A stretch of 64,000 nt of DNA from Coptis chinensis (lineage: Eukaryota > Streptophyta > Magnoliopsida > Ranunculales > Ranunculaceae). The number at the start of each line of letters is the position of its first letter. Position 1 is the first letter of the stretch. Shown in pieces: positions 1 through 64,000 of the stretch. The translations under genes were made by a program, and so were the position numbers. Location of the stretch: contig CM027377.1 in NCBI GenBank assembly GCA_015680905.1, forward strand, positions 20,050,501 through 20,114,500, read 5' to 3'. The notes under the pieces were generated by a model, which worked only from the letters and a program-made list of their open reading frames with translations, did no database searches and had not been told where the DNA came from.

Positions 1-79
1 TGAAGCACAGGAGATTGAAGGTCCTTTGGTAATTCTTTGGTTCTTCTTCCTCTAAATCACTCGATCTCTTATATGAACC

Positions 80-800
80 CTACGAATCTCCATCTCCCAA
101 CTTCTTTATGCCATTAGATTTCTTCTCTTCTGCCGTGGCCATCGAAGGAGAATTTTCAAACGCCTTTGCAGCGTTGTTCATAGAACTTGGCATTTTACTA
201 CTAGAGGAGGCATATTTGCTATTTATGGAGTCGAGTGACTCATGTCGCTCGAGCATGAACTCAACTGGCACTTCCTTGATCACCACATGCTTCGATGTCT
301 CGATACGAATACAAGAATATTTCGAGTCGGGGATCTGAAGGAAGTCCCGGGATCCGCTTCAATCCCGCATTTTAAGATGAGAAACAAGAGCACTCCTCGC
401 CATATATTCTTGACAATTGGAGATTCCTCCGGCTGAAATGATTTGTTTAATCAGAATTTCGATGAGGCAGATCGTGGCGCTTAGCGGAGGAGATCAAGTG
501 GTGTAAGGCCATTAATATCACGGATGTTGGATCAATAGATGGAGCGGTCATGAGGAGCTCCACCAGATTAGAGAGAATATTCCGAGAAGCGCCATATGAA
601 GAGTAGTTCGCCTTCATTGTTCCTAACATTGATGACATTTTGCATGTTCACAATCTTTCCACAGAGCAACTGCTTCATGAGCTCAATTTGTCGATCCAAC
701 TGCGGAAGCCAAATGTTCGAAACTAGCCATAGCCATATGGAGGAAAGTGTCCCCGAACTGTTTGTTAGAAGCGATGGATGAGGGTAAAGCAACAATCTTT
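80..800 (-). pseudogene. Ankyrin-repeat protein pseudogene (C-terminal half)
   Basis: Reading the minus strand, pieces of one plant ankyrin-repeat protein follow in order but in shifting frames. I see RQIELMKQLLCGKIVN near 700-650, NVINVRNNEG near 625-600, LSNLVELLMTAPSID near 580-540, INGLTPLDLL near 520-485, YMARSALVSHLKMRD near 400-370, then EVPVEFMLERHESLDSINSK and a Lys-rich tail ending GDGDS and a stop at 80. This order matches the C-terminal half of cytosolic plant ankyrin proteins with a basic tail. At least three frame changes separate the pieces, so the copy cannot make the protein. I could not extend it with confidence above about 800. The family assignment is from memory of the repeat and tail motifs, not from a search. 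Confidence 0.6.
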
Positions 801-3800
801 ACTAATTGGACATGAGGAGTGGGTATATTCAGTGCAATGGCAGCCTCCATCTAGTTTATCTGCTTTGAAAGAGTGATGTCTATCAACCTTATTCAATCTT
901 ATCCGCTTCTATGGATAAGACCATGATGATTTGGCAACTGAAAAACCACGTGTATCCGGATGAATGTGGTTTCGTTGGTGAATTGAGCCATTGTGCTTTA
1001 GGGTTTTATGGTGGCCATTGGAGCCCGGTGGAGATTCAATTCTAGCTCATGGGTATGGTGGATCTTTCCATCTTTGGAGAAATGTCGGAGTGGACTTTGA
1101 CAATTGGCAACCACAAAAGGTTCCTTCAGTCATTATGCGGCCGTGATAGATATTACTTGGTCTCGCGCGGTGATTATGTGCTATCGGTCGGTCATGACCG
1201 GGTAAAATATACTCTATTTTGTGCTTGCTTAGAATCATCAACATGTTATCCGAATAAATGTTTCGCTATTGGTCAATCCTTCATTTGTTCTATAAATTGG
1301 CTTGGTTGAAAATGGTTCTTGTGGAAAAATGAAAATTTGTTCAATCAAATGAGTTTACTTGTAATAATTTATTGAAGCTATCAAGCAACCGCTTGAACTG
1401 GTTTTGGAATTGTCTAACACCGCATATTTCGATATGTATGCTTAAACCGAGTTCATTAATCATGCTTTATTCGACATTCTTAACAAATATTATGTTGTAA
1501 TTTAGACTTCCGAATATTTGCTCCATGGAAAGATGAAGTCCTCGAAGATAAATATTTTTTCGACTTAAGTGTGCATCGCCCTTTTTGTAAAAAGTTTGAA
1601 GGTTTCCATGCAAACTTCGGAACAAAACTAAATTAAGGTAATCTGGAGTTTGGATTGAACATATCTTCCCTTTTTAAAGCTTATATTGGTGTCGAACGCG
1701 ATAAGATTCTTTAAATTGAATAATCGGAGCTAAACTTCCATCGATCGGGTTAGGCACATGGCAAAAATTTGAACACGGTGTCGTTGGTAATTGCCATCCT
1801 TTGTTACCATCAAGGTATCATTTTTTTTTTAATATTTTTTGTTGCGGCGTGGTCGATGTAACTTAGCTTGAAAGACTTTTTTTTTTCTCTTTCAAAGCGG
1901 TGGCTATCGACATATAGGATCGTGCTCAAGCTTATAACAATGAGAAGGAGGTAATGATTTCGCTCTTCACATTATGAATTTTATACTCTCTCAAGCTGAT
2001 AGGTTTTCCAATATATCTACCTTACTTTCTTACACTATATAAACACATGCTACTCCAAAACAAAAGCCAAGACTTCAGTCACATTATATTTGTGATACTG
2101 TAAAGTGGAATTGATGTTCCTTCAGGTCCATAGTTTGCTAGGAAGGGGTATTTTTCGATATAATCTTTTGCTGGTCTTTAATTTCCCCTTTAAATCGAAA
2201 GACCTGCCTTTATCTCATTCATATTATATTAGCAAAAGTCCACATTGTCAAACATTTCTATTGGGTGGCCTGATGTGGTTTTTCTTTAGAATTTTCCCGC
2301 TTTTTGTACTCATAGCCAAACTTGCCTTATGAATATGGTTTTGTTTCTGAATTTGGTGTTTTCTTATTATTACAACTATGCAGTCGATACAAACTCTGAA
2401 GAAGACATCCGAAGAATACTCAACTGCCTGAAGAAGACATCCGAAGAATACTCAACTACCTGTTTACGAGCAGTAGCACTTATGGCTGTGTTGTCTTATC
2501 TTGACTTCTTCTCTATTGGTGTTTAGGTAATTGTAAAGATTATAGCACATAGCTTGGTTAATTAATTGTATTATGTGGTAAGGCCAATTTGCCTCTCTTT
2601 TGTTTGTTCTTTATTAATATCTCACTATTTTCATTGTCGTATTTCAACGAATATCATTATCTACTGCTGCAAATTTGTTATAGAAACTCTATTCAGTTGC
2701 AGCTGATTTTGTTATGGAATTTGCACCTTTACTTACAAACCTTCTTCAGTATCATGACTCAAAGGCAATGTTGCTTATATCCAAGCTTCAAAGTTCAAGT
2801 CATCATTTTTTATTCTTTGTCTTATGATGTGTAACATTTTGCGTGTTTGGAGCATGCTTCGTTTGTTTGGCTCAAATAAGCGAGGCACTTGCATCATCAC
2901 CGAGAAATTAGATGAACTTTGCAATCTCGAGTATGGTTGAGCAAGCTGCCTATTTGGTTTACAATCACTAATTCAGGAGGTGGTGGGGCATCTCTCAAAG
3001 AGCAGCCCTACATCACGGTATATGCAAATTCAAATATTTGTATTAATTACTCAATTAGTAGACATTCAGGCGGCGGCTCTTGGTCTAGCGGTTGCGAAAT
3101 AGTTAGGACGCTTAATTTCATATATATTTTCTAGGTTTCATCACACCACGCATAACTGTTTAAAGAATAACATACTTATCTTGGGTTCATGACAATATTG
3201 GTTGATTTTTCATTTTGCTTCTTTTTGAATGCGTACTCTTCTATGAAATTTGTCTTTGTAGAGCTAAATCGATATTCAATTACTTTGTATAAATATCTTT
3301 AATGGACGGATCACAAGTTCTCCTTGAAGTGACATGAACACTTTCAAGGATATATGTATATACCCTACCGGCGATTAAGAAGAGAAGTGGTGGTGAAGGG
3401 TATATTATCATTGGTTCCCTTAACTCCTTGATTTATTGCTCAAGTTGTGGCTACGATAGAAAATTAGATAAGAGTATGACTATATATCTTCCCAGCTCTA
3501 TAAATCATATCATTTTCGACCAACTATAGTTGTAACTTATTATTTACGTTGATATCAAAGTTGGTGGAATTGTTTTATCTATAGGTGTCAATGTTTGACA
3601 TAACACACGGTTTTGCATGCCCGGCCCTGTGGAGAAGGATAGTATTTTCGCAAACCATTGAGAGTAGCAAGGTTATTATTGAATGCTATTTCCGTTATTA
3701 GGATTCTATTTCGGTTTTTTGCAAGACTATTATTATTGAATATGACATGGGGAATGTTCTAAACACAAAAGATCCAACTTTACGAGATCTTAACATGCTA

Positions 3801-5830
3801 AAAGAACTCCCTGGTTTGGCCATTGTTGGTGCACTTAGTAGCATCAATAATTTTTCTCCACGAGTAGTATGTTCATTAGTCATCATTGTAATTTGGAAAT
3901 TTGTTGAGGTTTGAACAACATATCAAGAACTTAAAATTTTAAGATTTGGAACCTAATAAAGGAATAAAATCAGTGACGGGGTGCAGCATATGTTCTTTCT
4001 TGCTATCTATGTTTAGGTATATATTTCACGTGCCATTTGGTCAATTTTTCTTTAGCTTTTCTTCTCTTTCAATCATGTTTTCGATTCATGCATTTTTTGT
4101 CTCAAGAGCCACATGAGCATAACGCGTGTGCCCATTGTACCTAAGCATGCCTGCTGTGCATAATGACTTGCCCCCATTGGTTGAACCATTTCCAAATATT
4201 TGGAAAGATATCGTTGATGCCCATTTAAAGGTTAAGCTCCTTTCATCACTTACATTTATCGCCGCTTAATTACATTACATTTGTAGCTGCTTTCGGGCTT
4301 TATAATATTTCATGCAGATCACTATGTCAAGCCTATAATGCGACGATGCCCCTCTTTTCTATTTATTTAAAAATCAATATCGATGATGTTGTTATCACTG
4401 ATCCTACAAAAATGTATCCAAAATGTGCTTCTTAGAAATGCTTATGAAAAGTTTTTGACTTCTTATTTGTTACTGATCCTCCTTTCCATTTTTCATATAC
4501 TTATATGATCTTAGATCTTTGATCTTGATAACAAATGAATTGTCTTTTTCTAATTTCTACCGTGCTAGGCTTAAAATTAATAGTCAACAGTATTCAGATT
4601 CTTACTTTTGCAAGGTTCGTTTTTTTCTTGGGTAATAACCAATAACCAATAACCAATATAAAGTATGTGTGGATTCTATTGATTAATTTATCCTAAAGTG
4701 CATGGTGGCAAATTCCATATCCTATATTTGGTTGTCTATTACTCTTTTTTGGCTTAAGTCAACAATTTTAATTTTATAAATAAAAGGGGGTGGGGGACCT
4801 GTGGAAGTCTTGAAGTCGGGGAATTGCGTGCTTTTATACCATAGCACTTTTAAGTGTTCAAAACCTCAAAACATTGCCAAACTAATAGACACTACAACAA
4901 TGATCTTAGTCAATAAAATTAAAGTAGTTAGTATCAAGTGATTCCCACTTTCTAATGGTCTTCCTTCAACTGAATCAATCGTCATAGTTGGTGCACTACC
5001 CCCATACATAGCTGCTCCATTTGCTGCCATGTTATTGATGTCATTTAGCTTTGTCTTCTTCCATCTATTACAACCACTTGCTTATGACACTGATTTCTCT
5101 ATTTATATTTTCTTTCCTCACCAACTTTGGAACATTGTCACCAACTTTGTTCTCTCATCGAAGTTAAGGCTACATAGAAATGATTGGATATGATTGGTGT
5201 AAACATCAATGCTCCATTGGTACCATTTGTAGGAATGTTGTCAACACTTCATTTATAATATAATGCATAATTGTTTACTGGGATGAAGAGATGTATTACA
5301 GGAATGTTCAAAATGAATGAAGAACTAATTTTAAAATTACACTATCGAATCTTTTATCCTCATTTGTTGGTCCATGCTAAAGTGTGGAGAACTTGACTAA
5401 AAGGGTTGATCTGCATAGCTTTGGTGAATGAAAGATCAAAGATGGTTTTGAACACATCGATTCTTTGAAACTTCTAATTCTTATTTAGGACACAAATGAA
5501 TGGCGAGATGGAGCTCAATGTCCGTTCTTTTTTCTCTTTTGTTCTCGGTGCATATGAAGATACAAATTATTGTCTTCTACGTTGACATACTTTCTAATTA
5601 ATCGATGTGACTTTTAATTATTTTTGCCGAGATGTTCGGGACTTGAGGAGAAACATAGATGTTATTGAAATATATTCAAATTGAAATATCACTGCTATAT
5701 TCTGTTTTATTGATTGTTTTCTAATACCTTATCCCGATTTCTCACTCAATTTTCTCCAAGTTTAACCAATTTTATTTATCGAGTGCATATTTTAGCACAT
5801 CTTGGCAAGTGAAGACGTGCATGGACGTAC
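801..5830. other. Stretch without recognisable genes
   Basis: No coding exon, transposase, RT or RNA gene could be supported here. The open frames are short and lack recognisable motifs. The region is AT-rich with several poly(T) runs (for example near 1830 and 1880). It holds one small direct duplication at 2396-2463, listed separately. Confidence 0.5.
2396..2463. repeat. Tandem duplication, about 35 bp, two copies
   Basis: A unit beginning CTGAAGAAGACATCCGAAG is present twice, back to back, with one visible base difference near the end of the unit. It probably arose by replication slippage. Confidence 0.8.
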
Positions 5831-8800
5831 ACTTTTGCTAGTTAGATTAACGTTTCAGTATGTAACTGCAAGTTTCACTTCAAGAAGCAATAAGATAGGG
5901 AATACACGTATACTATTTAGAAAATTCCAAGTTGAAAACTCTTTAAGTTAAGGTATTGCTTGAATGTCCAAGGTTCAACATATGCAAAAAGTAAGCATCC
6001 AACATCAACTATGGCATTTCTTTAGGCTTACACTTGCAAAGATGCAATCACATTTTTTTTTCATGCTTTACAACTTCAATTTGATACACCTAATTAGAAG
6101 ACTTTGGGCTTTTAAAGTTCTTTATACATTTTTTTAACTGGATACGCCGTTCATTTTCACTATAAACTACACATACGTTGGTAAATAATAGCAGATAAAT
6201 AATAGTTCAATTAATACAAATTTTTTCTTTCCAATTCGTTGATTCTTCTTCCATCATAACTTAACGTTTCAGTATGTAAGTGCAAGTTTACACATGAATT
6301 AAAAGTTCTTAATGGCTTTCATAAAATCAATTCAGTATGTAAGTGCAAATTTCACTTCAAGAAACAATAAGATAAGGAATACATGTATACTATTTATCTA
6401 TTACCTTCCAATCTCCACCCATTTGTTTGCATAAAATTCCAGGTACAAAATTCTTTGAGTTAAGGTATTGCTTGAATGTCCCAGGTTCAACATATGCAAA
6501 AAGTAAGCATCCAGCATCAACTATGGCATTTTTCTGGGCTTACCCTCACAAAGATGCAATCACATTTTTTCTTCATGCTTTACAACTTCAATTTGATACA
6601 CCTAATTAGAAGATTTTGGCCTTTTAACGTTCTTTGAACATTTTTTTAACTAGATACGCCATTCATTTTCACTATAAACTACACATGCGTTGATAAATAA
6701 TAGCAGATAAATAATAGTTCAATTAATACAAATTCTTTCGTTCCAATTCGTTGATTCTTCTTCCATCACAAATTAACGTTTCAATATGTAAGTGCAAGTT
6801 TACACATGAACTAAAACTTCTTTATGGCTTTCATAAAATACATACATATTTACAAAATTTATTCTAGCATATATTGGACAAACAAGGTAGCAGGCCCGGG
6901 TCTTTTAAAAGATATACTAACTAGAAAAGAGAGACTCCCAACAATATTTGCATCAAACAACTCAAGCGTATAGTCAAATAAGAAAATAACTCTATCTAAT
7001 GGGCTTTACTTGGGTTTTTTTTTTAAAATAAACAATGAGACCCAAACAATTTAAAAAGTTCAACAAATTAATGGACTATAGGCACCATTATTTACAGACT
7101 TTGGGCTTTTCACATTGTTCATATATTTTTTTGGCTGGATACGCTATTCGTTTTTAATATAAACTATTGTGCAAATTTATACATGAACATAAATTTCTTA
7201 ATACATAATACTCTGACCAAGAACACGACTATGGGCCAAACTTTGGGCTTTAATAAAATACATACATAATTAAAAGACTTTGGCCTTTTGACGTTCTTTG
7301 TACATTTTTTTGACTGGATACGTTGTTCGTTATCACTAGAAACTCCAGTGCAAGTTTATACATGCAAAAAAAGTTATTAATAAATAATACTCTGACCAAA
7401 CATGACTATGGGCCAAAGTGTGGGCCTTTGTAAAATAGATACCTAATTAGAAAACTTTGGGCTTTTAACGTTCTTTGTTCTTTATCATGCAATTTCTTAT
7501 TTCTTGACCACGCAACCAATGCAAATGTCATTGAAACACATGCTTTTGGAGTGTCTGAACAAAAACGAGGGTGATATTCATTACTTGATCTCCACTTATC
7601 ACTATGGCTTATGCAGTGATCTCTGGTGTGTTGGACCAATTGGATACGATCCTCCAAACAGAGGTGAATCTATTAGAGGGTGTACGTAAAGAAACCAAAA
7701 AACTCAATAATACACTATCACTTTGATGCTGACGATGTATTGGACGAATGGAAAACCGAAATTCTCTGCTCACATATCCAACAATGATCTTTTGGAGGTA
7801 TGAAATCTTTGAGTTTGTTTACCCGATTACTTTTTTTTCCTCATTTTACTGTTGCATTTTTTTTTTATTGTCATTGCATGTCATGCATTAATTTAACTTT
7901 TCCAGTCCAATTCTTAATTATGTACATCATTTGAAAGAAACCCTGCATTACAAGAGACACCAGTTGTGACTCCCATCACTTAACCCTCAGCTCCTTTGTA
8001 ATCCATATTTATTCCATTTTGATTTTGTAGGCGTTTCAAAATTATATTTTAAATATTGTTGCTACGATACTTGCTGATTTCAACTTACATGTACTTTCAA
8101 ATATACTCTACATATTCGTGATATAAGAATACCATCTCTGCCATTTTCGCTTCAGGCACTCATTTGTTGAGTTGATTGGATCAATTATAAGGTATTTAAG
8201 TTTAGTTTGTATTCAATTTAGGGCAATCATCATTTGAAAGAAAGACAACTCTTTCTCTTATCTTTGCTACATTTATTTAGTTATTCACAATATGAATAAT
8301 GCATACTTCTTCACCAGCCTTGCGCGCTTCAAAATTCTAAAACAAATAGCGACTCTCAACGACCTGATCTTCCATTTGCATATAAATTAATCCTATGTCT
8401 TAGATTTTTTTTTTCTTTCTACATTTTTTTAACTGGATACACCATTCATTTTCACTATAAACTACACATGCGTTGATAAATAGCAGCAGATAAATAATAG
8501 TTCAATTAATACAAATTTTTTCATTCCAATTCGTTGATTCTTCTTCCATCACAACTTAACGTTTCAGTATGTAAGTGAAAGTTTACACATGAACTAAAAG
8601 TTCTTATAATGGCTTTCATAAAATACTTACATATTTAAAAAATGTCAAAGGTTCAACATATGGCATTTGTTCTTCATGCTTTACAACTTCAATTTGATAC
8701 ACCTAACTAGAAAACTTCAGGCTTTTAACGTTCTTTCTACATTTTTTTAACTGGATACACCGTTCATTTTCACTATAAACTACACATGCGTTGATAAATA

Positions 8801-9007
8801 ATAGTTCAATTAATAAAAAAAAAAATCATTCTAATTCGTTGATTCTTCTTCCATCACAACTTAATGTTTCACTATATAAGTGCAAGTTTACACATGAACT
8901 AAAAGTTCTTAATGGCTTTCATAAAATACATACATATTTAGAAAATTTATTCAACCATATATTAGACTATCAAGGTAGCAGCCCGTATGGTCGGGCTTAA
9001 TGGCTAG
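5830..9007 (+). mobile_element. Helitron-like repeat cluster with 3' terminus at 9007
   Basis: A block with the motif GGATACGCCGTTCATTTTCA recurs six times, near 6139, 6650, 7134, 7313, 8433 and 8750. It is followed in the best copies by a shared stretch through AACGTTTCAGTATGTAAGTG to AATGGCTTTCATAAAATAC. The first two copies are about 500 bp apart and form a tandem duplication. The last copy ends in a short GC hairpin (GCCCG, six-base loop, CGGGC, near 8980-8996), then TTAATGG and CTAG at 9004-9007, followed by T. Hairpin plus CTRR before a host T is the classic Helitron 3' end. A worn relative of this end lies near 6890-6920 (GGCCCGGGTC then CTAG). No Rep/helicase coding is visible, so these would be non-autonomous. 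The 5' end was not found. Confidence 0.55.
7604..7790 (+). pseudogene. CC-NLR resistance gene relic (Rx N-terminal domain)
   Basis: From an ATG at 7604 the frame reads MAYAVISGVLDQLDTILQ and then TEVNLLEGVRKETKKLNNTL before a stop. Just downstream, in another frame, comes DADDVLDEWKTEIL. This is the N-terminal coiled-coil (Rx_N) pattern of plant CC-NLR immune receptors, where the EDVID-like stretch DDVLDEW normally lies some tens of residues after the KLxxxL helix. Here the two parts are almost adjacent, which implies an internal deletion plus a frame change. No NB-ARC (P-loop, GLPL, MHD) or LRR coding follows. It is embedded among Helitron-like repeats, so it may be a fragment captured or left between them. 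Confidence 0.6.
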
Positions 9008-9008
9008 T

Positions 9009-9017
9009 AAATAAAAA
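9009..9017. repeat. Left 9-bp target site duplication of MULE
   Basis: AAATAAAAA, identical to 10807-10815 on the other side of the element. It begins only two bases after the Helitron-type CTAG end at 9007. Confidence 0.85.
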
Positions 9018-10806
9018 GGGTGAACTAGTACTAGTATTACCCCCCTACTAGATGAGCCAATTAGGATTCCCCCTCCCCCCCCCCCCTAGATAGGAAATTA
9101 GGGTCTCTCCCCTAAATACACACAAAAAAAAATTGGTCAACCCACTTTGACTTTTTTTTTGGGTTATTTAGCTTTGGGCCCCACTTTATATATGGATATG
9201 GGCGTTTGGCTCTCCTAAGTTGGTTTTTATTTTTGGCCTTTGCCCGTTAGTTCGGGATACTTTTAATCGCTCAGTAGTATATTTTCAAAATGGCAATTTT
9301 ACCCTTCTTTGTTGAGTTGCACGCGAATCTTGTAAATACTAGTTTCTTAAAATTTCGATTTTGAAATTCAATACAAATTTCAAAACATAAAGTTAGTCAA
9401 ATTATGGGCGACATGATTTTAATCGAACATCCAACGCCAACCCCTCAAAGTTTTTTTGAGCAAATTCTTTGGAATTGGATTGGTGAGATCGCTGGCTTGC
9501 AATGATGCATTTCTCATTCTCTCATTTTCCCCTGGTCTAAAGTCTTCTCTCTACTACATTTTCCCCAAATCTGAAACCCTAGTTACATTCTTACACAAAA
9601 TCTCAATTTTACGCCGCTCTTCCAAGAGCTATACCCAATCTAATGTCGGTCGTCCACTACTCCCTAACGTAATCCCCAACTATACCTTCGTTATCTTTTG
9701 CTACATCAAATTACCCATCTTTCGGATGAAATTCTATAATTGTGCTTAGTAAGGCTTTTTTATGATTACTCTCATGACATGCAAGAAATGGGAGATGCTT
9801 GACATCCACATTTAGGTTCAGACGCGTTGAGGCGAGAATATCGGGACGCCATGGTCGTTCTTCTGTTGCTATAAAAGATGGTTCTTCGGACAAATTCATG
9901 CATTTTTGACACATCTCTTGATCAATGACATAAGATCAATTGTGATATTTTAAAGGGGGTTGAGTTTCTATTTCATTACCACCATTGGGGAAGATGTTTA
10001 TGTTGTTGGAGGTTGTTCTAGCTTGAAAGCGGATTAAGATGGCAATACAATGGATTTTGCACTATTTGAAGTGAACCTTGGTTAACTAGAGACATGCCGA
10101 TAATAGGATTTGTTCCATGTTTTGAAGCTGCTTTTTGAAGGTGAAGGGAGGGATGATGAACTTTGGGAGGGTTGACAAGACCTCTTTTAAAAACACAGAT
10201 GGGTATTAGTGTTTAATTTAACCTCGTAGCTAGATTATGGCTTAAAGTTGCACCAATGAAGTCAACAAGAACTTCATCTATTCTTGGAGTGCTTGAGATC
10301 ACTTATGGGGGTCTCTTTGGCAAGATTTTGAAAAGATTTGGTGAGATTTTGAGAGATAAACAAGATTTGGTTCAAGTGTAGCGAAAAATCATTTGGATGG
10401 AATTTAAGTGAGCGAACAAGATTACACCACTCCTATTTCTTTTTAGCCTTTAGTAATTTACTTAATCGGTTCAATAAAAAAAATAAAAGATAAATTAATG
10501 AAAAACAAAGTCACGTGTGTCACGTGTGAAGGGTATTTAGGCCATTTTAAAATTATGATGAGCAAAAACACTTACATATTTAAAGTTGACAAAGGTCCCA
10601 ACTATATTAACTGGGGCAAAAACGAATAAACCAACTTAGGAGAGTCAAACGCTAATATTCATATATAAAGTGGAGCCAAAAGCTAAATAACCCCTTTTTT
10701 TTTTGTGTGTATTTAGGGGGGAGACCCTAATTTCCCATCTAGTGGGGGGGAAATCCTAATTGGCTCATCTAGTGGGGGGGGGGGGGTAATACTAGTTAGT
10801 TAACCC
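9018..10806. mobile_element. Mutator-like element (long-TIR, non-autonomous)
   Basis: The two ends are long inverted repeats of roughly 200-240 bp. The left starts GGGTGAACTAGTACTAG and the right, read in reverse complement, starts GGGTTAACTAACTAGTATT. Both then run through ACCCCCC tracts, a GAGCCAATTAGGA-like block, a TTATTTAGCTTTGG-like block and CTCTCCTAAGTTGG. A perfect 9-bp target duplication AAATAAAAA flanks it (9009-9017 and 10807-10815). Long TIRs plus a 9-bp duplication are diagnostic of Mutator-like elements. The interior (about 9270-10590) holds no recognisable MURA transposase. A stretch near 9500-9750 looks like 5' gene sequence (an AAACCCTAG start-like block, 97-codon open frame), so this may be a Pack-MULE carrying captured DNA, but I do not recognise the source. 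Confidence 0.85.
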
Positions 10807-10910
10807 AAATAAAAATGGTCAAGCTTGAGAAGTTATGCTAGTGTCTAATGGAGTAACACCATTTTTTACAAAAAGAAAAATATAAACGATATTTTCGTGG
10901 GTGTTGATGT

Positions 10911-11311
10911 CATAGTACAAAATATCAGGATATGGGTATTTATCGATATTCAATATCTGGATATGTATCGTGGATATATCCCCCTCTTTGGGGATATTTG
11001 ACATTGTTTCACATGCAAATATCGTAGATATATCTAAAATATCGATATATATCGTGGATATTGTGGATATTTCTTGATATATCATGATATATTATTTATA
11101 TTTATTTGAAATATAATGGTAAATATTAAATAAAATTATTATATATACAAAAGATCGCCAAATATCACAAATATCGTAAATATTATCGAAATATAACTGA
11201 TATTTGCAGTCGTATATATCTCTAAACATATCGTGATATTTAAATATCTTTTTCTGAAATATGGATAGATATCCCCAAATATCGTGATATATCGGGATAT
11301 TTTGTACTATA
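10911..11311. mobile_element. hAT-type MITE rich in GATAT words
   Basis: The termini are near-perfect inverted repeats: CATAGTACAAAATATC at the left and TATAGTACAAAATATC in reverse complement at the right. They are flanked by a perfect 8-bp duplication GTTGATGT (10903-10910 and 11312-11319), the hAT-size duplication. The 401-bp body is made of imperfect palindromic ATATCG/CGATAT words and has no transposase coding, so it is non-autonomous. Folding of the body would give a long AT-rich stem. Confidence 0.8.
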
Positions 11312-13601
11312 GTTGATGTATCCAGTGTGCTCGTCTGTATTACGTTGTATTCCCTCTGACCTTGCCCTTGCGCTCTTTCTGCACCTTACGGCCCTTCCTC
11401 TTGGACTATTTTCTTTTGCTTTTAGTTGTCATTTTGTGATTGATTTTGAACCTCATGCGTCTATTTTTCATGCTGCATACACTATTTCAACAGGACGATC
11501 GCAGAGAAAGATTTGGGTTTGGAAAGCTGTACCGGGTTTAACGTTTTTTTAGTCGCCTCCCATTGAAGTGTGGGTGGATTCTGAAAATGACTTCTTTGTA
11601 TTATGATTTTTTTTTTTTTTTTTTTTCTGATAAAACCTTCATACAGTATATTAAAATAAGACATCCAGAGGGGGATGAACAATTATACAAATATTAAGTA
11701 AAATACAATGCTCACCGAAACGAAAACTAGGAACCCAAATATACAAACTAGGAACCCAATATAAATATGTATCATGATACTTTTAAGTAACAGCAAGTTT
11801 AGAGTCCAATTATTTGGTTAAGCTACATCAAAATCTGTTGAGTGATAGGAACCCAATGCTTGATTACTATTATGAGTCCAATAGAATCGGTTGTTTCTAA
11901 TTGAGTTGAGAGTTGATTTATTACAATCATAATGGGTTTTGTGTTTTATTAATTCAATAAGAATTCGGTGGTTTGTGATCTCCGATCATAGGGTTCATAA
12001 GGTGAAAACTGAATGTTAGTATATAGAAGTATAGAAGGGACTGTACTACTCGGTAGGTGACAGGTTGAAGTTGAGACTTCAGATGTGGAGCGGTTACTGG
12101 CAATGCTTTCTGTTGTTCTGGTTTCTACGTTGTGACAAACTGGTTTTTCAAGGGAAATGGAGAGGTAGCTTTCTCCAATGGAACATGGTCTAGAAATTAA
12201 AAGTGTAAACCTTTGCTCAAGGAGCAGGGACAGGGACATAAGCCTAGGGTAGGAACAGGGCATTACATGAAGGAGACATAATATCTTTCTAGCTAGCTAT
12301 TTCACTCATACTTGGTAATCATTCCCGAACATTCTAAGAAAGTCATGTATGGTTATTGTGAGGCCAGCTCTTTCTGCTGCTACAGTGATCGTTAGCCACT
12401 AGCCATGAAAAATGGCCTTTGCCCGGCCTCTCAAGTGTTAAATATCATGAGACTTATACCTAGCCCAAAAGCGATAAACGGAATTCATATTGATCTGTTC
12501 CGAAGAGTTAATTAGTTCCACATTCAGTATAGAAAATAGATCCTCCATATCCATGGCTAGCAAAAGGAATGGGAAGGCAGCAGTGCGCATATCTGGAACA
12601 GTGTCACAATATGGGGGTAAGATCATGCCTACTTGGGGATCATCCAACAATCAAGGTTCCTTAAGAGAATACCTGATTCTTGAATGGACTCTAGATGCAA
12701 TGCAAACTGGTCAGATAAAATCGAAGACGAGTATCATAAGCACCTGCTCAATGTGGGTCACCCATCCAGATGAGTTGTGCTGATGACGTAATGCATTACT
12801 TTTACAGCGAGATTACACCCGAGTGTTGCACTGCCCCGAATGAAGTTGAAGAGCATGCTATTGTCATGTTTATGGGCTCTCCACTCCTCTCATGCTTCCT
12901 TTCCTCAGGTCTCATTGCTCAAGTGAAACATTGCCAACTGGTCCAGATTATTAGTTGCAGTTTGTTTGATGTCCAGATTATTAGTTGCAGTTTGTTTGAT
13001 AAGGATCTTATGATTAGTTATTCGTTTGTCTTTCTTTAGGTTTATTTCATGTCAGTAAGAATAATGTTTGTTGTTTTTTTTCTACTCGATAGATGTTAGA
13101 AAGGTTGGGGCGTTACGCTGCAAATGTTTTTTGTTAGAGTATATTCTCTATTGGAAATGAAGAAACTTGTTCTTAACATCACTATACCGTTGCTTATATC
13201 TCCCACCTGTAATGGTTTCCACTTACCAGTTAACTATTTGAATTGCATAGTTTATAATGTTTTTTTTTCTTGCACAAGAACAATATAGCTAATGGTGAAT
13301 GAAGCTTCGAAGCAGGTTATATAGGATGCGGGGCCGAAGTCTTGTTTACACAGTATTGCGTCATGGCACACATGCATAAAGTAGCATGAAATCAGAATGC
13401 TAACCAATAATTAAAAACTGGTAAACGATGGTTGCAGGAAAACATAAATTATATTTAGCAAGTATGAGACAGTGTCAAACAATAATATACAGTCATACTA
13501 ACGTAACAAACACCACCAGACTATTCCTGAGGTCAGGGATCCATGCAAAGTTGCAAACCCTTCACCTGAAGCTTTTGAACCATTTTCGTATCCCAGATAA
13601 C
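11312..13601. other. Intergenic stretch 3' of CLP1
   Basis: No gene was recognised. A poly(T) run at about 11609-11626, followed by CTGATAAAACCTTCAT, resembles the reverse complement of the tail of a plant L1-type retroposon. A 31-bp unit containing CCAGATTATTAGTTGCAGTT is tandemly duplicated at about 12941-12999. The rest shows only short frames without motifs. The nearest 300 bp or so will include the CLP1 3' untranslated region. Confidence 0.45.
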
Positions 13602-16600
13602 TTAGGTCTCCAGCCATGTCAATGTTCCAACTACCAAATATTTGCTTGGGAGTTCGCCAGCAGATGGTGCAAGGTATGTTATCTTTTTCCTGAAATACAA
13701 CTATTTTTAAGAAAGATCCAGTACAAAGAGAGCATATATAATCTAACAATCGCAGTTAAAGAGATAGTACCTTTGAATGTCAATATCTGTTATGTAGATG
13801 AATCCAGCTATATTACTGTGTCAAAAAGGTTTATGACATTAGTATAGAAGTGTTTTAAAATGCATATTTAGTTCATGAGAATGCAACTAAAAGAAGCAAG
13901 GACCAAAATAACCATATCGTCCGATATTGGGTCCCTCCGTTTTTAATATAAATCACCAATAGAAAGCAAACAACGGACTGATATTGCAATGGTTAATAGA
14001 TTTAAGAAAATGAGTAGAGTTCTATGTATATTTAAAAAATAATAATAATAATCAATGTCCGGATCCCGTCATTCAAATATATATCGCAAATAAGTACCGG
14101 TATATAATATCTCATACACGAATGGTAGGCTGAGTTAGTGCCTGCCTTCTGACAGGATCTGGGGTTTGGTGTGGATAAAACTCCCATGGGCAGTAGGGCC
14201 TTCAATTGGTTTTACTTCGTCAATAATTGGCTCACTTTTATAACTAATCACTTAATCAGTTATACATTAATATTTCATCAACCCGTGCTCACAAGCAATC
14301 ATTGCAGATAAGCATTTCTATATTGTTGTTTCACCCTAGAATCAAGAATAACAATAATAGCAGTGGCAATCTTTCAATTGAAATCACAAAGTTACTTCGC
14401 CAATAGCAGTGGCTTCACTCTAGAGTGTAGGATGAATGTGTAATTGTTAATTCATTACCTGGAGATAATTTGATCTGGTTCTTTAGCAAATGAAACAGCG
14501 AGAACTAAATGGAGCAAGTCACGGTTGATATTCACAGGTACCAGCCGCATCGGATCAGCTGCAGGCTCTGCACCAATGGGGAGAGCTGACCTTGGCGCCT
14601 GTGGGCCGCCTCCAATTCTATAGACAAACAAATCACTGAAACTTACAATATTGGAATGTGGAGAGAGATCATTTGTGAGGCCATAGAAATATTCCTGAAA
14701 GAAGAAGACAAAGGCATGACAAAACTTCGTCATTCTAAGTCAGTGACAAAATTTGGTAACAAGTCAAGTAGACAACAATACAAGAGAGGCAACTATACAA
14801 GTACATATAGATAATGTCAAAACTTATTGACCTGAATATATTTGGTGATAATAGTCAAACTTATAAAGCATGTAAAAATAACAGGAGTATATGATCAAGA
14901 AAGGCAGCTCAGACAACATATTTAAATGGTCCTGCCATATGGACCATTTGAAAACATTATTATCTCATAATAAAGCTTCTAAATCAGGGAGTCTTGTTAG
15001 AGATACATGGATGCAAAGATCAGTGAAAAGTTGGTCCATCCACAGACCATTTCTTACATTTAGTTCACATACATTTGCCAACAGATACTCAAGTTTGAGT
15101 GGATTCTGGTTACAGCATCCACACTCTGTAATGTCGTCAACGGTTCTAGTAGAAGAGCTATATAGATAAAAAAAATATTGTACATTACCCTTATCCTGTA
15201 GCTTCTGGCTTTCTGTCGAGCCTTTGCATTTCTGGAGACAACACCACCTGACTTCTGAAGTTTCACAACGTCCACATTAGGCTTGTTTTTCAACACATCT
15301 TTAAGCATGCTGCATAGTTTTTCCTACAAAAAGTTAAGAAAACATATACATAACTACTTAAAGGTAAAATAAAGAACCTCTAGACACAAACTTGTTTTCT
15401 AATCTCTATTCCATTAAGTAGTTGCAGATTGCAGGGTGGTTATTCACTCGTGTGCTCAAATGCCTCAACACAATTGACAAGTTAACATTACAGTCTCACT
15501 AGACTCTCTAGATAAAATCATAAAACATATAGCACACTTGACCACATGAAAACTCTGGTAATGAGTAAGCACTAGTTCGGTGATAGTAAGGGCAAGCAGA
15601 TTTGGTGTTTACCTGACCAATAACCAAAACAACATCAGCGTTGAATGTGTCAATGGCATGAAGAAGTAACTGCAACCAAAAAATGAACTTACTAAAAAAA
15701 GGTAACAGGCATGAAAAAGTAATTTGAGTTCATATATAACAGAATCAGTGGAAACTGGAGAATTATGAATTACCTCATAACCAACACCTTCTATCCATCC
15801 CATGGTATTTATCACCATACCTGCAGCTCTCGATTCCGCATTACCAGTAAATTGTCTCTCTAGTGTTCGCGAGAGCTCTTTTACAATCACTTTATATAAG
15901 TCTGCATTGACACTACAAAGCAACAACTTACATTTGAAATATTCCAGAAAAAAAGTTTTAATTTTCAAACTTATACAGTGAAGGGGATAATGAACCCAAG
16001 TGATATTAGAAAAACTTTTCAGCGTAACGATAAAATAAGTGAACATTGCTTTTTCAGTAGTATTCTAATGAATAAATGCATGGCTATCAGTAACAACATT
16101 CCCAGTTAAGAAAATTTCCCTTGAGGCATCCACATTCCGCAAACAATGGCAATATAAAAATCAGGACAAACCGAACAAACTATCCCTTTTTTCAACTTAA
16201 AGGGATCATTTTCATATATATGCATACTAATGCCATGACCCAAGAACATGCAAATCTTAGTTAGGTTCGGTACCTGGGGGTGGTATGTCCATAAAAATAG
16301 ACAAGGGGCATTTCAAGGGGAATTCCTTCCACTGGATCTATTGGCATTTCAATTGGGGTAGCAGCAACACAACCAGGAACTGTTATGGATCCCTGGCCTA
16401 TATCCAAGTCTACAAATGTAGGTTTCCAACCCTGTTTAGCCGCCCAACTAAGAAGCATCCTCGACAATGTACTCTTTCCAGAATCTGTAGGCCCTACGAC
16501 AATCACCCTGGGTCCCTGAACCACTAGAAATATCGTAACTTAAGATTCAAAGAACATAATACGTGCTAACGAACATATACAGTCACAAACAACAGTTTTT

Positions 16601-17874
16601 TGCATCTCAGTAATCCAATTTCACCATGTTATCTTCCATTTTACATTTGAATATAGGAAAATTAAGGAAGAACTTTAGCATGATGAAGGGTGATATGATC
16701 AATTAAGTAGCTGATTAAGCTGATATATGAGTATGGTCACCATAAAACAAGTGGAAGAGAAGGAGATGAAGTCTAAGGGTCGAGAAAACTAGGACTACAA
16801 CATTAACTTAATTAATACCTGAGAAGCATCAGAATCACAAATTGGGGATGCTTTGGCACGATTCCTTCTTCCCTCCAGAACAGCATGGACATTTACATAG
16901 CTGATCATTGGTGTCTAAAATCATATATTTCAAAATAAATAAACTCATCCTTGAAAAAAAAACATTTAAGGTAAATTTAAGTTGAAAAGTGTTATTAATC
17001 ATCAGTCCGATACCCAAATACAAAGAAGTTTAAAGCAAACACATATATATACACCTCATCAGCAGTGTAGTCAGTTTCAGTTATCCCATCCAATTCAACT
17101 GTGGCACCGTACCAGGTGAAAACCTGAGAATGACATAAAAACATATCCTCACTCAAAAGGTCCAATAGATATATCAATTATTAACTACCCAAGGATCACT
17201 GCATTCTTCAAGAAAAGAGATTGGAATACACCAAAAGCACAGACTAATATGCTTCTGCTATCAGATTAGAAAAGGATGTGAGATTAAACGGGCCAATTGA
17301 ATAAAGAAACAGGTTAACTCAGGCAATGAAGTAGAAATAACTTCTGTGCAAGGTCATTCTGCAGTAATGCCAACGGAATAACAACCATTCAGAGAATTTG
17401 GCAGCTATAAACCTTTCTCGCTTAAAAAACAAATATTTATCACCCAAACTCACACCATTCACAAATAGGGACAAAAAACCACCTCTAAAACACTTCTAAA
17501 TCATCAAACCACTCAACCTAGTTGATTCCACATAATAGCAGACGTAAAAAGACACTCTCCATAACCAATTCTCAAAATAAAGAACAAAACTTTAACACCC
17601 AACATCTTAATTATCAATAAAAAAATAAAAAAAGTTCGATACTTACAGAAAATTTGAGATGAGGAGGAATAGTGAGCCAAATTTCAGGAGGGAGTTCAGT
17701 GCCATAAATCTCCGCAGTGCCAGAAAGAAGACGTAACTTAACTGGGCTTTCTGCAACTTCAATTCTAAGTTCACATTCTTTCTCTATATTTATCTTCCTT
17801 AAATTTGATGATGAAGTAGAAGTACCCATTGCTACTGCTACTGGTACTACTGCACTTGGTGTGTAACCAGCCAT
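13602..17874 (-). CDS. CLP1: CLP1 mRNA cleavage/polyadenylation factor, P-loop RNA kinase family
   Basis: This is a ten-exon gene read on the minus strand. Exons by position are 17874-17647, 17123-17055, 16914-16819, 16515-16274, 15912-15774, 15669-15613, 15323-15189, 14694-14459, 13815-13771 and 13689-13602. Every junction is GT-AG and the spliced frame is open: 1335 bases, 444 residues plus stop. An N-terminal beta domain (about 1-110, with ECELRIEV and ELPPEIWLTIPP) precedes the kinase-like core. Walker A is GPTDSGKST at residues 139-147 and the Walker B region is FVDLDIGQG at about 165-173. HTTPSVN follows near 212. The C terminus reads FIYITDIDIQR...TYLAP...LVVGTLTWLET. CLP1 works in the nucleus in cleavage factor II for mRNA 3'-end formation and, in animals, in tRNA splicing as a 5'-OH RNA kinase. 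The length agrees with what I recall for Arabidopsis CLPS3. The Walker A lysine is kept, so ATP binding is expected; kinase activity is untested. The start was chosen because it matches the family N terminus. Confidence 0.95.
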
Positions 17875-18959
17875 GTTTTTATGGGTTTTCAGGATGGTCT
17901 TGGTCTCTTGGAAACGTCAAGCCGCGAAAAAGAGAATTGAAAAGCTTGTTTCGAGTCTTTTACTGCTTGGAACTTGGAAGACAGACAAGTTTACCTTTAC
18001 TGGTTGGGTTTTCAAATGTCGCCAATTTCGAGAATTTGCTGTGGTATTTCGGATACTGTTGGCATATTTTATATTTGTTACATTCCGGCATTCCGCATAG
18101 TTTTCCAGCTAGGTAAACATCATTTTTACATTACGGAATTACAAACAGTAGTTATACCACCAATTTTAAGATATTTTTTTTTGGTTGTTGTTGTTGATGA
18201 CACATCCTCCCACATTCTAATAGGTTTAGATGGGTTGTCGAAAAATACACCTTTAAGTGTATTTTCTTTTTATAGAAGAGATACACTCATCATACATAAC
18301 TATGACATCATAAGTTGGTACTTAATTATATCCAGTTGGTACGCGTTGTCTCTGAAAACCACAGTGATAAACAAAAGTGTTCAGACTCGGACTAGTATAA
18401 CAAACAATTGCTACACAAAACCAATTAATTATCGGTCGGTCTGGCTAAATTGACACCCCAAATTCACATTTCTCCACAGCTCTTTGATCAAATCTCTAGG
18501 GCCAAAAAAATAACATTGCATATCGTATTTGGATGTTTATTTGTAGAAAACCGCAAAAACTCCAATCTCTCTAAAAAAACTCAAATATCTACAAATATAA
18601 TGTCAATACTCTTTCTCTCTAACCCCCACAATCGAAACACTTCGCATTCTCAATATAATTATATGATTATTGTTTTGAATTGTCACACTAAATTTCTTTA
18701 GAGATCATCTTATTTTTGTCTAATACAACAAGTACAATTCTTTGAAAAGAAAGTAACATTTTTTAATACAGTTACATCTTAAGAGTCTCGTATGCACATT
18801 TTCTTGGTGTGATTCCAAACCACCAATTTTCACACAAAAAACCATCACAACACAAAAGGCAGAGGGATCCTTGAAGCAAATATATCCTTTTTCCATATCA
18901 ACTACCTTCAAGTCTTCAATTGTAAATGGCTGAAATTAACAAGACAATATATGGGATGA

Positions 18960-19560
18960 ATGTTGTAGAAAGTATTTTATTTTCTTTTTAACCAACTTTG
19001 ACACTATTAATGTTGTAGTAAGTATTTTATTTTCTTTGTAAATTGTTATTTATTTAGTAATATAAAATGTTTGTCATACTTTTGTCAAAGACCACCATAT
19101 TTGACATCTGTGGTCATACTTTTCTTATTTCGTTTTACTTTCCATGAACTAGTCTACGTTACATAACAAATACTTTGAAGAGACATTAGGCTTCACTTCA
19201 TGCCAAATTGCAAAGTGTGTTCATCTTATACATGATGTCAATCAACTGTAGACAAAGGGAACAAAACAAAAAGCAAATATATAGAGGCTCGGGTGGGTAT
19301 TTTGTATTAGATCAATTATATAACTATATGTGTTAATGTATTTCTAACGGTTGCATGCAGCTCTCATCTGTGCCATTGTTGAAACCGACCACAAATGGTG
19401 ATTAGTCAACAACAAGGCGAGAATATAATACCCTGATGTTATTTTGGCTTATATTTGATTAATATTGTTTGCTCTACTAGTCTGGTACCCTATTGAAATT
19501 ATGAAGTGATTTTGTGTTGTATATGCTGCATGGTTCATTATTTTTATGTACATTTAAAAG
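18960..19560. repeat. Diverged dispersed repeat, copy 1 (copy 2 at 30545-31940)
   Basis: Two blocks occur here and again, in the same order, at 30545-31940. The first contains TTTTTAACCAACTTTGACAC and ATTAATGTTGTAGT. The second contains TTGGCTTATATTTGATTAAT, CTCTACTAGTCTGGTA and CCTATTGAAATT. The spacing differs between copies, so one has gained or lost sequence. The family is unknown. Confidence 0.5.
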
Positions 19561-19754
19561 CATTTTAATTTTGTACGAAAATTTCAATCATTTGGCATTA
19601 GAGGTTTCCAAAATAGCTAAATTTTAGTGGAGATGATATTTATGGTGATGAGCACATCATATCCACAAAAAAGTAGGTTTTAATTCATTTTATACCTGAA
19701 GTTTTATTTACGTATCTATTTAAATTTAAAATAAGTATGTATTTCTAATAGCGG

Positions 19755-20445
19755 GACTTTTTATACCACGCCCCACAATTTTACCTACAACATGAATTAT
19801 AACATAGTTTTTTGTGGATGTGTTCAATTAACCATGAAGATCACATCTATAAATTTCAACTCATTTGATAATGTATAAACTATGTCAAAAGATGATTGCA
19901 AAATCAAAAAATATGAGCTGTTAAAAAAATTCAAAGTTGACAACGATTTTTAACTAGATTATAGATTTCTAAATGAGACGATTTTTTGTAGAGATATTCA
20001 AATTATTAGAACTTAACTCATTTTGTAGGGGGTAGGGGGTGTGGTATAAACCATAGTATAAAAAGTATGGTAAACGGAACTGGCTCGATATATATATATG
20101 GATAGGATCAATACTCAACACTTTTTTATACAATAGCCTCAATTATCTTACTATATATACAAATTTACTTATGATTTGATTTTTTGTAGATGCCATCTTT
20201 TCACCATGGAGAAAATCTATCATTGCAAAAATTAGGCTCATTTGAAAATTTATAAAGATGCCAAAAGAGAATTGCAAAATTTTAAATCATAAATGTTAAA
20301 GTAAATCACGTTTTCAAATCAAGTTTTGAATATGTTAGAGATTTTGGAATGATATGAAATTATGTGGATATACTTTATATAGTGGTAAGATCATACCCAC
20401 AAAATATTAGACTTTAGTTAAAAGAGTGTTGTATAAAAAATATGG
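19755..20445. repeat. Two adjacent, related inverted-repeat (MITE-like) units
   Basis: Unit 1 (about 19750-20070) starts ACTTTTTATACCACGCCCC and ends with the inverse, GGGGTGTGGTATAAACC then ATAAAAAGT. Unit 2 (about 20112-20440) starts ACACTTTTTTATACAA and ends GAGTGTTGTATAAAAAAT. Their interiors share words such as ATTGCAAAAT and a pattern around CATGGA/CATGAAGATC, so they look like two copies of one family side by side. No clear target duplication was found for either. Confidence 0.45.
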
Positions 20446-20667
20446 TTATAATGTGCGCATAAGAATATGGTTATATATATACTTAATGTATTTTTTTTAA
20501 GCCCCCACAATCGAAACACTTGCATTCTCAATAGATCATTTGATTATTGTTTTAAATTCTCACACTAAATTTCTCCATAGATCAAATTATTATTTATTTT
20601 TTCTGAAACAACTGCCACAACTATGTGAGTAGAAAAACATAGTTATGAGTATTGGATACATTTGGCA

Positions 20668-20748
20668 TGGGCTATTTGGAAAAAAGTACGTGGGCTTAGG
20701 TCTGATTTAGTTGGGCCCATTTGAAGTTAAACCCTAATGTTAAACCCT
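20668..20748 (+). promoter_or_regulatory. RCL1 promoter: three site II motifs and a telo-box
   Basis: TGGGCT at 20668-20673, TGGGCT at 20691-20696 and TGGGCC at 20712-20717 are followed by a full telo-box AAACCCTAA at 20729-20737 and a partial AAACCCT at 20742-20748. All lie 57-137 bp upstream of the RCL1 ATG. In Arabidopsis this pair of elements is typical of genes for ribosomal proteins and ribosome biogenesis in dividing cells, which fits the job of RCL1. That it is used here is inference. Confidence 0.7.
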
Positions 20749-20804
20749 CTCCCTTAAACTAAAACATTTTCCCTTCGTTAAAAAAAAAAAAAAAAAAGAA
20801 GAAG

Positions 20805-23800
20805 ATGGGGAAAACAGAATACAAGAAATTGAAAGGAAGTCAAAATTTAAGACAACGTCTACTCCTTTCAACACTTTCATCAACTCCAGTTTTAATTGAC
20901 GATATTCGACATGAAGACACGTGGCCTGGTCTTCGTCCTCACGAAATTTCGTTACTTAGATTACTCGAAAAGATTACTGATGATTGCCTTGTCGAAATCA
21001 ACGAAACTGGTAATAAAAAAAATATTTGTTTTTTGTTGTTTGTTTTTCATTATTTGATGTTGGGCATTTTTTTGGCAGGGACTAAGTTGAAATATAAGCC
21101 TGGAGTTATAGTTGGTGGGAGAAATTTGGTGCATGATTGTGGGCTTAGTAGGTCTATTGGCTATTTTTTGGAACCATTGCTTGTGCTTGGTGTTTTTGGG
21201 AAGAAACCACTTTCGATACGGCTTAAAGGTTTGTTTTTTGTTCTCTTATTTTTGTGTTGGTATTGTTATTTTGATTTGTGGAATGAAGATAATTAGTGTT
21301 TATAGTGTGGGACTAGAGCTTAATGTTGTTATATGAGTAAATGGAATGGAGTAATGTATTGATAGTTAAGTGTAGTCATGGAAGTGGATTGCAGTAGGGA
21401 ATAATATCAGAAAATGGGAAGTTAATTTTGATCGTAAAGTACTCTAGAGTGTCAAGCATGAGTCAGCAACCTGTTAGATTAAAGTTATAATTCTCATATT
21501 CATTTTCAACTTAAATTATGCATAGTTCCTTATTGACGATTCTCGGGATTGGATCAAATACATGGTCATGCCATTAGCGGCCAATTTGGGGATATCATCT
21601 AGTTTGGGAAGTACCGGTCTTGAAAAACTATTTGGGGAATTACATAGAAATAATAGAAAGGAATGTGAGATTGGGCAAACAATGGGGCTTGAATCGGACA
21701 ATAATCAAGGACATGATGAAAATTATGTAGACTAACTATAGGGATGAAAATTGGGATTTCTTGTCTAACTTTGGATGTAGTTACTTGAGTTCTTGAGTGT
21801 GGGATAGAGCTGAGGGGTCGTTATAGGGGTTAATCATAGTATGGGCATTACGTTCTTGGGAGGTGTCTGGCTTTCCAATGCGTAACTGTTGGTACTTGTA
21901 AGTGAGTTTCTCTCTCACAGTTGTAATCTTTTTACATCTTAATCAATAAATTTTACTTGTCAAAAAAAAAAAAAAAAAAAAAAAAAAATAGTTCCTTGTC
22001 ATTCACCGTCTTCTTTCTTTCACTTCCTTGGGTGTTCATAGGTAGTTGTGTCTTATGGTGGACTAGCACCTAGAGTTTGTCTGCAGTTCCATTCATCAAG
22101 AACTATTTGATCACAGGCTCACAGCTTCAAAATGTATACTTTTGTTAGGGTTGCTTGGTAGGAGAAGCGCTGGAGTGTAGTAGGTCATAATCTTGAAGAG
22201 TTAGTTGTATGAATAGATAAACAATTGGCACTTCGTCTGCTTCAGACCTGGCCCAAATATTTCTTATTTGGGCTTCTAGGATATTTTGCATCTGAAACAC
22301 CATTTACATGGTTTTGCTATTTTATTGTGCCTAATGCCTATTGTCACTCGGACTGACATCAATTGTGCTTCTTGTTGCCATTGTTCCATAGCACTCTTGT
22401 TTAGTACACAAATTTCTGTACCTTCAAGCAAATGTTAACAATGATACCATGAACAATACTCCAAAATATTAAAAATACGGTCTGTTTGCATTTTTATTTA
22501 GTTTATTTTGTTTTAATCTTACATCATTGGAAGTGGTATATAATCCAGATGGTGATTTATTCTCCAATTTCTATCTCATTTTCTTTTTGGGAGCCCTTCA
22601 ATCTTGGAACCCTTCCTCTTATTTGCTAACATTTTCTCTACTTCTCCAAATCCAAAAGAATGAAACTGGCAATTCACAAGTAAGAAAATGGATAAGTTAA
22701 TATGTGGGTTACCGTTCCCAGAAAAAAAAAGTAAAAAAGTAAACATGTAGGCGTCTTAACCTTCAGGCTTTGAACATTACATTTCTTCCAATATTTCTGT
22801 TTTAATATGGATTAGATAGCTGTTATCAGCGTCAAAAGCTATGCGTACAATGGAGAGCTTAGTGAATAAGCCTTTATACAGGTTCTTACATTTTGAGTAA
22901 GTAACGTACTAAGCATGTACAGTATTAGTTTTGTCTGGAATGTTCACGGCACATTTTCGCAAATCACGTGTCTGGAAGTCAAATAATTAGTGAACTCTTT
23001 CTCTTCCAGAATTCCTAATCATGTTCATTCCGTTAAGTTAAACCACTTTCTGTTATGCGTAAAACACAGATCCTGTTACATTCAGGGGACATAGGCTATA
23101 TCATGTACACTTCTGATGCCTAGCAATGCTGTTCTTGTAAAACCTTTGAAGCATCATCTCCCAGCAACAACGTAGAGTTCATTTTGATCTTGTGAAATCT
23201 CATTAGTTTATGCTATAGCATGGAATTAAGGCCAGAGTATTCACCTTGAAGTACTTAAAATTGTTTTACAGGAATTACAAATGATTCTAAAGATCCATCA
23301 GTGGATACATTCAAAAGGACAACATTGCCTCTGCTTAAGCGTTTTGGAGTTCCTTCAGAAGGACTGGATCTAAAAATAGAAAGTCGTGGTAGTCCTCCTC
23401 AGGGTGGTGGGGAAGTTCATTTGGGCATTCCAATTGTACTGAACAGTCTGTCAGTGAGTTTTCAGTACCTTTCTTATCCTGGACTCGTGCTCAGCTAGTA
23501 GGCTGCTGATATATATATTTCTCATGTAGGCAGTCACATGGATCGATGAAGGAATGGTTAAGAGGATTAGAGGTACCGCATTCTCTACCAAAGTTTCTTA
23601 TCAGTTTGAGAAGACCATGATACATGCTGCTCGTGGGATATTTAATCGGCTACTTCCTGATGTCCACATATTTCAAGACCACAGATCTGGTCAAGAGGCG
23701 GGAAAGTAAGTCAGTATTTGTCTATTATTTTATATATTGTTTTTGTGTAATGAATTTTCTATATATTTATATAGCCTATATATTCATTTTATTCCCATGA

Positions 23801-25009
23801 CCATGGTTTCATGGAAGGGATTTTTTTAATCTGGTAAGAGAATCTAAGGACTTGACTGTGATTTCGTTGTTACTTGAAAATTGAAATAGCCACCTCTGCA
23901 CATCATTGAGTAATGATTTTATCATTCCTTTGGCAGATCGCCTGGTTATGGCATTTCATTGGTTGCTGAGACTACTACTGGCTGCTTCATCTCTACTGAT
24001 ACAGCAGTCTGTTATGCAAGGGGAGAGGACACAGATGATTACGACGATGATGAGAGAAAAGAACTGATGCCTCCTGCAGACGTTGGTGAGCAAGCTGCTT
24101 CAATGCTACTTGGAGAGATAGAGCAGGGCGGAGTTGTAGATTCTATGCACCAGGTTTGGGCTCTGACTCAGTACTCTTTTCGTTTTCTTTTTGGTATTTG
24201 TTTTCTTCTATCTATTACAGTGCTTCTCTGAGTCTCTGACTCAAGATAATATGTTTCTTTATTACCAAATAATGTACTATAGTTATCAGATTTATAAACA
24301 AATCAAGGACCAAGATAAGTAGATAACGATAAAATACAACAGATATATTTACGTAGCTGCATGATTATCACATTTCTGTATGTGTAAGCAGATACAACAG
24401 ATACCAAATAATGTATCACATTACTTAAAGATGGTGCCTATGAGCTTGCTAGGTGATACAAAATATTTCTGTAAGGCAGTACAACTTGTGACTCCCAGAA
24501 ATAGTTGCCAAGTGAAAAGCGGTAGATCTATCAAAATGTATGTTTAGAAAGGGAGAAATGGGAGAGAAATGAGCTAAGCATGACAGGCTCAAGTTCATTC
24601 TGATTCTCTCTCTCAGCTCACTTGGATTAATGATTAGTCAATTCAAAGATTTGTATGCGTGTGTCAAACAACTTGATTTTTAATGTGATAAAGGTTGTCG
24701 AGTGTATCTCCCTCTTTCTTTTACTAAATGCACAATTATGATGAAATCTTTCACCTTGAGCCTCTCCACGTTTTACTTATCAAAATCTTGTTCTTGTAGG
24801 GGATTTTGTTCATCCTCTGCGCTCTATGCCCACAAGATGTTTCCAAGGTTCGTGTCGGAAAGCTCTCACCATATGCAATAGAAACCCTTAGACACATTAG
24901 AGATTTCCTCGATGTCAAGTTTGTCATCACACCGGATTCATCAACAGAGACGGTCATACTGAAGTGTGTTGGATGCGGGTTGAAGAACCTGTCCCGAAAA
25001 ATTTCTTGA
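20805..25009 (+). CDS. RCL1: RNA 3'-phosphate cyclase-like protein RCL1, pre-rRNA processing factor
   Basis: This is a six-exon gene. Exons are 20805-21009, 21079-21228, 23272-23453, 23530-23705, 23937-24153 and 24800-25009, all with GT-AG junctions, giving 1140 bases and 379 residues plus stop. The protein opens MGKTEYKKLKGSQNLRQRLL and has the RTC-family landmarks: LRPHEISLLRLLEKITDDC, YKPGVIVGG, VHDCGLSRSIGYFLEPLL, RGSPPQGGGEV, and the insert-domain segment FQDHRSGQEAGKSPGYGISL. An acidic loop DTDDYDDDERK follows, then GEQAASMLLGEIEQGGVVDS. The HxxDQ-type catalytic histidine motif of true RtcA cyclases is not evident at MHQGILFILCAL, which fits the RCL1 branch that lacks cyclase activity. 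RCL1 acts in the nucleolus with BMS1 and the U3 snoRNP on 18S rRNA maturation in yeast. A run of 17 A lies just before the start. Intron 2 (2043 bp) holds a retroposon. Confidence 0.94.
21532..21987 (+). mobile_element. Poly(A) retroposon in RCL1 intron 2 (5'-truncated processed copy)
   Basis: A 456-bp insert ends in 26 A (21962-21987) preceded by AATCAATAAATTTTACTTGTC, which includes a near-canonical polyadenylation signal. It is flanked by a perfect 10-bp direct repeat ATAGTTCCTT (21522-21531 and 21988-21997), the signature of LINE-driven retroposition. The first 204 bases are open in one frame (21532-21735): it begins IDDSRDWIKYMVMPLAANLG, continues through GSTGLEKLFGEL and ends ENYVD and a stop, followed by about 230 bases of 3' untranslated sequence. 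It is best read as the 3' end of a cellular mRNA copied into the intron. I do not recognise the parent gene. Confidence 0.75.
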
Positions 25010-26980
25010 ATTCAAATTAGAGTTTTTTCTTTTGTCAGCACAGGGTTCTTGGTTCTAATCCTGTGTGTTGACCATCTCGTGTTGCTCAAAATGTTGATCA
25101 CGGGCTATATATAGGTCAGTGAAGAGGTTTTGTATTGTGGAAGAGCTGCTGATTATGTGCTTAGTTTTGTTTGAGTCACCTTTATCGGCGAAGCACCTGG
25201 AAGTGAGCAAAGAGCAAGGAGAGAAAATGGAGCTTGGAACACATTAGGAAAAGTGTAAACTACTTTTTACTTTTAAGTTTTAAGTTGTAATAACATTTCT
25301 CGTTGTCTATATATTATATGATCAGTCCAGGTTTTATGTAATACTTTTCTCTTGGTTATTGGGAGACAAATTCTCTGCTGTGATATATCCCAAGTTTTAT
25401 GGAAGTATATGAGATAATTGAAACTTACTTGGTAAATTCTGGATCTTCACTAGTCCAACACGGCATGAGTGGAAGCATACTTTTCACTTTTTGTGTTTCT
25501 GCTGTCCTTCCTTATTGGCCGACTTTTGGTAGGCTTGTTTCATTTCCTTTCAGTCAAAAAGTGGAAAGCAGATATTCCGAATTTGTTTTTAAAGCACTGT
25601 CGATTACATGATTATCTATTTACCTTGATCCAAAGTAGGGCTGGTCATCGAGCTACCCGAGTCGAGTTTTGCTATACTCGAGCTCGACTCGCACATGCAG
25701 AAGCTCAACTTGAACTCGCATTCGAGCTTTATTGAAGCTGACTCGTTTTGCTCGAGTTGTTCGAATATTATTCGTTTGAACTTGAATATCGAAAAAATTG
25801 TATATAAAACATCAAAACTAGTATAAATTGTAAATTATAGTTGGGTATAAAGTATAAAATGACGTATAAAGTATAAAATGACGTATAAAACGAGTTTGAG
25901 TCGAGCCTTCGACGAGCCGAGCTCGAGTTACTCACGAATAGCTCGACTCGATGACCAGCCCTAATCCAAATTATGTTTTATTGGATCTGTAGACTGTAGT
26001 ATCTATTATTGTGTGAATGTATGAATATTTTTGTGGGAGATATGTAAACTTAGAAAAAATATGAAAACATAAGTGAACTGGAGTTGCACTGATGGACTGA
26101 TGGTATGCCATATTAGCAGATTAGCTTATACTTACAGTAACGAGTTTGTACTAAAAACAGAAATCATGTACTGATGATGACATCAGTCTGTCATAGATTA
26201 GCTTCTACGCTGGCAGCCCCCAGGCCTATTCTAGTTTTTTTGGTAAAGCACCCGTATTCTACTTACTCTTTTGTTCCTACTACTTCAGCTTGAATTGCAG
26301 CTTTAAGATGAAGTAGTTGAGAGTCTCCTTCAAGTTATTGTTCGAAACTTCGAATGCCATATTTAGAATACACTTAATTTCTAAGCAACTTGTGTAACTT
26401 TCTATTAGGAGGAAATTGCAGATTCTCTATTTGACGAGCAAGAGTAGACAGTATCCTTTTGCGTTATTAGTGGTCCTTACACTTCTGTTTCTCACATTGA
26501 AAAATGTTGAGAGGCAACTCCCCAATGTGAAATTTTGCATACATACCTCACCTAAAGACTAGCAATTCTTTTGGAAATAAAAAGAGAAGTGCAGTTGAAC
26601 GATGAAACCTTGACTTGAAAGACCAATTCTCCACAAAAACTGTGTCGTTTTTTCATGTGGTATGTATGCAGCTCATTTTGACTGATGAACTGGTTCTTAG
26701 CACCTCACCTTAAGCTATATTTGATTTCGGAAACATCACACAAAATGCATTTGAAGGACTAATTATGCACACAGAAATGAGTTTATTTTGTCTTGCGGCG
26801 GTATGCACCCCTTTTGACTTATGAGTTGGTTCTTAGCATTTTGTAAGGAAACAGTGTTTTGAATACAATCATCCAATCTCAACATACCTTCCTTTGCATT
26901 GCTCCTCTCCTCGTAGTCTTCTACTCTAGCTCTTGATATTCTCAATGCATATACCACACAGCAGTACAGCACATCCCACA
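25010..26980. other. RCL1 3' flank and intergenic DNA
   Basis: The first 300-400 bases should include the RCL1 3' untranslated region. An hAT MITE occupies 25636-25963. From about 26000 to 26980 I see no gene with recognisable coding; open frames are short. The last 100 bases are pyrimidine-rich and may be the 5' untranslated region of the small frame at 26981. Confidence 0.45.
25636..25963. mobile_element. hAT-type MITE with GAGCTCGA-rich ends
   Basis: The 328-bp element starts TAGGGCTGGTCATCGAGC and ends with the inverse, GATGACCAGCCCTA. The 8-bp flanks are ATCCAAAG (25628-25635) and ATCCAAAT (25964-25971), a duplication with one change. Subterminal regions are rich in CTCGAG/GAGCTCGA words. 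The interior has a short tandem repeat of TATAAAGTATAAAATGACG near 25846-25890. No transposase coding is present. TAGGGCTGGTC-type ends with 8-bp duplications are typical of plant hAT MITEs. Confidence 0.85.
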
Positions 26981-27103
26981 ATGTCGACTAACACAGCATC
27001 TGATGATGAAGGCATGACCTACATCATTGTGACACTCTTTCTTTATGCACTCATTATCTGTGTTGTCCTTCTTTTTCGGCCTACTCGATCAGGAAGCTTA
27101 TGA
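26981..27103 (+). CDS. Possible 40-residue single-pass membrane microprotein
   Basis: An ATG at 26981 opens a 40-codon frame closed by TGA at 27101-27103. It starts MSTNTASDDEGMTY, followed by a continuous hydrophobic helix IIVTLFLYALIICVVLLF (about residues 15-32) and a short basic tail RPTRSGSL. An acidic N terminus, one membrane span and a basic C terminus form a coherent layout for a small tail-anchored or type III membrane peptide. The upstream 90 bases are pyrimidine-rich (TCCTCTCCTCG, CTTCTACTCTAG), as in plant 5' untranslated regions. I know of similar tiny single-span plant proteins but cannot name a family. No intron is needed. Chance cannot be excluded for so short a frame. Confidence 0.4.
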   Translation: MSTNTASDDEGMTYIIVTLFLYALIICVVLLFRPTRSGSL

Positions 27104-27426
27104 TTATGGACATTACAAGAATTTTTTCACTTTTGTTACTTGTTATGTTTGTCCCCTTCGTTTGCGTACTTACATATTTATCTTCATATGACTGGAGCTT
27201 TTGAGAAGGGATTTGGGGTGATATATATCGACATTGCTTTGCATTGCCAGATTCGTTTGCGTTTACATCACATTGGAACAGGTTATATAGGTTTTTGTTT
27301 TAGGATCTGTTGATATATATCATATAGTCTCTGATGTCTCTCTGAGTGTTTAATGTGTATGTGAATAACAATCAGAGGTTACAAGCTTCGTAATGTTAGT
27401 ATGTTTAATTTCATGCATGGTTGATG

Positions 27427-27455
27427 AGTTATATATATATATATATATATATATA
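27427..27455. repeat. (TA)n microsatellite
   Basis: About 13 consecutive AT/TA dinucleotides. Confidence 0.85.
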
Positions 27456-27559
27456 GTTCTCATGGAAGTATCAAATGCTGGGGAGATATGGTTTCAAGTA
27501 ATCAAGTATATTACGTACTCATCAAAGTATTACTGGTGCAGAGTCCCTAACAAGGTGAT

Positions 27560-28092
27560 TGTAAGGGAGTGATATCCTCCTTCAAGAGTATCAGGTGCGT
27601 ACTCAGCATGATGGAAATACTACACCGACCCGTAGAATCAGATCGCATCCCCAAGCTAAGAGAACGCTCCAGAACAGTTCGCGCCAGCACGCGAACCAGG
27701 CTATAACGTGACTCAGCTTATCTTCTAGAAGCAATCAGGAACAGAGATGCACATGCACAAATCACTGCCACCAGCTACTGACCACTGCCGCAAGCTACTT
27801 GCCCAGACTAATAATCCCCATCATCACAGCAGACCTATAAAGACAATACTCACACGCTTCCTTAATCTAGACGTTTGTGATACACTTTACACGTGGTGGG
27901 CGAAGATTCACTCTCAACATCTATAAATACCCCTCTTATGAACTACACCAAACCTGATTCTTCTCTCCCCTTAGAATCGAGAGAAAAATACGTAGACAGT
28001 TCACTCCTAACCCGAACTCGGTCCCAATAATAACTCTTTCCAGTTCCTATTCAACTTTGTATGTAAAGGAAAGCCTAAAACACTCCTTTACA
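27560..28092. mobile_element. Solo LTR (fossil LTR retrotransposon)
   Basis: A 533-bp segment starts TGTAAGGGAG and ends CTCCTTTACA, so the ends are TG...CA inside a 10-bp imperfect inverted repeat. It is flanked by a perfect 5-bp duplication GTGAT (27555-27559 and 28093-28097). It carries a TATA-like box CTATAAATACC at about 27921, about 170 bases from its right end, as expected for an LTR promoter read on the plus strand. No internal retroelement coding or second LTR lies nearby, so it is a solo LTR left after recombination. The superfamily cannot be told from the LTR alone. Confidence 0.75.
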
Positions 28093-28097
28093 GTGAT

Positions 28098-29550
28098 ATT
28101 GATATAAATTATTTTCCTCAAATACGTAAGATGCAATCAAACTCCAACAGTACAAAATATAGCGGTGATTTAGGATTTTATTGGATATGCCTATTTTGTC
28201 ATGAACGATCCCTGAACCCCCTTTCCCAACTGGTCGCAGGCATATTGAACCTTGGTTATGTGGTAGCGTGCAACTCTCATTGTCTTGCAAACTTCACAAA
28301 CTGACAGCCAAATATCCCGCCTGTTTCTACCTGATAATCCCCACATATAGCCAAAATCCCCACATTACACGCATAACATAATAACTGATAAGTAAAAGTA
28401 CCTACCATAAGACCTATGCGACTTATTTCGAAGTCAATGAGATTTAGAGATTCAAAGAACGTGCTTTTTCAGGTCATCAAATCCACTGATCCACATGATT
28501 GATATTCTGCTGTTGCAAAGATGTAAACATAGAAAATAATGCAGACAGTGCTCAAAGCTAGTGTTGCCAGTACACAGACCAACAAATCAACAATGATACA
28601 AAGCCTTAAAGCTATTACGGTACGTAAACATACCCTCATTGCAATCTTCACCCCTCTCTAGTCTAATTTCCAAGTTCACACTATCTTTGCAACGTTTAAG
28701 GACAGCTGCATAAAGGAGGAGATGCATACCAAAAACATAAGAGGGATTAAGGATGTCATACCTGTTAAGCCATTGCCTGTGTTTCTATATATATTAGTGA
28801 GCATATTGTACTATTCTTCCAATACTAATTAGGAATGTATTAGTTGTAATTACCTTTATAGCCATATAATTATCTACTTATACAGTTATACCTCCTTGAT
28901 GAGAAGAGTCCTTGTTAGCAATTTGGAATACGGGAGTTATTCGGTACGAGAATAATTCGAGTTTCATTTGTTTACATATTAGAAACATTTGGTCAAAAAT
29001 TCGCAATACGTTAATAGTATGTAGTATATATGTTTTATACGAGTATTAAACATTTTGAAATAAAAATTCGGATTTCAAAAATTCGGTACACTTAAAGAGA
29101 AATTATAATATATATTTGTCAATATAATTAAAATGTTCTACTAATTTTACTCAAACTATATATTATAATATTTTACTTATAATTTTATTTATAACTATAT
29201 ATTATAATTAGAGTAAAATGTTCTACTTATTATAATGTACGCTCCACTAATTTTACTCTAGCTGCCCAATATTTCAGTTTTTCAAAAAACTAGAAAAAAT
29301 AGTATAGAGTCGAAATATTGATAATTCAAAAATTAGTGAAATTCCGAATATAATATGGGTCGAAATATTATAAATTTCGGTTTTTAGATTTGTCAGAATT
29401 TCGATGATTTTGAAATCCCGAACTATGTTATCGGCACAAAACAATAAACTTTATAATAAAGATTTCAGTTAGTTGCCACTTATTTAGGACAAAAAATAAA
29501 CCAACTATATTTAAGAAAAAAAATAAACACACGATTTCAATTAATCCCTT
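28098..29550. other. Intergenic AT-rich stretch
   Basis: No gene was recognised. From about 28920 to 29450 the DNA is unusually AT-rich, with many AATTCG/CGAAAT words and a near-inverted pair (CGGGAGTTATTCGG near 28932 and GAAATCCCGAACTA near 29411). This suggests an old inverted-repeat element, but ends and duplications are not clear. Confidence 0.35.
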
Positions 29551-30270
29551 ACTACTTGAGAACCTAACTCCTTATATTAAACTCTTTGGCAATACTTACC
29601 TCACTCGTTACAAACAATAAAAAAAAAACAAAAAACAAAAAACACTAAACACTAAACACTAAACCAACTCACAATTAAAAAACCTAAACAATTTTTATCT
29701 ATATCTAAAAAAATAAATAAAACTTTTCTGTTAAATAACAAAATCACTCACAATCTCTGAGAACCAAACTCCTTATTAAACTCTTTGACAATACTTACCC
29801 CACTCGTTACAAACAATTAAAAAAAACAAAAAACACTAAACCAACCTACAATTAAAAAAAACTCAAACTTTTATCCATATCTAAAAAAACAAATAAAACT
29901 CGTCTGCCAAATAACAAAATCACTCACAATCCGGGAGAACCCAACTCCTTATTAAACTCTTTGGCAATACATACCTCACTCGTTACAAACAATTAAAAAA
30001 AAACAAAAAACACTAAACCAACTCACAATTAAAAAAACTCAAACTTTTATCTATATTTAAAAAAACAAATAAAACTCCTCTACCAAATAACAAAATCACT
30101 CACAATCCCTGAGAACCCAATTCCTTATTAAACTTTTTGACAATACTTACCTCACTCGATACAAACAATTAAAAAAAAACATTAAACCAACTCACAATTA
30201 AAAAACTCAAGTTTTTATCTATATCTAAAAAAATAAATAAAACTCTTCTGTCAAATAACAAAATCACTTC
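29550..30270. repeat. Tandem repeat, roughly 175-bp unit, about four copies
   Basis: A unit containing GAGAACCCAACTCCTTATTA, CTCACTCGTTACAAACAATT, AAAAACACTAAACCAACTCA, CTCAAACTTTTATCTATATC and TCAAATAACAAAATCACTCA recurs at about 29554, 29756, 29928 and 30102. The spacing of the last three is about 172-175 bp. The copies differ by scattered bases and A-run lengths. Nothing coding is visible. A 175-bp period is in the range of plant satellites, but four copies is a local array only. Confidence 0.75.
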
Positions 30271-32742
30271 ACTCGCTCTCTCTTGGATTATATTGAATAA
30301 CACAAGTTAAAAAAAAAATTATAACATTAACGTATATATGGCCACATTTTATTGTCCAGAACTTTTCTTTTATCTTTTTTGCCTTTCTTTAAGATCTCCT
30401 TGAAATTCTCGATCACTGTTGTGATGGTAATTTTCTCACTTTTATTATTTTTGTAGTAATTTATTATACAATAAATTAATGTAAAGTAATTTTCTCACTT
30501 TTGTTATCATAATAATATATTATAATTGTTATTCGTTTTTGTTTTAGGATTTGGGCTTTTTAACCAACTTTGAGACTATTAATGTTGTAGTTGATTGCAA
30601 TGGTCATTTAGTTCATATTGAGAAGGAGATTATTACTTTAAACAATTTTGTGTGGGACGGCTTCCGATTGAAATTTATTTCCAATGTAATATAAAATGTT
30701 TGTCAATGTATTAAGAAGATGATGATGATGATAATGATGGAGACCACTACAAAAAAAACAACGTATGCAATTTTTTTTTTTTTTTGTAAGAAAGTCTAAA
30801 TAATAAAAATCAACAAAATTATGCATTTATTTCAATTAACAAAACTAGAGTGCGTTGACTACTAAGAATTTAATATGAACTGATGAAGTTAACTACTTAA
30901 GCACTTAAGCCATTAATTGATACTACTATGTCTATATATATCTATATAATCTAATCCACAAATCTACAACAATTCAACAAATTGTTAACTTCAATTCCTA
31001 TAATGTTATAAGTCTATATAACAATATATAGACTTATATAGAACATTATATAACATTATATAGACTTATATTAATGTATATGATATTATAAGTCTATATA
31101 ATGTTATATAGACTTAAAAAAATATTAACATTGAAAATAAAATATTAAAATTGAAAATAAAAAATTATATTGTTTTGTTTTTATTTTTTTGAAGTGGAAA
31201 TTTTATTGATAATGATAATGAGTTTTACAAATAATTAGGACAAGCGTGCAACAAGTTACGTTGCGCCGTAAGTCCTTTTTGAATTTGTGTTTTTTGTTTT
31301 TTGTTTTTTGTTTTTATTATTATTATTATTATTATTTTGGGTTAAGGTATGACCGTTTGTTTAAGAATTGAGAGTAAAAGAAAGAAAAGAGAGCATACGA
31401 GCTTGTTAGGGGTGATTAAAATTATAAAAACTGACATGTTGGGCTTTGGGTCTTTGGCTATTTGTTTTAGTCTTATCAACCTATCAAATATTCAAATACA
31501 CATTTGTCCATCTTTAATGGTTTTGAACTTAAAATAAATGATAATGATAATTTTGTAAGGGAAAAAATAAAAAGTAAAAAAAAAGTTGGTTTATTGGAAT
31601 ATTTTTTATAAGTTTTTTTTTCATACTATTTTTTTTTTGTTGATAATATTCTTATTATAGTTGTGAAAATTTTAGAAGTGTGGTAGTATAGAAGTTTACT
31701 AAAAAAAATTGGGTGTGTAAGTCCTTATAGTTTGAAATTTTTCTAGGCAATTAATTATATGGTAGTGGAGCTTTTCTAATCTCAGGAGTGCAATACACCC
31801 CCTATATCCATCTATGCCTTGATTTTATTTTGGCAATTTGGCTTATATTTAATTAACATTGTTTACTCTACTAGTCTGATATCCTATTGAAATTACCAAG
31901 TGATTTTGTTTGTATATGCTGTCTGGTTAATTACTTTAATGCTTGAGTAGACATGGTAAGGCACTAGTAGTGTGTTCCATTCGAGTGTGTTTATATTTTT
32001 AATAAATATTAAGGTCAAAGATAACCAAACGGTTAAGTAGGGGGGCTTATATTTTGAGTTTAGAAATGAATTGTTTTTGGTGGGCTACCACACCACCGTT
32101 GGAAATAGCCGTTTGTGTCAATTGAATTACAGTGCGGTGAGACCGCTGTAAGGCATGAGTTCATCTGCACGGTGTTTTAATATGAGACGAAGTCAAAAGC
32201 TAAATCGAATGCCAAATATAGCAAGAACTATAAGTTGTCATTTGGTTTTTTAAGCATTATCGAATGTTGGTAGTATGCTTTGTTTAATTTGCTGCTATTA
32301 AAAGTTTTGGATACACCACTGGAGATACACTTGTTGCTGTAAACCATGCATTGTTTGATTCAGATTTAACGATTAGAATCCTTTTGTATGAGTAGGGCTG
32401 TTGGTGCCAATAAATTTCGTTATAGTCTAGTGGGAGGACAACAACTTTTTAGCTGAAGTGTTCATCGCTCATATTAGTATTTGTGAGTTTGGAACGGCGC
32501 CTTTGGTGGAGGAAGGGGCCTATGGGATTTCAAACTTTTCGGATGTATTTAGGTTTGCCTCAGTTTGAGAGGTGGGGTGTTGTCTATACCGAGTGCGTTG
32601 TAGTGTACCAATCACCCCTAATGTAGGACACTTTACTGTCTATGTACTCATAGACTCAAAATTGACTATCTTATGTATCACTTTAGGTCCGGCTATATGT
32701 GCTTGTGCAATATGTCGAGGTATGCTACGTGTTTAGTTAGAA
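30271..32742. other. Intergenic stretch with AT-rich hairpins
   Basis: No gene was recognised. A cluster of mutually inverted words AAGTCTATATAA and TTATATAGACTT occupies about 31000-31115 and could fold into several stems. A (TTA)n run lies near 31316-31337. The flank 31820-31940 is related to 19440-19560. The remainder up to the Helitron end at 32743 shows no motif. Confidence 0.4.
30545..31940. repeat. Diverged dispersed repeat, copy 2
   Basis: This is the partner of 18960-19560. TTTTTAACCAACTTTGAGAC and ATTAATGTTGTAGT occur at about 30556-30594. TTGGCTTATATTTAATTAAC, CTCTACTAGTCTGATA and CCTATTGAAATT occur at about 31849-31897. The gap between blocks is longer here, mainly because of the AT-rich hairpin region. 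Confidence 0.5.
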
Positions 32743-35700
32743 CTAGATTTTGGACCCGGGCATACGCCCGGGATCTATTAAATATTTTGTGTGCTGAAAA
32801 AGCTTTACAAAATGTCTCACACAAATTTTCGAATCTGAATATATTTTTATTAAAAATAAATCAAAAAAATACGTTAATGAAGCGATTATGGTGCGCATAA
32901 AGATCTTGGAAACTAAGGGATCAAATTGAGATAAAGATATTCACTTTGTGGTTTAGGATATTAATCCGTAATTTTTAAATAGAATTATCTTAAACTCGGT
33001 CTAGCTTTGTATTTTTATAGTGATTTAACGGCAAATTTTTGAATCGAATATATTTTTATTGAAAATAAACCGAAATATGTTAATGGCAACGATTATGGTG
33101 TATAAGTACTTGGAAACTAAGGGATTAAATTGAGATAACTTTTTCACTTTATGGTTTAGAATATTAATCCATAATTTTCAAATAGAATTATCTTAAACTT
33201 AATCTAGCTTGTATAATAGTTTTATTAGATTTATGGTGATTTAGTCAGAATCATCACCATTCAAATTTTATGTACTAATGTGTACAAATCACTAAAACAG
33301 ATTGATTATTTTCATATCATCAAAAAATACACTACTTTCATTTGAAAAGATTTATCACATGAGCGTGTCCTATGAGCGGGTGTCATTATATTAAATTATT
33401 CTAAAAAAAATATTAGCAACTATGCATAACTATGAAAAAATAAAAATTATATTAATTACTCATTTAAATTTCTTGCACCATTCTCTATAAAAAGGAAGCA
33501 CCAAACCATGATAAAACTCATCGACTTCTTTTTATTGTTAGGTTTAATAATATAAGTTTGATTAAAGTTTTGTGAGAATGTCCAATGTGGCCAAAATAAT
33601 AATGAACCTGCTTGAATAGCAAGACATTCCCAATCACAATAAAAAAAAATTATAATAAATACTATTTAAAATGCAAAACTATATTTGTCGAGACATTTAT
33701 TCTCTCTACATATAATACAAATATGTTTTAGGGTTATTAGTTCAATGCATTTGCATCAAATTTTTGATTTTCCATTAATTATATATTCTTTGAGATTAGT
33801 TTAATGTAGTACGTTGCATCCAGTTTCTAATTTTTCATTAATTATTCTTTAAGGCTAGTTCAATGCAGTTGCATCAAGTTTCCAATTTTCTGTTAATTAT
33901 TATTTGAGGTTAGTTAGGTCTTGCAATTGTATTCACTTTATGATTTCCAGTTAGTTATTCATTAAGGTTAATTCAAAGAGTTGCATCAATTTTCGATGTT
34001 TAGTTAATTAGTTTTGAGATTAGTTCATTGTATTTGCATCCATGTTCCAATCTCCGTTAATTACTCTTTGAGGTTAGTTTAATACATCGTCAGATCAGTT
34101 TCGATTTCCTATTAATTGTTTTTCTAGGTTAGTTCAATATTTTACAATTTCTATACAGTTTACATATATGTAAGGGCCTGTTTTTATAAATTCACTTTCG
34201 TTTTGGGTTCCTAATTACTCGTAATTATTCATGTGAGAAGGCTAAAAAAGTGGACATTTATGCTTTGAGGTCAGTGCGATGCAGTTACATCCGACTTCCG
34301 ATTTCTAGTTAACTATTTTTTGAGGTTATTTCAATGCATTTGCATCCAATTTTTGATTTTCCGTTAGTTAATCTCTGATTTTAGTTTAATGCAATTGCAT
34401 CTAGTTTTTGGTTTTCCGTTAATTATTCTTTGAGGTTAGTTCAATGCAGTTGCATCCGATTTCCGATTTTAGGTTAATTGTTTTTTGAGATTAGTTCAAT
34501 GCATTTGCATCAAGTTTCTGATTTCCCGTTAATTATTTTTTGAGGTTAGTTCAATGCAGTTACATCAAATTTATAATTTCCCGTTAATTATTCATTAAGG
34601 TTAGTTCAGTGCGGTTTCATCCATTTTTCAATGTTTCGTTAATTAGTCTTTAAGATTACTTCATTGCATTTGGATCCAGTTTTCAATTTCCCGTTAATAA
34701 CTCTTTAAGGTTAGTTCAATGCATCTGCATCTAGTTTCTGATTATTTATGCTTTGAGGTTAGTTCGATACAATTATATCCGGTTTCTGATTTCCCGTTAA
34801 CTATTATTTGAGGTTATTTCAATGCATTTGCATTTAGTTTCCAATTTCCCACCAATTATTCTATGAGGTTAGTTCAATGCGATTTGCATTGTTTTTTTTT
34901 TTTTTTTGTTTATTATTTTTTGAGTTAAGTTCAATGCATTTGCATCAAGTTTTTGGTTTCCCATTAATTATTATTTGAGGTTTGTTTGATGTATTTGCAT
35001 ACTATTTCCGATTTTTCGTTAAATATTTTTCAAAGATTTGCATCAAATTTCTAATTTCCCGTTAATTATTCTCTGTCGTTAGTTTAATGCAATTTGTATA
35101 AAGTTTCTAATTTTCCGTTAATTACTCTTTGAGCTCAGTTATGTATTTGAATCCAGTTTTCGATTTTCTTATAATTATCTAATGTGGTGTGTAATACCAA
35201 GTTCTACTGATCCATCTGTTATTTACTATGTGGGATCATCGAAGATTATTCAGTTTTTGATTTCCAATTAATTATTCTTTAAATTATGCATGACTCACTA
35301 TATGGAATCGATCTTCAAAGATTATCTACGAACGGGTGTTGTTATATTAATTATTCTGAAAAATATTTGCAAATATGCAGAACTATTATATATTAATATT
35401 ATATTTATCACTAAACCAAATTTCTTATAACGTGAAAACCTCACTCTCCATTAAAAAAAAAACTTGCATTTGATAAAATCCTTCAACTTCATTTTGTTGT
35501 TTAATAATAGAAGTTTGATTGATGTTTTGTGAGATTGCCTAATAAGGCGAAGTTCATATATATTGAAGCTACTTGAATACGAAAAGAGATAAGATAAACA
35601 CCATTTTAAATACAAAACTATATTTATCGAGACATTCCCACAACATATAACCCAACTATGTTTTGAGGTTAGTTCAATTCATTTGTATCCAGTTTCTGAT

Positions 35701-37053
35701 TTTCCGTTATTTATATTTTGAGGTTAGTTTAATGCAGTTGCATCCAATTTCCAATTCTCGTTATTTTTATTTTTGAGATCAATTCAATGCCGTTGCATCC
35801 GGGTTTCGATTTATCGTTACTTTTTTTTTTTTTTTTGTTAGTTTAATACATTTGCATCCAATTTCCAATTTCGCATTAATTGTTCTTCATAGTCGATTCG
35901 ATGCATTTGCATCCAGTTTTTGATTTCCGTTAATTATTACGTGAGATTAATTTAATGTATTTGCATCCAGTTTCGATTTCGTTTATTATTTGATAAAGTT
36001 GTATTTGCATATAGTTTCGATTTCCGTTAATTATTTTTTAAGATTAGTTCCACGCATTTGCATTATGTTTCTAATTTATAATTAATTTTTCTTTGAGGTT
36101 AGTTCAATGCGGTTTGTATTCAATTTTCGATTTCTGTTAATTTAATCTTTGAGGGTTAGCTCAATGTATTTGCATCTAGTTTCGATTTTATGACAATTAT
36201 TTTTTAATGTTAGTTTGATGTATTTGCATCCAAGTTTTGATTTTCTACATTAATTATTCTTTGAGGTTAGTTTAATGTAGTTGTATCCATATTCGATTTT
36301 CTATTAATTAATTTTTAAGATTAGTTTAATGCTTGTATTTGCATCCAGTTTCCGATTTTCCGTTAAATATTATTTGAGGTTAGTTCGATACATTTGCATC
36401 CAGTTTTTGGTTCTCCATTAATTTTTTTTTTTTTACGTTAGTTTCATTCAATATTATACATATTTTAAAATATTTGTCATTATTGCTTTGTCGTTATTTT
36501 TTTTTTCATTTTCTATTATATATTTTGTGATGTTATTTTTAGTATAATTGTTACGCGTTAAAGATATATTCGAAATAAGTCGGTGTTTTATCATAGTCTC
36601 ATAGACACTAAAATTGTATGATTTGTAATATGGAATTAGTTTCTACAAATCACTTATTTTTTAGCAATTTTTTTATTTGATCAAATATATAAAAATTAGA
36701 ACAATAAAAGTGTTTGATTCGTAATATGAAATTACATTCTACAAATCACCTATTTTTTAGCAATTTTTTTTTTTTTATTTTATTTTATCAAATATATAAG
36801 AATTGACAATACACTCAAACTCTCCAAATATAAGAATTAGAAATACACTCAAACTCTCTCCAAATATAAGAATTAGAAATACACTCAAACTCTCCAAAGA
36901 GGTTCAATGTAGGTAGGATTGTAGGCTATTAGAAAATACTATCTTTCATATTATAGTTCCACATAGGATTAGAGAAAAATCTAACTCTCATATTAGAGTG
37001 ACACATAGGAGAGAGAAAATCCTCCTTTAAAGGTCTCTGTTTTAGTATATAGA
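32743..37053 (-). mobile_element. Non-autonomous Helitron (4.3 kb) with internal minisatellite
   Basis: Read on the minus strand the element starts with TC (TCTATATACTAAAACAGAG, from 37053) after a host A at 37054. It ends with a strong hairpin CCCGGGC-GTAT-GCCCGGG (about 32754-32771), then TCCAAAAT and CTAG (32746-32743), followed by a host T at 32742. A TC start, a hairpin about ten bases before CTRR, and insertion between A and T are the three structural marks of Helitrons. No Rep/HUH motif or helicase coding is present. The 3' part (about 32815-33205) is a tandem pair of roughly 185-bp units. The body 33725-36420 is a minisatellite. An alternative 5' start eight bases further out (TCTACTATC) cannot be excluded. 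Confidence 0.75.
33725..36420. repeat. Minisatellite array, about 50-60-bp unit
   Basis: Tens of copies of a unit with the core GAGGTTAGTTCAATGC, then A/G-TTTGCATCCAGTTT, then CGATTTCCCGTTAATTATTC. Two interruptions split it, at about 34150-34260 and 35160-35650. The second interruption resembles the leader at 33360-33720 (shared GATAAAA, TAAGTTTGATTGATGTTTTG, CAAAACTATATTTATCGAGA), so the larger unit of leader plus array is itself duplicated. Copies vary in length and sequence, which argues for an old array still changing by slippage. Confidence 0.85.
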
Positions 37054-37969
37054 TAGTAGATTAGTTAGAATTAGATACATGCTGTGTGTCTTGCCGAGGA
37101 AAGGAAGTAGTTCTGCAAAGAAGACAGACGTACCTCCGTACTATTTCTGTGTATGCATCGTATCAATTTCTGGTTATGGGTGCTAGCTTACGAGTGCAAT
37201 TTTTAAGCCTCGAGTAGAAGCAATCTTGGAGATGCTTGAACCTGTAGTACATTTTGAAGTGTTTTTACACTTTATTAGTCTATAAATTTTGGCTTCATGA
37301 TAGCCAGTTCTGATATGATCTGACATGGTGCGTTTTGAGAGAAAATATACTCTGATAATGAGCTATGCCGTGGTTTGGTCGTTTGGGGATTTTTTTGGAG
37401 ATTTTGGGTTATTTGATAGTTGAGTGGTTTGAATGAGATGATATTATGTAGATTTATTGTGAGTTTCAGGGGAATGTATCTGCAACAACTTGTACGTACA
37501 CACCTGGGTTTAAAGTGTTCAGGGAGAGAGAAATAAAGAGAACAGATGCGTTTTGCTATGCATGACAATGATCACTAATGTTGTAACTGGAAACAACGTT
37601 CTGTAGTTCTGGGTTTTAATAAGGTTGCCTAAACCAGTTGTAGAACTCCGAGGAGTTCGGATGTCTTCGCTGGAACTAATTTTATACATTTTAGGATTTT
37701 CACATGCCCTAATTTTATGCTATTATCCCATGAGTAGAACCATACATAATTCCGTGTCAGGGTCTGGTATATGGTATTTTGTGTCTTATTGTCTTCTAGA
37801 CTTTATGATTCCAGTCTTATTTAAATTATGTAAATGATCTTTGCATAATTTCTTCTTTTTTTCCAAAGATGGCGGTGACATGCTTTAAACATTTGTCTTG
37901 CCTTTCTGTAAACTCTTAGTTAGATTTATGTCATGCTGTTTAATTATCTTTTGTTTTCAATTTTACAGG

Positions 37970-38104
37970 CTGCCGAATTCGCTGTATATAATCTGAAGGA
38001 GATAGAAAAGACATTATTTTTGCATCATTTTTCAGATCCATTGAAACTTTCTGGAAGCTGGGATGGATTTTCAATAGTGAAAACATCGACTTTGGTCATT
38101 ATGG
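37970..38104 (+). other. Exon-like open segment, unidentified
   Basis: After a pyrimidine-rich stretch and TTTTACAG (37962-37969) a 45-codon open segment reads AAEFAVYNLKEIEKTLFLHH, continues through DPLKLSGSWDGFSIVKTSTL and ends before ATG|GTATGT, a good donor. The AAEFAVYNLKE start is faintly like the first helix of plant cystatins (AAxFAVxxYN), but the QxVxG loop is not present. It may be an internal exon of a broken gene. No flanking exon was recognised. Confidence 0.25.
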
Positions 38105-38349
38105 TATGTACCTAAGCTTTCCTTTATTTTGATTGGCAAGCCAAGCCTGTTGGTGGAGTGTAAAGAGAGGAGATGGTGGAGTGAATGTGGTGGTGGAATA
38201 TTGGAATTGAAGAAGAAGAAGAGGTTGTTTCTGCCTAGAACATGCCTAATTTTTGTCGATCAACTCCAAAAACAATTATCAATTATTGAATTCCTCACAA
38301 AAATTTAGGAGATGTGAATTTTAGAAATGATTCCGGTCATATGGTCGGG

Positions 38350-39036
38350 TCTTAAACCTTGTAATTGATTAAATTGGGATATTGATAAGTATTTATTGGG
38401 CTTATTTAGTCAAAGCTAATAAAGCCAATAGAAAACCAATACATATTAAATTGTGATATTCATTAGTATTGATTGGTTAGTCAAGCTTAATAAAGTCAAT
38501 AGGAGTATTGATTGGGCTGCTTAACCCAATTAACAGTGTAAAGACTTTTCTTAATGCCCACCTAAAACCTGCTTAACCCAATTAACAGTGTAAAGACTTT
38601 TCTTAATGCCCACCTAAAACCTGGGAAGATCTCGACCACACGTGTCTCTCCAGACGTCGATCCACAATGCAAACTAACACCTCCTCCAAAAACCGTTGTG
38701 TCTTATTATATAATTAAATTGGGATATTGAGCAGTATTGATTGGGCTTATTTAGTTAAGGCTAATAAAGTCAATAGGAAAACTGATGCATATTAAATTGT
38801 GATATTAGTTAGTATTGATTGGTTAGTCAAGGCTAATAAAGTCAATAAAAAAACCGGTACATATTAAATTGTGATATTGATATTGATTAGTATTGATTTA
38901 GTTGCTCAACCCAATTAACAATGTAAAGACGCCCACCTAAAACATGAGAACATCACGACCGGACACGCCCCTAGACACCAATCCACACCGCGAACTAACA
39001 CCTCTTTCCAAAAACCGTTGTGTCTTATTATATAGA
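38350..39036 (-). mobile_element. Helitron-type 5' end with internal repeats
   Basis: On the minus strand the sequence from 39036 begins TCTATATAATAAGACACAAC after a host A at 39037, like a Helitron 5' end. The body carries five related units around TATTAAATTGTGATATTGAT and GGCTAATAAAGTCAATAGG (about 38366, 38448, 38718, 38793, 38867) and an exact 52-bp tandem duplication at about 38519-38622 (CTTAACCCAATTAACAGTG unit). A palindrome CCGGTCATATGGTCGG-like near 38333-38348 could be its 3' hairpin, but a CTRR end followed by T was not found, so the lower boundary is uncertain. Confidence 0.4.
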
Positions 39037-39088
39037 TGAATATGAAGATAATAAGATAAATTATTCAATGCTCCACGCTCTATGGATA

Positions 39089-39120
39089 CTAGCAAGATGC
39101 ACGTGCTATGCACGCGATGT
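39089..39120 (-). mobile_element. Helitron-type 3' end
   Basis: On the minus strand a hairpin GCGTGCATAGCACGTGC-like (about 39099-39116) is followed by ATCTTG and CTAG (39092-39089) and a host T. This satisfies the Helitron 3' pattern. The element would extend towards higher coordinates. A similar but worn copy of the hairpin appears near 39317-39337. The matching 5' end was not found. Confidence 0.4.
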
Positions 39121-40035
39121 TAAACAAAACTTGCCGAAAAGTATAAATATAATTTGGGTGAGCACACTTACAATTGATATTACGTTTGAGCAGACACATT
39201 GGCAGTCGTTTAAATTTTGAATTGAATGGAACTTTATTCCTATTTGATTTCCAGACATACCTAAATAATAAACTGTTAAGTATAGCTCCAAATAACATGT
39301 ACTTTGAGACTCTCATCGTAGCAAGTGCACGTTGCAAACGACAAAGATAAAAAATTAGTGCATAAAAAGCATCTATGTAACGCTATTCACTGAAATTAGT
39401 ATCCAACCCTTAGGTAAATTGGGCACGCTCGATGAGCCTGAACTGGAGAGGTAGTCTTGAGTAATTGCTTCTATTTAATCGAGGACATTGGCTCTGGTAT
39501 TTCGCAATGTCGGTTGGCATGATGACATATTAAGTAGAACGTAGACAACGAAAACTTAATTGAGTCACGAAACAAATTTACTTTTAGAACCGTCTAATTT
39601 ATTTGTGGTGAACTTAACCATATTGGTTGGGTACTTGGGTTATGGGTCTCTAACTTGGTGCTTCAAGCGTTCAAGTGATAATAGGCCTTGGTCAATTTTA
39701 TGTTAGCAAATTGGGTTATCACATAATCAAAATCTACATCAGCACCTCACAAGAAAAAGATCAGTATGAATGTCTACATCAGCACCTCACAAGGAAAAGA
39801 TCAATATGAATGTAATAGACTCATGGGGCAGAACCAAGATTAATTCACATTGGAATGAGTTTAACGATTCACATTTACGTAAATCCCAGAATTGGATAGG
39901 TTACATTGCGTAAATCCCATAATTAATTCCTATGAGGATCTTGCTAAGGCAATAAGGTTTAAGAGCTAGAGAAGTTAACATATCCTATTTCACCAATTTA
40001 AAATCGTTCCACGGGTATTTATCAAGTAATTAGAT
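39121..40035. other. Stretch without recognisable genes
   Basis: Nothing coding was recognised. A 30-bp unit with TCTACATCAGCACCTCACAA is duplicated at about 39731-39798. Part of this interval may be body of the Helitron whose 3' end lies at 39089. Confidence 0.35.
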
Positions 40036-41216
40036 AAATTCAAAAATTATCACCATTCGACAATATGCCATTATCTATATTATTTAACGACTAATTAACC
40101 AGATTATAGTAAGCCTTTTTTGGTTTCAAGATGTATGAAAAAAAAATTTCTCATTGCTTAATGAGTAAGTTTCTTATTGGGAAAAAAAAGGAGATCTGCA
40201 AATTAAAACATCGTGTACAGAATTCCTAATTGACATATAATTAGAAGTTGCAAAATATTACAGACAAAAGTAGGAGAAGGTTTATGTACACTTTCTTGTT
40301 GGGCTATACATCATTGCCACTTGATGAAGAAATTGTCAAAATATATGATGACTCAAGCCCTTCACTTAACAGAAAATCTTTCCACTTGTGGTGGTTGGCC
40401 CTGACTTCTTCACCAACTTCACTGTTTTGCACATACTCTCCTTTGTAAACCAACCATCTTCCGATCCTCAGTTATTCCCTCCCATCTACGGCCACAACCA
40501 CCTTTAGTTCTCTAGTCATAACTTGGCATTTACAAATTGATCCCCAGCATGGGGCACCAAACTATCTGGCAAGTGTTCACCAAGGATTCCCACATAGCCA
40601 CAATGACTCACAAAACACCATTCAAAAATTCAAAAATTATCACCATTCGACAATATGCCATTATCTATATTATTTAACGACTAATTAACCAGATTATAGT
40701 AAGCCTTTTTTGGTTTCAAGATGTATGAAAAAAAAATTTCTCATTGCTCAATGAGTAAGTTTCTTATTGGAAAAAAAAAAGGAGATTTGCAAATTAAAAC
40801 ATCGTGTACAGAATTCCTAATTGACATATAATTAGAAGTTGCAAAATATTACAGACAAAAGTAGGAGAAGGTTTATGTACACTTTCTTGTTGGGCTATAC
40901 ATCATTGCCACTTGATGAAGAAATTGTCAAAATATATGATGACTCAAGCCCTTCACTTAACAGAAAATCTTTCCACTTGTGGTGGTTGGCCCTGACTTCT
41001 TCACCAACTTCACTGTTTTGCACATACTCTCCTTTGTAAACCAACCATCTTCCGATCCTCAGTTATTCCCTCCCATCTACGGCCACAACCACCTTTAGTT
41101 CTCTAGTCATAAACTTGGCATTTACAAATTGATCCCCAGCATGGGGCACCAAATTATCTGGCAAGTGTTCACCAAGGATTCCCACATAGACACAAAGGCA
41201 CAATGACTCACAAAAC
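40036..41216. repeat. Recent tandem duplication, about 590-bp unit
   Basis: The block at about 40036-40622 is repeated at about 40626-41216 with only a few visible differences, including one A-run length change and GGAGATCTG versus GGAGATTTG. Identical 66-codon shadow frames at 40248 and 40839 mark the offset of 590-591 bases. The unit covers the 3' part of the UGT relic on the minus strand. Confidence 0.9.
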
Positions 41217-41325
41217 AACCCACTAAAGGGTGACTCAGGATAAGTTCTTCTTGGACCCAGTCTACATGAACTTCCCCTCTTTCACTGATGCTATCTTTAA
41301 ACCCCTCAGGCAAAGCTTCCTTCAT
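40250..41325 (-). pseudogene. UGT79-like glycosyltransferase pseudogene, 3' end duplicated
   Basis: The minus strand reads [20 protein letters not shown] and then [20 protein letters not shown] (41325 to about 41200), continuing [18 protein letters not shown] frame change leads to [20 protein letters not shown] (about 41120-41050) and, after another change, SEVGEEVRANHHKWKDFLLS (about 41000-40940). The last two pieces occur again in the second copy at about 40530-40350. This is the C-terminal, UDP-sugar-binding half of a plant family 1 glycosyltransferase of the UGT79 (flavonoid glycoside glycosyltransferase) type. The usual PSPG core HCGFGSMWES is altered to [10 protein letters not shown]. 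The N-terminal acceptor half is missing upstream of 41325 and at least two frame changes are present, so the gene is dead. Confidence 0.75.
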
Positions 41326-42201
41326 TGTTATTAGTAAATGGTTAGAATAAAGACTATACAGAGTTGTACGTAATTAAGCAAGTTGTACATGGTACATGGT
41401 CATAAGATTGTTAGAGTTTGACGCATATATCCACCATCATACTCTTACTTAAACCCTTACTATTCATAAAATCACACAAACAACATGAAAAGAAAAATAA
41501 CAATTTGGTCAAGAAAATGATCATAATATAGATCTTACTGGCTTACAATGATATTCTCAGCTCCATGGAATTTGAGAAGTACCAAAAGCAGCTTGTTAAT
41601 GCAGTAAAAAACTCAGCAATACTGAACTTTACATGTGTCGCTGCCCAACCTTAGCTTAGAATAAAGATAAATAATTAATGAAAGGTAAAAGCCAACCTTA
41701 GCTTGAAGCTGCAAATAATTGATGTAGTCAATGGTTTCATCCAGTGTAGCATCTTTATCGCTTTACTTGGGACTAAATGAGCGTTTAGTATATGACATGG
41801 TAAATTCTCAAAAGCAAATGATATTGCATTAGTACACCTGCAGAAATAACATGATGAATACAGATAAATTGTCAATTGATGTGCATAGTTTATAAACTAA
41901 GTTGTTGATGATGAGACGTCGAGGAACACGATAAAAGGGTGAGATATATACACGAGATTCCTATGCAACCGTTTAGTGCCCAAAGGCGGTGTGGTACACT
42001 AACACTTGCCCAAATATTGAGTGTGTTGGATTTGTATGCTCGGCAGATTCAAAGCACCAAACATGATGTTAATATTGGAATGGTTTTCCACAGTGTCGTC
42101 TCATTTGATTGAGAAAGCAGTCTTTTCTCTTCAGCAGCGTCCATAATTTAAGCGTTCACCTAGATGAGCCACTCACAAATATAATATTGAATTTAGTAAA
42201 G

Positions 42202-43015
42202 CATCTTTAACTCATCTATAACTCATCACTAAACAACAATGTTTAACTCACAACAACAGAGCTAGAAGGTTTCTAGTGGTTTACTGCTTAAGACTTGGGA
42301 GGTTAGGCCCAAGGTCTTAGGTTTGATTCCTCCTTCACGGGGGATAAAAATTAAAAGGGGATTAAGGAATAAAAGTTTCTTTTAATAATTAAAATAAAAT
42401 GAGTGAGTGTATTGACCATACCAGCCAAGGTGCTTGGTGACTCCTTTGTGTCTTATTGTATGTCATCTTAAATCTTTTCCACCAAAACCTTCATTAGATG
42501 TGTGGGACCAACTTGACCATTGTCAGCAGGTGCATAGTTGTTATTCCTCTAGATATCCATTCTCCAAGGAAAATATTGTATAACCAACTACTACAACCTT
42601 AGAACTCATGTGCAACTTGTGTAGCACTCATGATGAAAATAGATATAAAAGTTAGCAGAAATATTGGATGCAAAAAATATCGTGCTTCAAACCTAATATA
42701 ATCCTAATGCACCTTAAGCTCAAACAATAGTACTATATCCTAAAATGTTGCCCATTGCTCCTTATAGCAATACAACAAATCACTGTACCTTAGTGACCAA
42801 GCTTGTAGCAATACAACAAATCACTAAGGTCCTTTCACACTCGATCAGGCATAACACCAAACGTACAATGAGGCACACCAATACATAAATTTACAGATCC
42901 ATCAAAAGAGAGAAAAAATAGATGAGTTTACATTTAGTACAAAACTGGTCTTTTAGTAAAAAACTTATGTGCATTAAGTTTGTACCGAAGTTGAGTTATA
43001 GATGAGTTGAAGTTG
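42202..43015. mobile_element. TIR element, about 0.8 kb, non-autonomous
   Basis: The left end CATCTTTAACTCATCTATAA and the right end, read inverted, CAACTTCAACTCATCTATAA continue together to CTCA. About 21 of 24 bases pair. No transposase coding lies between them. A clear target duplication was not found, so the superfamily is open. Confidence 0.45.
42258..42400 (+). mobile_element. Possible tRNA-derived SINE fragment
   Basis: TCTAGTGGTTTACTGC (near 42278) resembles a Pol III A box and AGGTTTGATTCC (near 42331) is one base from the B-box consensus GGTTCGATTCC. Spacing is about 45-50 bases, and a T/A-rich tail follows. Plant SINEs often show such a CTAGTGG...GGTTCGAATCC head. No flanking duplication was found. 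Confidence 0.35.
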
Positions 43016-43227
43016 TCTAAGAATTCAAATCCTATAATAAACTAATACTTGTTAATCAATCTGGCTCATCCCTTCGAAATGATCTTTTTCTATTTGCCCT
43101 TGTTTCCACACCTTATATGAAGTTCTCATAGCAGTTGGGCCTTGGTTTTCGAGGCTATATCTAATTTACAGAGAACTTGGCGGACATGTCGAGGAACCGG
43201 TAAAACTTGTTGTTGGTTGTGGTTGTT

Positions 43228-43228
<1 letters not shown>

Positions 43229-43268
<40 letters not shown>
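43229..43268 (+). repeat. (GT)n microsatellite
   Basis: About 20 consecutive GT repeats, followed by GGTGGTGGTGGGG. Confidence 0.95.
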
Positions 43269-43269
<1 letters not shown>

Positions 43270-44375
43270 TGGTGGTGGGGTGTCTTGACAACCCATGGAA
43301 AGAAAAAATTGCACCTGCAATTGGTTTTAGCATGTTAAGATTGAGTAATAAGAAGGCAATCCTACTTCATCCAACAAAGGTTGTCGGAGTTGTTGAAATT
43401 TGGGTTAATCAGCCATATGTTTCTTATGAGTAATCTATGCTCTTAAATTCTTTCCATTTACTAAAAAATTGCAGGCCAAAGCTAATCTAAATCGTAGTAT
43501 ATTTGACATTGATTTTAGCTCAAAGCCTAAAAATTACTTATATAAACTATGAAGTACCTTAATGTAGATTGTCCAAGTACAAAGCAACTTGCTCACTACT
43601 AATCACTAATACAAAGCAAAGTGGTGAGAACTTACCATAGACCAAACTAAGCTGTAATGAATCACAAAATGGTATAGCATTAATTAACGCAAAGAGGGCG
43701 AAGAAGGAGAGCAGAGAAATGCGTGTTGACCAATTCCTTATTATCCTATTCTCCAACCATTCTACAGGGCACTTACCACCTGAATCAAACCAAAAATCCA
43801 ATTTACACAAATATTACAACAAACATACACTGAAAATGCAATAATTCAAGGACCCAACATCAAAATGTAATAGAACAACATTGATTTAAGGAAAATAAAA
43901 GTCACAATGGATGTGAGAATAATTGGTGTTTCCATGTACAAAACAAACAACTTACCTTGTTATTCTAAGAAGCCACGTAGATAAACGCGAGACTATCACA
44001 TCCACTTTCTCCGATCCATGAAAAAGTAATCGGCTGTGCCATCAATCCCAATGCCCCGGTGGAAGATTATGTACTTTAAATACACCAAAAATCCATATCA
44101 GTTTAATATTTTTGAACAGTCAGTAAATAGAAAGACAGATGCACCCACTTTTCTTCATTCCAGTACATATAATGCTTACCAAAATTAAAAGAAGATCTCA
44201 ATCATCTGATGTTGATACTGACGTGATTGATAGAAATTTCAGGTATTAAGGTTGTGTCTTGTGAGGGCAAGAAAACTAATGGTGTCATTCAAAAACCAAG
44301 AGAAGAAAGTCAGAGGAATCACTGGGAGAAGTAAACAAAAGGCAAAAGATGAATGTGGCTTTGTGTGAAATTAAC

Positions 44376-44753
44376 CTCAGGCATATTGAAAGGAACAGAA
44401 ATCAGTGCTTTGGAAGCTGTGGCATGCAACTCTAAAGAACCCTCAAAAGCCAAACCACGTTCTAATAACAGACACAATGTATCAACAGATATTTGGAACT
44501 CGATGTTCCTCCATGAGAATCAAGTTGCTGAAAATCTGCCTCGAAGGCCCCGAGTAAAAATTTAATCATCACCACAAACATATTTGATGGAAAAAGAAGT
44601 TCTTCCCTTGTTTGAGAAGAATCCCTTAATTTTGGTTGTTGCTTGGAAATATAATCTAGCATGTCTCTGATCTTAGGATATTCAATTTTGGAAGTTCTAT
44701 TCATGGATCGGGAATCATCTTTCCAGAGAAATAGACCATCAAGTGCAAGTTCC
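44376..44753 (-). pseudogene. ECM29: ECM29 proteasome-adaptor gene fragment (single exon)
   Basis: After an acceptor CAG (44756-44754) the minus strand reads ELALDGLFLWKDDSRSMNRT, continues with YPKIRDMLDYISKQQ and TREELLFPSNMFVVMIKFLL, then GAFEADFQQLDSHGG. A one-base frame change near 44515 leads to IEFQISVDTLCLLLERGLAF and EGSLELHATASKALISVPFN before a donor at CCTGAG|GTTAAT (44376). This matches, from memory, an internal part of plant ECM29, the HEAT-repeat protein that tethers the 26S proteasome. No other ECM29 exon was recognised on either side, so this is an isolated, broken fragment. Confidence 0.65.
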
Positions 44754-45642
44754 CTGAAGATGAGAAAATCAACGGATTAGTCAACTACAAAGAAAAAGGA
44801 AACAGACGAAAAAAAAAATACCTAGTTGAGATGTCCATGTCTATTCACCCCCTCCATCGAAATTAAACTCTCCGTTCATGAAATTCATTCTATTGATTAC
44901 AAACAACCGACAATTTTAGGGGAGAACTTCATGAGATAGAAGCATGTCTGAGAAAAGTTCACCATCCTCGGATGCTCCCATGGAAAATTCCACATGCCCT
45001 CCTAAGAGAAAATTCCCACAAAAATTATGTAGAGAAGTGGGTGTCCACCAGAAAATTTTCCATGTAACCCTTAATATCTCATTAAGATTCTCACATAGGA
45101 GGGAAAATTCCCTCAACAAACAAACACTGCATTTTTTTTTTTTTTTTAAGAATTCCCTCAACATCTAAGAATTGGTGGGTTTGGGAGATGGAGAGAAGGG
45201 TGAGAGACGATGGACCGATTTTTTTTTAGATGGAGAGAAACCGTTGGTCAATCGGTATTAATGGAAATTAAAGGGTAATTAAGTTGCTAATTAAATAGCT
45301 AATTAATTATATTTATTTTGCGTACAATTCAAAATAGAGGCGTGGATTTAAAATTTTAATCAACCACCACATGGAATGACCAATTACTCCCATTCAAAAG
45401 TGTTAAACAATACTTTAATTTAAAGACAAAATCGGTACATTAAATTTGCAAAGAGTGAAAAAGACAAAATAACCCTTCTAAATATTATATAAGTGTTTTT
45501 TATTTAAGTATTCATCAGGGGTATTATGCGTAAGAAAAATACCCGGATGAATTTAAGGGTCCATAATAGTTATAGGTATTACTACTAGTAGAGATGTGAG
45601 GACCACCATATATATTTTCCATTTAGTGTTAATTTTAAGTGG
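44754..45642. other. Stretch without recognisable genes
   Basis: No coding was recognised. There is a poly(T) run at about 45131-45146 and several imperfect GGAAAATTTTCC palindromes at 44980-45120. Confidence 0.4.
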
Positions 45643-46687
45643 GTGTTTAGATCTCATTTTTTCTTAAAAAATATTTTTCTAAAAAAATATTTATTCTAAA
45701 AACAATTTTTAAATAAACATATTTGGCTGTGATTTTTCTTGAAAGCTATTTTATCAGACCAACACATTTCGTGTAATATTTCTCGACATATTTCTGCATA
45801 TTGCGTCATTTAGTACTAAAACATCCAGGGCAGTTCATTTGCCTTAAGCGACCAAAGTGAGAAATCCCCAAAAAGACAGTTTATTAACTTGAAAAACAAG
45901 TTTTTGCTATTTATCCTAACAAGAAATAAGCCAAAAGGCCCAATTTTCAATTTTAGTCATAGTCTAGGACAGTTGGGTTTTGAAACTATTAATAAGGACA
46001 TTTTTTGGCTTATAACTACTAGAAAAACCAGATTTCTCGTTTTAATTATTAATAAGGGCAGACTTGACTTTTTTATTTTTTACTCTTTCGAATTTGACCC
46101 TTATATGTTTGGTATGCACAGAAGCTTGTGCATACTTCGCATACCAAGAGGTGGTATGCACTGACACTTGTGCATACCATTTTCTTTGTAATGTTTGGTA
46201 TGCACTGACGTCTGTGCATACCTCTCATACCAAGAGGTGATATATTCACTAATACTTGTGCATACCATTTTCTTTGTGATGTTTGGTATGACCGACATAA
46301 TGCATACCATTTTCGAAGAGGTGGTGATGTTTGGTATACCATTGACATTTGATGCATTGACATCCTTGTGCATAAGAACCAAGAGGTGGTATGCATTGAC
46401 ACTTGTGCATACCATTTTCTATGTGATGTTTGGTATGCACTGACGTCTGTGCATACCTAAGGTGGTATGCACCAACACATGTGCATACCATGGTACTATT
46501 GTCTTTTTCAGACAAAAGTCAACTATTGTCTTTTGAGAGTGTTTTTGAAATGAGGGTGGGTTTTTTAGTTTGTTATTTCGGAATTTTGTTCTTTTCAGTT
46601 TTGTCCCCTTATCCTAAAACATGTTTTTTGGACCAATAAATATTTTTGGGTGAAAAACTACTTTTTAGAAAAATGGAGATCAAACAT
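45643..46687. mobile_element. Inverted-repeat element enclosing a hairpin array
   Basis: The left end GTGTTTAGATCTCATTTTTT, followed by CTTAAAAAATA, is mirrored at the right end. Read inverted, the right end gives ATGTTTGATCTCCATTTTTC then TAAAAAGTA. The ends are about 1.04 kb apart. AT-rich flanking arms continue inward on both sides. There is no transposase coding. The interior holds the GGTATGCAC...GTGCATACC array (46108-46490). A target duplication was not found, so the class is open. Confidence 0.45.
46108..46490. repeat. Array of short palindromes GGTATGCAC-N-GTGCATACC
   Basis: Nine or so hairpin units occur at about 46112, 46152, 46197, 46233, 46284, 46332, 46387, 46432 and 46463. Most have the form GGTATGCACTGAC, a short loop of three or four bases, then TGTGCATACC. 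Units are joined by CATTTTCTTTGTGATGTTT or CAAGAGGT linkers at a period of about 45 or 90 bases. Two units are worn. Confidence 0.9.
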
Positions 46688-47159
46688 GGTTATTTTTTCA
46701 AAAAACATTTTTTCACTAATAAATATTTACTTGCAATAAATAAATACGATCCTAGTTAACTTTACACGTTATTATTTCAAATTGGTAGAAATATAATATC
46801 AATGCCAGTTAGAGCATCTTTAGGAGAGAAACCAAGAAAACACCAAATTTTAGAACCAAATTAAACACCAAACCAAAAAAACACCAACCAACTTTAGGAG
46901 AGACATCAAATTTTCAACATCAAATGACGCGGTTTTGGATAAACTGCGCCATAAAGCCCACTGGGCTTTCTCAACACCGCGCACTGAAGCCCATCGTAAA
47001 GGCCTAAGCCCACGCGGTCGGTGTTCTCAATACAGCGTGCTATATCTATATAAACAGGACCAAAGCCGCGCAGTTAATTCATTTTTAACTTTTCTCTCAA
47101 TTCATAAACCCTCTCCTTAGTAAAAAAAAAAAAACCTACCTAAACTCTTGAAATTTTAA

Positions 47160-49418
47160 ATGGATCATTTTCAACCTTTCGACGGTGATGACGAAGAGTA
47201 TTGGCAGTACACAAACGACATTGGCGATGAAGTACAAGCCGATGGGGGAGAAGAACGATGAAGTACAAGACGGTGGGGGAGAAGAAGCTGAGGATGTCAC
47301 ACCGACTGATAGACATCCCTATGTACTTGAGTATCAATTGAACGACTTCGATTGGAAATTTAATCCCGATGAAACACTTGATATGCAAGTTGTGTCTTCT
47401 ACACGTGATACAAAACACGTGTCGAGTGTAGTGGCTAATTCTCAGGTAATTAATTAGTTTTGATTAAATATTTTGAATATTATGCATTACTTAGTTGAGT
47501 TGGACCAATTAATTATTTATCTTATACGCATTATTTTTTTTTTCATAATATCAACAAGTTATTGACTACCGAGTTAGATCGGCTTTACTTGGTATTAGAG
47601 AGTGGTGGAAGGTTATTAAGAGTTTGGTACACCTTTGGGTCTTTTGGTTGATGTTGATTATGAGAAGGCTGATTGGACAATGGTCATAGCTTTAGTAGAA
47701 AGATGGTGGAATACAACTCATATATTTTATTTTTCTTGTGCGGAGTTAGAGTTCACACCACTAGACTTCACCATGATTTCTGGGTTGAGTATCGGTATAG
47801 GCCAACCGATACCTTTTAACACAAATTATGAGAACATTGGTAGTATGCTTACTCATTTTCCTCGCTTGGAGGCGGATGCTTATGATTCTTCTGGTATTAA
47901 GCTATCTTATATTAAGACTGCATATATGGAACCTCTCTTGGATCCTAATACACGAGCGGAGTTAGCTTTGACTATTCTACCTGGTAGTGAGGGCGATGAT
48001 GTGTATGTTAGGGCTTTTTTGATGTTTTTTATTAGGCATGTTTTGTTTCCAAATGGTCATTCTACGGTACGCGGGGGATATTATGCTTATGTTTTTATTT
48101 GTATAATATGAGAGATTATAACCTTGGTAGCTCAGTATATGCCACATTGATAGCGGCGTTAGACAAATCTTCACAGACATTAATTTGGAAGTATAAGTCC
48201 TTAGATTGCAGGATTCACAAGACTTTTGGAGATTTGGTTTTATGAGTACTTCCGTTGTCTTTGCCCTAACATAGACATGATTGCTGATACTCGCCCTAGA
48301 TTTGCTAGTTGGTCAGGGCCTCACTTGACTCATAATAGAGGCAGTATATTAGAAATAATGTGTGTATGGCTCGTGCTCAGATTGATATTAGATCATTGTC
48401 ATCTATTGAGTGGAGACCTTGGCGTTTTCGACTACCTTTGACGATCGGTTATGCGGCAAAGATGCTTGTGTTTTGTCACGTCCACGAGTTATTTTTGCCG
48501 CATGTCGCAAAAGTTGGTAACCGCTTGTGGCGGCAGATGTTGGAGACAATTGACTGGACATTATGGAGTTCCATGTGCTCCCATACCAGATGTTAGTGAT
48601 GCGAAGTCATGGAGTAGAACTCAAGTTCATGAAGTTCATGGCAGTGGTGGTCCTTGGCCAAATGCGTTTTCTTTTGTTGTTGAGCAGACTGCTGATCAGT
48701 ATTATAAATGGTGGAACCGTATCTCCATGGGTCCGTTGTTGCCCCCTGTTGGTCGGGCTAACAACTTCGAGTTTATGGGACTAACAGGGATGAGACGTGA
48801 GCTACATATTCCTCATCCGCCACAGCCTGTTTACAACCCACAACCTATGAATGCATATCATCTAGCTCTTGTGTCTGCCACTAATCCGATGATGTTTGCC
48901 GTGTGTGGACCTGATGGGGAGGCTATTTACCTTTCCATTCCTGAGGTGCCTGATGCTCATTTCCATGAGTTAGAGCCGCAGATTAATCAGTATACCCTGA
49001 TGAGTTTAGTTGTTTTATTTATCTTCTTTATTATATATATAATATGTACTCACACTGTATTTTCTTGGATTTTCAGGATGTTTATCGGGAAAGATATGAG
49101 AGCAATATTCGTATGTTTGATGGGATGAAGACTGCTTTGTATCATTACATCCAAGAAAGAGAGGAGGCATATTCTCAGACATATCAGTAATCCCAACGTG
49201 CGTATGAGGAGACTCGAAAAGCATATGAGGATATTCAGCAGGTGTACACGCAACAACATCATGGATATTATTAACTTCAGGCTGAGGTAGTTAACCTTCG
49301 TGCAGACATAGAAGATCTTGGTTCTCAGGTTAAGAACTTAGAAGAGCAGCTTCGGAACATCCAAATAGAAAGAGTAGAGTCATCGAGTGGTAAGGGGCGT
49401 AAGAAGAGAGCTAAATAA
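47160..49418 (+). pseudogene. Plant mobile domain (MAIN/MAIL1-like) protein gene, lightly broken
   Basis: An ATG at 47160 opens MDHFQPFDGDDEEYWQYTND. A 31-bp tandem duplication at about 47226-47287 shifts the frame, after which EYQLNDFDWKFNPDETLDMQ follows up to a donor near 47445. After an intron, LGIREWWKVIKSLV and, one frame away, ALVERWWNTTHIFYFSCAEL, then EFTPLDFTMISGLSIG (47635-47800) are the hallmark of the plant mobile domain (PF10536). Further pieces are DYNLGSSVYATLIAALDKSS, IWFYEYFRCLCPNIDM, RPRFASWSGPHLTHNRG and WRPWRFRLP. A C-terminal part from 48560 to 49000 follows, then a coiled coil (NLRADIEDLGSQVKNLEEQL) and a basic tail GKGRKKRAK ending at 49416-49418. Two in-frame stops and several frame changes mean this copy is probably dead. 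The host relatives MAIN and MAIL1 act in genome stability and silencing of transposons. Confidence 0.75.
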
Positions 49419-49499
49419 ATTTTATGTAATATGATAGTTTTTTAATCATTTTGGATATTGGATCATATAATCATAGATTTTGGATCATTTTTATCATTT

Positions 49500-49592
49500 T
49501 GGATACATAATTATAATAATAATCATAATCATAATCATAATCATAATACATAATCATAATCATAATCATAATCATAATCATAATCATAATTA
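49500..49592. repeat. (ATAATC)n microsatellite
   Basis: About 14 near-perfect ATAATC units within the mobile-domain transposon, between the gene and the right end. Confidence 0.9.
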
Positions 49593-50218
49593 TAATCATT
49601 TTGGATACAATTGAACACTTCTTAATTTCTTCAATTGCAAACTTCCTAATTTCTTCAATTGCATCCAAATACCTAATTTCTAATTTTTAGATAAAACACA
49701 CACGGTGTTGGCAAAACTGCGCCATAGAAGCCCAAGCCCAGGCGGTGTTGACAAAACCGTGCCATATAAGTCTAATTAGAAGTCAAAGCTCACGCGGTGT
49801 TAGAAAAACTACACTGTTTTTCTAAAACCGCGTGAGTGATTTGATACATCACCAAAGTTGGAACCAAATTTTGGCCGATTTGGTGTTTGGTTTGTTTGGT
49901 TTGTTTTTTTTTTTTTTTTTTTTTTTAATGTTTTCATCAACATGTGAGTCTCCTGAAGATGAAAAAACACCGAAATTTAGTGTTTGATGCTAAGAAAATA
50001 TCTCACCTAAAGATGCTCTTAAGAAAACAATTGACATATTTTAAATTGTAATCGACAGAATCACCAAATTGAAAAAAATTGAAAGTAGAAATGAAATTAA
50101 ATGAAAATCAATCACCAAATCGGAAAAAGTAGACCAAGTTGACCACTAAGTTGATAGTTAGTCTTTTGTTTACAGATCAGAATGGAGATTAAACTCGTTT
50201 GAGGACAATATTCCAGCA

Positions 50219-50356
50219 ATCTATAATCAAACACATTGAATTGTTGACTCGGAGAACTCTATAATCAAACACATTGAATTGTTGACTCGGAGAAACTCGA
50301 GGACAATATTCCAGCAATCTATAATCAAACACCATTGAATTGTTGACTCGGAGAAA
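50219..50356. promoter_or_regulatory. Tandem repeats each with a W-box, upstream of GLR exon
   Basis: A unit TCTATAATCAAACACATTGA plus ATTGTTGACTCGGAGAA occurs three times (about 50220, 50258, 50318). Each copy carries TTGACT, a WRKY-binding W-box, at 50244-50249, 50282-50287 and 50343-50348. They lie 175-280 bp upstream of the GLR start codon. Clustered W-boxes often mark defence-induced plant promoters; function here is inference. Confidence 0.6.
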
Positions 50357-50522
50357 CTTGGACTGCGACACATTAATGTCTAGATTGTCTGATTAATTGC
50401 TAGTAAATACTAGAAACTCATGAATTAATTCATTCCTTCACAGGGAGAAGGGCTCTCTACACGTATGAACAAAACTTTATCAAGCTAAAGCATTAACGAC
50501 CAACCCAACATCTTCTGTTCCA

Positions 50523-50787
50523 ATGAAGAAGATAACAGACTATCCCTCACTTTCTTCTTCTATTATCTTTGTGTTAGTGTTAGTGTGTGCAATCAAAAGT
50601 ATAACTAGTGAGATGTCAAGTGTAGATGTAGGGGTGATTCTGGATTTGGATACATGGGTAGGAAAGATGAGCCAAAGCTGCATATCTATGGCGCTCTATG
50701 ATTACTACTCGACTCGCAATTACACTAGAAAGTTGGTTCTTCATACCCGAAACTCCAACAGTGACATAGTAGGTGCCGCTTCAGCAG
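50523..50787 (+). CDS. Glutamate receptor-like (GLR2 clade) first exon
   Basis: The frame from 50523 starts MKKITDYPSLSSSIIFVLVL and VCAIKSITSEM, a signal peptide with a hydrophobic core at about residues 13-28. It continues SSVDVGVILDLDTWVGKMSQ and SCISMALYDYYSTRNYTRKL up to DIVGAASA, where a strong donor GCAG|GTACGT lies at 50787/50788. VGVILDLDTWVGKM...SCISMA is the start of the extracellular amino-terminal ligand-binding domain of plant GLRs, which are plasma- or endomembrane cation channels. The exon ends at the place where exon 1 of GLR2-type genes ends, as I recall. No second exon (ALDLL..VQAIIGP-like), channel pore or YTxM region was found downstream, where only transposons follow. 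It is either a truncated gene or one whose next exon lies beyond 64 kb. Confidence 0.65.
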
Positions 50788-50947
50788 GTACGTAAAATTT
50801 GATCAATAAACTGCAGGTAACACTGTAACAGTTAAGCCCTCCTTGATATATTGTTTTTCTTTCGTATTTTGAACATGTGGCATTAGGCTTAGCTTGTAAC
50901 CAGAAAATTAAGAGTGCCAAAATTAAGAGTGCCAAAACCTGTGGGAC

Positions 50948-51564
50948 TAGGGGTGTGTTTCGGTCGGATGGGATTGGAATATGGGTTTTCGGTTTCGGAA
51001 TCTGATATGTTGTGCCGAATCCGATCCGTTTTTCGATTTTTTTCAGAAGTTTTGGAAATTAGATGAAAATTGGAATTTGGAAAAAATGGGAAATTGGGAA
51101 ATTGGATAATTTGGATAAAAATAGGAAATGATTGAAAATTCAAATATCTTAATATTAAATCTATTTTATAACTTGTACAATAAATACTAATTCTAGGGTT
51201 TTTAGTTTGATTGTACTATATATTATTGATTATGCAAGTTAATCCATTGTAAATGAGCGGAAAAAAATGGGGTTATATTAAAACAATTCTAATTACATTA
51301 GAAATTTAGATATATTGTATGTAATTCCAAATAATAATTCGGCAAAATCGGATATAATTGGGCAAAATTGGATCGGATATGTATCCGCGGATTCAGGGAA
51401 AAAACGGAATTTCAGAAATTATCCGAAGCCAATCCGAATTTAAATCAGATTTTCGGCAATTGGATTTTTGGAAATCAGTCGAATAATATTGATGTCGAAT
51501 CCAAAAAATTCAAATCAGAATTCGAAAAAATTGGAATTTCGGGAAAAATTGCACTCCTAATCCT
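50948..51564. mobile_element. Possible MITE with CCGAAT/ATTCGG-rich arms
   Basis: The segment starts TAGGGGTGTGTTTCGG and ends GCACTCCTA; the terminal eight bases pair with one mismatch. Both arms are rich in TTCGGAAT/ATTCCGAA words and the centre is AT-rich, like other TAGGG(C/G)TG-ended hAT MITEs in this window. A convincing 8-bp duplication is missing, so boundaries are tentative. It lies in the intron that would follow the GLR exon. Confidence 0.4.
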
Positions 51565-51659
51565 GACGATTACAAAATGGTTTTGAGAAGTTCACAAGAT
51601 CCAAAAGTTTTGGTTTCATTCTTTTGATAGGAAATTGTTTGAAATGATTGTTTGTTTTT

Positions 51660-51930
51660 TGACGATATGATTAAGTGGGATTACAACATCCCTAGTTTTC
51701 ATTAATAAATCTCTGTTACACAGTATAGTACCTAGTCCGTCCTCCATTACAATTGTGCTAAATAAGTCTTTCATCAAAATGAGAATAGAACATCAACACA
51801 TACCTAGAACTATTACATTCATTCAAGTACAGGGAGGTTAAGTAATCAGCAGCCTTATTAGTCTCCCTATAAACATGCTTGAATTCAACATAATCAAAAG
51901 CATGCATGAACCAAATGAAATATGGATTCT
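51660..51930 (-). mobile_element. LINE 3' fragment (RNase H-like tail)
   Basis: The minus strand reads FEFKHVYRETNKAADYLTSL-like coding at about 51910-51830 (the motif HVYRETNKAADYL). This is the last helix of the RNase H domain found at the C terminus of plant L1-type LINE ORF2. About 120 bases of 3' sequence follow. It may belong to the LINE at 59.3-64 kb or be a separate fragment. Confidence 0.4.
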
Positions 51931-52565
51931 AGCACATTCATACAAAACCAGGGACTCCATTCTCTTGATTGCTTTTGTTGTAGTTTGAAATGGTTGTTAC
52001 GTTGTAGTTTATGTTGTAGTTTTTATTCAAAATGCCACATTATGAATTCAACTAAGAGTTCTGAAAGTTCTGCCTGTCTTCTAGCTAAACAGGGCCGGCT
52101 CAACCCAAAATGTGGCCTTAGGCGAAACGTTAAGCTAGGCCTTTATTTTCTAGCCTGTCTATAATCACCAAAAAAATTCACCATATATATTGCAAAGAAA
52201 TACAATAGAAAAAAAACCAATTTTTATTATAAATTAAGAGCCAAATCTAGTATTAAGTCACAAATCAAATGAAAACTACAAAAACGTAACCAAATGAACA
52301 TCAAAACTATAAGTAAATGAAATAAAAAAAAATTCAAATTTCACAAAAAAAAAAAAAAAAAAAAAAAACTATGAGTATGAGATGATTAACCGTTAAGAAC
52401 TCAAAGAGTGAAATAGACAAATGGTTAAACTTGAAATTGGTGAAATAGAATAAGTGAGAGAGAGAGAGAATTAATGAGAGAAGTGCAACGCCAAAATTTT
52501 TAATTAAGAAGAAGAAGAAAAAGAAGAAAAGGCATAGAATGTGGAGATTCTATCACTAAACATGG
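51931..52565. other. Stretch without recognisable genes
   Basis: No coding was recognised. A poly(A) run of about 24 A sits at 52346-52369 and a (GA)n run near 52458-52470. A block beginning CAGGGCCGGCTCAACCC near 52087 looks like the end of some repeat, but no partner end was found. Confidence 0.35.
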
Positions 52566-53197
52566 GATTTTGATAAGATGAGAATGGATTGATATGAAAT
52601 ATTTACTTGATTAATTTCTACATATTACACAATGATATATTTAGCGTTTACAAGTGAGAGAATCACTCTAAGTGATTCCTAAATCTATGGGATTAATGTC
52701 AATCCAAAAATATTGTTACTATACACATGAGTGTTACTATGTTGGGCGAGAAGAAATCCATAAACAATCTGTACAAATGGTGGGTAAGGTCCATTTTAAG
52801 GGAAAGGGGGTGAGCCCGGCCCGTAAGTTGCACTGAATGTAAGGGCATGCGCCCCATTACTTCTATCGCTCCCCCTCAAGTTGGAGAGTGAATGTCAAGA
52901 ACACCCAAACTTGCGAATTAATCTTAGGAAGACGTCCTTGCCAAGAGGTTTATTGAATGTGTCAGCAACCTGATTTGAGGATGAAATGAAGCTAGGAGAT
53001 AATAATAATTTGGCTCTGTATCTTTTGGTTAAGAAATGACAGCTCAATTCGATGTGCTTCGTTCTTTCATGGAAAACCGGATTCTGAGAGATATGAAAGG
53101 TTGCTTGATTGTCGTCAGAACATGGTCATTGGAGATGAGTGAGATATGCCTTATAAATCATTCAAAAGATACTTCAACCATTGAAGTTCACAAGCAA

Positions 53198-53511
53198 TAG
53201 AGCATGGAATCGGGTCGGGTAGACCCAAATCCAACCCGACCCGATTACCGAATACATTGGGTTCGGGTCGATTTTCATATCCGTTCATGTATTCGGGTCG
53301 GATTCGGATTCGAGTATGTTGGATTCGAGATCGGGTTTAGATATAATTTTTGGGCTTTTTTTGAATTTCTAGTGTTATCCGATCGGGTCAGTCGGGTTTG
53401 AATATTAAATTTCGGATTTAATCGGGTTCAGGTTCGGGTTCGGATATTGTGAAACTATTCGGATTCGGATATAGCCATATCCGACCCGAACCTAACCCGA
53501 TCCCTGCCCTA
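53198..53511. mobile_element. hAT-type MITE nested in the copia RNase H region
   Basis: The 314-bp element starts TAGAGCATGGAATCGGG and, inverted from the right, TAGGGCAGGGATCGGG. The 8-bp flanks are ACAAGCAA (53190-53197) and ACAGGCAA (53512-53519), one difference. Arms are rich in CGGGTCGG/CCGACCCG. No transposase is present. It sits inside the RNase H part of the surrounding copia element, so it is the younger insertion. Confidence 0.8.
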
Positions 53512-54289
53512 ACAGGCAAGGGTCGCCATTGATCTATATTCTGCTTCCGTGGAAAAACGTGACATTGTGCTATGCTTCTTTGTTTTCCAGGAGAGAGGAC
53601 TAGAACCAAGGAAAGTACAATAAGCACTAGTAGAATGACGAGTGATAGGACAACCAGCCCAATCAAAATCACAGAAAGAATTAGCTAGTGGCTGATAATA
53701 GAATCCCTTTGTTCATTGAACCTGTGAGGTAGAGAAGTATACGATGAGCAACATCTAGATGTGTAGTCCGCGGGGACTGCATGCTAAGATAATGAATAAA
53801 GTAGTGTATAGGTCTTGTAACCGTGAGATATTGGAGGCGCCCAATCAAGCGACGGTAGGCTGTAGGATCCTGTAGTAATATGCCATCATCTGTAGTGGGA
53901 TTGATGTTTTGTTCCATACAGAAGTCAGAAATGAGACCACCAATGGTACCACAATCAGATAGAATGTTCTTGATACATTTGCTTTGCATAAGGAATAATC
54001 CTATATTTTTAGCGAGCCACTTTGATACCCAAGAAATATTTGAGACGTCCCAAGTCCTTGATATAGAACTTTGCTTCTAAAAAATGCTTCAAGTTTTGAA
54101 TGATAGATGGATTGTTACTTATGATCAAAATGTTGTCCACATAAACAAGGACTAATGTAGAATTAGAACTACGAATATTAGTGAATAGAGAATAAAAACA
54201 GACTTGGACTGAGTGAACCCTGCAGTGATAAGGGTGGAAGAGAGTTTGGCAAACCATTGCTGAGAAACTTGCTTGAGTCCATATAAGGA

Positions 54290-54875
54290 CCTATTAAGTC
54301 AACAACTAAGCAGTTAAAATGAGTTTTTAGAACTAATCGATCGAGGAGCAATATGCGATTAATCGGTTATATCACGTCGGATGTATATATTTGACACTTT
54401 CAAAATATAATCATACCAAATATTTCTAATAGTTATCTGAGATACAAAAAAAAAAATCAAATTCTCATAATCACAATTAACTAACTAAATATTGGAGTAC
54501 TACATAGATGTCAAACACAACAATTAAGTTAAATATTTAAAGGAATAAGGGAGAGAGAATCGATAATACAATAATTTGTATATTTAACTTTCGTTAAGGA
54601 AGGGAATGAAAATAAGTAAACTCTTAGCTTTATGTGTTGATTAGGTTCTATTATTATTAATACGGTTTAAGAATCCAATTCATTCATTTTATGTAATTTT
54701 TTGGTGGAGAACCAATTTTTTTTTCTCGGTTTAGTGAGAAATTAGTCATCTTGCCCGATTAATCGGTTAATTCGGTGATTAAATCGGATCGGTGAGAAAA
54801 TTTTTAAAATCGGTAAAATATAACCGTGTACAAGCGATATGCGATTAATCGGCCGAGATGACTGATATTGATAGC
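54290..54875. mobile_element. Foreign insertion within the copia element, about 0.58 kb
   Basis: Sequence that does not resemble copia coding interrupts the reverse transcriptase region. It carries ATATGCGATTAATCGG twice in the same direction (about 54350 and 54840) and many ATTAATCGGTT words. Terminal repeats and a target duplication could not be fixed, so the class is unknown. Confidence 0.45.
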
Positions 54876-57800
54876 ATAGGGCGACAGATCCTGTGCTCCC
54901 CCTATTTGGCGAATCCAGGAGGTAAAGTCATGTAGACGGTTTTATCTAAATCACCTTGGAGAAAGGCATTGTGGACATCCAATTGATGAAGTGACCAATT
55001 TCTGATAGCAGCAATGGATAGAAGTAATCGGACAGTGACTAATTTTGCAACAGAAACAAAAGTGTCATGATAGTCCCGTCCTTCAATCTAATTGTAACCC
55101 TTATCAACAAGACGAGCTTTGTAACACTCAATGGAGCCATCGAAATGATATTTGATATTGAAAACCCATTTACAACCAATAAGCTTATGATGGAATGATA
55201 ATGGAACAAGAGTCCATGTGTTATTCTTTTCGAAGGCTTCAATTTCAACAGCCGTAGTAGTTTGCCATTTTAGAATTTTGATAGCTTGAGAAAAGGATAT
55301 AGGTACAACTGAGGAAGAAACTTTAGATAATTTTTTTTTGTGACAAGTAAAAAAAAAAATTAGTATCAGAAACATATAAAACCATATGATATGGAGTGGA
55401 AGACTTAGTTATACCTTAGAGTCCGATTAAATGAGGTTGGTCAAACTAAGGGACTTTAGGTGCCTTAGTGAGAGTAGGACAATGATAATCTTGGATGAAA
55501 TGTGGTGGAGGTTTCGCACTCTAGTAGATCGAGGTGATGTAGGGGGATTGAGTGGTGGTGCTTGAGGATCGAGGTTCCAAATTAAGGTGCAGATGGTGCC
55601 TGAGGAGGTTCTAAGGGTGTGGGTTGTTGAGATGATTATGGAAGAGGATCATTAGGAGGCAAAATAGGAGCTACATGTGGAGGAGAATTAAATTCGAAAG
55701 TGACATTGTCTTGGATAGGTAAGGGGTGAACGTGTAAGTCTGATGGTCTGGAAGAGAAATGTTGATAAGAGAAAACAGTTTCATGGAAAAGCACATCATG
55801 GGATGTATAAATTTTCTTAATTGGAAGAAAAATCATAAATGTGATATCCTTTTTTAGCATAGGGATATCCAATGAAGATGGCAGGTTTACCTCTATGATC
55901 AAATTTATTTTGAATAGCAGTGTTAGGAGCAAAACATAAGCAACCAAAAACCCGAAAATGTGTAATAGTAGGTGGTGTTGTAAACAAAATCTCATGAGGT
56001 GATTTGCCATGTAATAACGGGCTAGGTGGTTTGTTAATGAGATAGCCTGCGGTGAGAATGCACTCACCCCAGAAAGATAATGGGAGATGAGACTGGAAAT
56101 ATAATGCTCGTGCGACATTGAGTAAGTGTCGGTGTTATCTTTCAGCAACGTTTTGTTGTGGGGGTAGCAACGCAACTACGTTGGTGGATAGCCCCGTGTT
56201 TGGAGAAAAAATGTTGCATAGTGTGGGATATAAATTCAGATCCATTGTCGGATCGAAGGACTTGGATTTCATCAAATTGGTCATCAATGTCACCATGGCC
56301 AGATATGAGCGAATGAATTTTAGAATGAAATTGAGTATGGACCATGACAAAAAAAGATTGTAAATGTGTGGCAATTTCAGATTTGACAGTCATAAGATAA
56401 ATTCATGTAGCAAGACTAAAATCATCTAGAATTGTTAAGAAAAAACGAGCATTTGAATATGATAGTAAATGAAAAGGACCCCAAATATCACAATGAATCA
56501 TTTGAAAAGGTCGAATAGTTTTCATTGAACTTTTGGGAAAAGATAAACATGTTTGCTTAGCTTGCGGACATATGTGGCAAGTAACATTATTGGAACTAGA
56601 AATAAAAGGAAATTGCTTAGCTAAAATCTGCAAAGGAGTGGAAGATAGATGGCCTAATTGACAGTGCCATAAATTATTGGTGGTGGCGTTGTGGAAGGAG
56701 CAAACTAAAGCTAGCTGAAGATGGTAGAGTTCGGCCCCCATTAAGTCATCCCAATCCAATCTTCTTCTTGCTTCGATAACTGGTCCTGAAAAATGCAAGA
56801 ATCATTAGTGAACATGACAGAGATAGGGTGAGACTTGACTAGTTCACTAATAGAAAGCAAATTAAAATGAAAGGTGGGAACAAACAGAACATTGTCGAGA
56901 TGCAATAGAGGAGTTTAAGAGTAACTACCAACATAAGTAATTAAATGTAATTAAATGATCAACATGAGTAAATGTAATTAAATGAGTAATTAAATGATCT
57001 ATTCCATCCGAAAGTTTAAGAGTGGAATGTTTTGGACATGTTTTATAATTAGAAAAAAAAATTAATGATGAACATACATGATTTGTAGCACCAAAATCGA
57101 TGATCCATATGGATTTAGAGAAACAGAGAGAGAGAGAGAGATTTGGACATGTTTTATAATTAGAAAAAAGAATTATATTAACGATGAACATACATGATTT
57201 GTAGCACCAAAATCGATGATCCATATGGATTTAGAGAGAGAGACCTGTCAGGTTTGTGTGTGAAGTGGTGCTACCTAAATTGAGCAGACTTAGAATTTTG
57301 TTGTATTGTTTTGTGGAGAAGACTAGAGGATTGGAATCTGTGGCAACCGAATTGGCTTGAGCATTCTTTGAGGGATAGCCATGCAGTTTATGACAAGTAC
57401 CAATATGATGTCCAACCCTGTTGCAATGGTCACAAAAGGGGTGTGGTATGCTATATAGTATTATCACGAGGAGTATGGCCGTGAGATGGAAAACTATTAT
57501 TAGTTGCATCTCTAGTGGGTTTACCATTGTTGCTTGGCTGAGAATTGTACTGGTCGGGTTTCGAAGGAGTCTAGTTGGACCTTTTAAATTGAGTGCTCAG
57601 GGCAGCAGCGTCTGGAGCAAAAGAAAGGGACAGTGCATGAATTTCTTGTTGTTTTTCTTCCTGTCTGATCAAAGAATAAATTTTAGACATATGAGGAAAT
57701 GGATCCATTAATAGAATCTGACTGCGAATATATTTAAAACAATTATCAAGACCTTGCATGGATTTCATGGAACAACCGTCTTCAATATCTTTGGCAAAAA

Positions 57801-58391
57801 CAGATGCATGACCACAAGTACAAGCATGAATAATAGACAGAGAACTTAATTTATCCCATAAGGACTAAGTAAAGTGAAGTATCTGATGGGACAGTTGTCT
57901 TGTTTGAGTAGAGTGACTGAGTCCTTGAGTTGAAAAACCCTGAGTGCGTTAGTTTGTGAAAAACGGTTACCTAGATCCTTCTAGACTTTGGATGCAGAGT
58001 CGGCATAGAGAATGCTTCCACGGGTTTATGGACTAACAGAATTGAGAATCCATGAAGCAACAAGATCATCACATCGTGACCACTTTGTTTTTTCTTTTGG
58101 AGTAGTGGGTTGTGTGATGAAGCCATCGACAAAACCGAATTTATTGTTTGCTCGAAGTGCTCTAGATATAGATCGCAATCATGTAGGATAATTGTCACCT
58201 GATAACATAGGGGACACTAGAACAGCCATATATAGGATTGATGTCAATCCACATATATTGTTACTATACACGTGAGTGTTTTTACTAAGTTAGGCGAGAA
58301 GAAATCCAGAAATAATCTGTACAAACGGTGGGTACAGTCCATTGTAAGGGAAAGCGCGTGCGCCCGTAAGTTGCACTGAATGTAAGGGCAT

Positions 58392-59066
58392 GTAATCTTT
58401 GTATGATAGTGGTAAGTGTGATGTTCACCATGGAATGTTCAAGATGAATGAATGGGAGTTTGATGAAAGGGGAAAGGTAGTTTCAATGGGTTGATCCTTT
58501 AAATAAGTTCCTACTTTGATTAGTTTTTGTATAAAGAAGATGACTTGTATTAAAATGAAGACTTGAATGAAAGCAATGAAATGAAACTCGAGTTGATAAG
58601 TTACAGATTTGCCCTTCTCCCTTGGATTCAAGCCACCTCATGAGTTTGCTTTATGCTTTTTCTTAGATGCAAGACACCTCATGAGTTGTTTTTTCCTTTA
58701 TACTTTATGCTTTTAGCTTTTGGTTTTGGTTTTCTTCATGAGCAAGCTTTGGTTATGCAAGACTACTTTTGAGTGAAGGCCATAAGTTTCAGACTTTTGG
58801 GTTTGGGTCCTTAACCGCTGATCGTTGATTTTGACTTTGACTTTGATTTTGACTTTTACGCACTTCCTCATATAAGCTCGAATCTTCCTAAGCAGCATTA
58901 ATAGAGCTTCTTTTGACGATAAAGTGCATCTTTTATGATAAGTAGTCTGAAAAGGCCTGTAACCTGCAAAAGGTAACAAAAGCTATGAGTTGTCTGTTTA
59001 TAAAGCATAAGAATTACATATTTGAAACATTATAAAGGTAATAAAATGCACATTTGGGGTCTGATC
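58392..59066. mobile_element. Foreign segment within the right copia LTR, about 0.67 kb
   Basis: The right LTR matches the left as far as TGTAAGGGCATG (58391) and resumes at GTGCGCCTCATTACTTCTAT (59070 on). The segment between has no counterpart in the left LTR. It contains a near-duplicated unit around CACCTCATGAGTT (near 58632 and 58678) and no recognised coding. Its class is unknown. Confidence 0.5.
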
Positions 59067-59268
59067 AACGTGCGCCTCATTACTTCTATCAGATTTCCCC
59101 ATTTTGTTTTCATTTTTTCCAATGAAAAGATTTGATTAAATAGTGACACTCCAACAAAAACTGAAATTACCATGCGCTTGTAGCAATTGGATTAATATTA
59201 ATACATCGAGATGTCATTTGTGAGGTGGACTATTGGATTGTCTTCTTGGAGGTAAACATTCTCATCCT

Positions 59269-60705
59269 TCATAACCTTTTCAACTTTATTATTTGTCTAA
59301 AGGGGACATTCCTACTAAAGAAAATACTAGACTTGTCATAGTTTACTTTTTGGGAAGAGGCCTCACAATAAGCATCTAAAATGCCTTTTATTTTACCCCC
59401 TTTATGCATAGTAGTTTTAGCAAACAGAATAAAATCATCAACATATAAAAGATGTGAAATAGCAGGGGAGTTCCATTTTATTTTTATGCCATGTACATCA
59501 TCACTGCATTCAACCTTGGCAACCATCCTATAGAGCTTCAAAAACCAAAATAAACAGGTAGGGTGAGAGAGGGTCCCCCTGTCTAAGGCCCCTCTCAGGG
59601 ATGATCTTCTCTTGGGAGGTACCCATTGAGAAGGACTTGAAAGGAGACAGTACATGGAGAGGCACTGCAGAATAAGACCCTCTTGATTTATTGATAAAAC
59701 CAAGGTGTTCAAAAATGCTATAAAAAAGGGATCATTCAACCTTATTATAGGCTTTAGCCATGTCCATCTTAAGAGCCACCCAACCATCATTTTTATTTTT
59801 CATATTATGAAACACTTCACATGCTAAACCTACATTATCGCTAATACTTCTCCCTTTAATAAAAGCCCCTTGAAAAGGGGAAACAATCTTACTAATACAC
59901 CCTTTAAGCCTATTAGTCAAAATCTTATAAATGATCTTGTAATAGAAATTACATAAACTAATAGGTCTAAACTTAGTAGCATGATCAAGGTTGGAAATCT
60001 TAGGAATCAAAGTAATAAAAGTCTCATTGAAAGCAAGATTAAGATGACCATAAATAAAGAAATCCTTCACAAAATCCATAACACTAGGACCAACAATATC
60101 CCATCATTGCTAAAAGAAGACTCCTTGGAACCTATCAGGTCCAGGAGCCTTCAAACTTCTTATCTTATTAACCACATGCTAAATCACATCATTAACAGAA
60201 GGTACAACAGTCAAAATATCATTTTCCCTTTCAGTAATACAAGATTGAAATAGATCAAGAATATCCTGATTATGTATAGGATGAGAAGATATCAGAGAAG
60301 TAATTATTCATGGTTTCCCCTACTTCAGTTCTACCCTCTTTCCAAACCCCATCATTAGATTTAATCTTATCAATCTTATTCTTTCTTTTTTGATAGAGAG
60401 TTGATAGGTGGAAGAACTTGGTGTTTCTCCCCCAATCCTTAATCCAATGAGTAGAGGATTTATGTTTCCAGAAAGATCCTCTTTCTCATACCAATCAAGA
60501 AGAAGAACTTTGATCTCGTTAGCTTTATTATAGTTATCTACACTAAAAGGTTTTAAAAGCACCTGGTTCAAATGTTTTTGATGTTTCTCAATATTAAAAA
60601 AGACATTACCAAAAACTTTTTTATTCCAAGTATTAAGACTTCTTTTAATAGCAGCAAGCTTATGTCAAACATTCAAATCAGGGAGATCATGAGTAATAGA
60701 GTTCC
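59269..60705 (-). mobile_element. L1-type LINE ORF2, reverse transcriptase part
   Basis: The minus strand reads a linker KLAAIKRSLNTWNKKVFGNV and, from 60079, FNETFITLIPKISNLDHATK, FRPISLCNFYYKIIYKILTN and PFQGAFIKGRSISDN. It continues VALKMDMAKAYNKVEW, then the catalytic box LLYVDDFILFAKT (near 59430) and SSQKVNYDKSSIFFS. These are the ordered RT blocks of plant L1-clade LINEs. Several stops and frame changes break it, and the sequence after 59269 is not recognisable. It continues upstream, across a nested LTR element, into the endonuclease part at 63000-63810. Confidence 0.8.
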
Positions 60706-62985
60706 TGACGTAGCAGAAGCGATATAAATTGTTCATTAGAACATAAAATAGATAAATTAAAACATAAATTTATTGATAATATTGAAGAGTTGGTTACAAT
60801 TTTCGTCTATGAAGCTCTTTATATAGATAACTTTATCAAATCATCTTAGAAACCAACTAAAACACTAAGAAACATTTTCCTAATCTATCTATATCATAAT
60901 ATGAACCTTCTAAGACTACTAGAACTCATAAACTAGACTTCTAGACATTTCTAAAATATACTTAAATAATAAAAACGAAAATAGCTTGTTTTTAGTAAAT
61001 TTGGATTTACTAAAAACAATTAGACAATAACCATAGGCTCTATGTTCTACATTATTCTCCCCTTATTTAAAATAACTTGCCTTCGAGTTATGCATATGAA
61101 TGACAATTCTTCGATTGGAGCAAGGCGAAGTAGACACAATAGCTTGATTGTTCCATCTTTTCTTTTGACAATCCGACACAAAATTCTTTTGGCAAACACT
61201 AACATCAATAATTTTTTTACAAAATTTAAAGTATGGGTCTTCACAAATAAATTTATTTGGAAAAATGTGATATACCATATTCTCCTCCTCTTTAACAATT
61301 AAATCGTCATCGAGTTTTTGCTCAAGATTAGAAACATTGACAACTTCTTTAGCAATAAGTGACAATATCTCATGCAAATCAACATCATCTCCTAAAACTT
61401 TAGCAACATTAACCTCTCTTGAATATTTTTCTCCTTCTCAAAATATATATATATATAGTTTGTTCATTCTCCACAATGTGATTTGATACTAGAACAATTG
61501 TAAGCACTTGAACTTCATCTTTCTGGAGAGTAGAATGCACTATACAATCACAAACTTTAAGAGTAGAGGCAGAAAATACTTTTTTACATGGAAGTAGAGA
61601 TGAAAATGACTTCTTAGTAACAGAAGCTCAACTTTTAGAAATCACACTTTTACTCATGTCAGACAGCCATTGTCTTTGTTCCTCTTGTCGCATTATTCCT
61701 TTTTCTTATTGCAATCTACAATAATTCTCTTCATTTTCTTGTTGCACTCGATGATAATTCTCTTCAGCAATATGTTGAGCATACATTTGGTCTTCATTAA
61801 CTCTTTGTGCATACATCTGTTCTTCACCAATTCTTTGTGCATAAAGTTGTTGTTGTCTAATACTTTCTTGACAATGAAATTCATAATTTTGAAGTGTTTG
61901 AGAATATTTTTTAAGAGCAGCTTGTAAATGAGACAACTTGTAATAACAATTAAGATAGTCTTCTTCATGCCATAAACGAGCATAGTAATCATAGCGATGA
62001 GATTTATAATACTCAAAATCAATATCTCGAAGATTGTCTTGTAGTTCACATACTTTTGTTTTGATAACACAAATTTAAGCATGAAGTTGTTGTGGATTTA
62101 ACTGAGAAATTTTCTCACTTTTTTTTTTCTTCAAAATTTGGAATTTTGTTAAAATCTGACAGGCTGGATGAAAATTAAAGTATCTGTCTCTAGACAATTC
62201 CAAATGAGACACCATCAGTTAAGTTGGAAAGTAGATTCAATAATCTTCGTAATGATATATAGCACGCAATCTAAATTCCAGTATTACGATCTGTAGAAGC
62301 TCAGCAAGATGACCTCATTTCTAGTCTATTTTTCACTACTTTTTTTTTAATGATGGTGCTGGTTTAATGAAAACAATGGTGAGTAAGGATCATTGGTGGT
62401 AGGGTGATGTGGATGGAAGGTGAAAAATGTGAATGGTAAAAAATCAAACATGAAGATGTAGAGGTTGCACTATGGTTAGTGTGTTGGAATTGATTGAAAA
62501 TTCCTATCTTTACCTTCTTGTTGTGATCTTTAATGAGGAAAGATTGTATCAACACTATGGGTGGTGAGACACAAATCATTCAAGAAAACTCTTCAATCCA
62601 AAGATACTCTGAACATAAGAAAACTAGTATTTATGTCCTGGGAACGTTCTTCAACTTTGAACTGGATATCAACCCTAGAACACCGTCAAAATCTGATATA
62701 TACCAATTGACGTCGCGGAAGCGATATAAATTGTTCATTAGAACATAAAAGAGATAAATTAAAATATAAGTTTATTGATAATATTAAAGAGTTGATTACA
62801 ATTTTCGTCTATGAAGCTCTTTATATAGAGAACTCCATCAAATCATCTTAAAAACCTACTAAAATACTAAGAAACACTTTCCTAATCTATCTATGTCATA
62901 ATAGGAACCTTTTCAGACTACTAGAACTCATAAACGACTTCGAGATACTTCTAAATTGTACTTAAATAATAAAAACGAAACTAAT
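60706..62985 (-). mobile_element. Small non-autonomous LTR element nested in the LINE (fossil)
   Basis: Two direct repeats, 60706-61051 (starting TGACGTAGCAGAAGCGATAT and ending TTCTACA) and 62708 to about 62985 (starting TGACGTCGCGGAAGCGATAT), are alike over some 280 bases with roughly 10 percent difference by eye. A purine tract (AAGGGGAGAA on the minus strand) adjoins the first. A tRNA-Met-like primer site (TGGTAT, then ATCAGA-like) adjoins the second. The internal 1.65 kb has only short minus-strand frames (61063-61377 and 61693-62082, the latter with a repeated AQRI.EEQMYAQRV.EDQMYA pattern) and no RT or integrase, so it resembles a LARD/TRIM-class element. Parts are worn; about several breaks. 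It lies inside LINE coding and is therefore younger than the LINE. Confidence 0.7.
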
Positions 62986-64000
62986 TATAAGAAGGGACAA
63001 ATGATCATCTCTTCTCTACATATCAAAAAACTTGAAAGGCCTAGGGAGCATCTCTTCTCTACAACTAAGATTTATAAGAAGGGACAAATGATCAGAAGTG
63101 ACATGGGCCACTGTTCTAACATGAACATGAGGAAAAAAGTCATCCAATCTGGATTGGCTAGAGCACGATCTAGCCTTTCAAAAATATGGTTATTAGGTTT
63201 TCTGTTATTACTCAAAGTGAATTTGGGGCCCTTATAACCCAAATCCACAAAATCTAAATCACTAATCAACTCATTAAACTCTATCATGCTTTTAGTAAAT
63301 CTACTTCTACCACCAATCTTTTCAGTAAGATAAGTTATATCATTAATATCTCCAAACAGGTACAAGGACCTGGTACCAAGGGAGAAAAATCACACAATTA
63401 ATCCCAAACTTTGAGATGTTGGCCTGGTGAGAAACAGGGTTACCATACACAAACGGAATAAAAAAAAAAAAAAAAAAACATGCTTTTGAAGGAAAATAGT
63501 TTGAAATTTTACATGTTAATTTGTTTTGGAAAGCCCCAAGGATTTCTAGGTCCACTCCATCCTTCCAAAGGACAACCAGACCACCACTAAGCCCCATAGC
63601 CGAAACAACAAAGCAACCACTAAACTTAATAACTCTACGTAATTAAGCAACTAATACTATCACTACTAGCTTTTGTTTCTGAGATACATATAACATCAAC
63701 ATCATACTTCCCAATCAATTTGGTCGTTTAGTTGTTGAATCGCTATGGTGGTACCGATCCCCCGACAATTTCAGGCTTGTATCATCATGGAGACGAAGGC
63801 GGCTATGTAGGGGCAGCCACCGCGAACCCTTTAGCTAAACTTTGTGATCCAGAACCATTTATCTTTGAACCATGATAACCACTTAACCTTAATCAGAGCT
63901 TTGATAATCCAACCTACTAAGTTCTTGTTGCCATAGTCTTTCATTCCTAGCCACTTGTTCCCCAAACTCTAACCTTTGTGTCACAGATGATTGAACAAAA
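62985..64000 (-). mobile_element. L1-type LINE, ORF1 end and ORF2 endonuclease part
   Basis: ORF2 appears to start near 63805 with WNCRGIG and TTIAIQQLNDQIDWE, followed by VICISETKAS near 63690, GLSGGLVVLWKDGVDLEILG (63597 on), LFGDINDI near 63360, FVDLGYKGPKFTLSNN near 63250, FERLDRALANPDWMTFF and HVTSDH near 63090. These are the APE-type endonuclease motifs of plant L1 LINEs. Residues 63000-63050 (RPFKFFDM) continue into the linker. An 87-bp tandem duplication (units with TTATAAGAAGGGACAAATGA at about 62984 and 63071) disturbs this end. Sequence above 63810 is probably the end of ORF1, without a visible zinc knuckle. The window stops inside the element. Confidence 0.75.

Follow-up and report, generated by a model that had tools for sequence, protein, structure and literature searches.

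A multi-copy PIF/Harbinger-type transposon family of Coptis chinensis with a standalone plant mobile domain gene

The plant mobile domain (PMD) proteins MAIN and MAIL1 of Arabidopsis act in silencing and bind PP7L, according to the accessible parts of the reports (PMC5418596, PMC7156037), and PMD genes are also known from transposons. MULE transposons captured PMD-C genes, for which an anti-silencing role was proposed (Ikeda et al., 2017; PMC5418596), and Ty3/Gypsy retrotransposons encode PMD-A proteins (PMC5418596); the more general idea of PMD proteins as a possible means for transposons to oppose silencing appears in the accessible text of the same paper and of a review (Ikeda et al., 2017; PMC5418596; PMC8616336). 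The locus described here, from Coptis chinensis, resembles the MULE case in that a PMD gene lies within a DNA transposon. In the MULEs, however, the PMD is fused to the transposase and is described from several grasses and Amborella, whereas the Coptis PMD gene is standalone and sits in a PIF/Harbinger-type element without a transposase (compare the available sections of PMC5418596). The PMD-A proteins of Ty3/Gypsy elements are likewise encoded by transposable elements but belong to another class of them (PMC5418596).

In its ends and relatives, the Coptis element is like PIF/Harbinger, Pong-like and Tourist-type MITE systems, for which the accessible text describes TTA/TAA duplications, short TIRs, MITEs and proteins acting in trans (PMC2213677, PMC2836001). 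Unlike non-coding non-autonomous members, it has an accessory gene that looks selected. Pack-TYPE Harbinger elements also hold gene sequence between Harbinger TIRs without a transposase, but theirs are captured fragments of coding genes, whereas the PMD element has a complete gene kept across subfamilies (available sections of PMC8903248). VANDAL21, with its gene VANC21, offers a parallel of a transposon with an epigenetic counter-defence gene (PMC8616336, in part), a role that for the PMD protein is proposed only; VANC21 is encoded by VANDAL21 itself, whereas the PMD and transposase genes of Coptis are on separate elements among the copies listed. The TET/JBP genes of fungal DNA transposons also serve epigenetic counter-defence, with other proteins (PMC12730594, in part). 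PMD capture by MULEs, the counter-silencing idea and Pack-TYPE Harbinger elements are therefore already published (PMC5418596, PMC8616336, PMC8903248, as far as their accessible text goes). What seems new here is the standalone PMD gene in a PIF/Harbinger-type element, with a selection estimate; the accessible parts of PMC5418596 and PMC8616336 contain no such estimate for a transposon's own PMD. We found no report of a PMD gene in a PIF/Harbinger element in the open literature (subscription papers, preprints and Repbase lay outside the scope), and a literature search with the TIR letters returned no title on transposon ends.

The TIRs, TTA duplication and subterminal repeats that a sequence-only reading had reported around the PMD gene are present, with 17 of 18 TIR positions matching, TTA on both sides and ACGCGGT at the ends (Table 1). 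All four occurrences of ACGCGGT on either strand of the window (the whole 64-kb stretch analyzed) lie in the subterminal regions of the element. When TIR pairs were defined as TTA-flanked, with at most one mismatch in 18 and a spacing of 0.2–6 kb, the element's own was the one pair in the window, and 200 dinucleotide-shuffled versions of the window produced no pair of equal quality. Chance also fails to explain the TTA sites, given the matching flanks in 24 of the 28 two-ended relatives described below. MULEs have long TIRs and about 9-bp target duplications; with its 18-bp TIR, 3-bp duplication and lack of a transposase, the window element does not conform to a MULE-PMD. Its TIRs (18 bp, 17 matches) fall within the 14–25 bp given for PIF/Harbinger in the accessible text of PMC2213677, and its 3-bp duplication (TTA/TTA in the window; TTA or TAA in 23 of the 28 two-ended relatives) is of the PIF/Harbinger kind. 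The TIR GAGCATCTTTAGG lacks the G(N)5GTT core by which the same text separates PIF-like from Pong-like elements, as expected of the latter. A six-frame Pfam scan of the window element revealed no transposase, the remaining matches being weak and all under cut-off. Because no DDE transposase is encoded, the window element is a non-autonomous PIF/Harbinger member at most.

Table 1. Positions of the PMD element and its parts in the window
Feature	Position	Strand	Details
Whole PMD element	46812..50018	+	3,207 bp; supported by TIR/TSD, genome homologues and paralogous empty sites; no transposase detected
Left target site duplication	46809..46811		TTA
Right target site duplication	50019..50021		TTA
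Left TIR	46812..46829	+	GAGCATCTTTAGGAGAGA; 18 bp
Right TIR	50001..50018	-	17/18 identical to left TIR
Left subterminal repeats	46927..47018	+	two ACGCGGT motifs (46927, 47012)
Right subterminal inverted repeat	49789..49836		ACGCGGT on both strands (49792 +, 49827 -)
TATA box	47047..47054	+	TATA in the six commonest variants at the site, 20/31 copies
PMD gene exon 1	47160..47445	+	ATG in 30/31 copies; frame breaks near 31-bp tandem repeat 47225-47286
PMD gene exon 2 with plant mobile domain	47555..48999	+	several frame breaks
PMD gene exon 3	49077..49418	+	coiled coil and basic tail

The flanks of the element (37000–46811 and 50019–54500) contain Copia-type RVT_2 pieces, one of two above the Pfam cut-off, weak RVT_3 and Rad26-like_N matches under it, and no Harbinger transposase detectable by Pfam. 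Decayed Copia-type retrotransposon pieces occupy 52898–57600 on the minus strand (recognized by RVT_2 as far as 54500 and by eye beyond it). An ORF at 50523–50795, ~500 bp downstream of the element, has no Pfam match; in our reading, its product resembles the beginning of a glutamate receptor-like protein of plants. Elsewhere in the window are host-gene pieces of a CLP1 P-loop protein (15609–16064, minus strand) and an RNA 3'-terminal phosphate cyclase (20763–21293, plus strand), both above the Pfam cut-off, a long diverged repeat array at 33370–36450 (mostly 66–75% alike, with many overlapping self-matches), and a direct duplication of ~590 bp at 40036–41217 that is 97.5% identical.

The element belongs to a large TIR family whose many copies have TTA/TAA duplications. 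In a genome of 936 Mb in nine chromosome-sized contigs, its DNA matched at least 60 places (the best 40 of 1,900 candidates being scored), and at least ~30 near-full-length homologues, 81–87% identical to the window element, were among the places matched. Thirty-nine of these places were examined with their flanks. Both TIRs were present (≤3 mismatches) in 28, and 24 of the 28 had identical 3-bp flanks (15 TTA, 8 TAA and 1 TCA; 4 unmatched), compared to 12 of 560 in a control at shifted positions. All but one of the two-ended copies measured 2,954–3,235 bp (27/28), the exception, L044, holding an insert, and ACGCGGT was confined to the outer 350 bp in 26/28. The 20-mer of TTA plus TIR had 886 genome sites when one mismatch was allowed (none for the reversed control), and the TAA form had 211 exact sites (control, 0). 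The joined flanks of the window insertion matched C3:39611053-39611290 over their full length at 80% and C6:3108382-3108578 across the junction at 83%; judged from these matches, both are paralogous empty sites of the insertion. For L044, too, an empty site was found, where a repeat has TTA just once; L044 was the only one of 29 joined-flank sets with a junction-spanning match among the fetched loci. The proposal of a PIF/Harbinger-type transposon with many full-length copies sharing TTA/TAA duplications and the PMD gene is thus borne out in the genome. Among the relatives, the PMD element of L040 is interrupted by an insert of ~1 kb (~3501–4520 of the oriented locus) whose inverted ends lie around AATTTAGGG/CCCTAAATT and which is probably a different TIR element nested in it. 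L050 (C3:114249900-114254388) combines a 3.17-kb PMD element with a MITE of the family ~210 bp away and oriented alike; the gap between the two holds a third piece, a right-end fragment.

The family also includes MITEs that share the ends of the PMD element. The left 200 bp of the element matched at least 40 places (those scored of 1,149 candidates), and all six that were fetched held a short element of ~350–540 bp containing these 200 bp. The right part aligned with the right end of the PMD element in five of the six, L049 sharing the TIR only, and matching TTA or TAA flanks were found in five of the six under the TIR criterion of the script, which the MITE of L050 failed. Among 200 listed ends, six TIR pairs faced each other within 12 kb, at 436, 480, 486, 523, 2,826 and 3,204 bp.

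The plant mobile domain (PF10536) is the sole credible Pfam domain inside the element, scoring 36.7 bits when a single open piece is searched and 49.3 bits when stops are translated as X, against a curated cut-off of 34.9 bits, in agreement with the earlier description of a single PMD gene as cargo. The gene is laid out as TATA box, three exons, stop and poly(A) signal. We infer which splice sites it uses: the first acceptor is CAG in at least 16 of 31 aligned copies and CAA in the window copy, and the second donor is GT in at least 23 of 31 and AT in the window copy. Exon 3 has two in-frame stops, a TAA at 49188, where 27 of 31 copies have CAA and 3 have TAA, and a TAA at 49272, where 29 of 31 have GAA. 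Relative to the majority of the 31 copies, the window copy has 11 indels in its coding span, of which 10 are not multiples of three (both counts being alignment-dependent), and its reading frame shifts several times. The PMD gene of the window is a dead pseudogene, and the idea of an intact gene at this locus had to be abandoned on account of the frameshifts, the exon 3 stops and the altered inferred splice sites. A search of viral_contigs and genome_contigs confirmed no close PMD relatives, and no PDB sequence matched the PMD piece at an E value of 1 or below.

The further expectation that some family copies would be intact was likewise not borne out by the copies examined. None of the 39 relatives has an unbroken exon 2, the longest open frame being 490 codons compared to 534 in the clade majorities. 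A 434-residue exon 2 query gave 99 matching rows (the best 97 of 3,607 candidates being scored), two of them full-length and stop-free: L036, the query's own copy, in which the frame breaks upstream of the exon 2 part used as query, and C3:83824227, which has an open exon 1 but an early stop in exon 2 and a shortened exon 3. No fully intact PMD gene was found among these best-scored copies. The genome has 3,773 first-look candidates for PF10536 as a whole, and the best-scoring rows seem to lie outside this element family.

We estimated selection on the PMD exon from an alignment of 31 copies (L034, L037, L038, L040–L044 and L047 were left out for length or missing ends), with clades chosen by eye on a midpoint-rooted FastTree tree in which clade W is not monophyletic. 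Variants present in at least four copies were distributed 61:49:52 over the codon positions, with no third-position excess, perhaps because of recurrent mutation; given this lack of a codon-position signal, tree-based and clade-majority tests were performed. Between subfamilies, pooled pN/pS was 0.28 in frame and 1.99 and 4.23 in the wrong frames, whereas changes private to single copies gave 0.86. One clade pair, Y–W, had a pN/pS of 1.41, from 6 differences. The clade-majority frames of exon 2 are open (534 codons), the majority ORF of clade Z being split. In five of the six clade pairs, the divergence of intron 1 (91–96 sites) is about as low as that of exon 2 or lower; low exon divergence alone is thus weak evidence for constraint. 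The contrast in pN/pS between subfamilies (0.28) and within single copies (0.86) gives good support to the view that purifying selection probably acted on the PMD gene as the family spread and that almost neutral decay followed insertion.

A transposase was sought near the family's ends. Plant_tran (PF04827), which we take to be the transposase domain linked to PIF and Ping/Pong, was the second transposase family tried and fitted the TIR ends. Of the 150 scored rows (the best of 2,426 candidates), five are internal to one of the 100 TTA ends listed, and no row falls within 10 kb on the outer side. When 100 TAA ends were included, 10 rows fell inside perfect TIR ends and 2 within 8 kb on the outer side, in a comparison of 74 rows on C1–C4, which hold all listed ends, plus one other. 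The ten inside matches, nine at 808–914 bp and one at 1,311 bp, are all oriented away from the end; this placement is by position only, with a single TIR end seen per element. The suggestion of autonomous Harbinger copies with the same TIRs was therefore upheld in part, for transposase domains lying inside TIR copies by position, with one end each. DDE_Tnp_4 was rejected as the family's transposase: when 150 of the 151 matches to it were set against 100 listed TIR ends, the smallest distance was 13.9 kb, and four of four DDE_Tnp_4 loci, L054–L057, have a different TIR, GGGTGTGTTTGTTAACTGGCAAA. These four (C2:38.5M, C8:48.2M, C2:58.6M and C8:79.9M) are a PIF-like Harbinger family of ~95% identity with open transposase frames and a G(N)5GTT core in the TIR; Myb_DNA-bind_3 lies 0.7–0.9 kb from the transposase in three of them, and from its sequences the family looks recently active.

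Several other readings of the PMD element can be weighed against these observations. If the locus were a normal host pseudogene whose ends resemble TIRs by coincidence, the broken gene would be accounted for, but the shuffles (0/200), the flanks of the relatives (24/28 matching) and the empty sites refute this reading, to which we give a negligible chance. Capture of a host PMD gene between Harbinger TIRs, as a passive Pack-TYPE passenger, has precedents in rice and maize, where Pack-TYPE elements derive from PIF/Harbinger (PMC8903248, in part), and in the two captures of PMD-C genes by MULEs (PMC5418596, in part), and no intact copy was seen among those examined. The gene, however, is complete with promoter and poly(A) signal rather than a fragment, its clade-majority frames are open, and pooled pN/pS is 0.28 compared to 0.86 for private changes. 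Because of this constraint between subfamilies, simple passive capture of the gene is disfavored and strikes us as quite improbable; capture, which the sequence-only reading had raised, may still be the origin of the gene, without explaining its upkeep.

Two readings concern the relation of the PMD gene to the transposase. If a long autonomous element with transposase, ORF1 and PMD genes exists or once existed, the 3.2-kb elements would be its deletion derivatives. Canonical PIF/Harbinger elements have two genes, which a third could join (PMC2836001, in part), and the scoring so far covers the best 97 of 3,607 PMD and 150 of 2,426 transposase candidates. Against this, the closest listed PMD–Plant_tran pairs (96 PMD copies compared with 150 transposases) are 7.4 kb and then 28 kb apart, indicating that, among the copies listed, the two genes belong to different elements, and 27/28 two-ended copies measure 2,954–3,235 bp, the other having an insert; we regard this reading as unlikely. 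The second, also put forward in the sequence-only reading, is that the PMD protein substitutes for the Myb-like ORF1 as the transposase's DNA-binding partner. In its favor, Myb_DNA-bind_3 lies within 5 kb of none of the 150 listed Plant_tran matches, compared to 33 of 150 listed DDE_Tnp_4 matches (145 of 150 Myb rows compared). Plant_tran pairs instead with the NAM-associated domain, presumably the ORF1 type of Pong-like elements, in at least 25 pairs under 6 kb among the rows listed, 24 of them convergent. One NAM-associated domain is placed, by position, 867 bp inward from a perfect TIR end of the family, and two more lie ~2 and ~6 kb inside TAA-type ends. With PMD and transposase also on separate elements, as listed, replacement of ORF1 is disfavored and appears very improbable.

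The explanation that we favor, with good confidence, is that the window element is a degenerate copy from a PIF/Harbinger (Pong-like) family that includes a transposase-less element type with a complete PMD gene of its own, probably under selection as the family spread. A Plant_tran transposase and its ORF1 would mobilize both PMD elements and MITEs through the common TIR and ACGCGGT ends. The PMD protein, in turn, would help its own element or the family persist, perhaps by competing with or redirecting the host MAIN/MAIL1 complex near element DNA, and its coiled coil and basic tail would fit dimerization and nucleic-acid contact. Interference with host MAIN/MAIL1 silencing near element DNA is the likeliest role, and one that we propose tentatively; the silencing function was reported for MAIN and MAIL1, not for the transposon PMD protein. 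Shielding of the element, which the sequence-only reading also raised as a possibility, had already been suggested for the PMDs of MULEs (PMC5418596). A fuller version is doubtful but worth stating: one TIR family with divided labor, in which one element supplies transposase and ORF1, a selected PMD satellite supplies anti-silencing, and MITEs profit from both.

The family is an odd case, in that its PMD element has no transposase and yet seems to have maintained a functional gene. As a compact element with PMD as its sole recognized gene, 31 aligned copies and between-subfamily constraint, it supplies a selection estimate, and the anti-silencing idea for transposon PMDs becomes testable. If the divided-labor version is true, the satellite's PMD protein would counter silencing at DNA that shares the family's ends.
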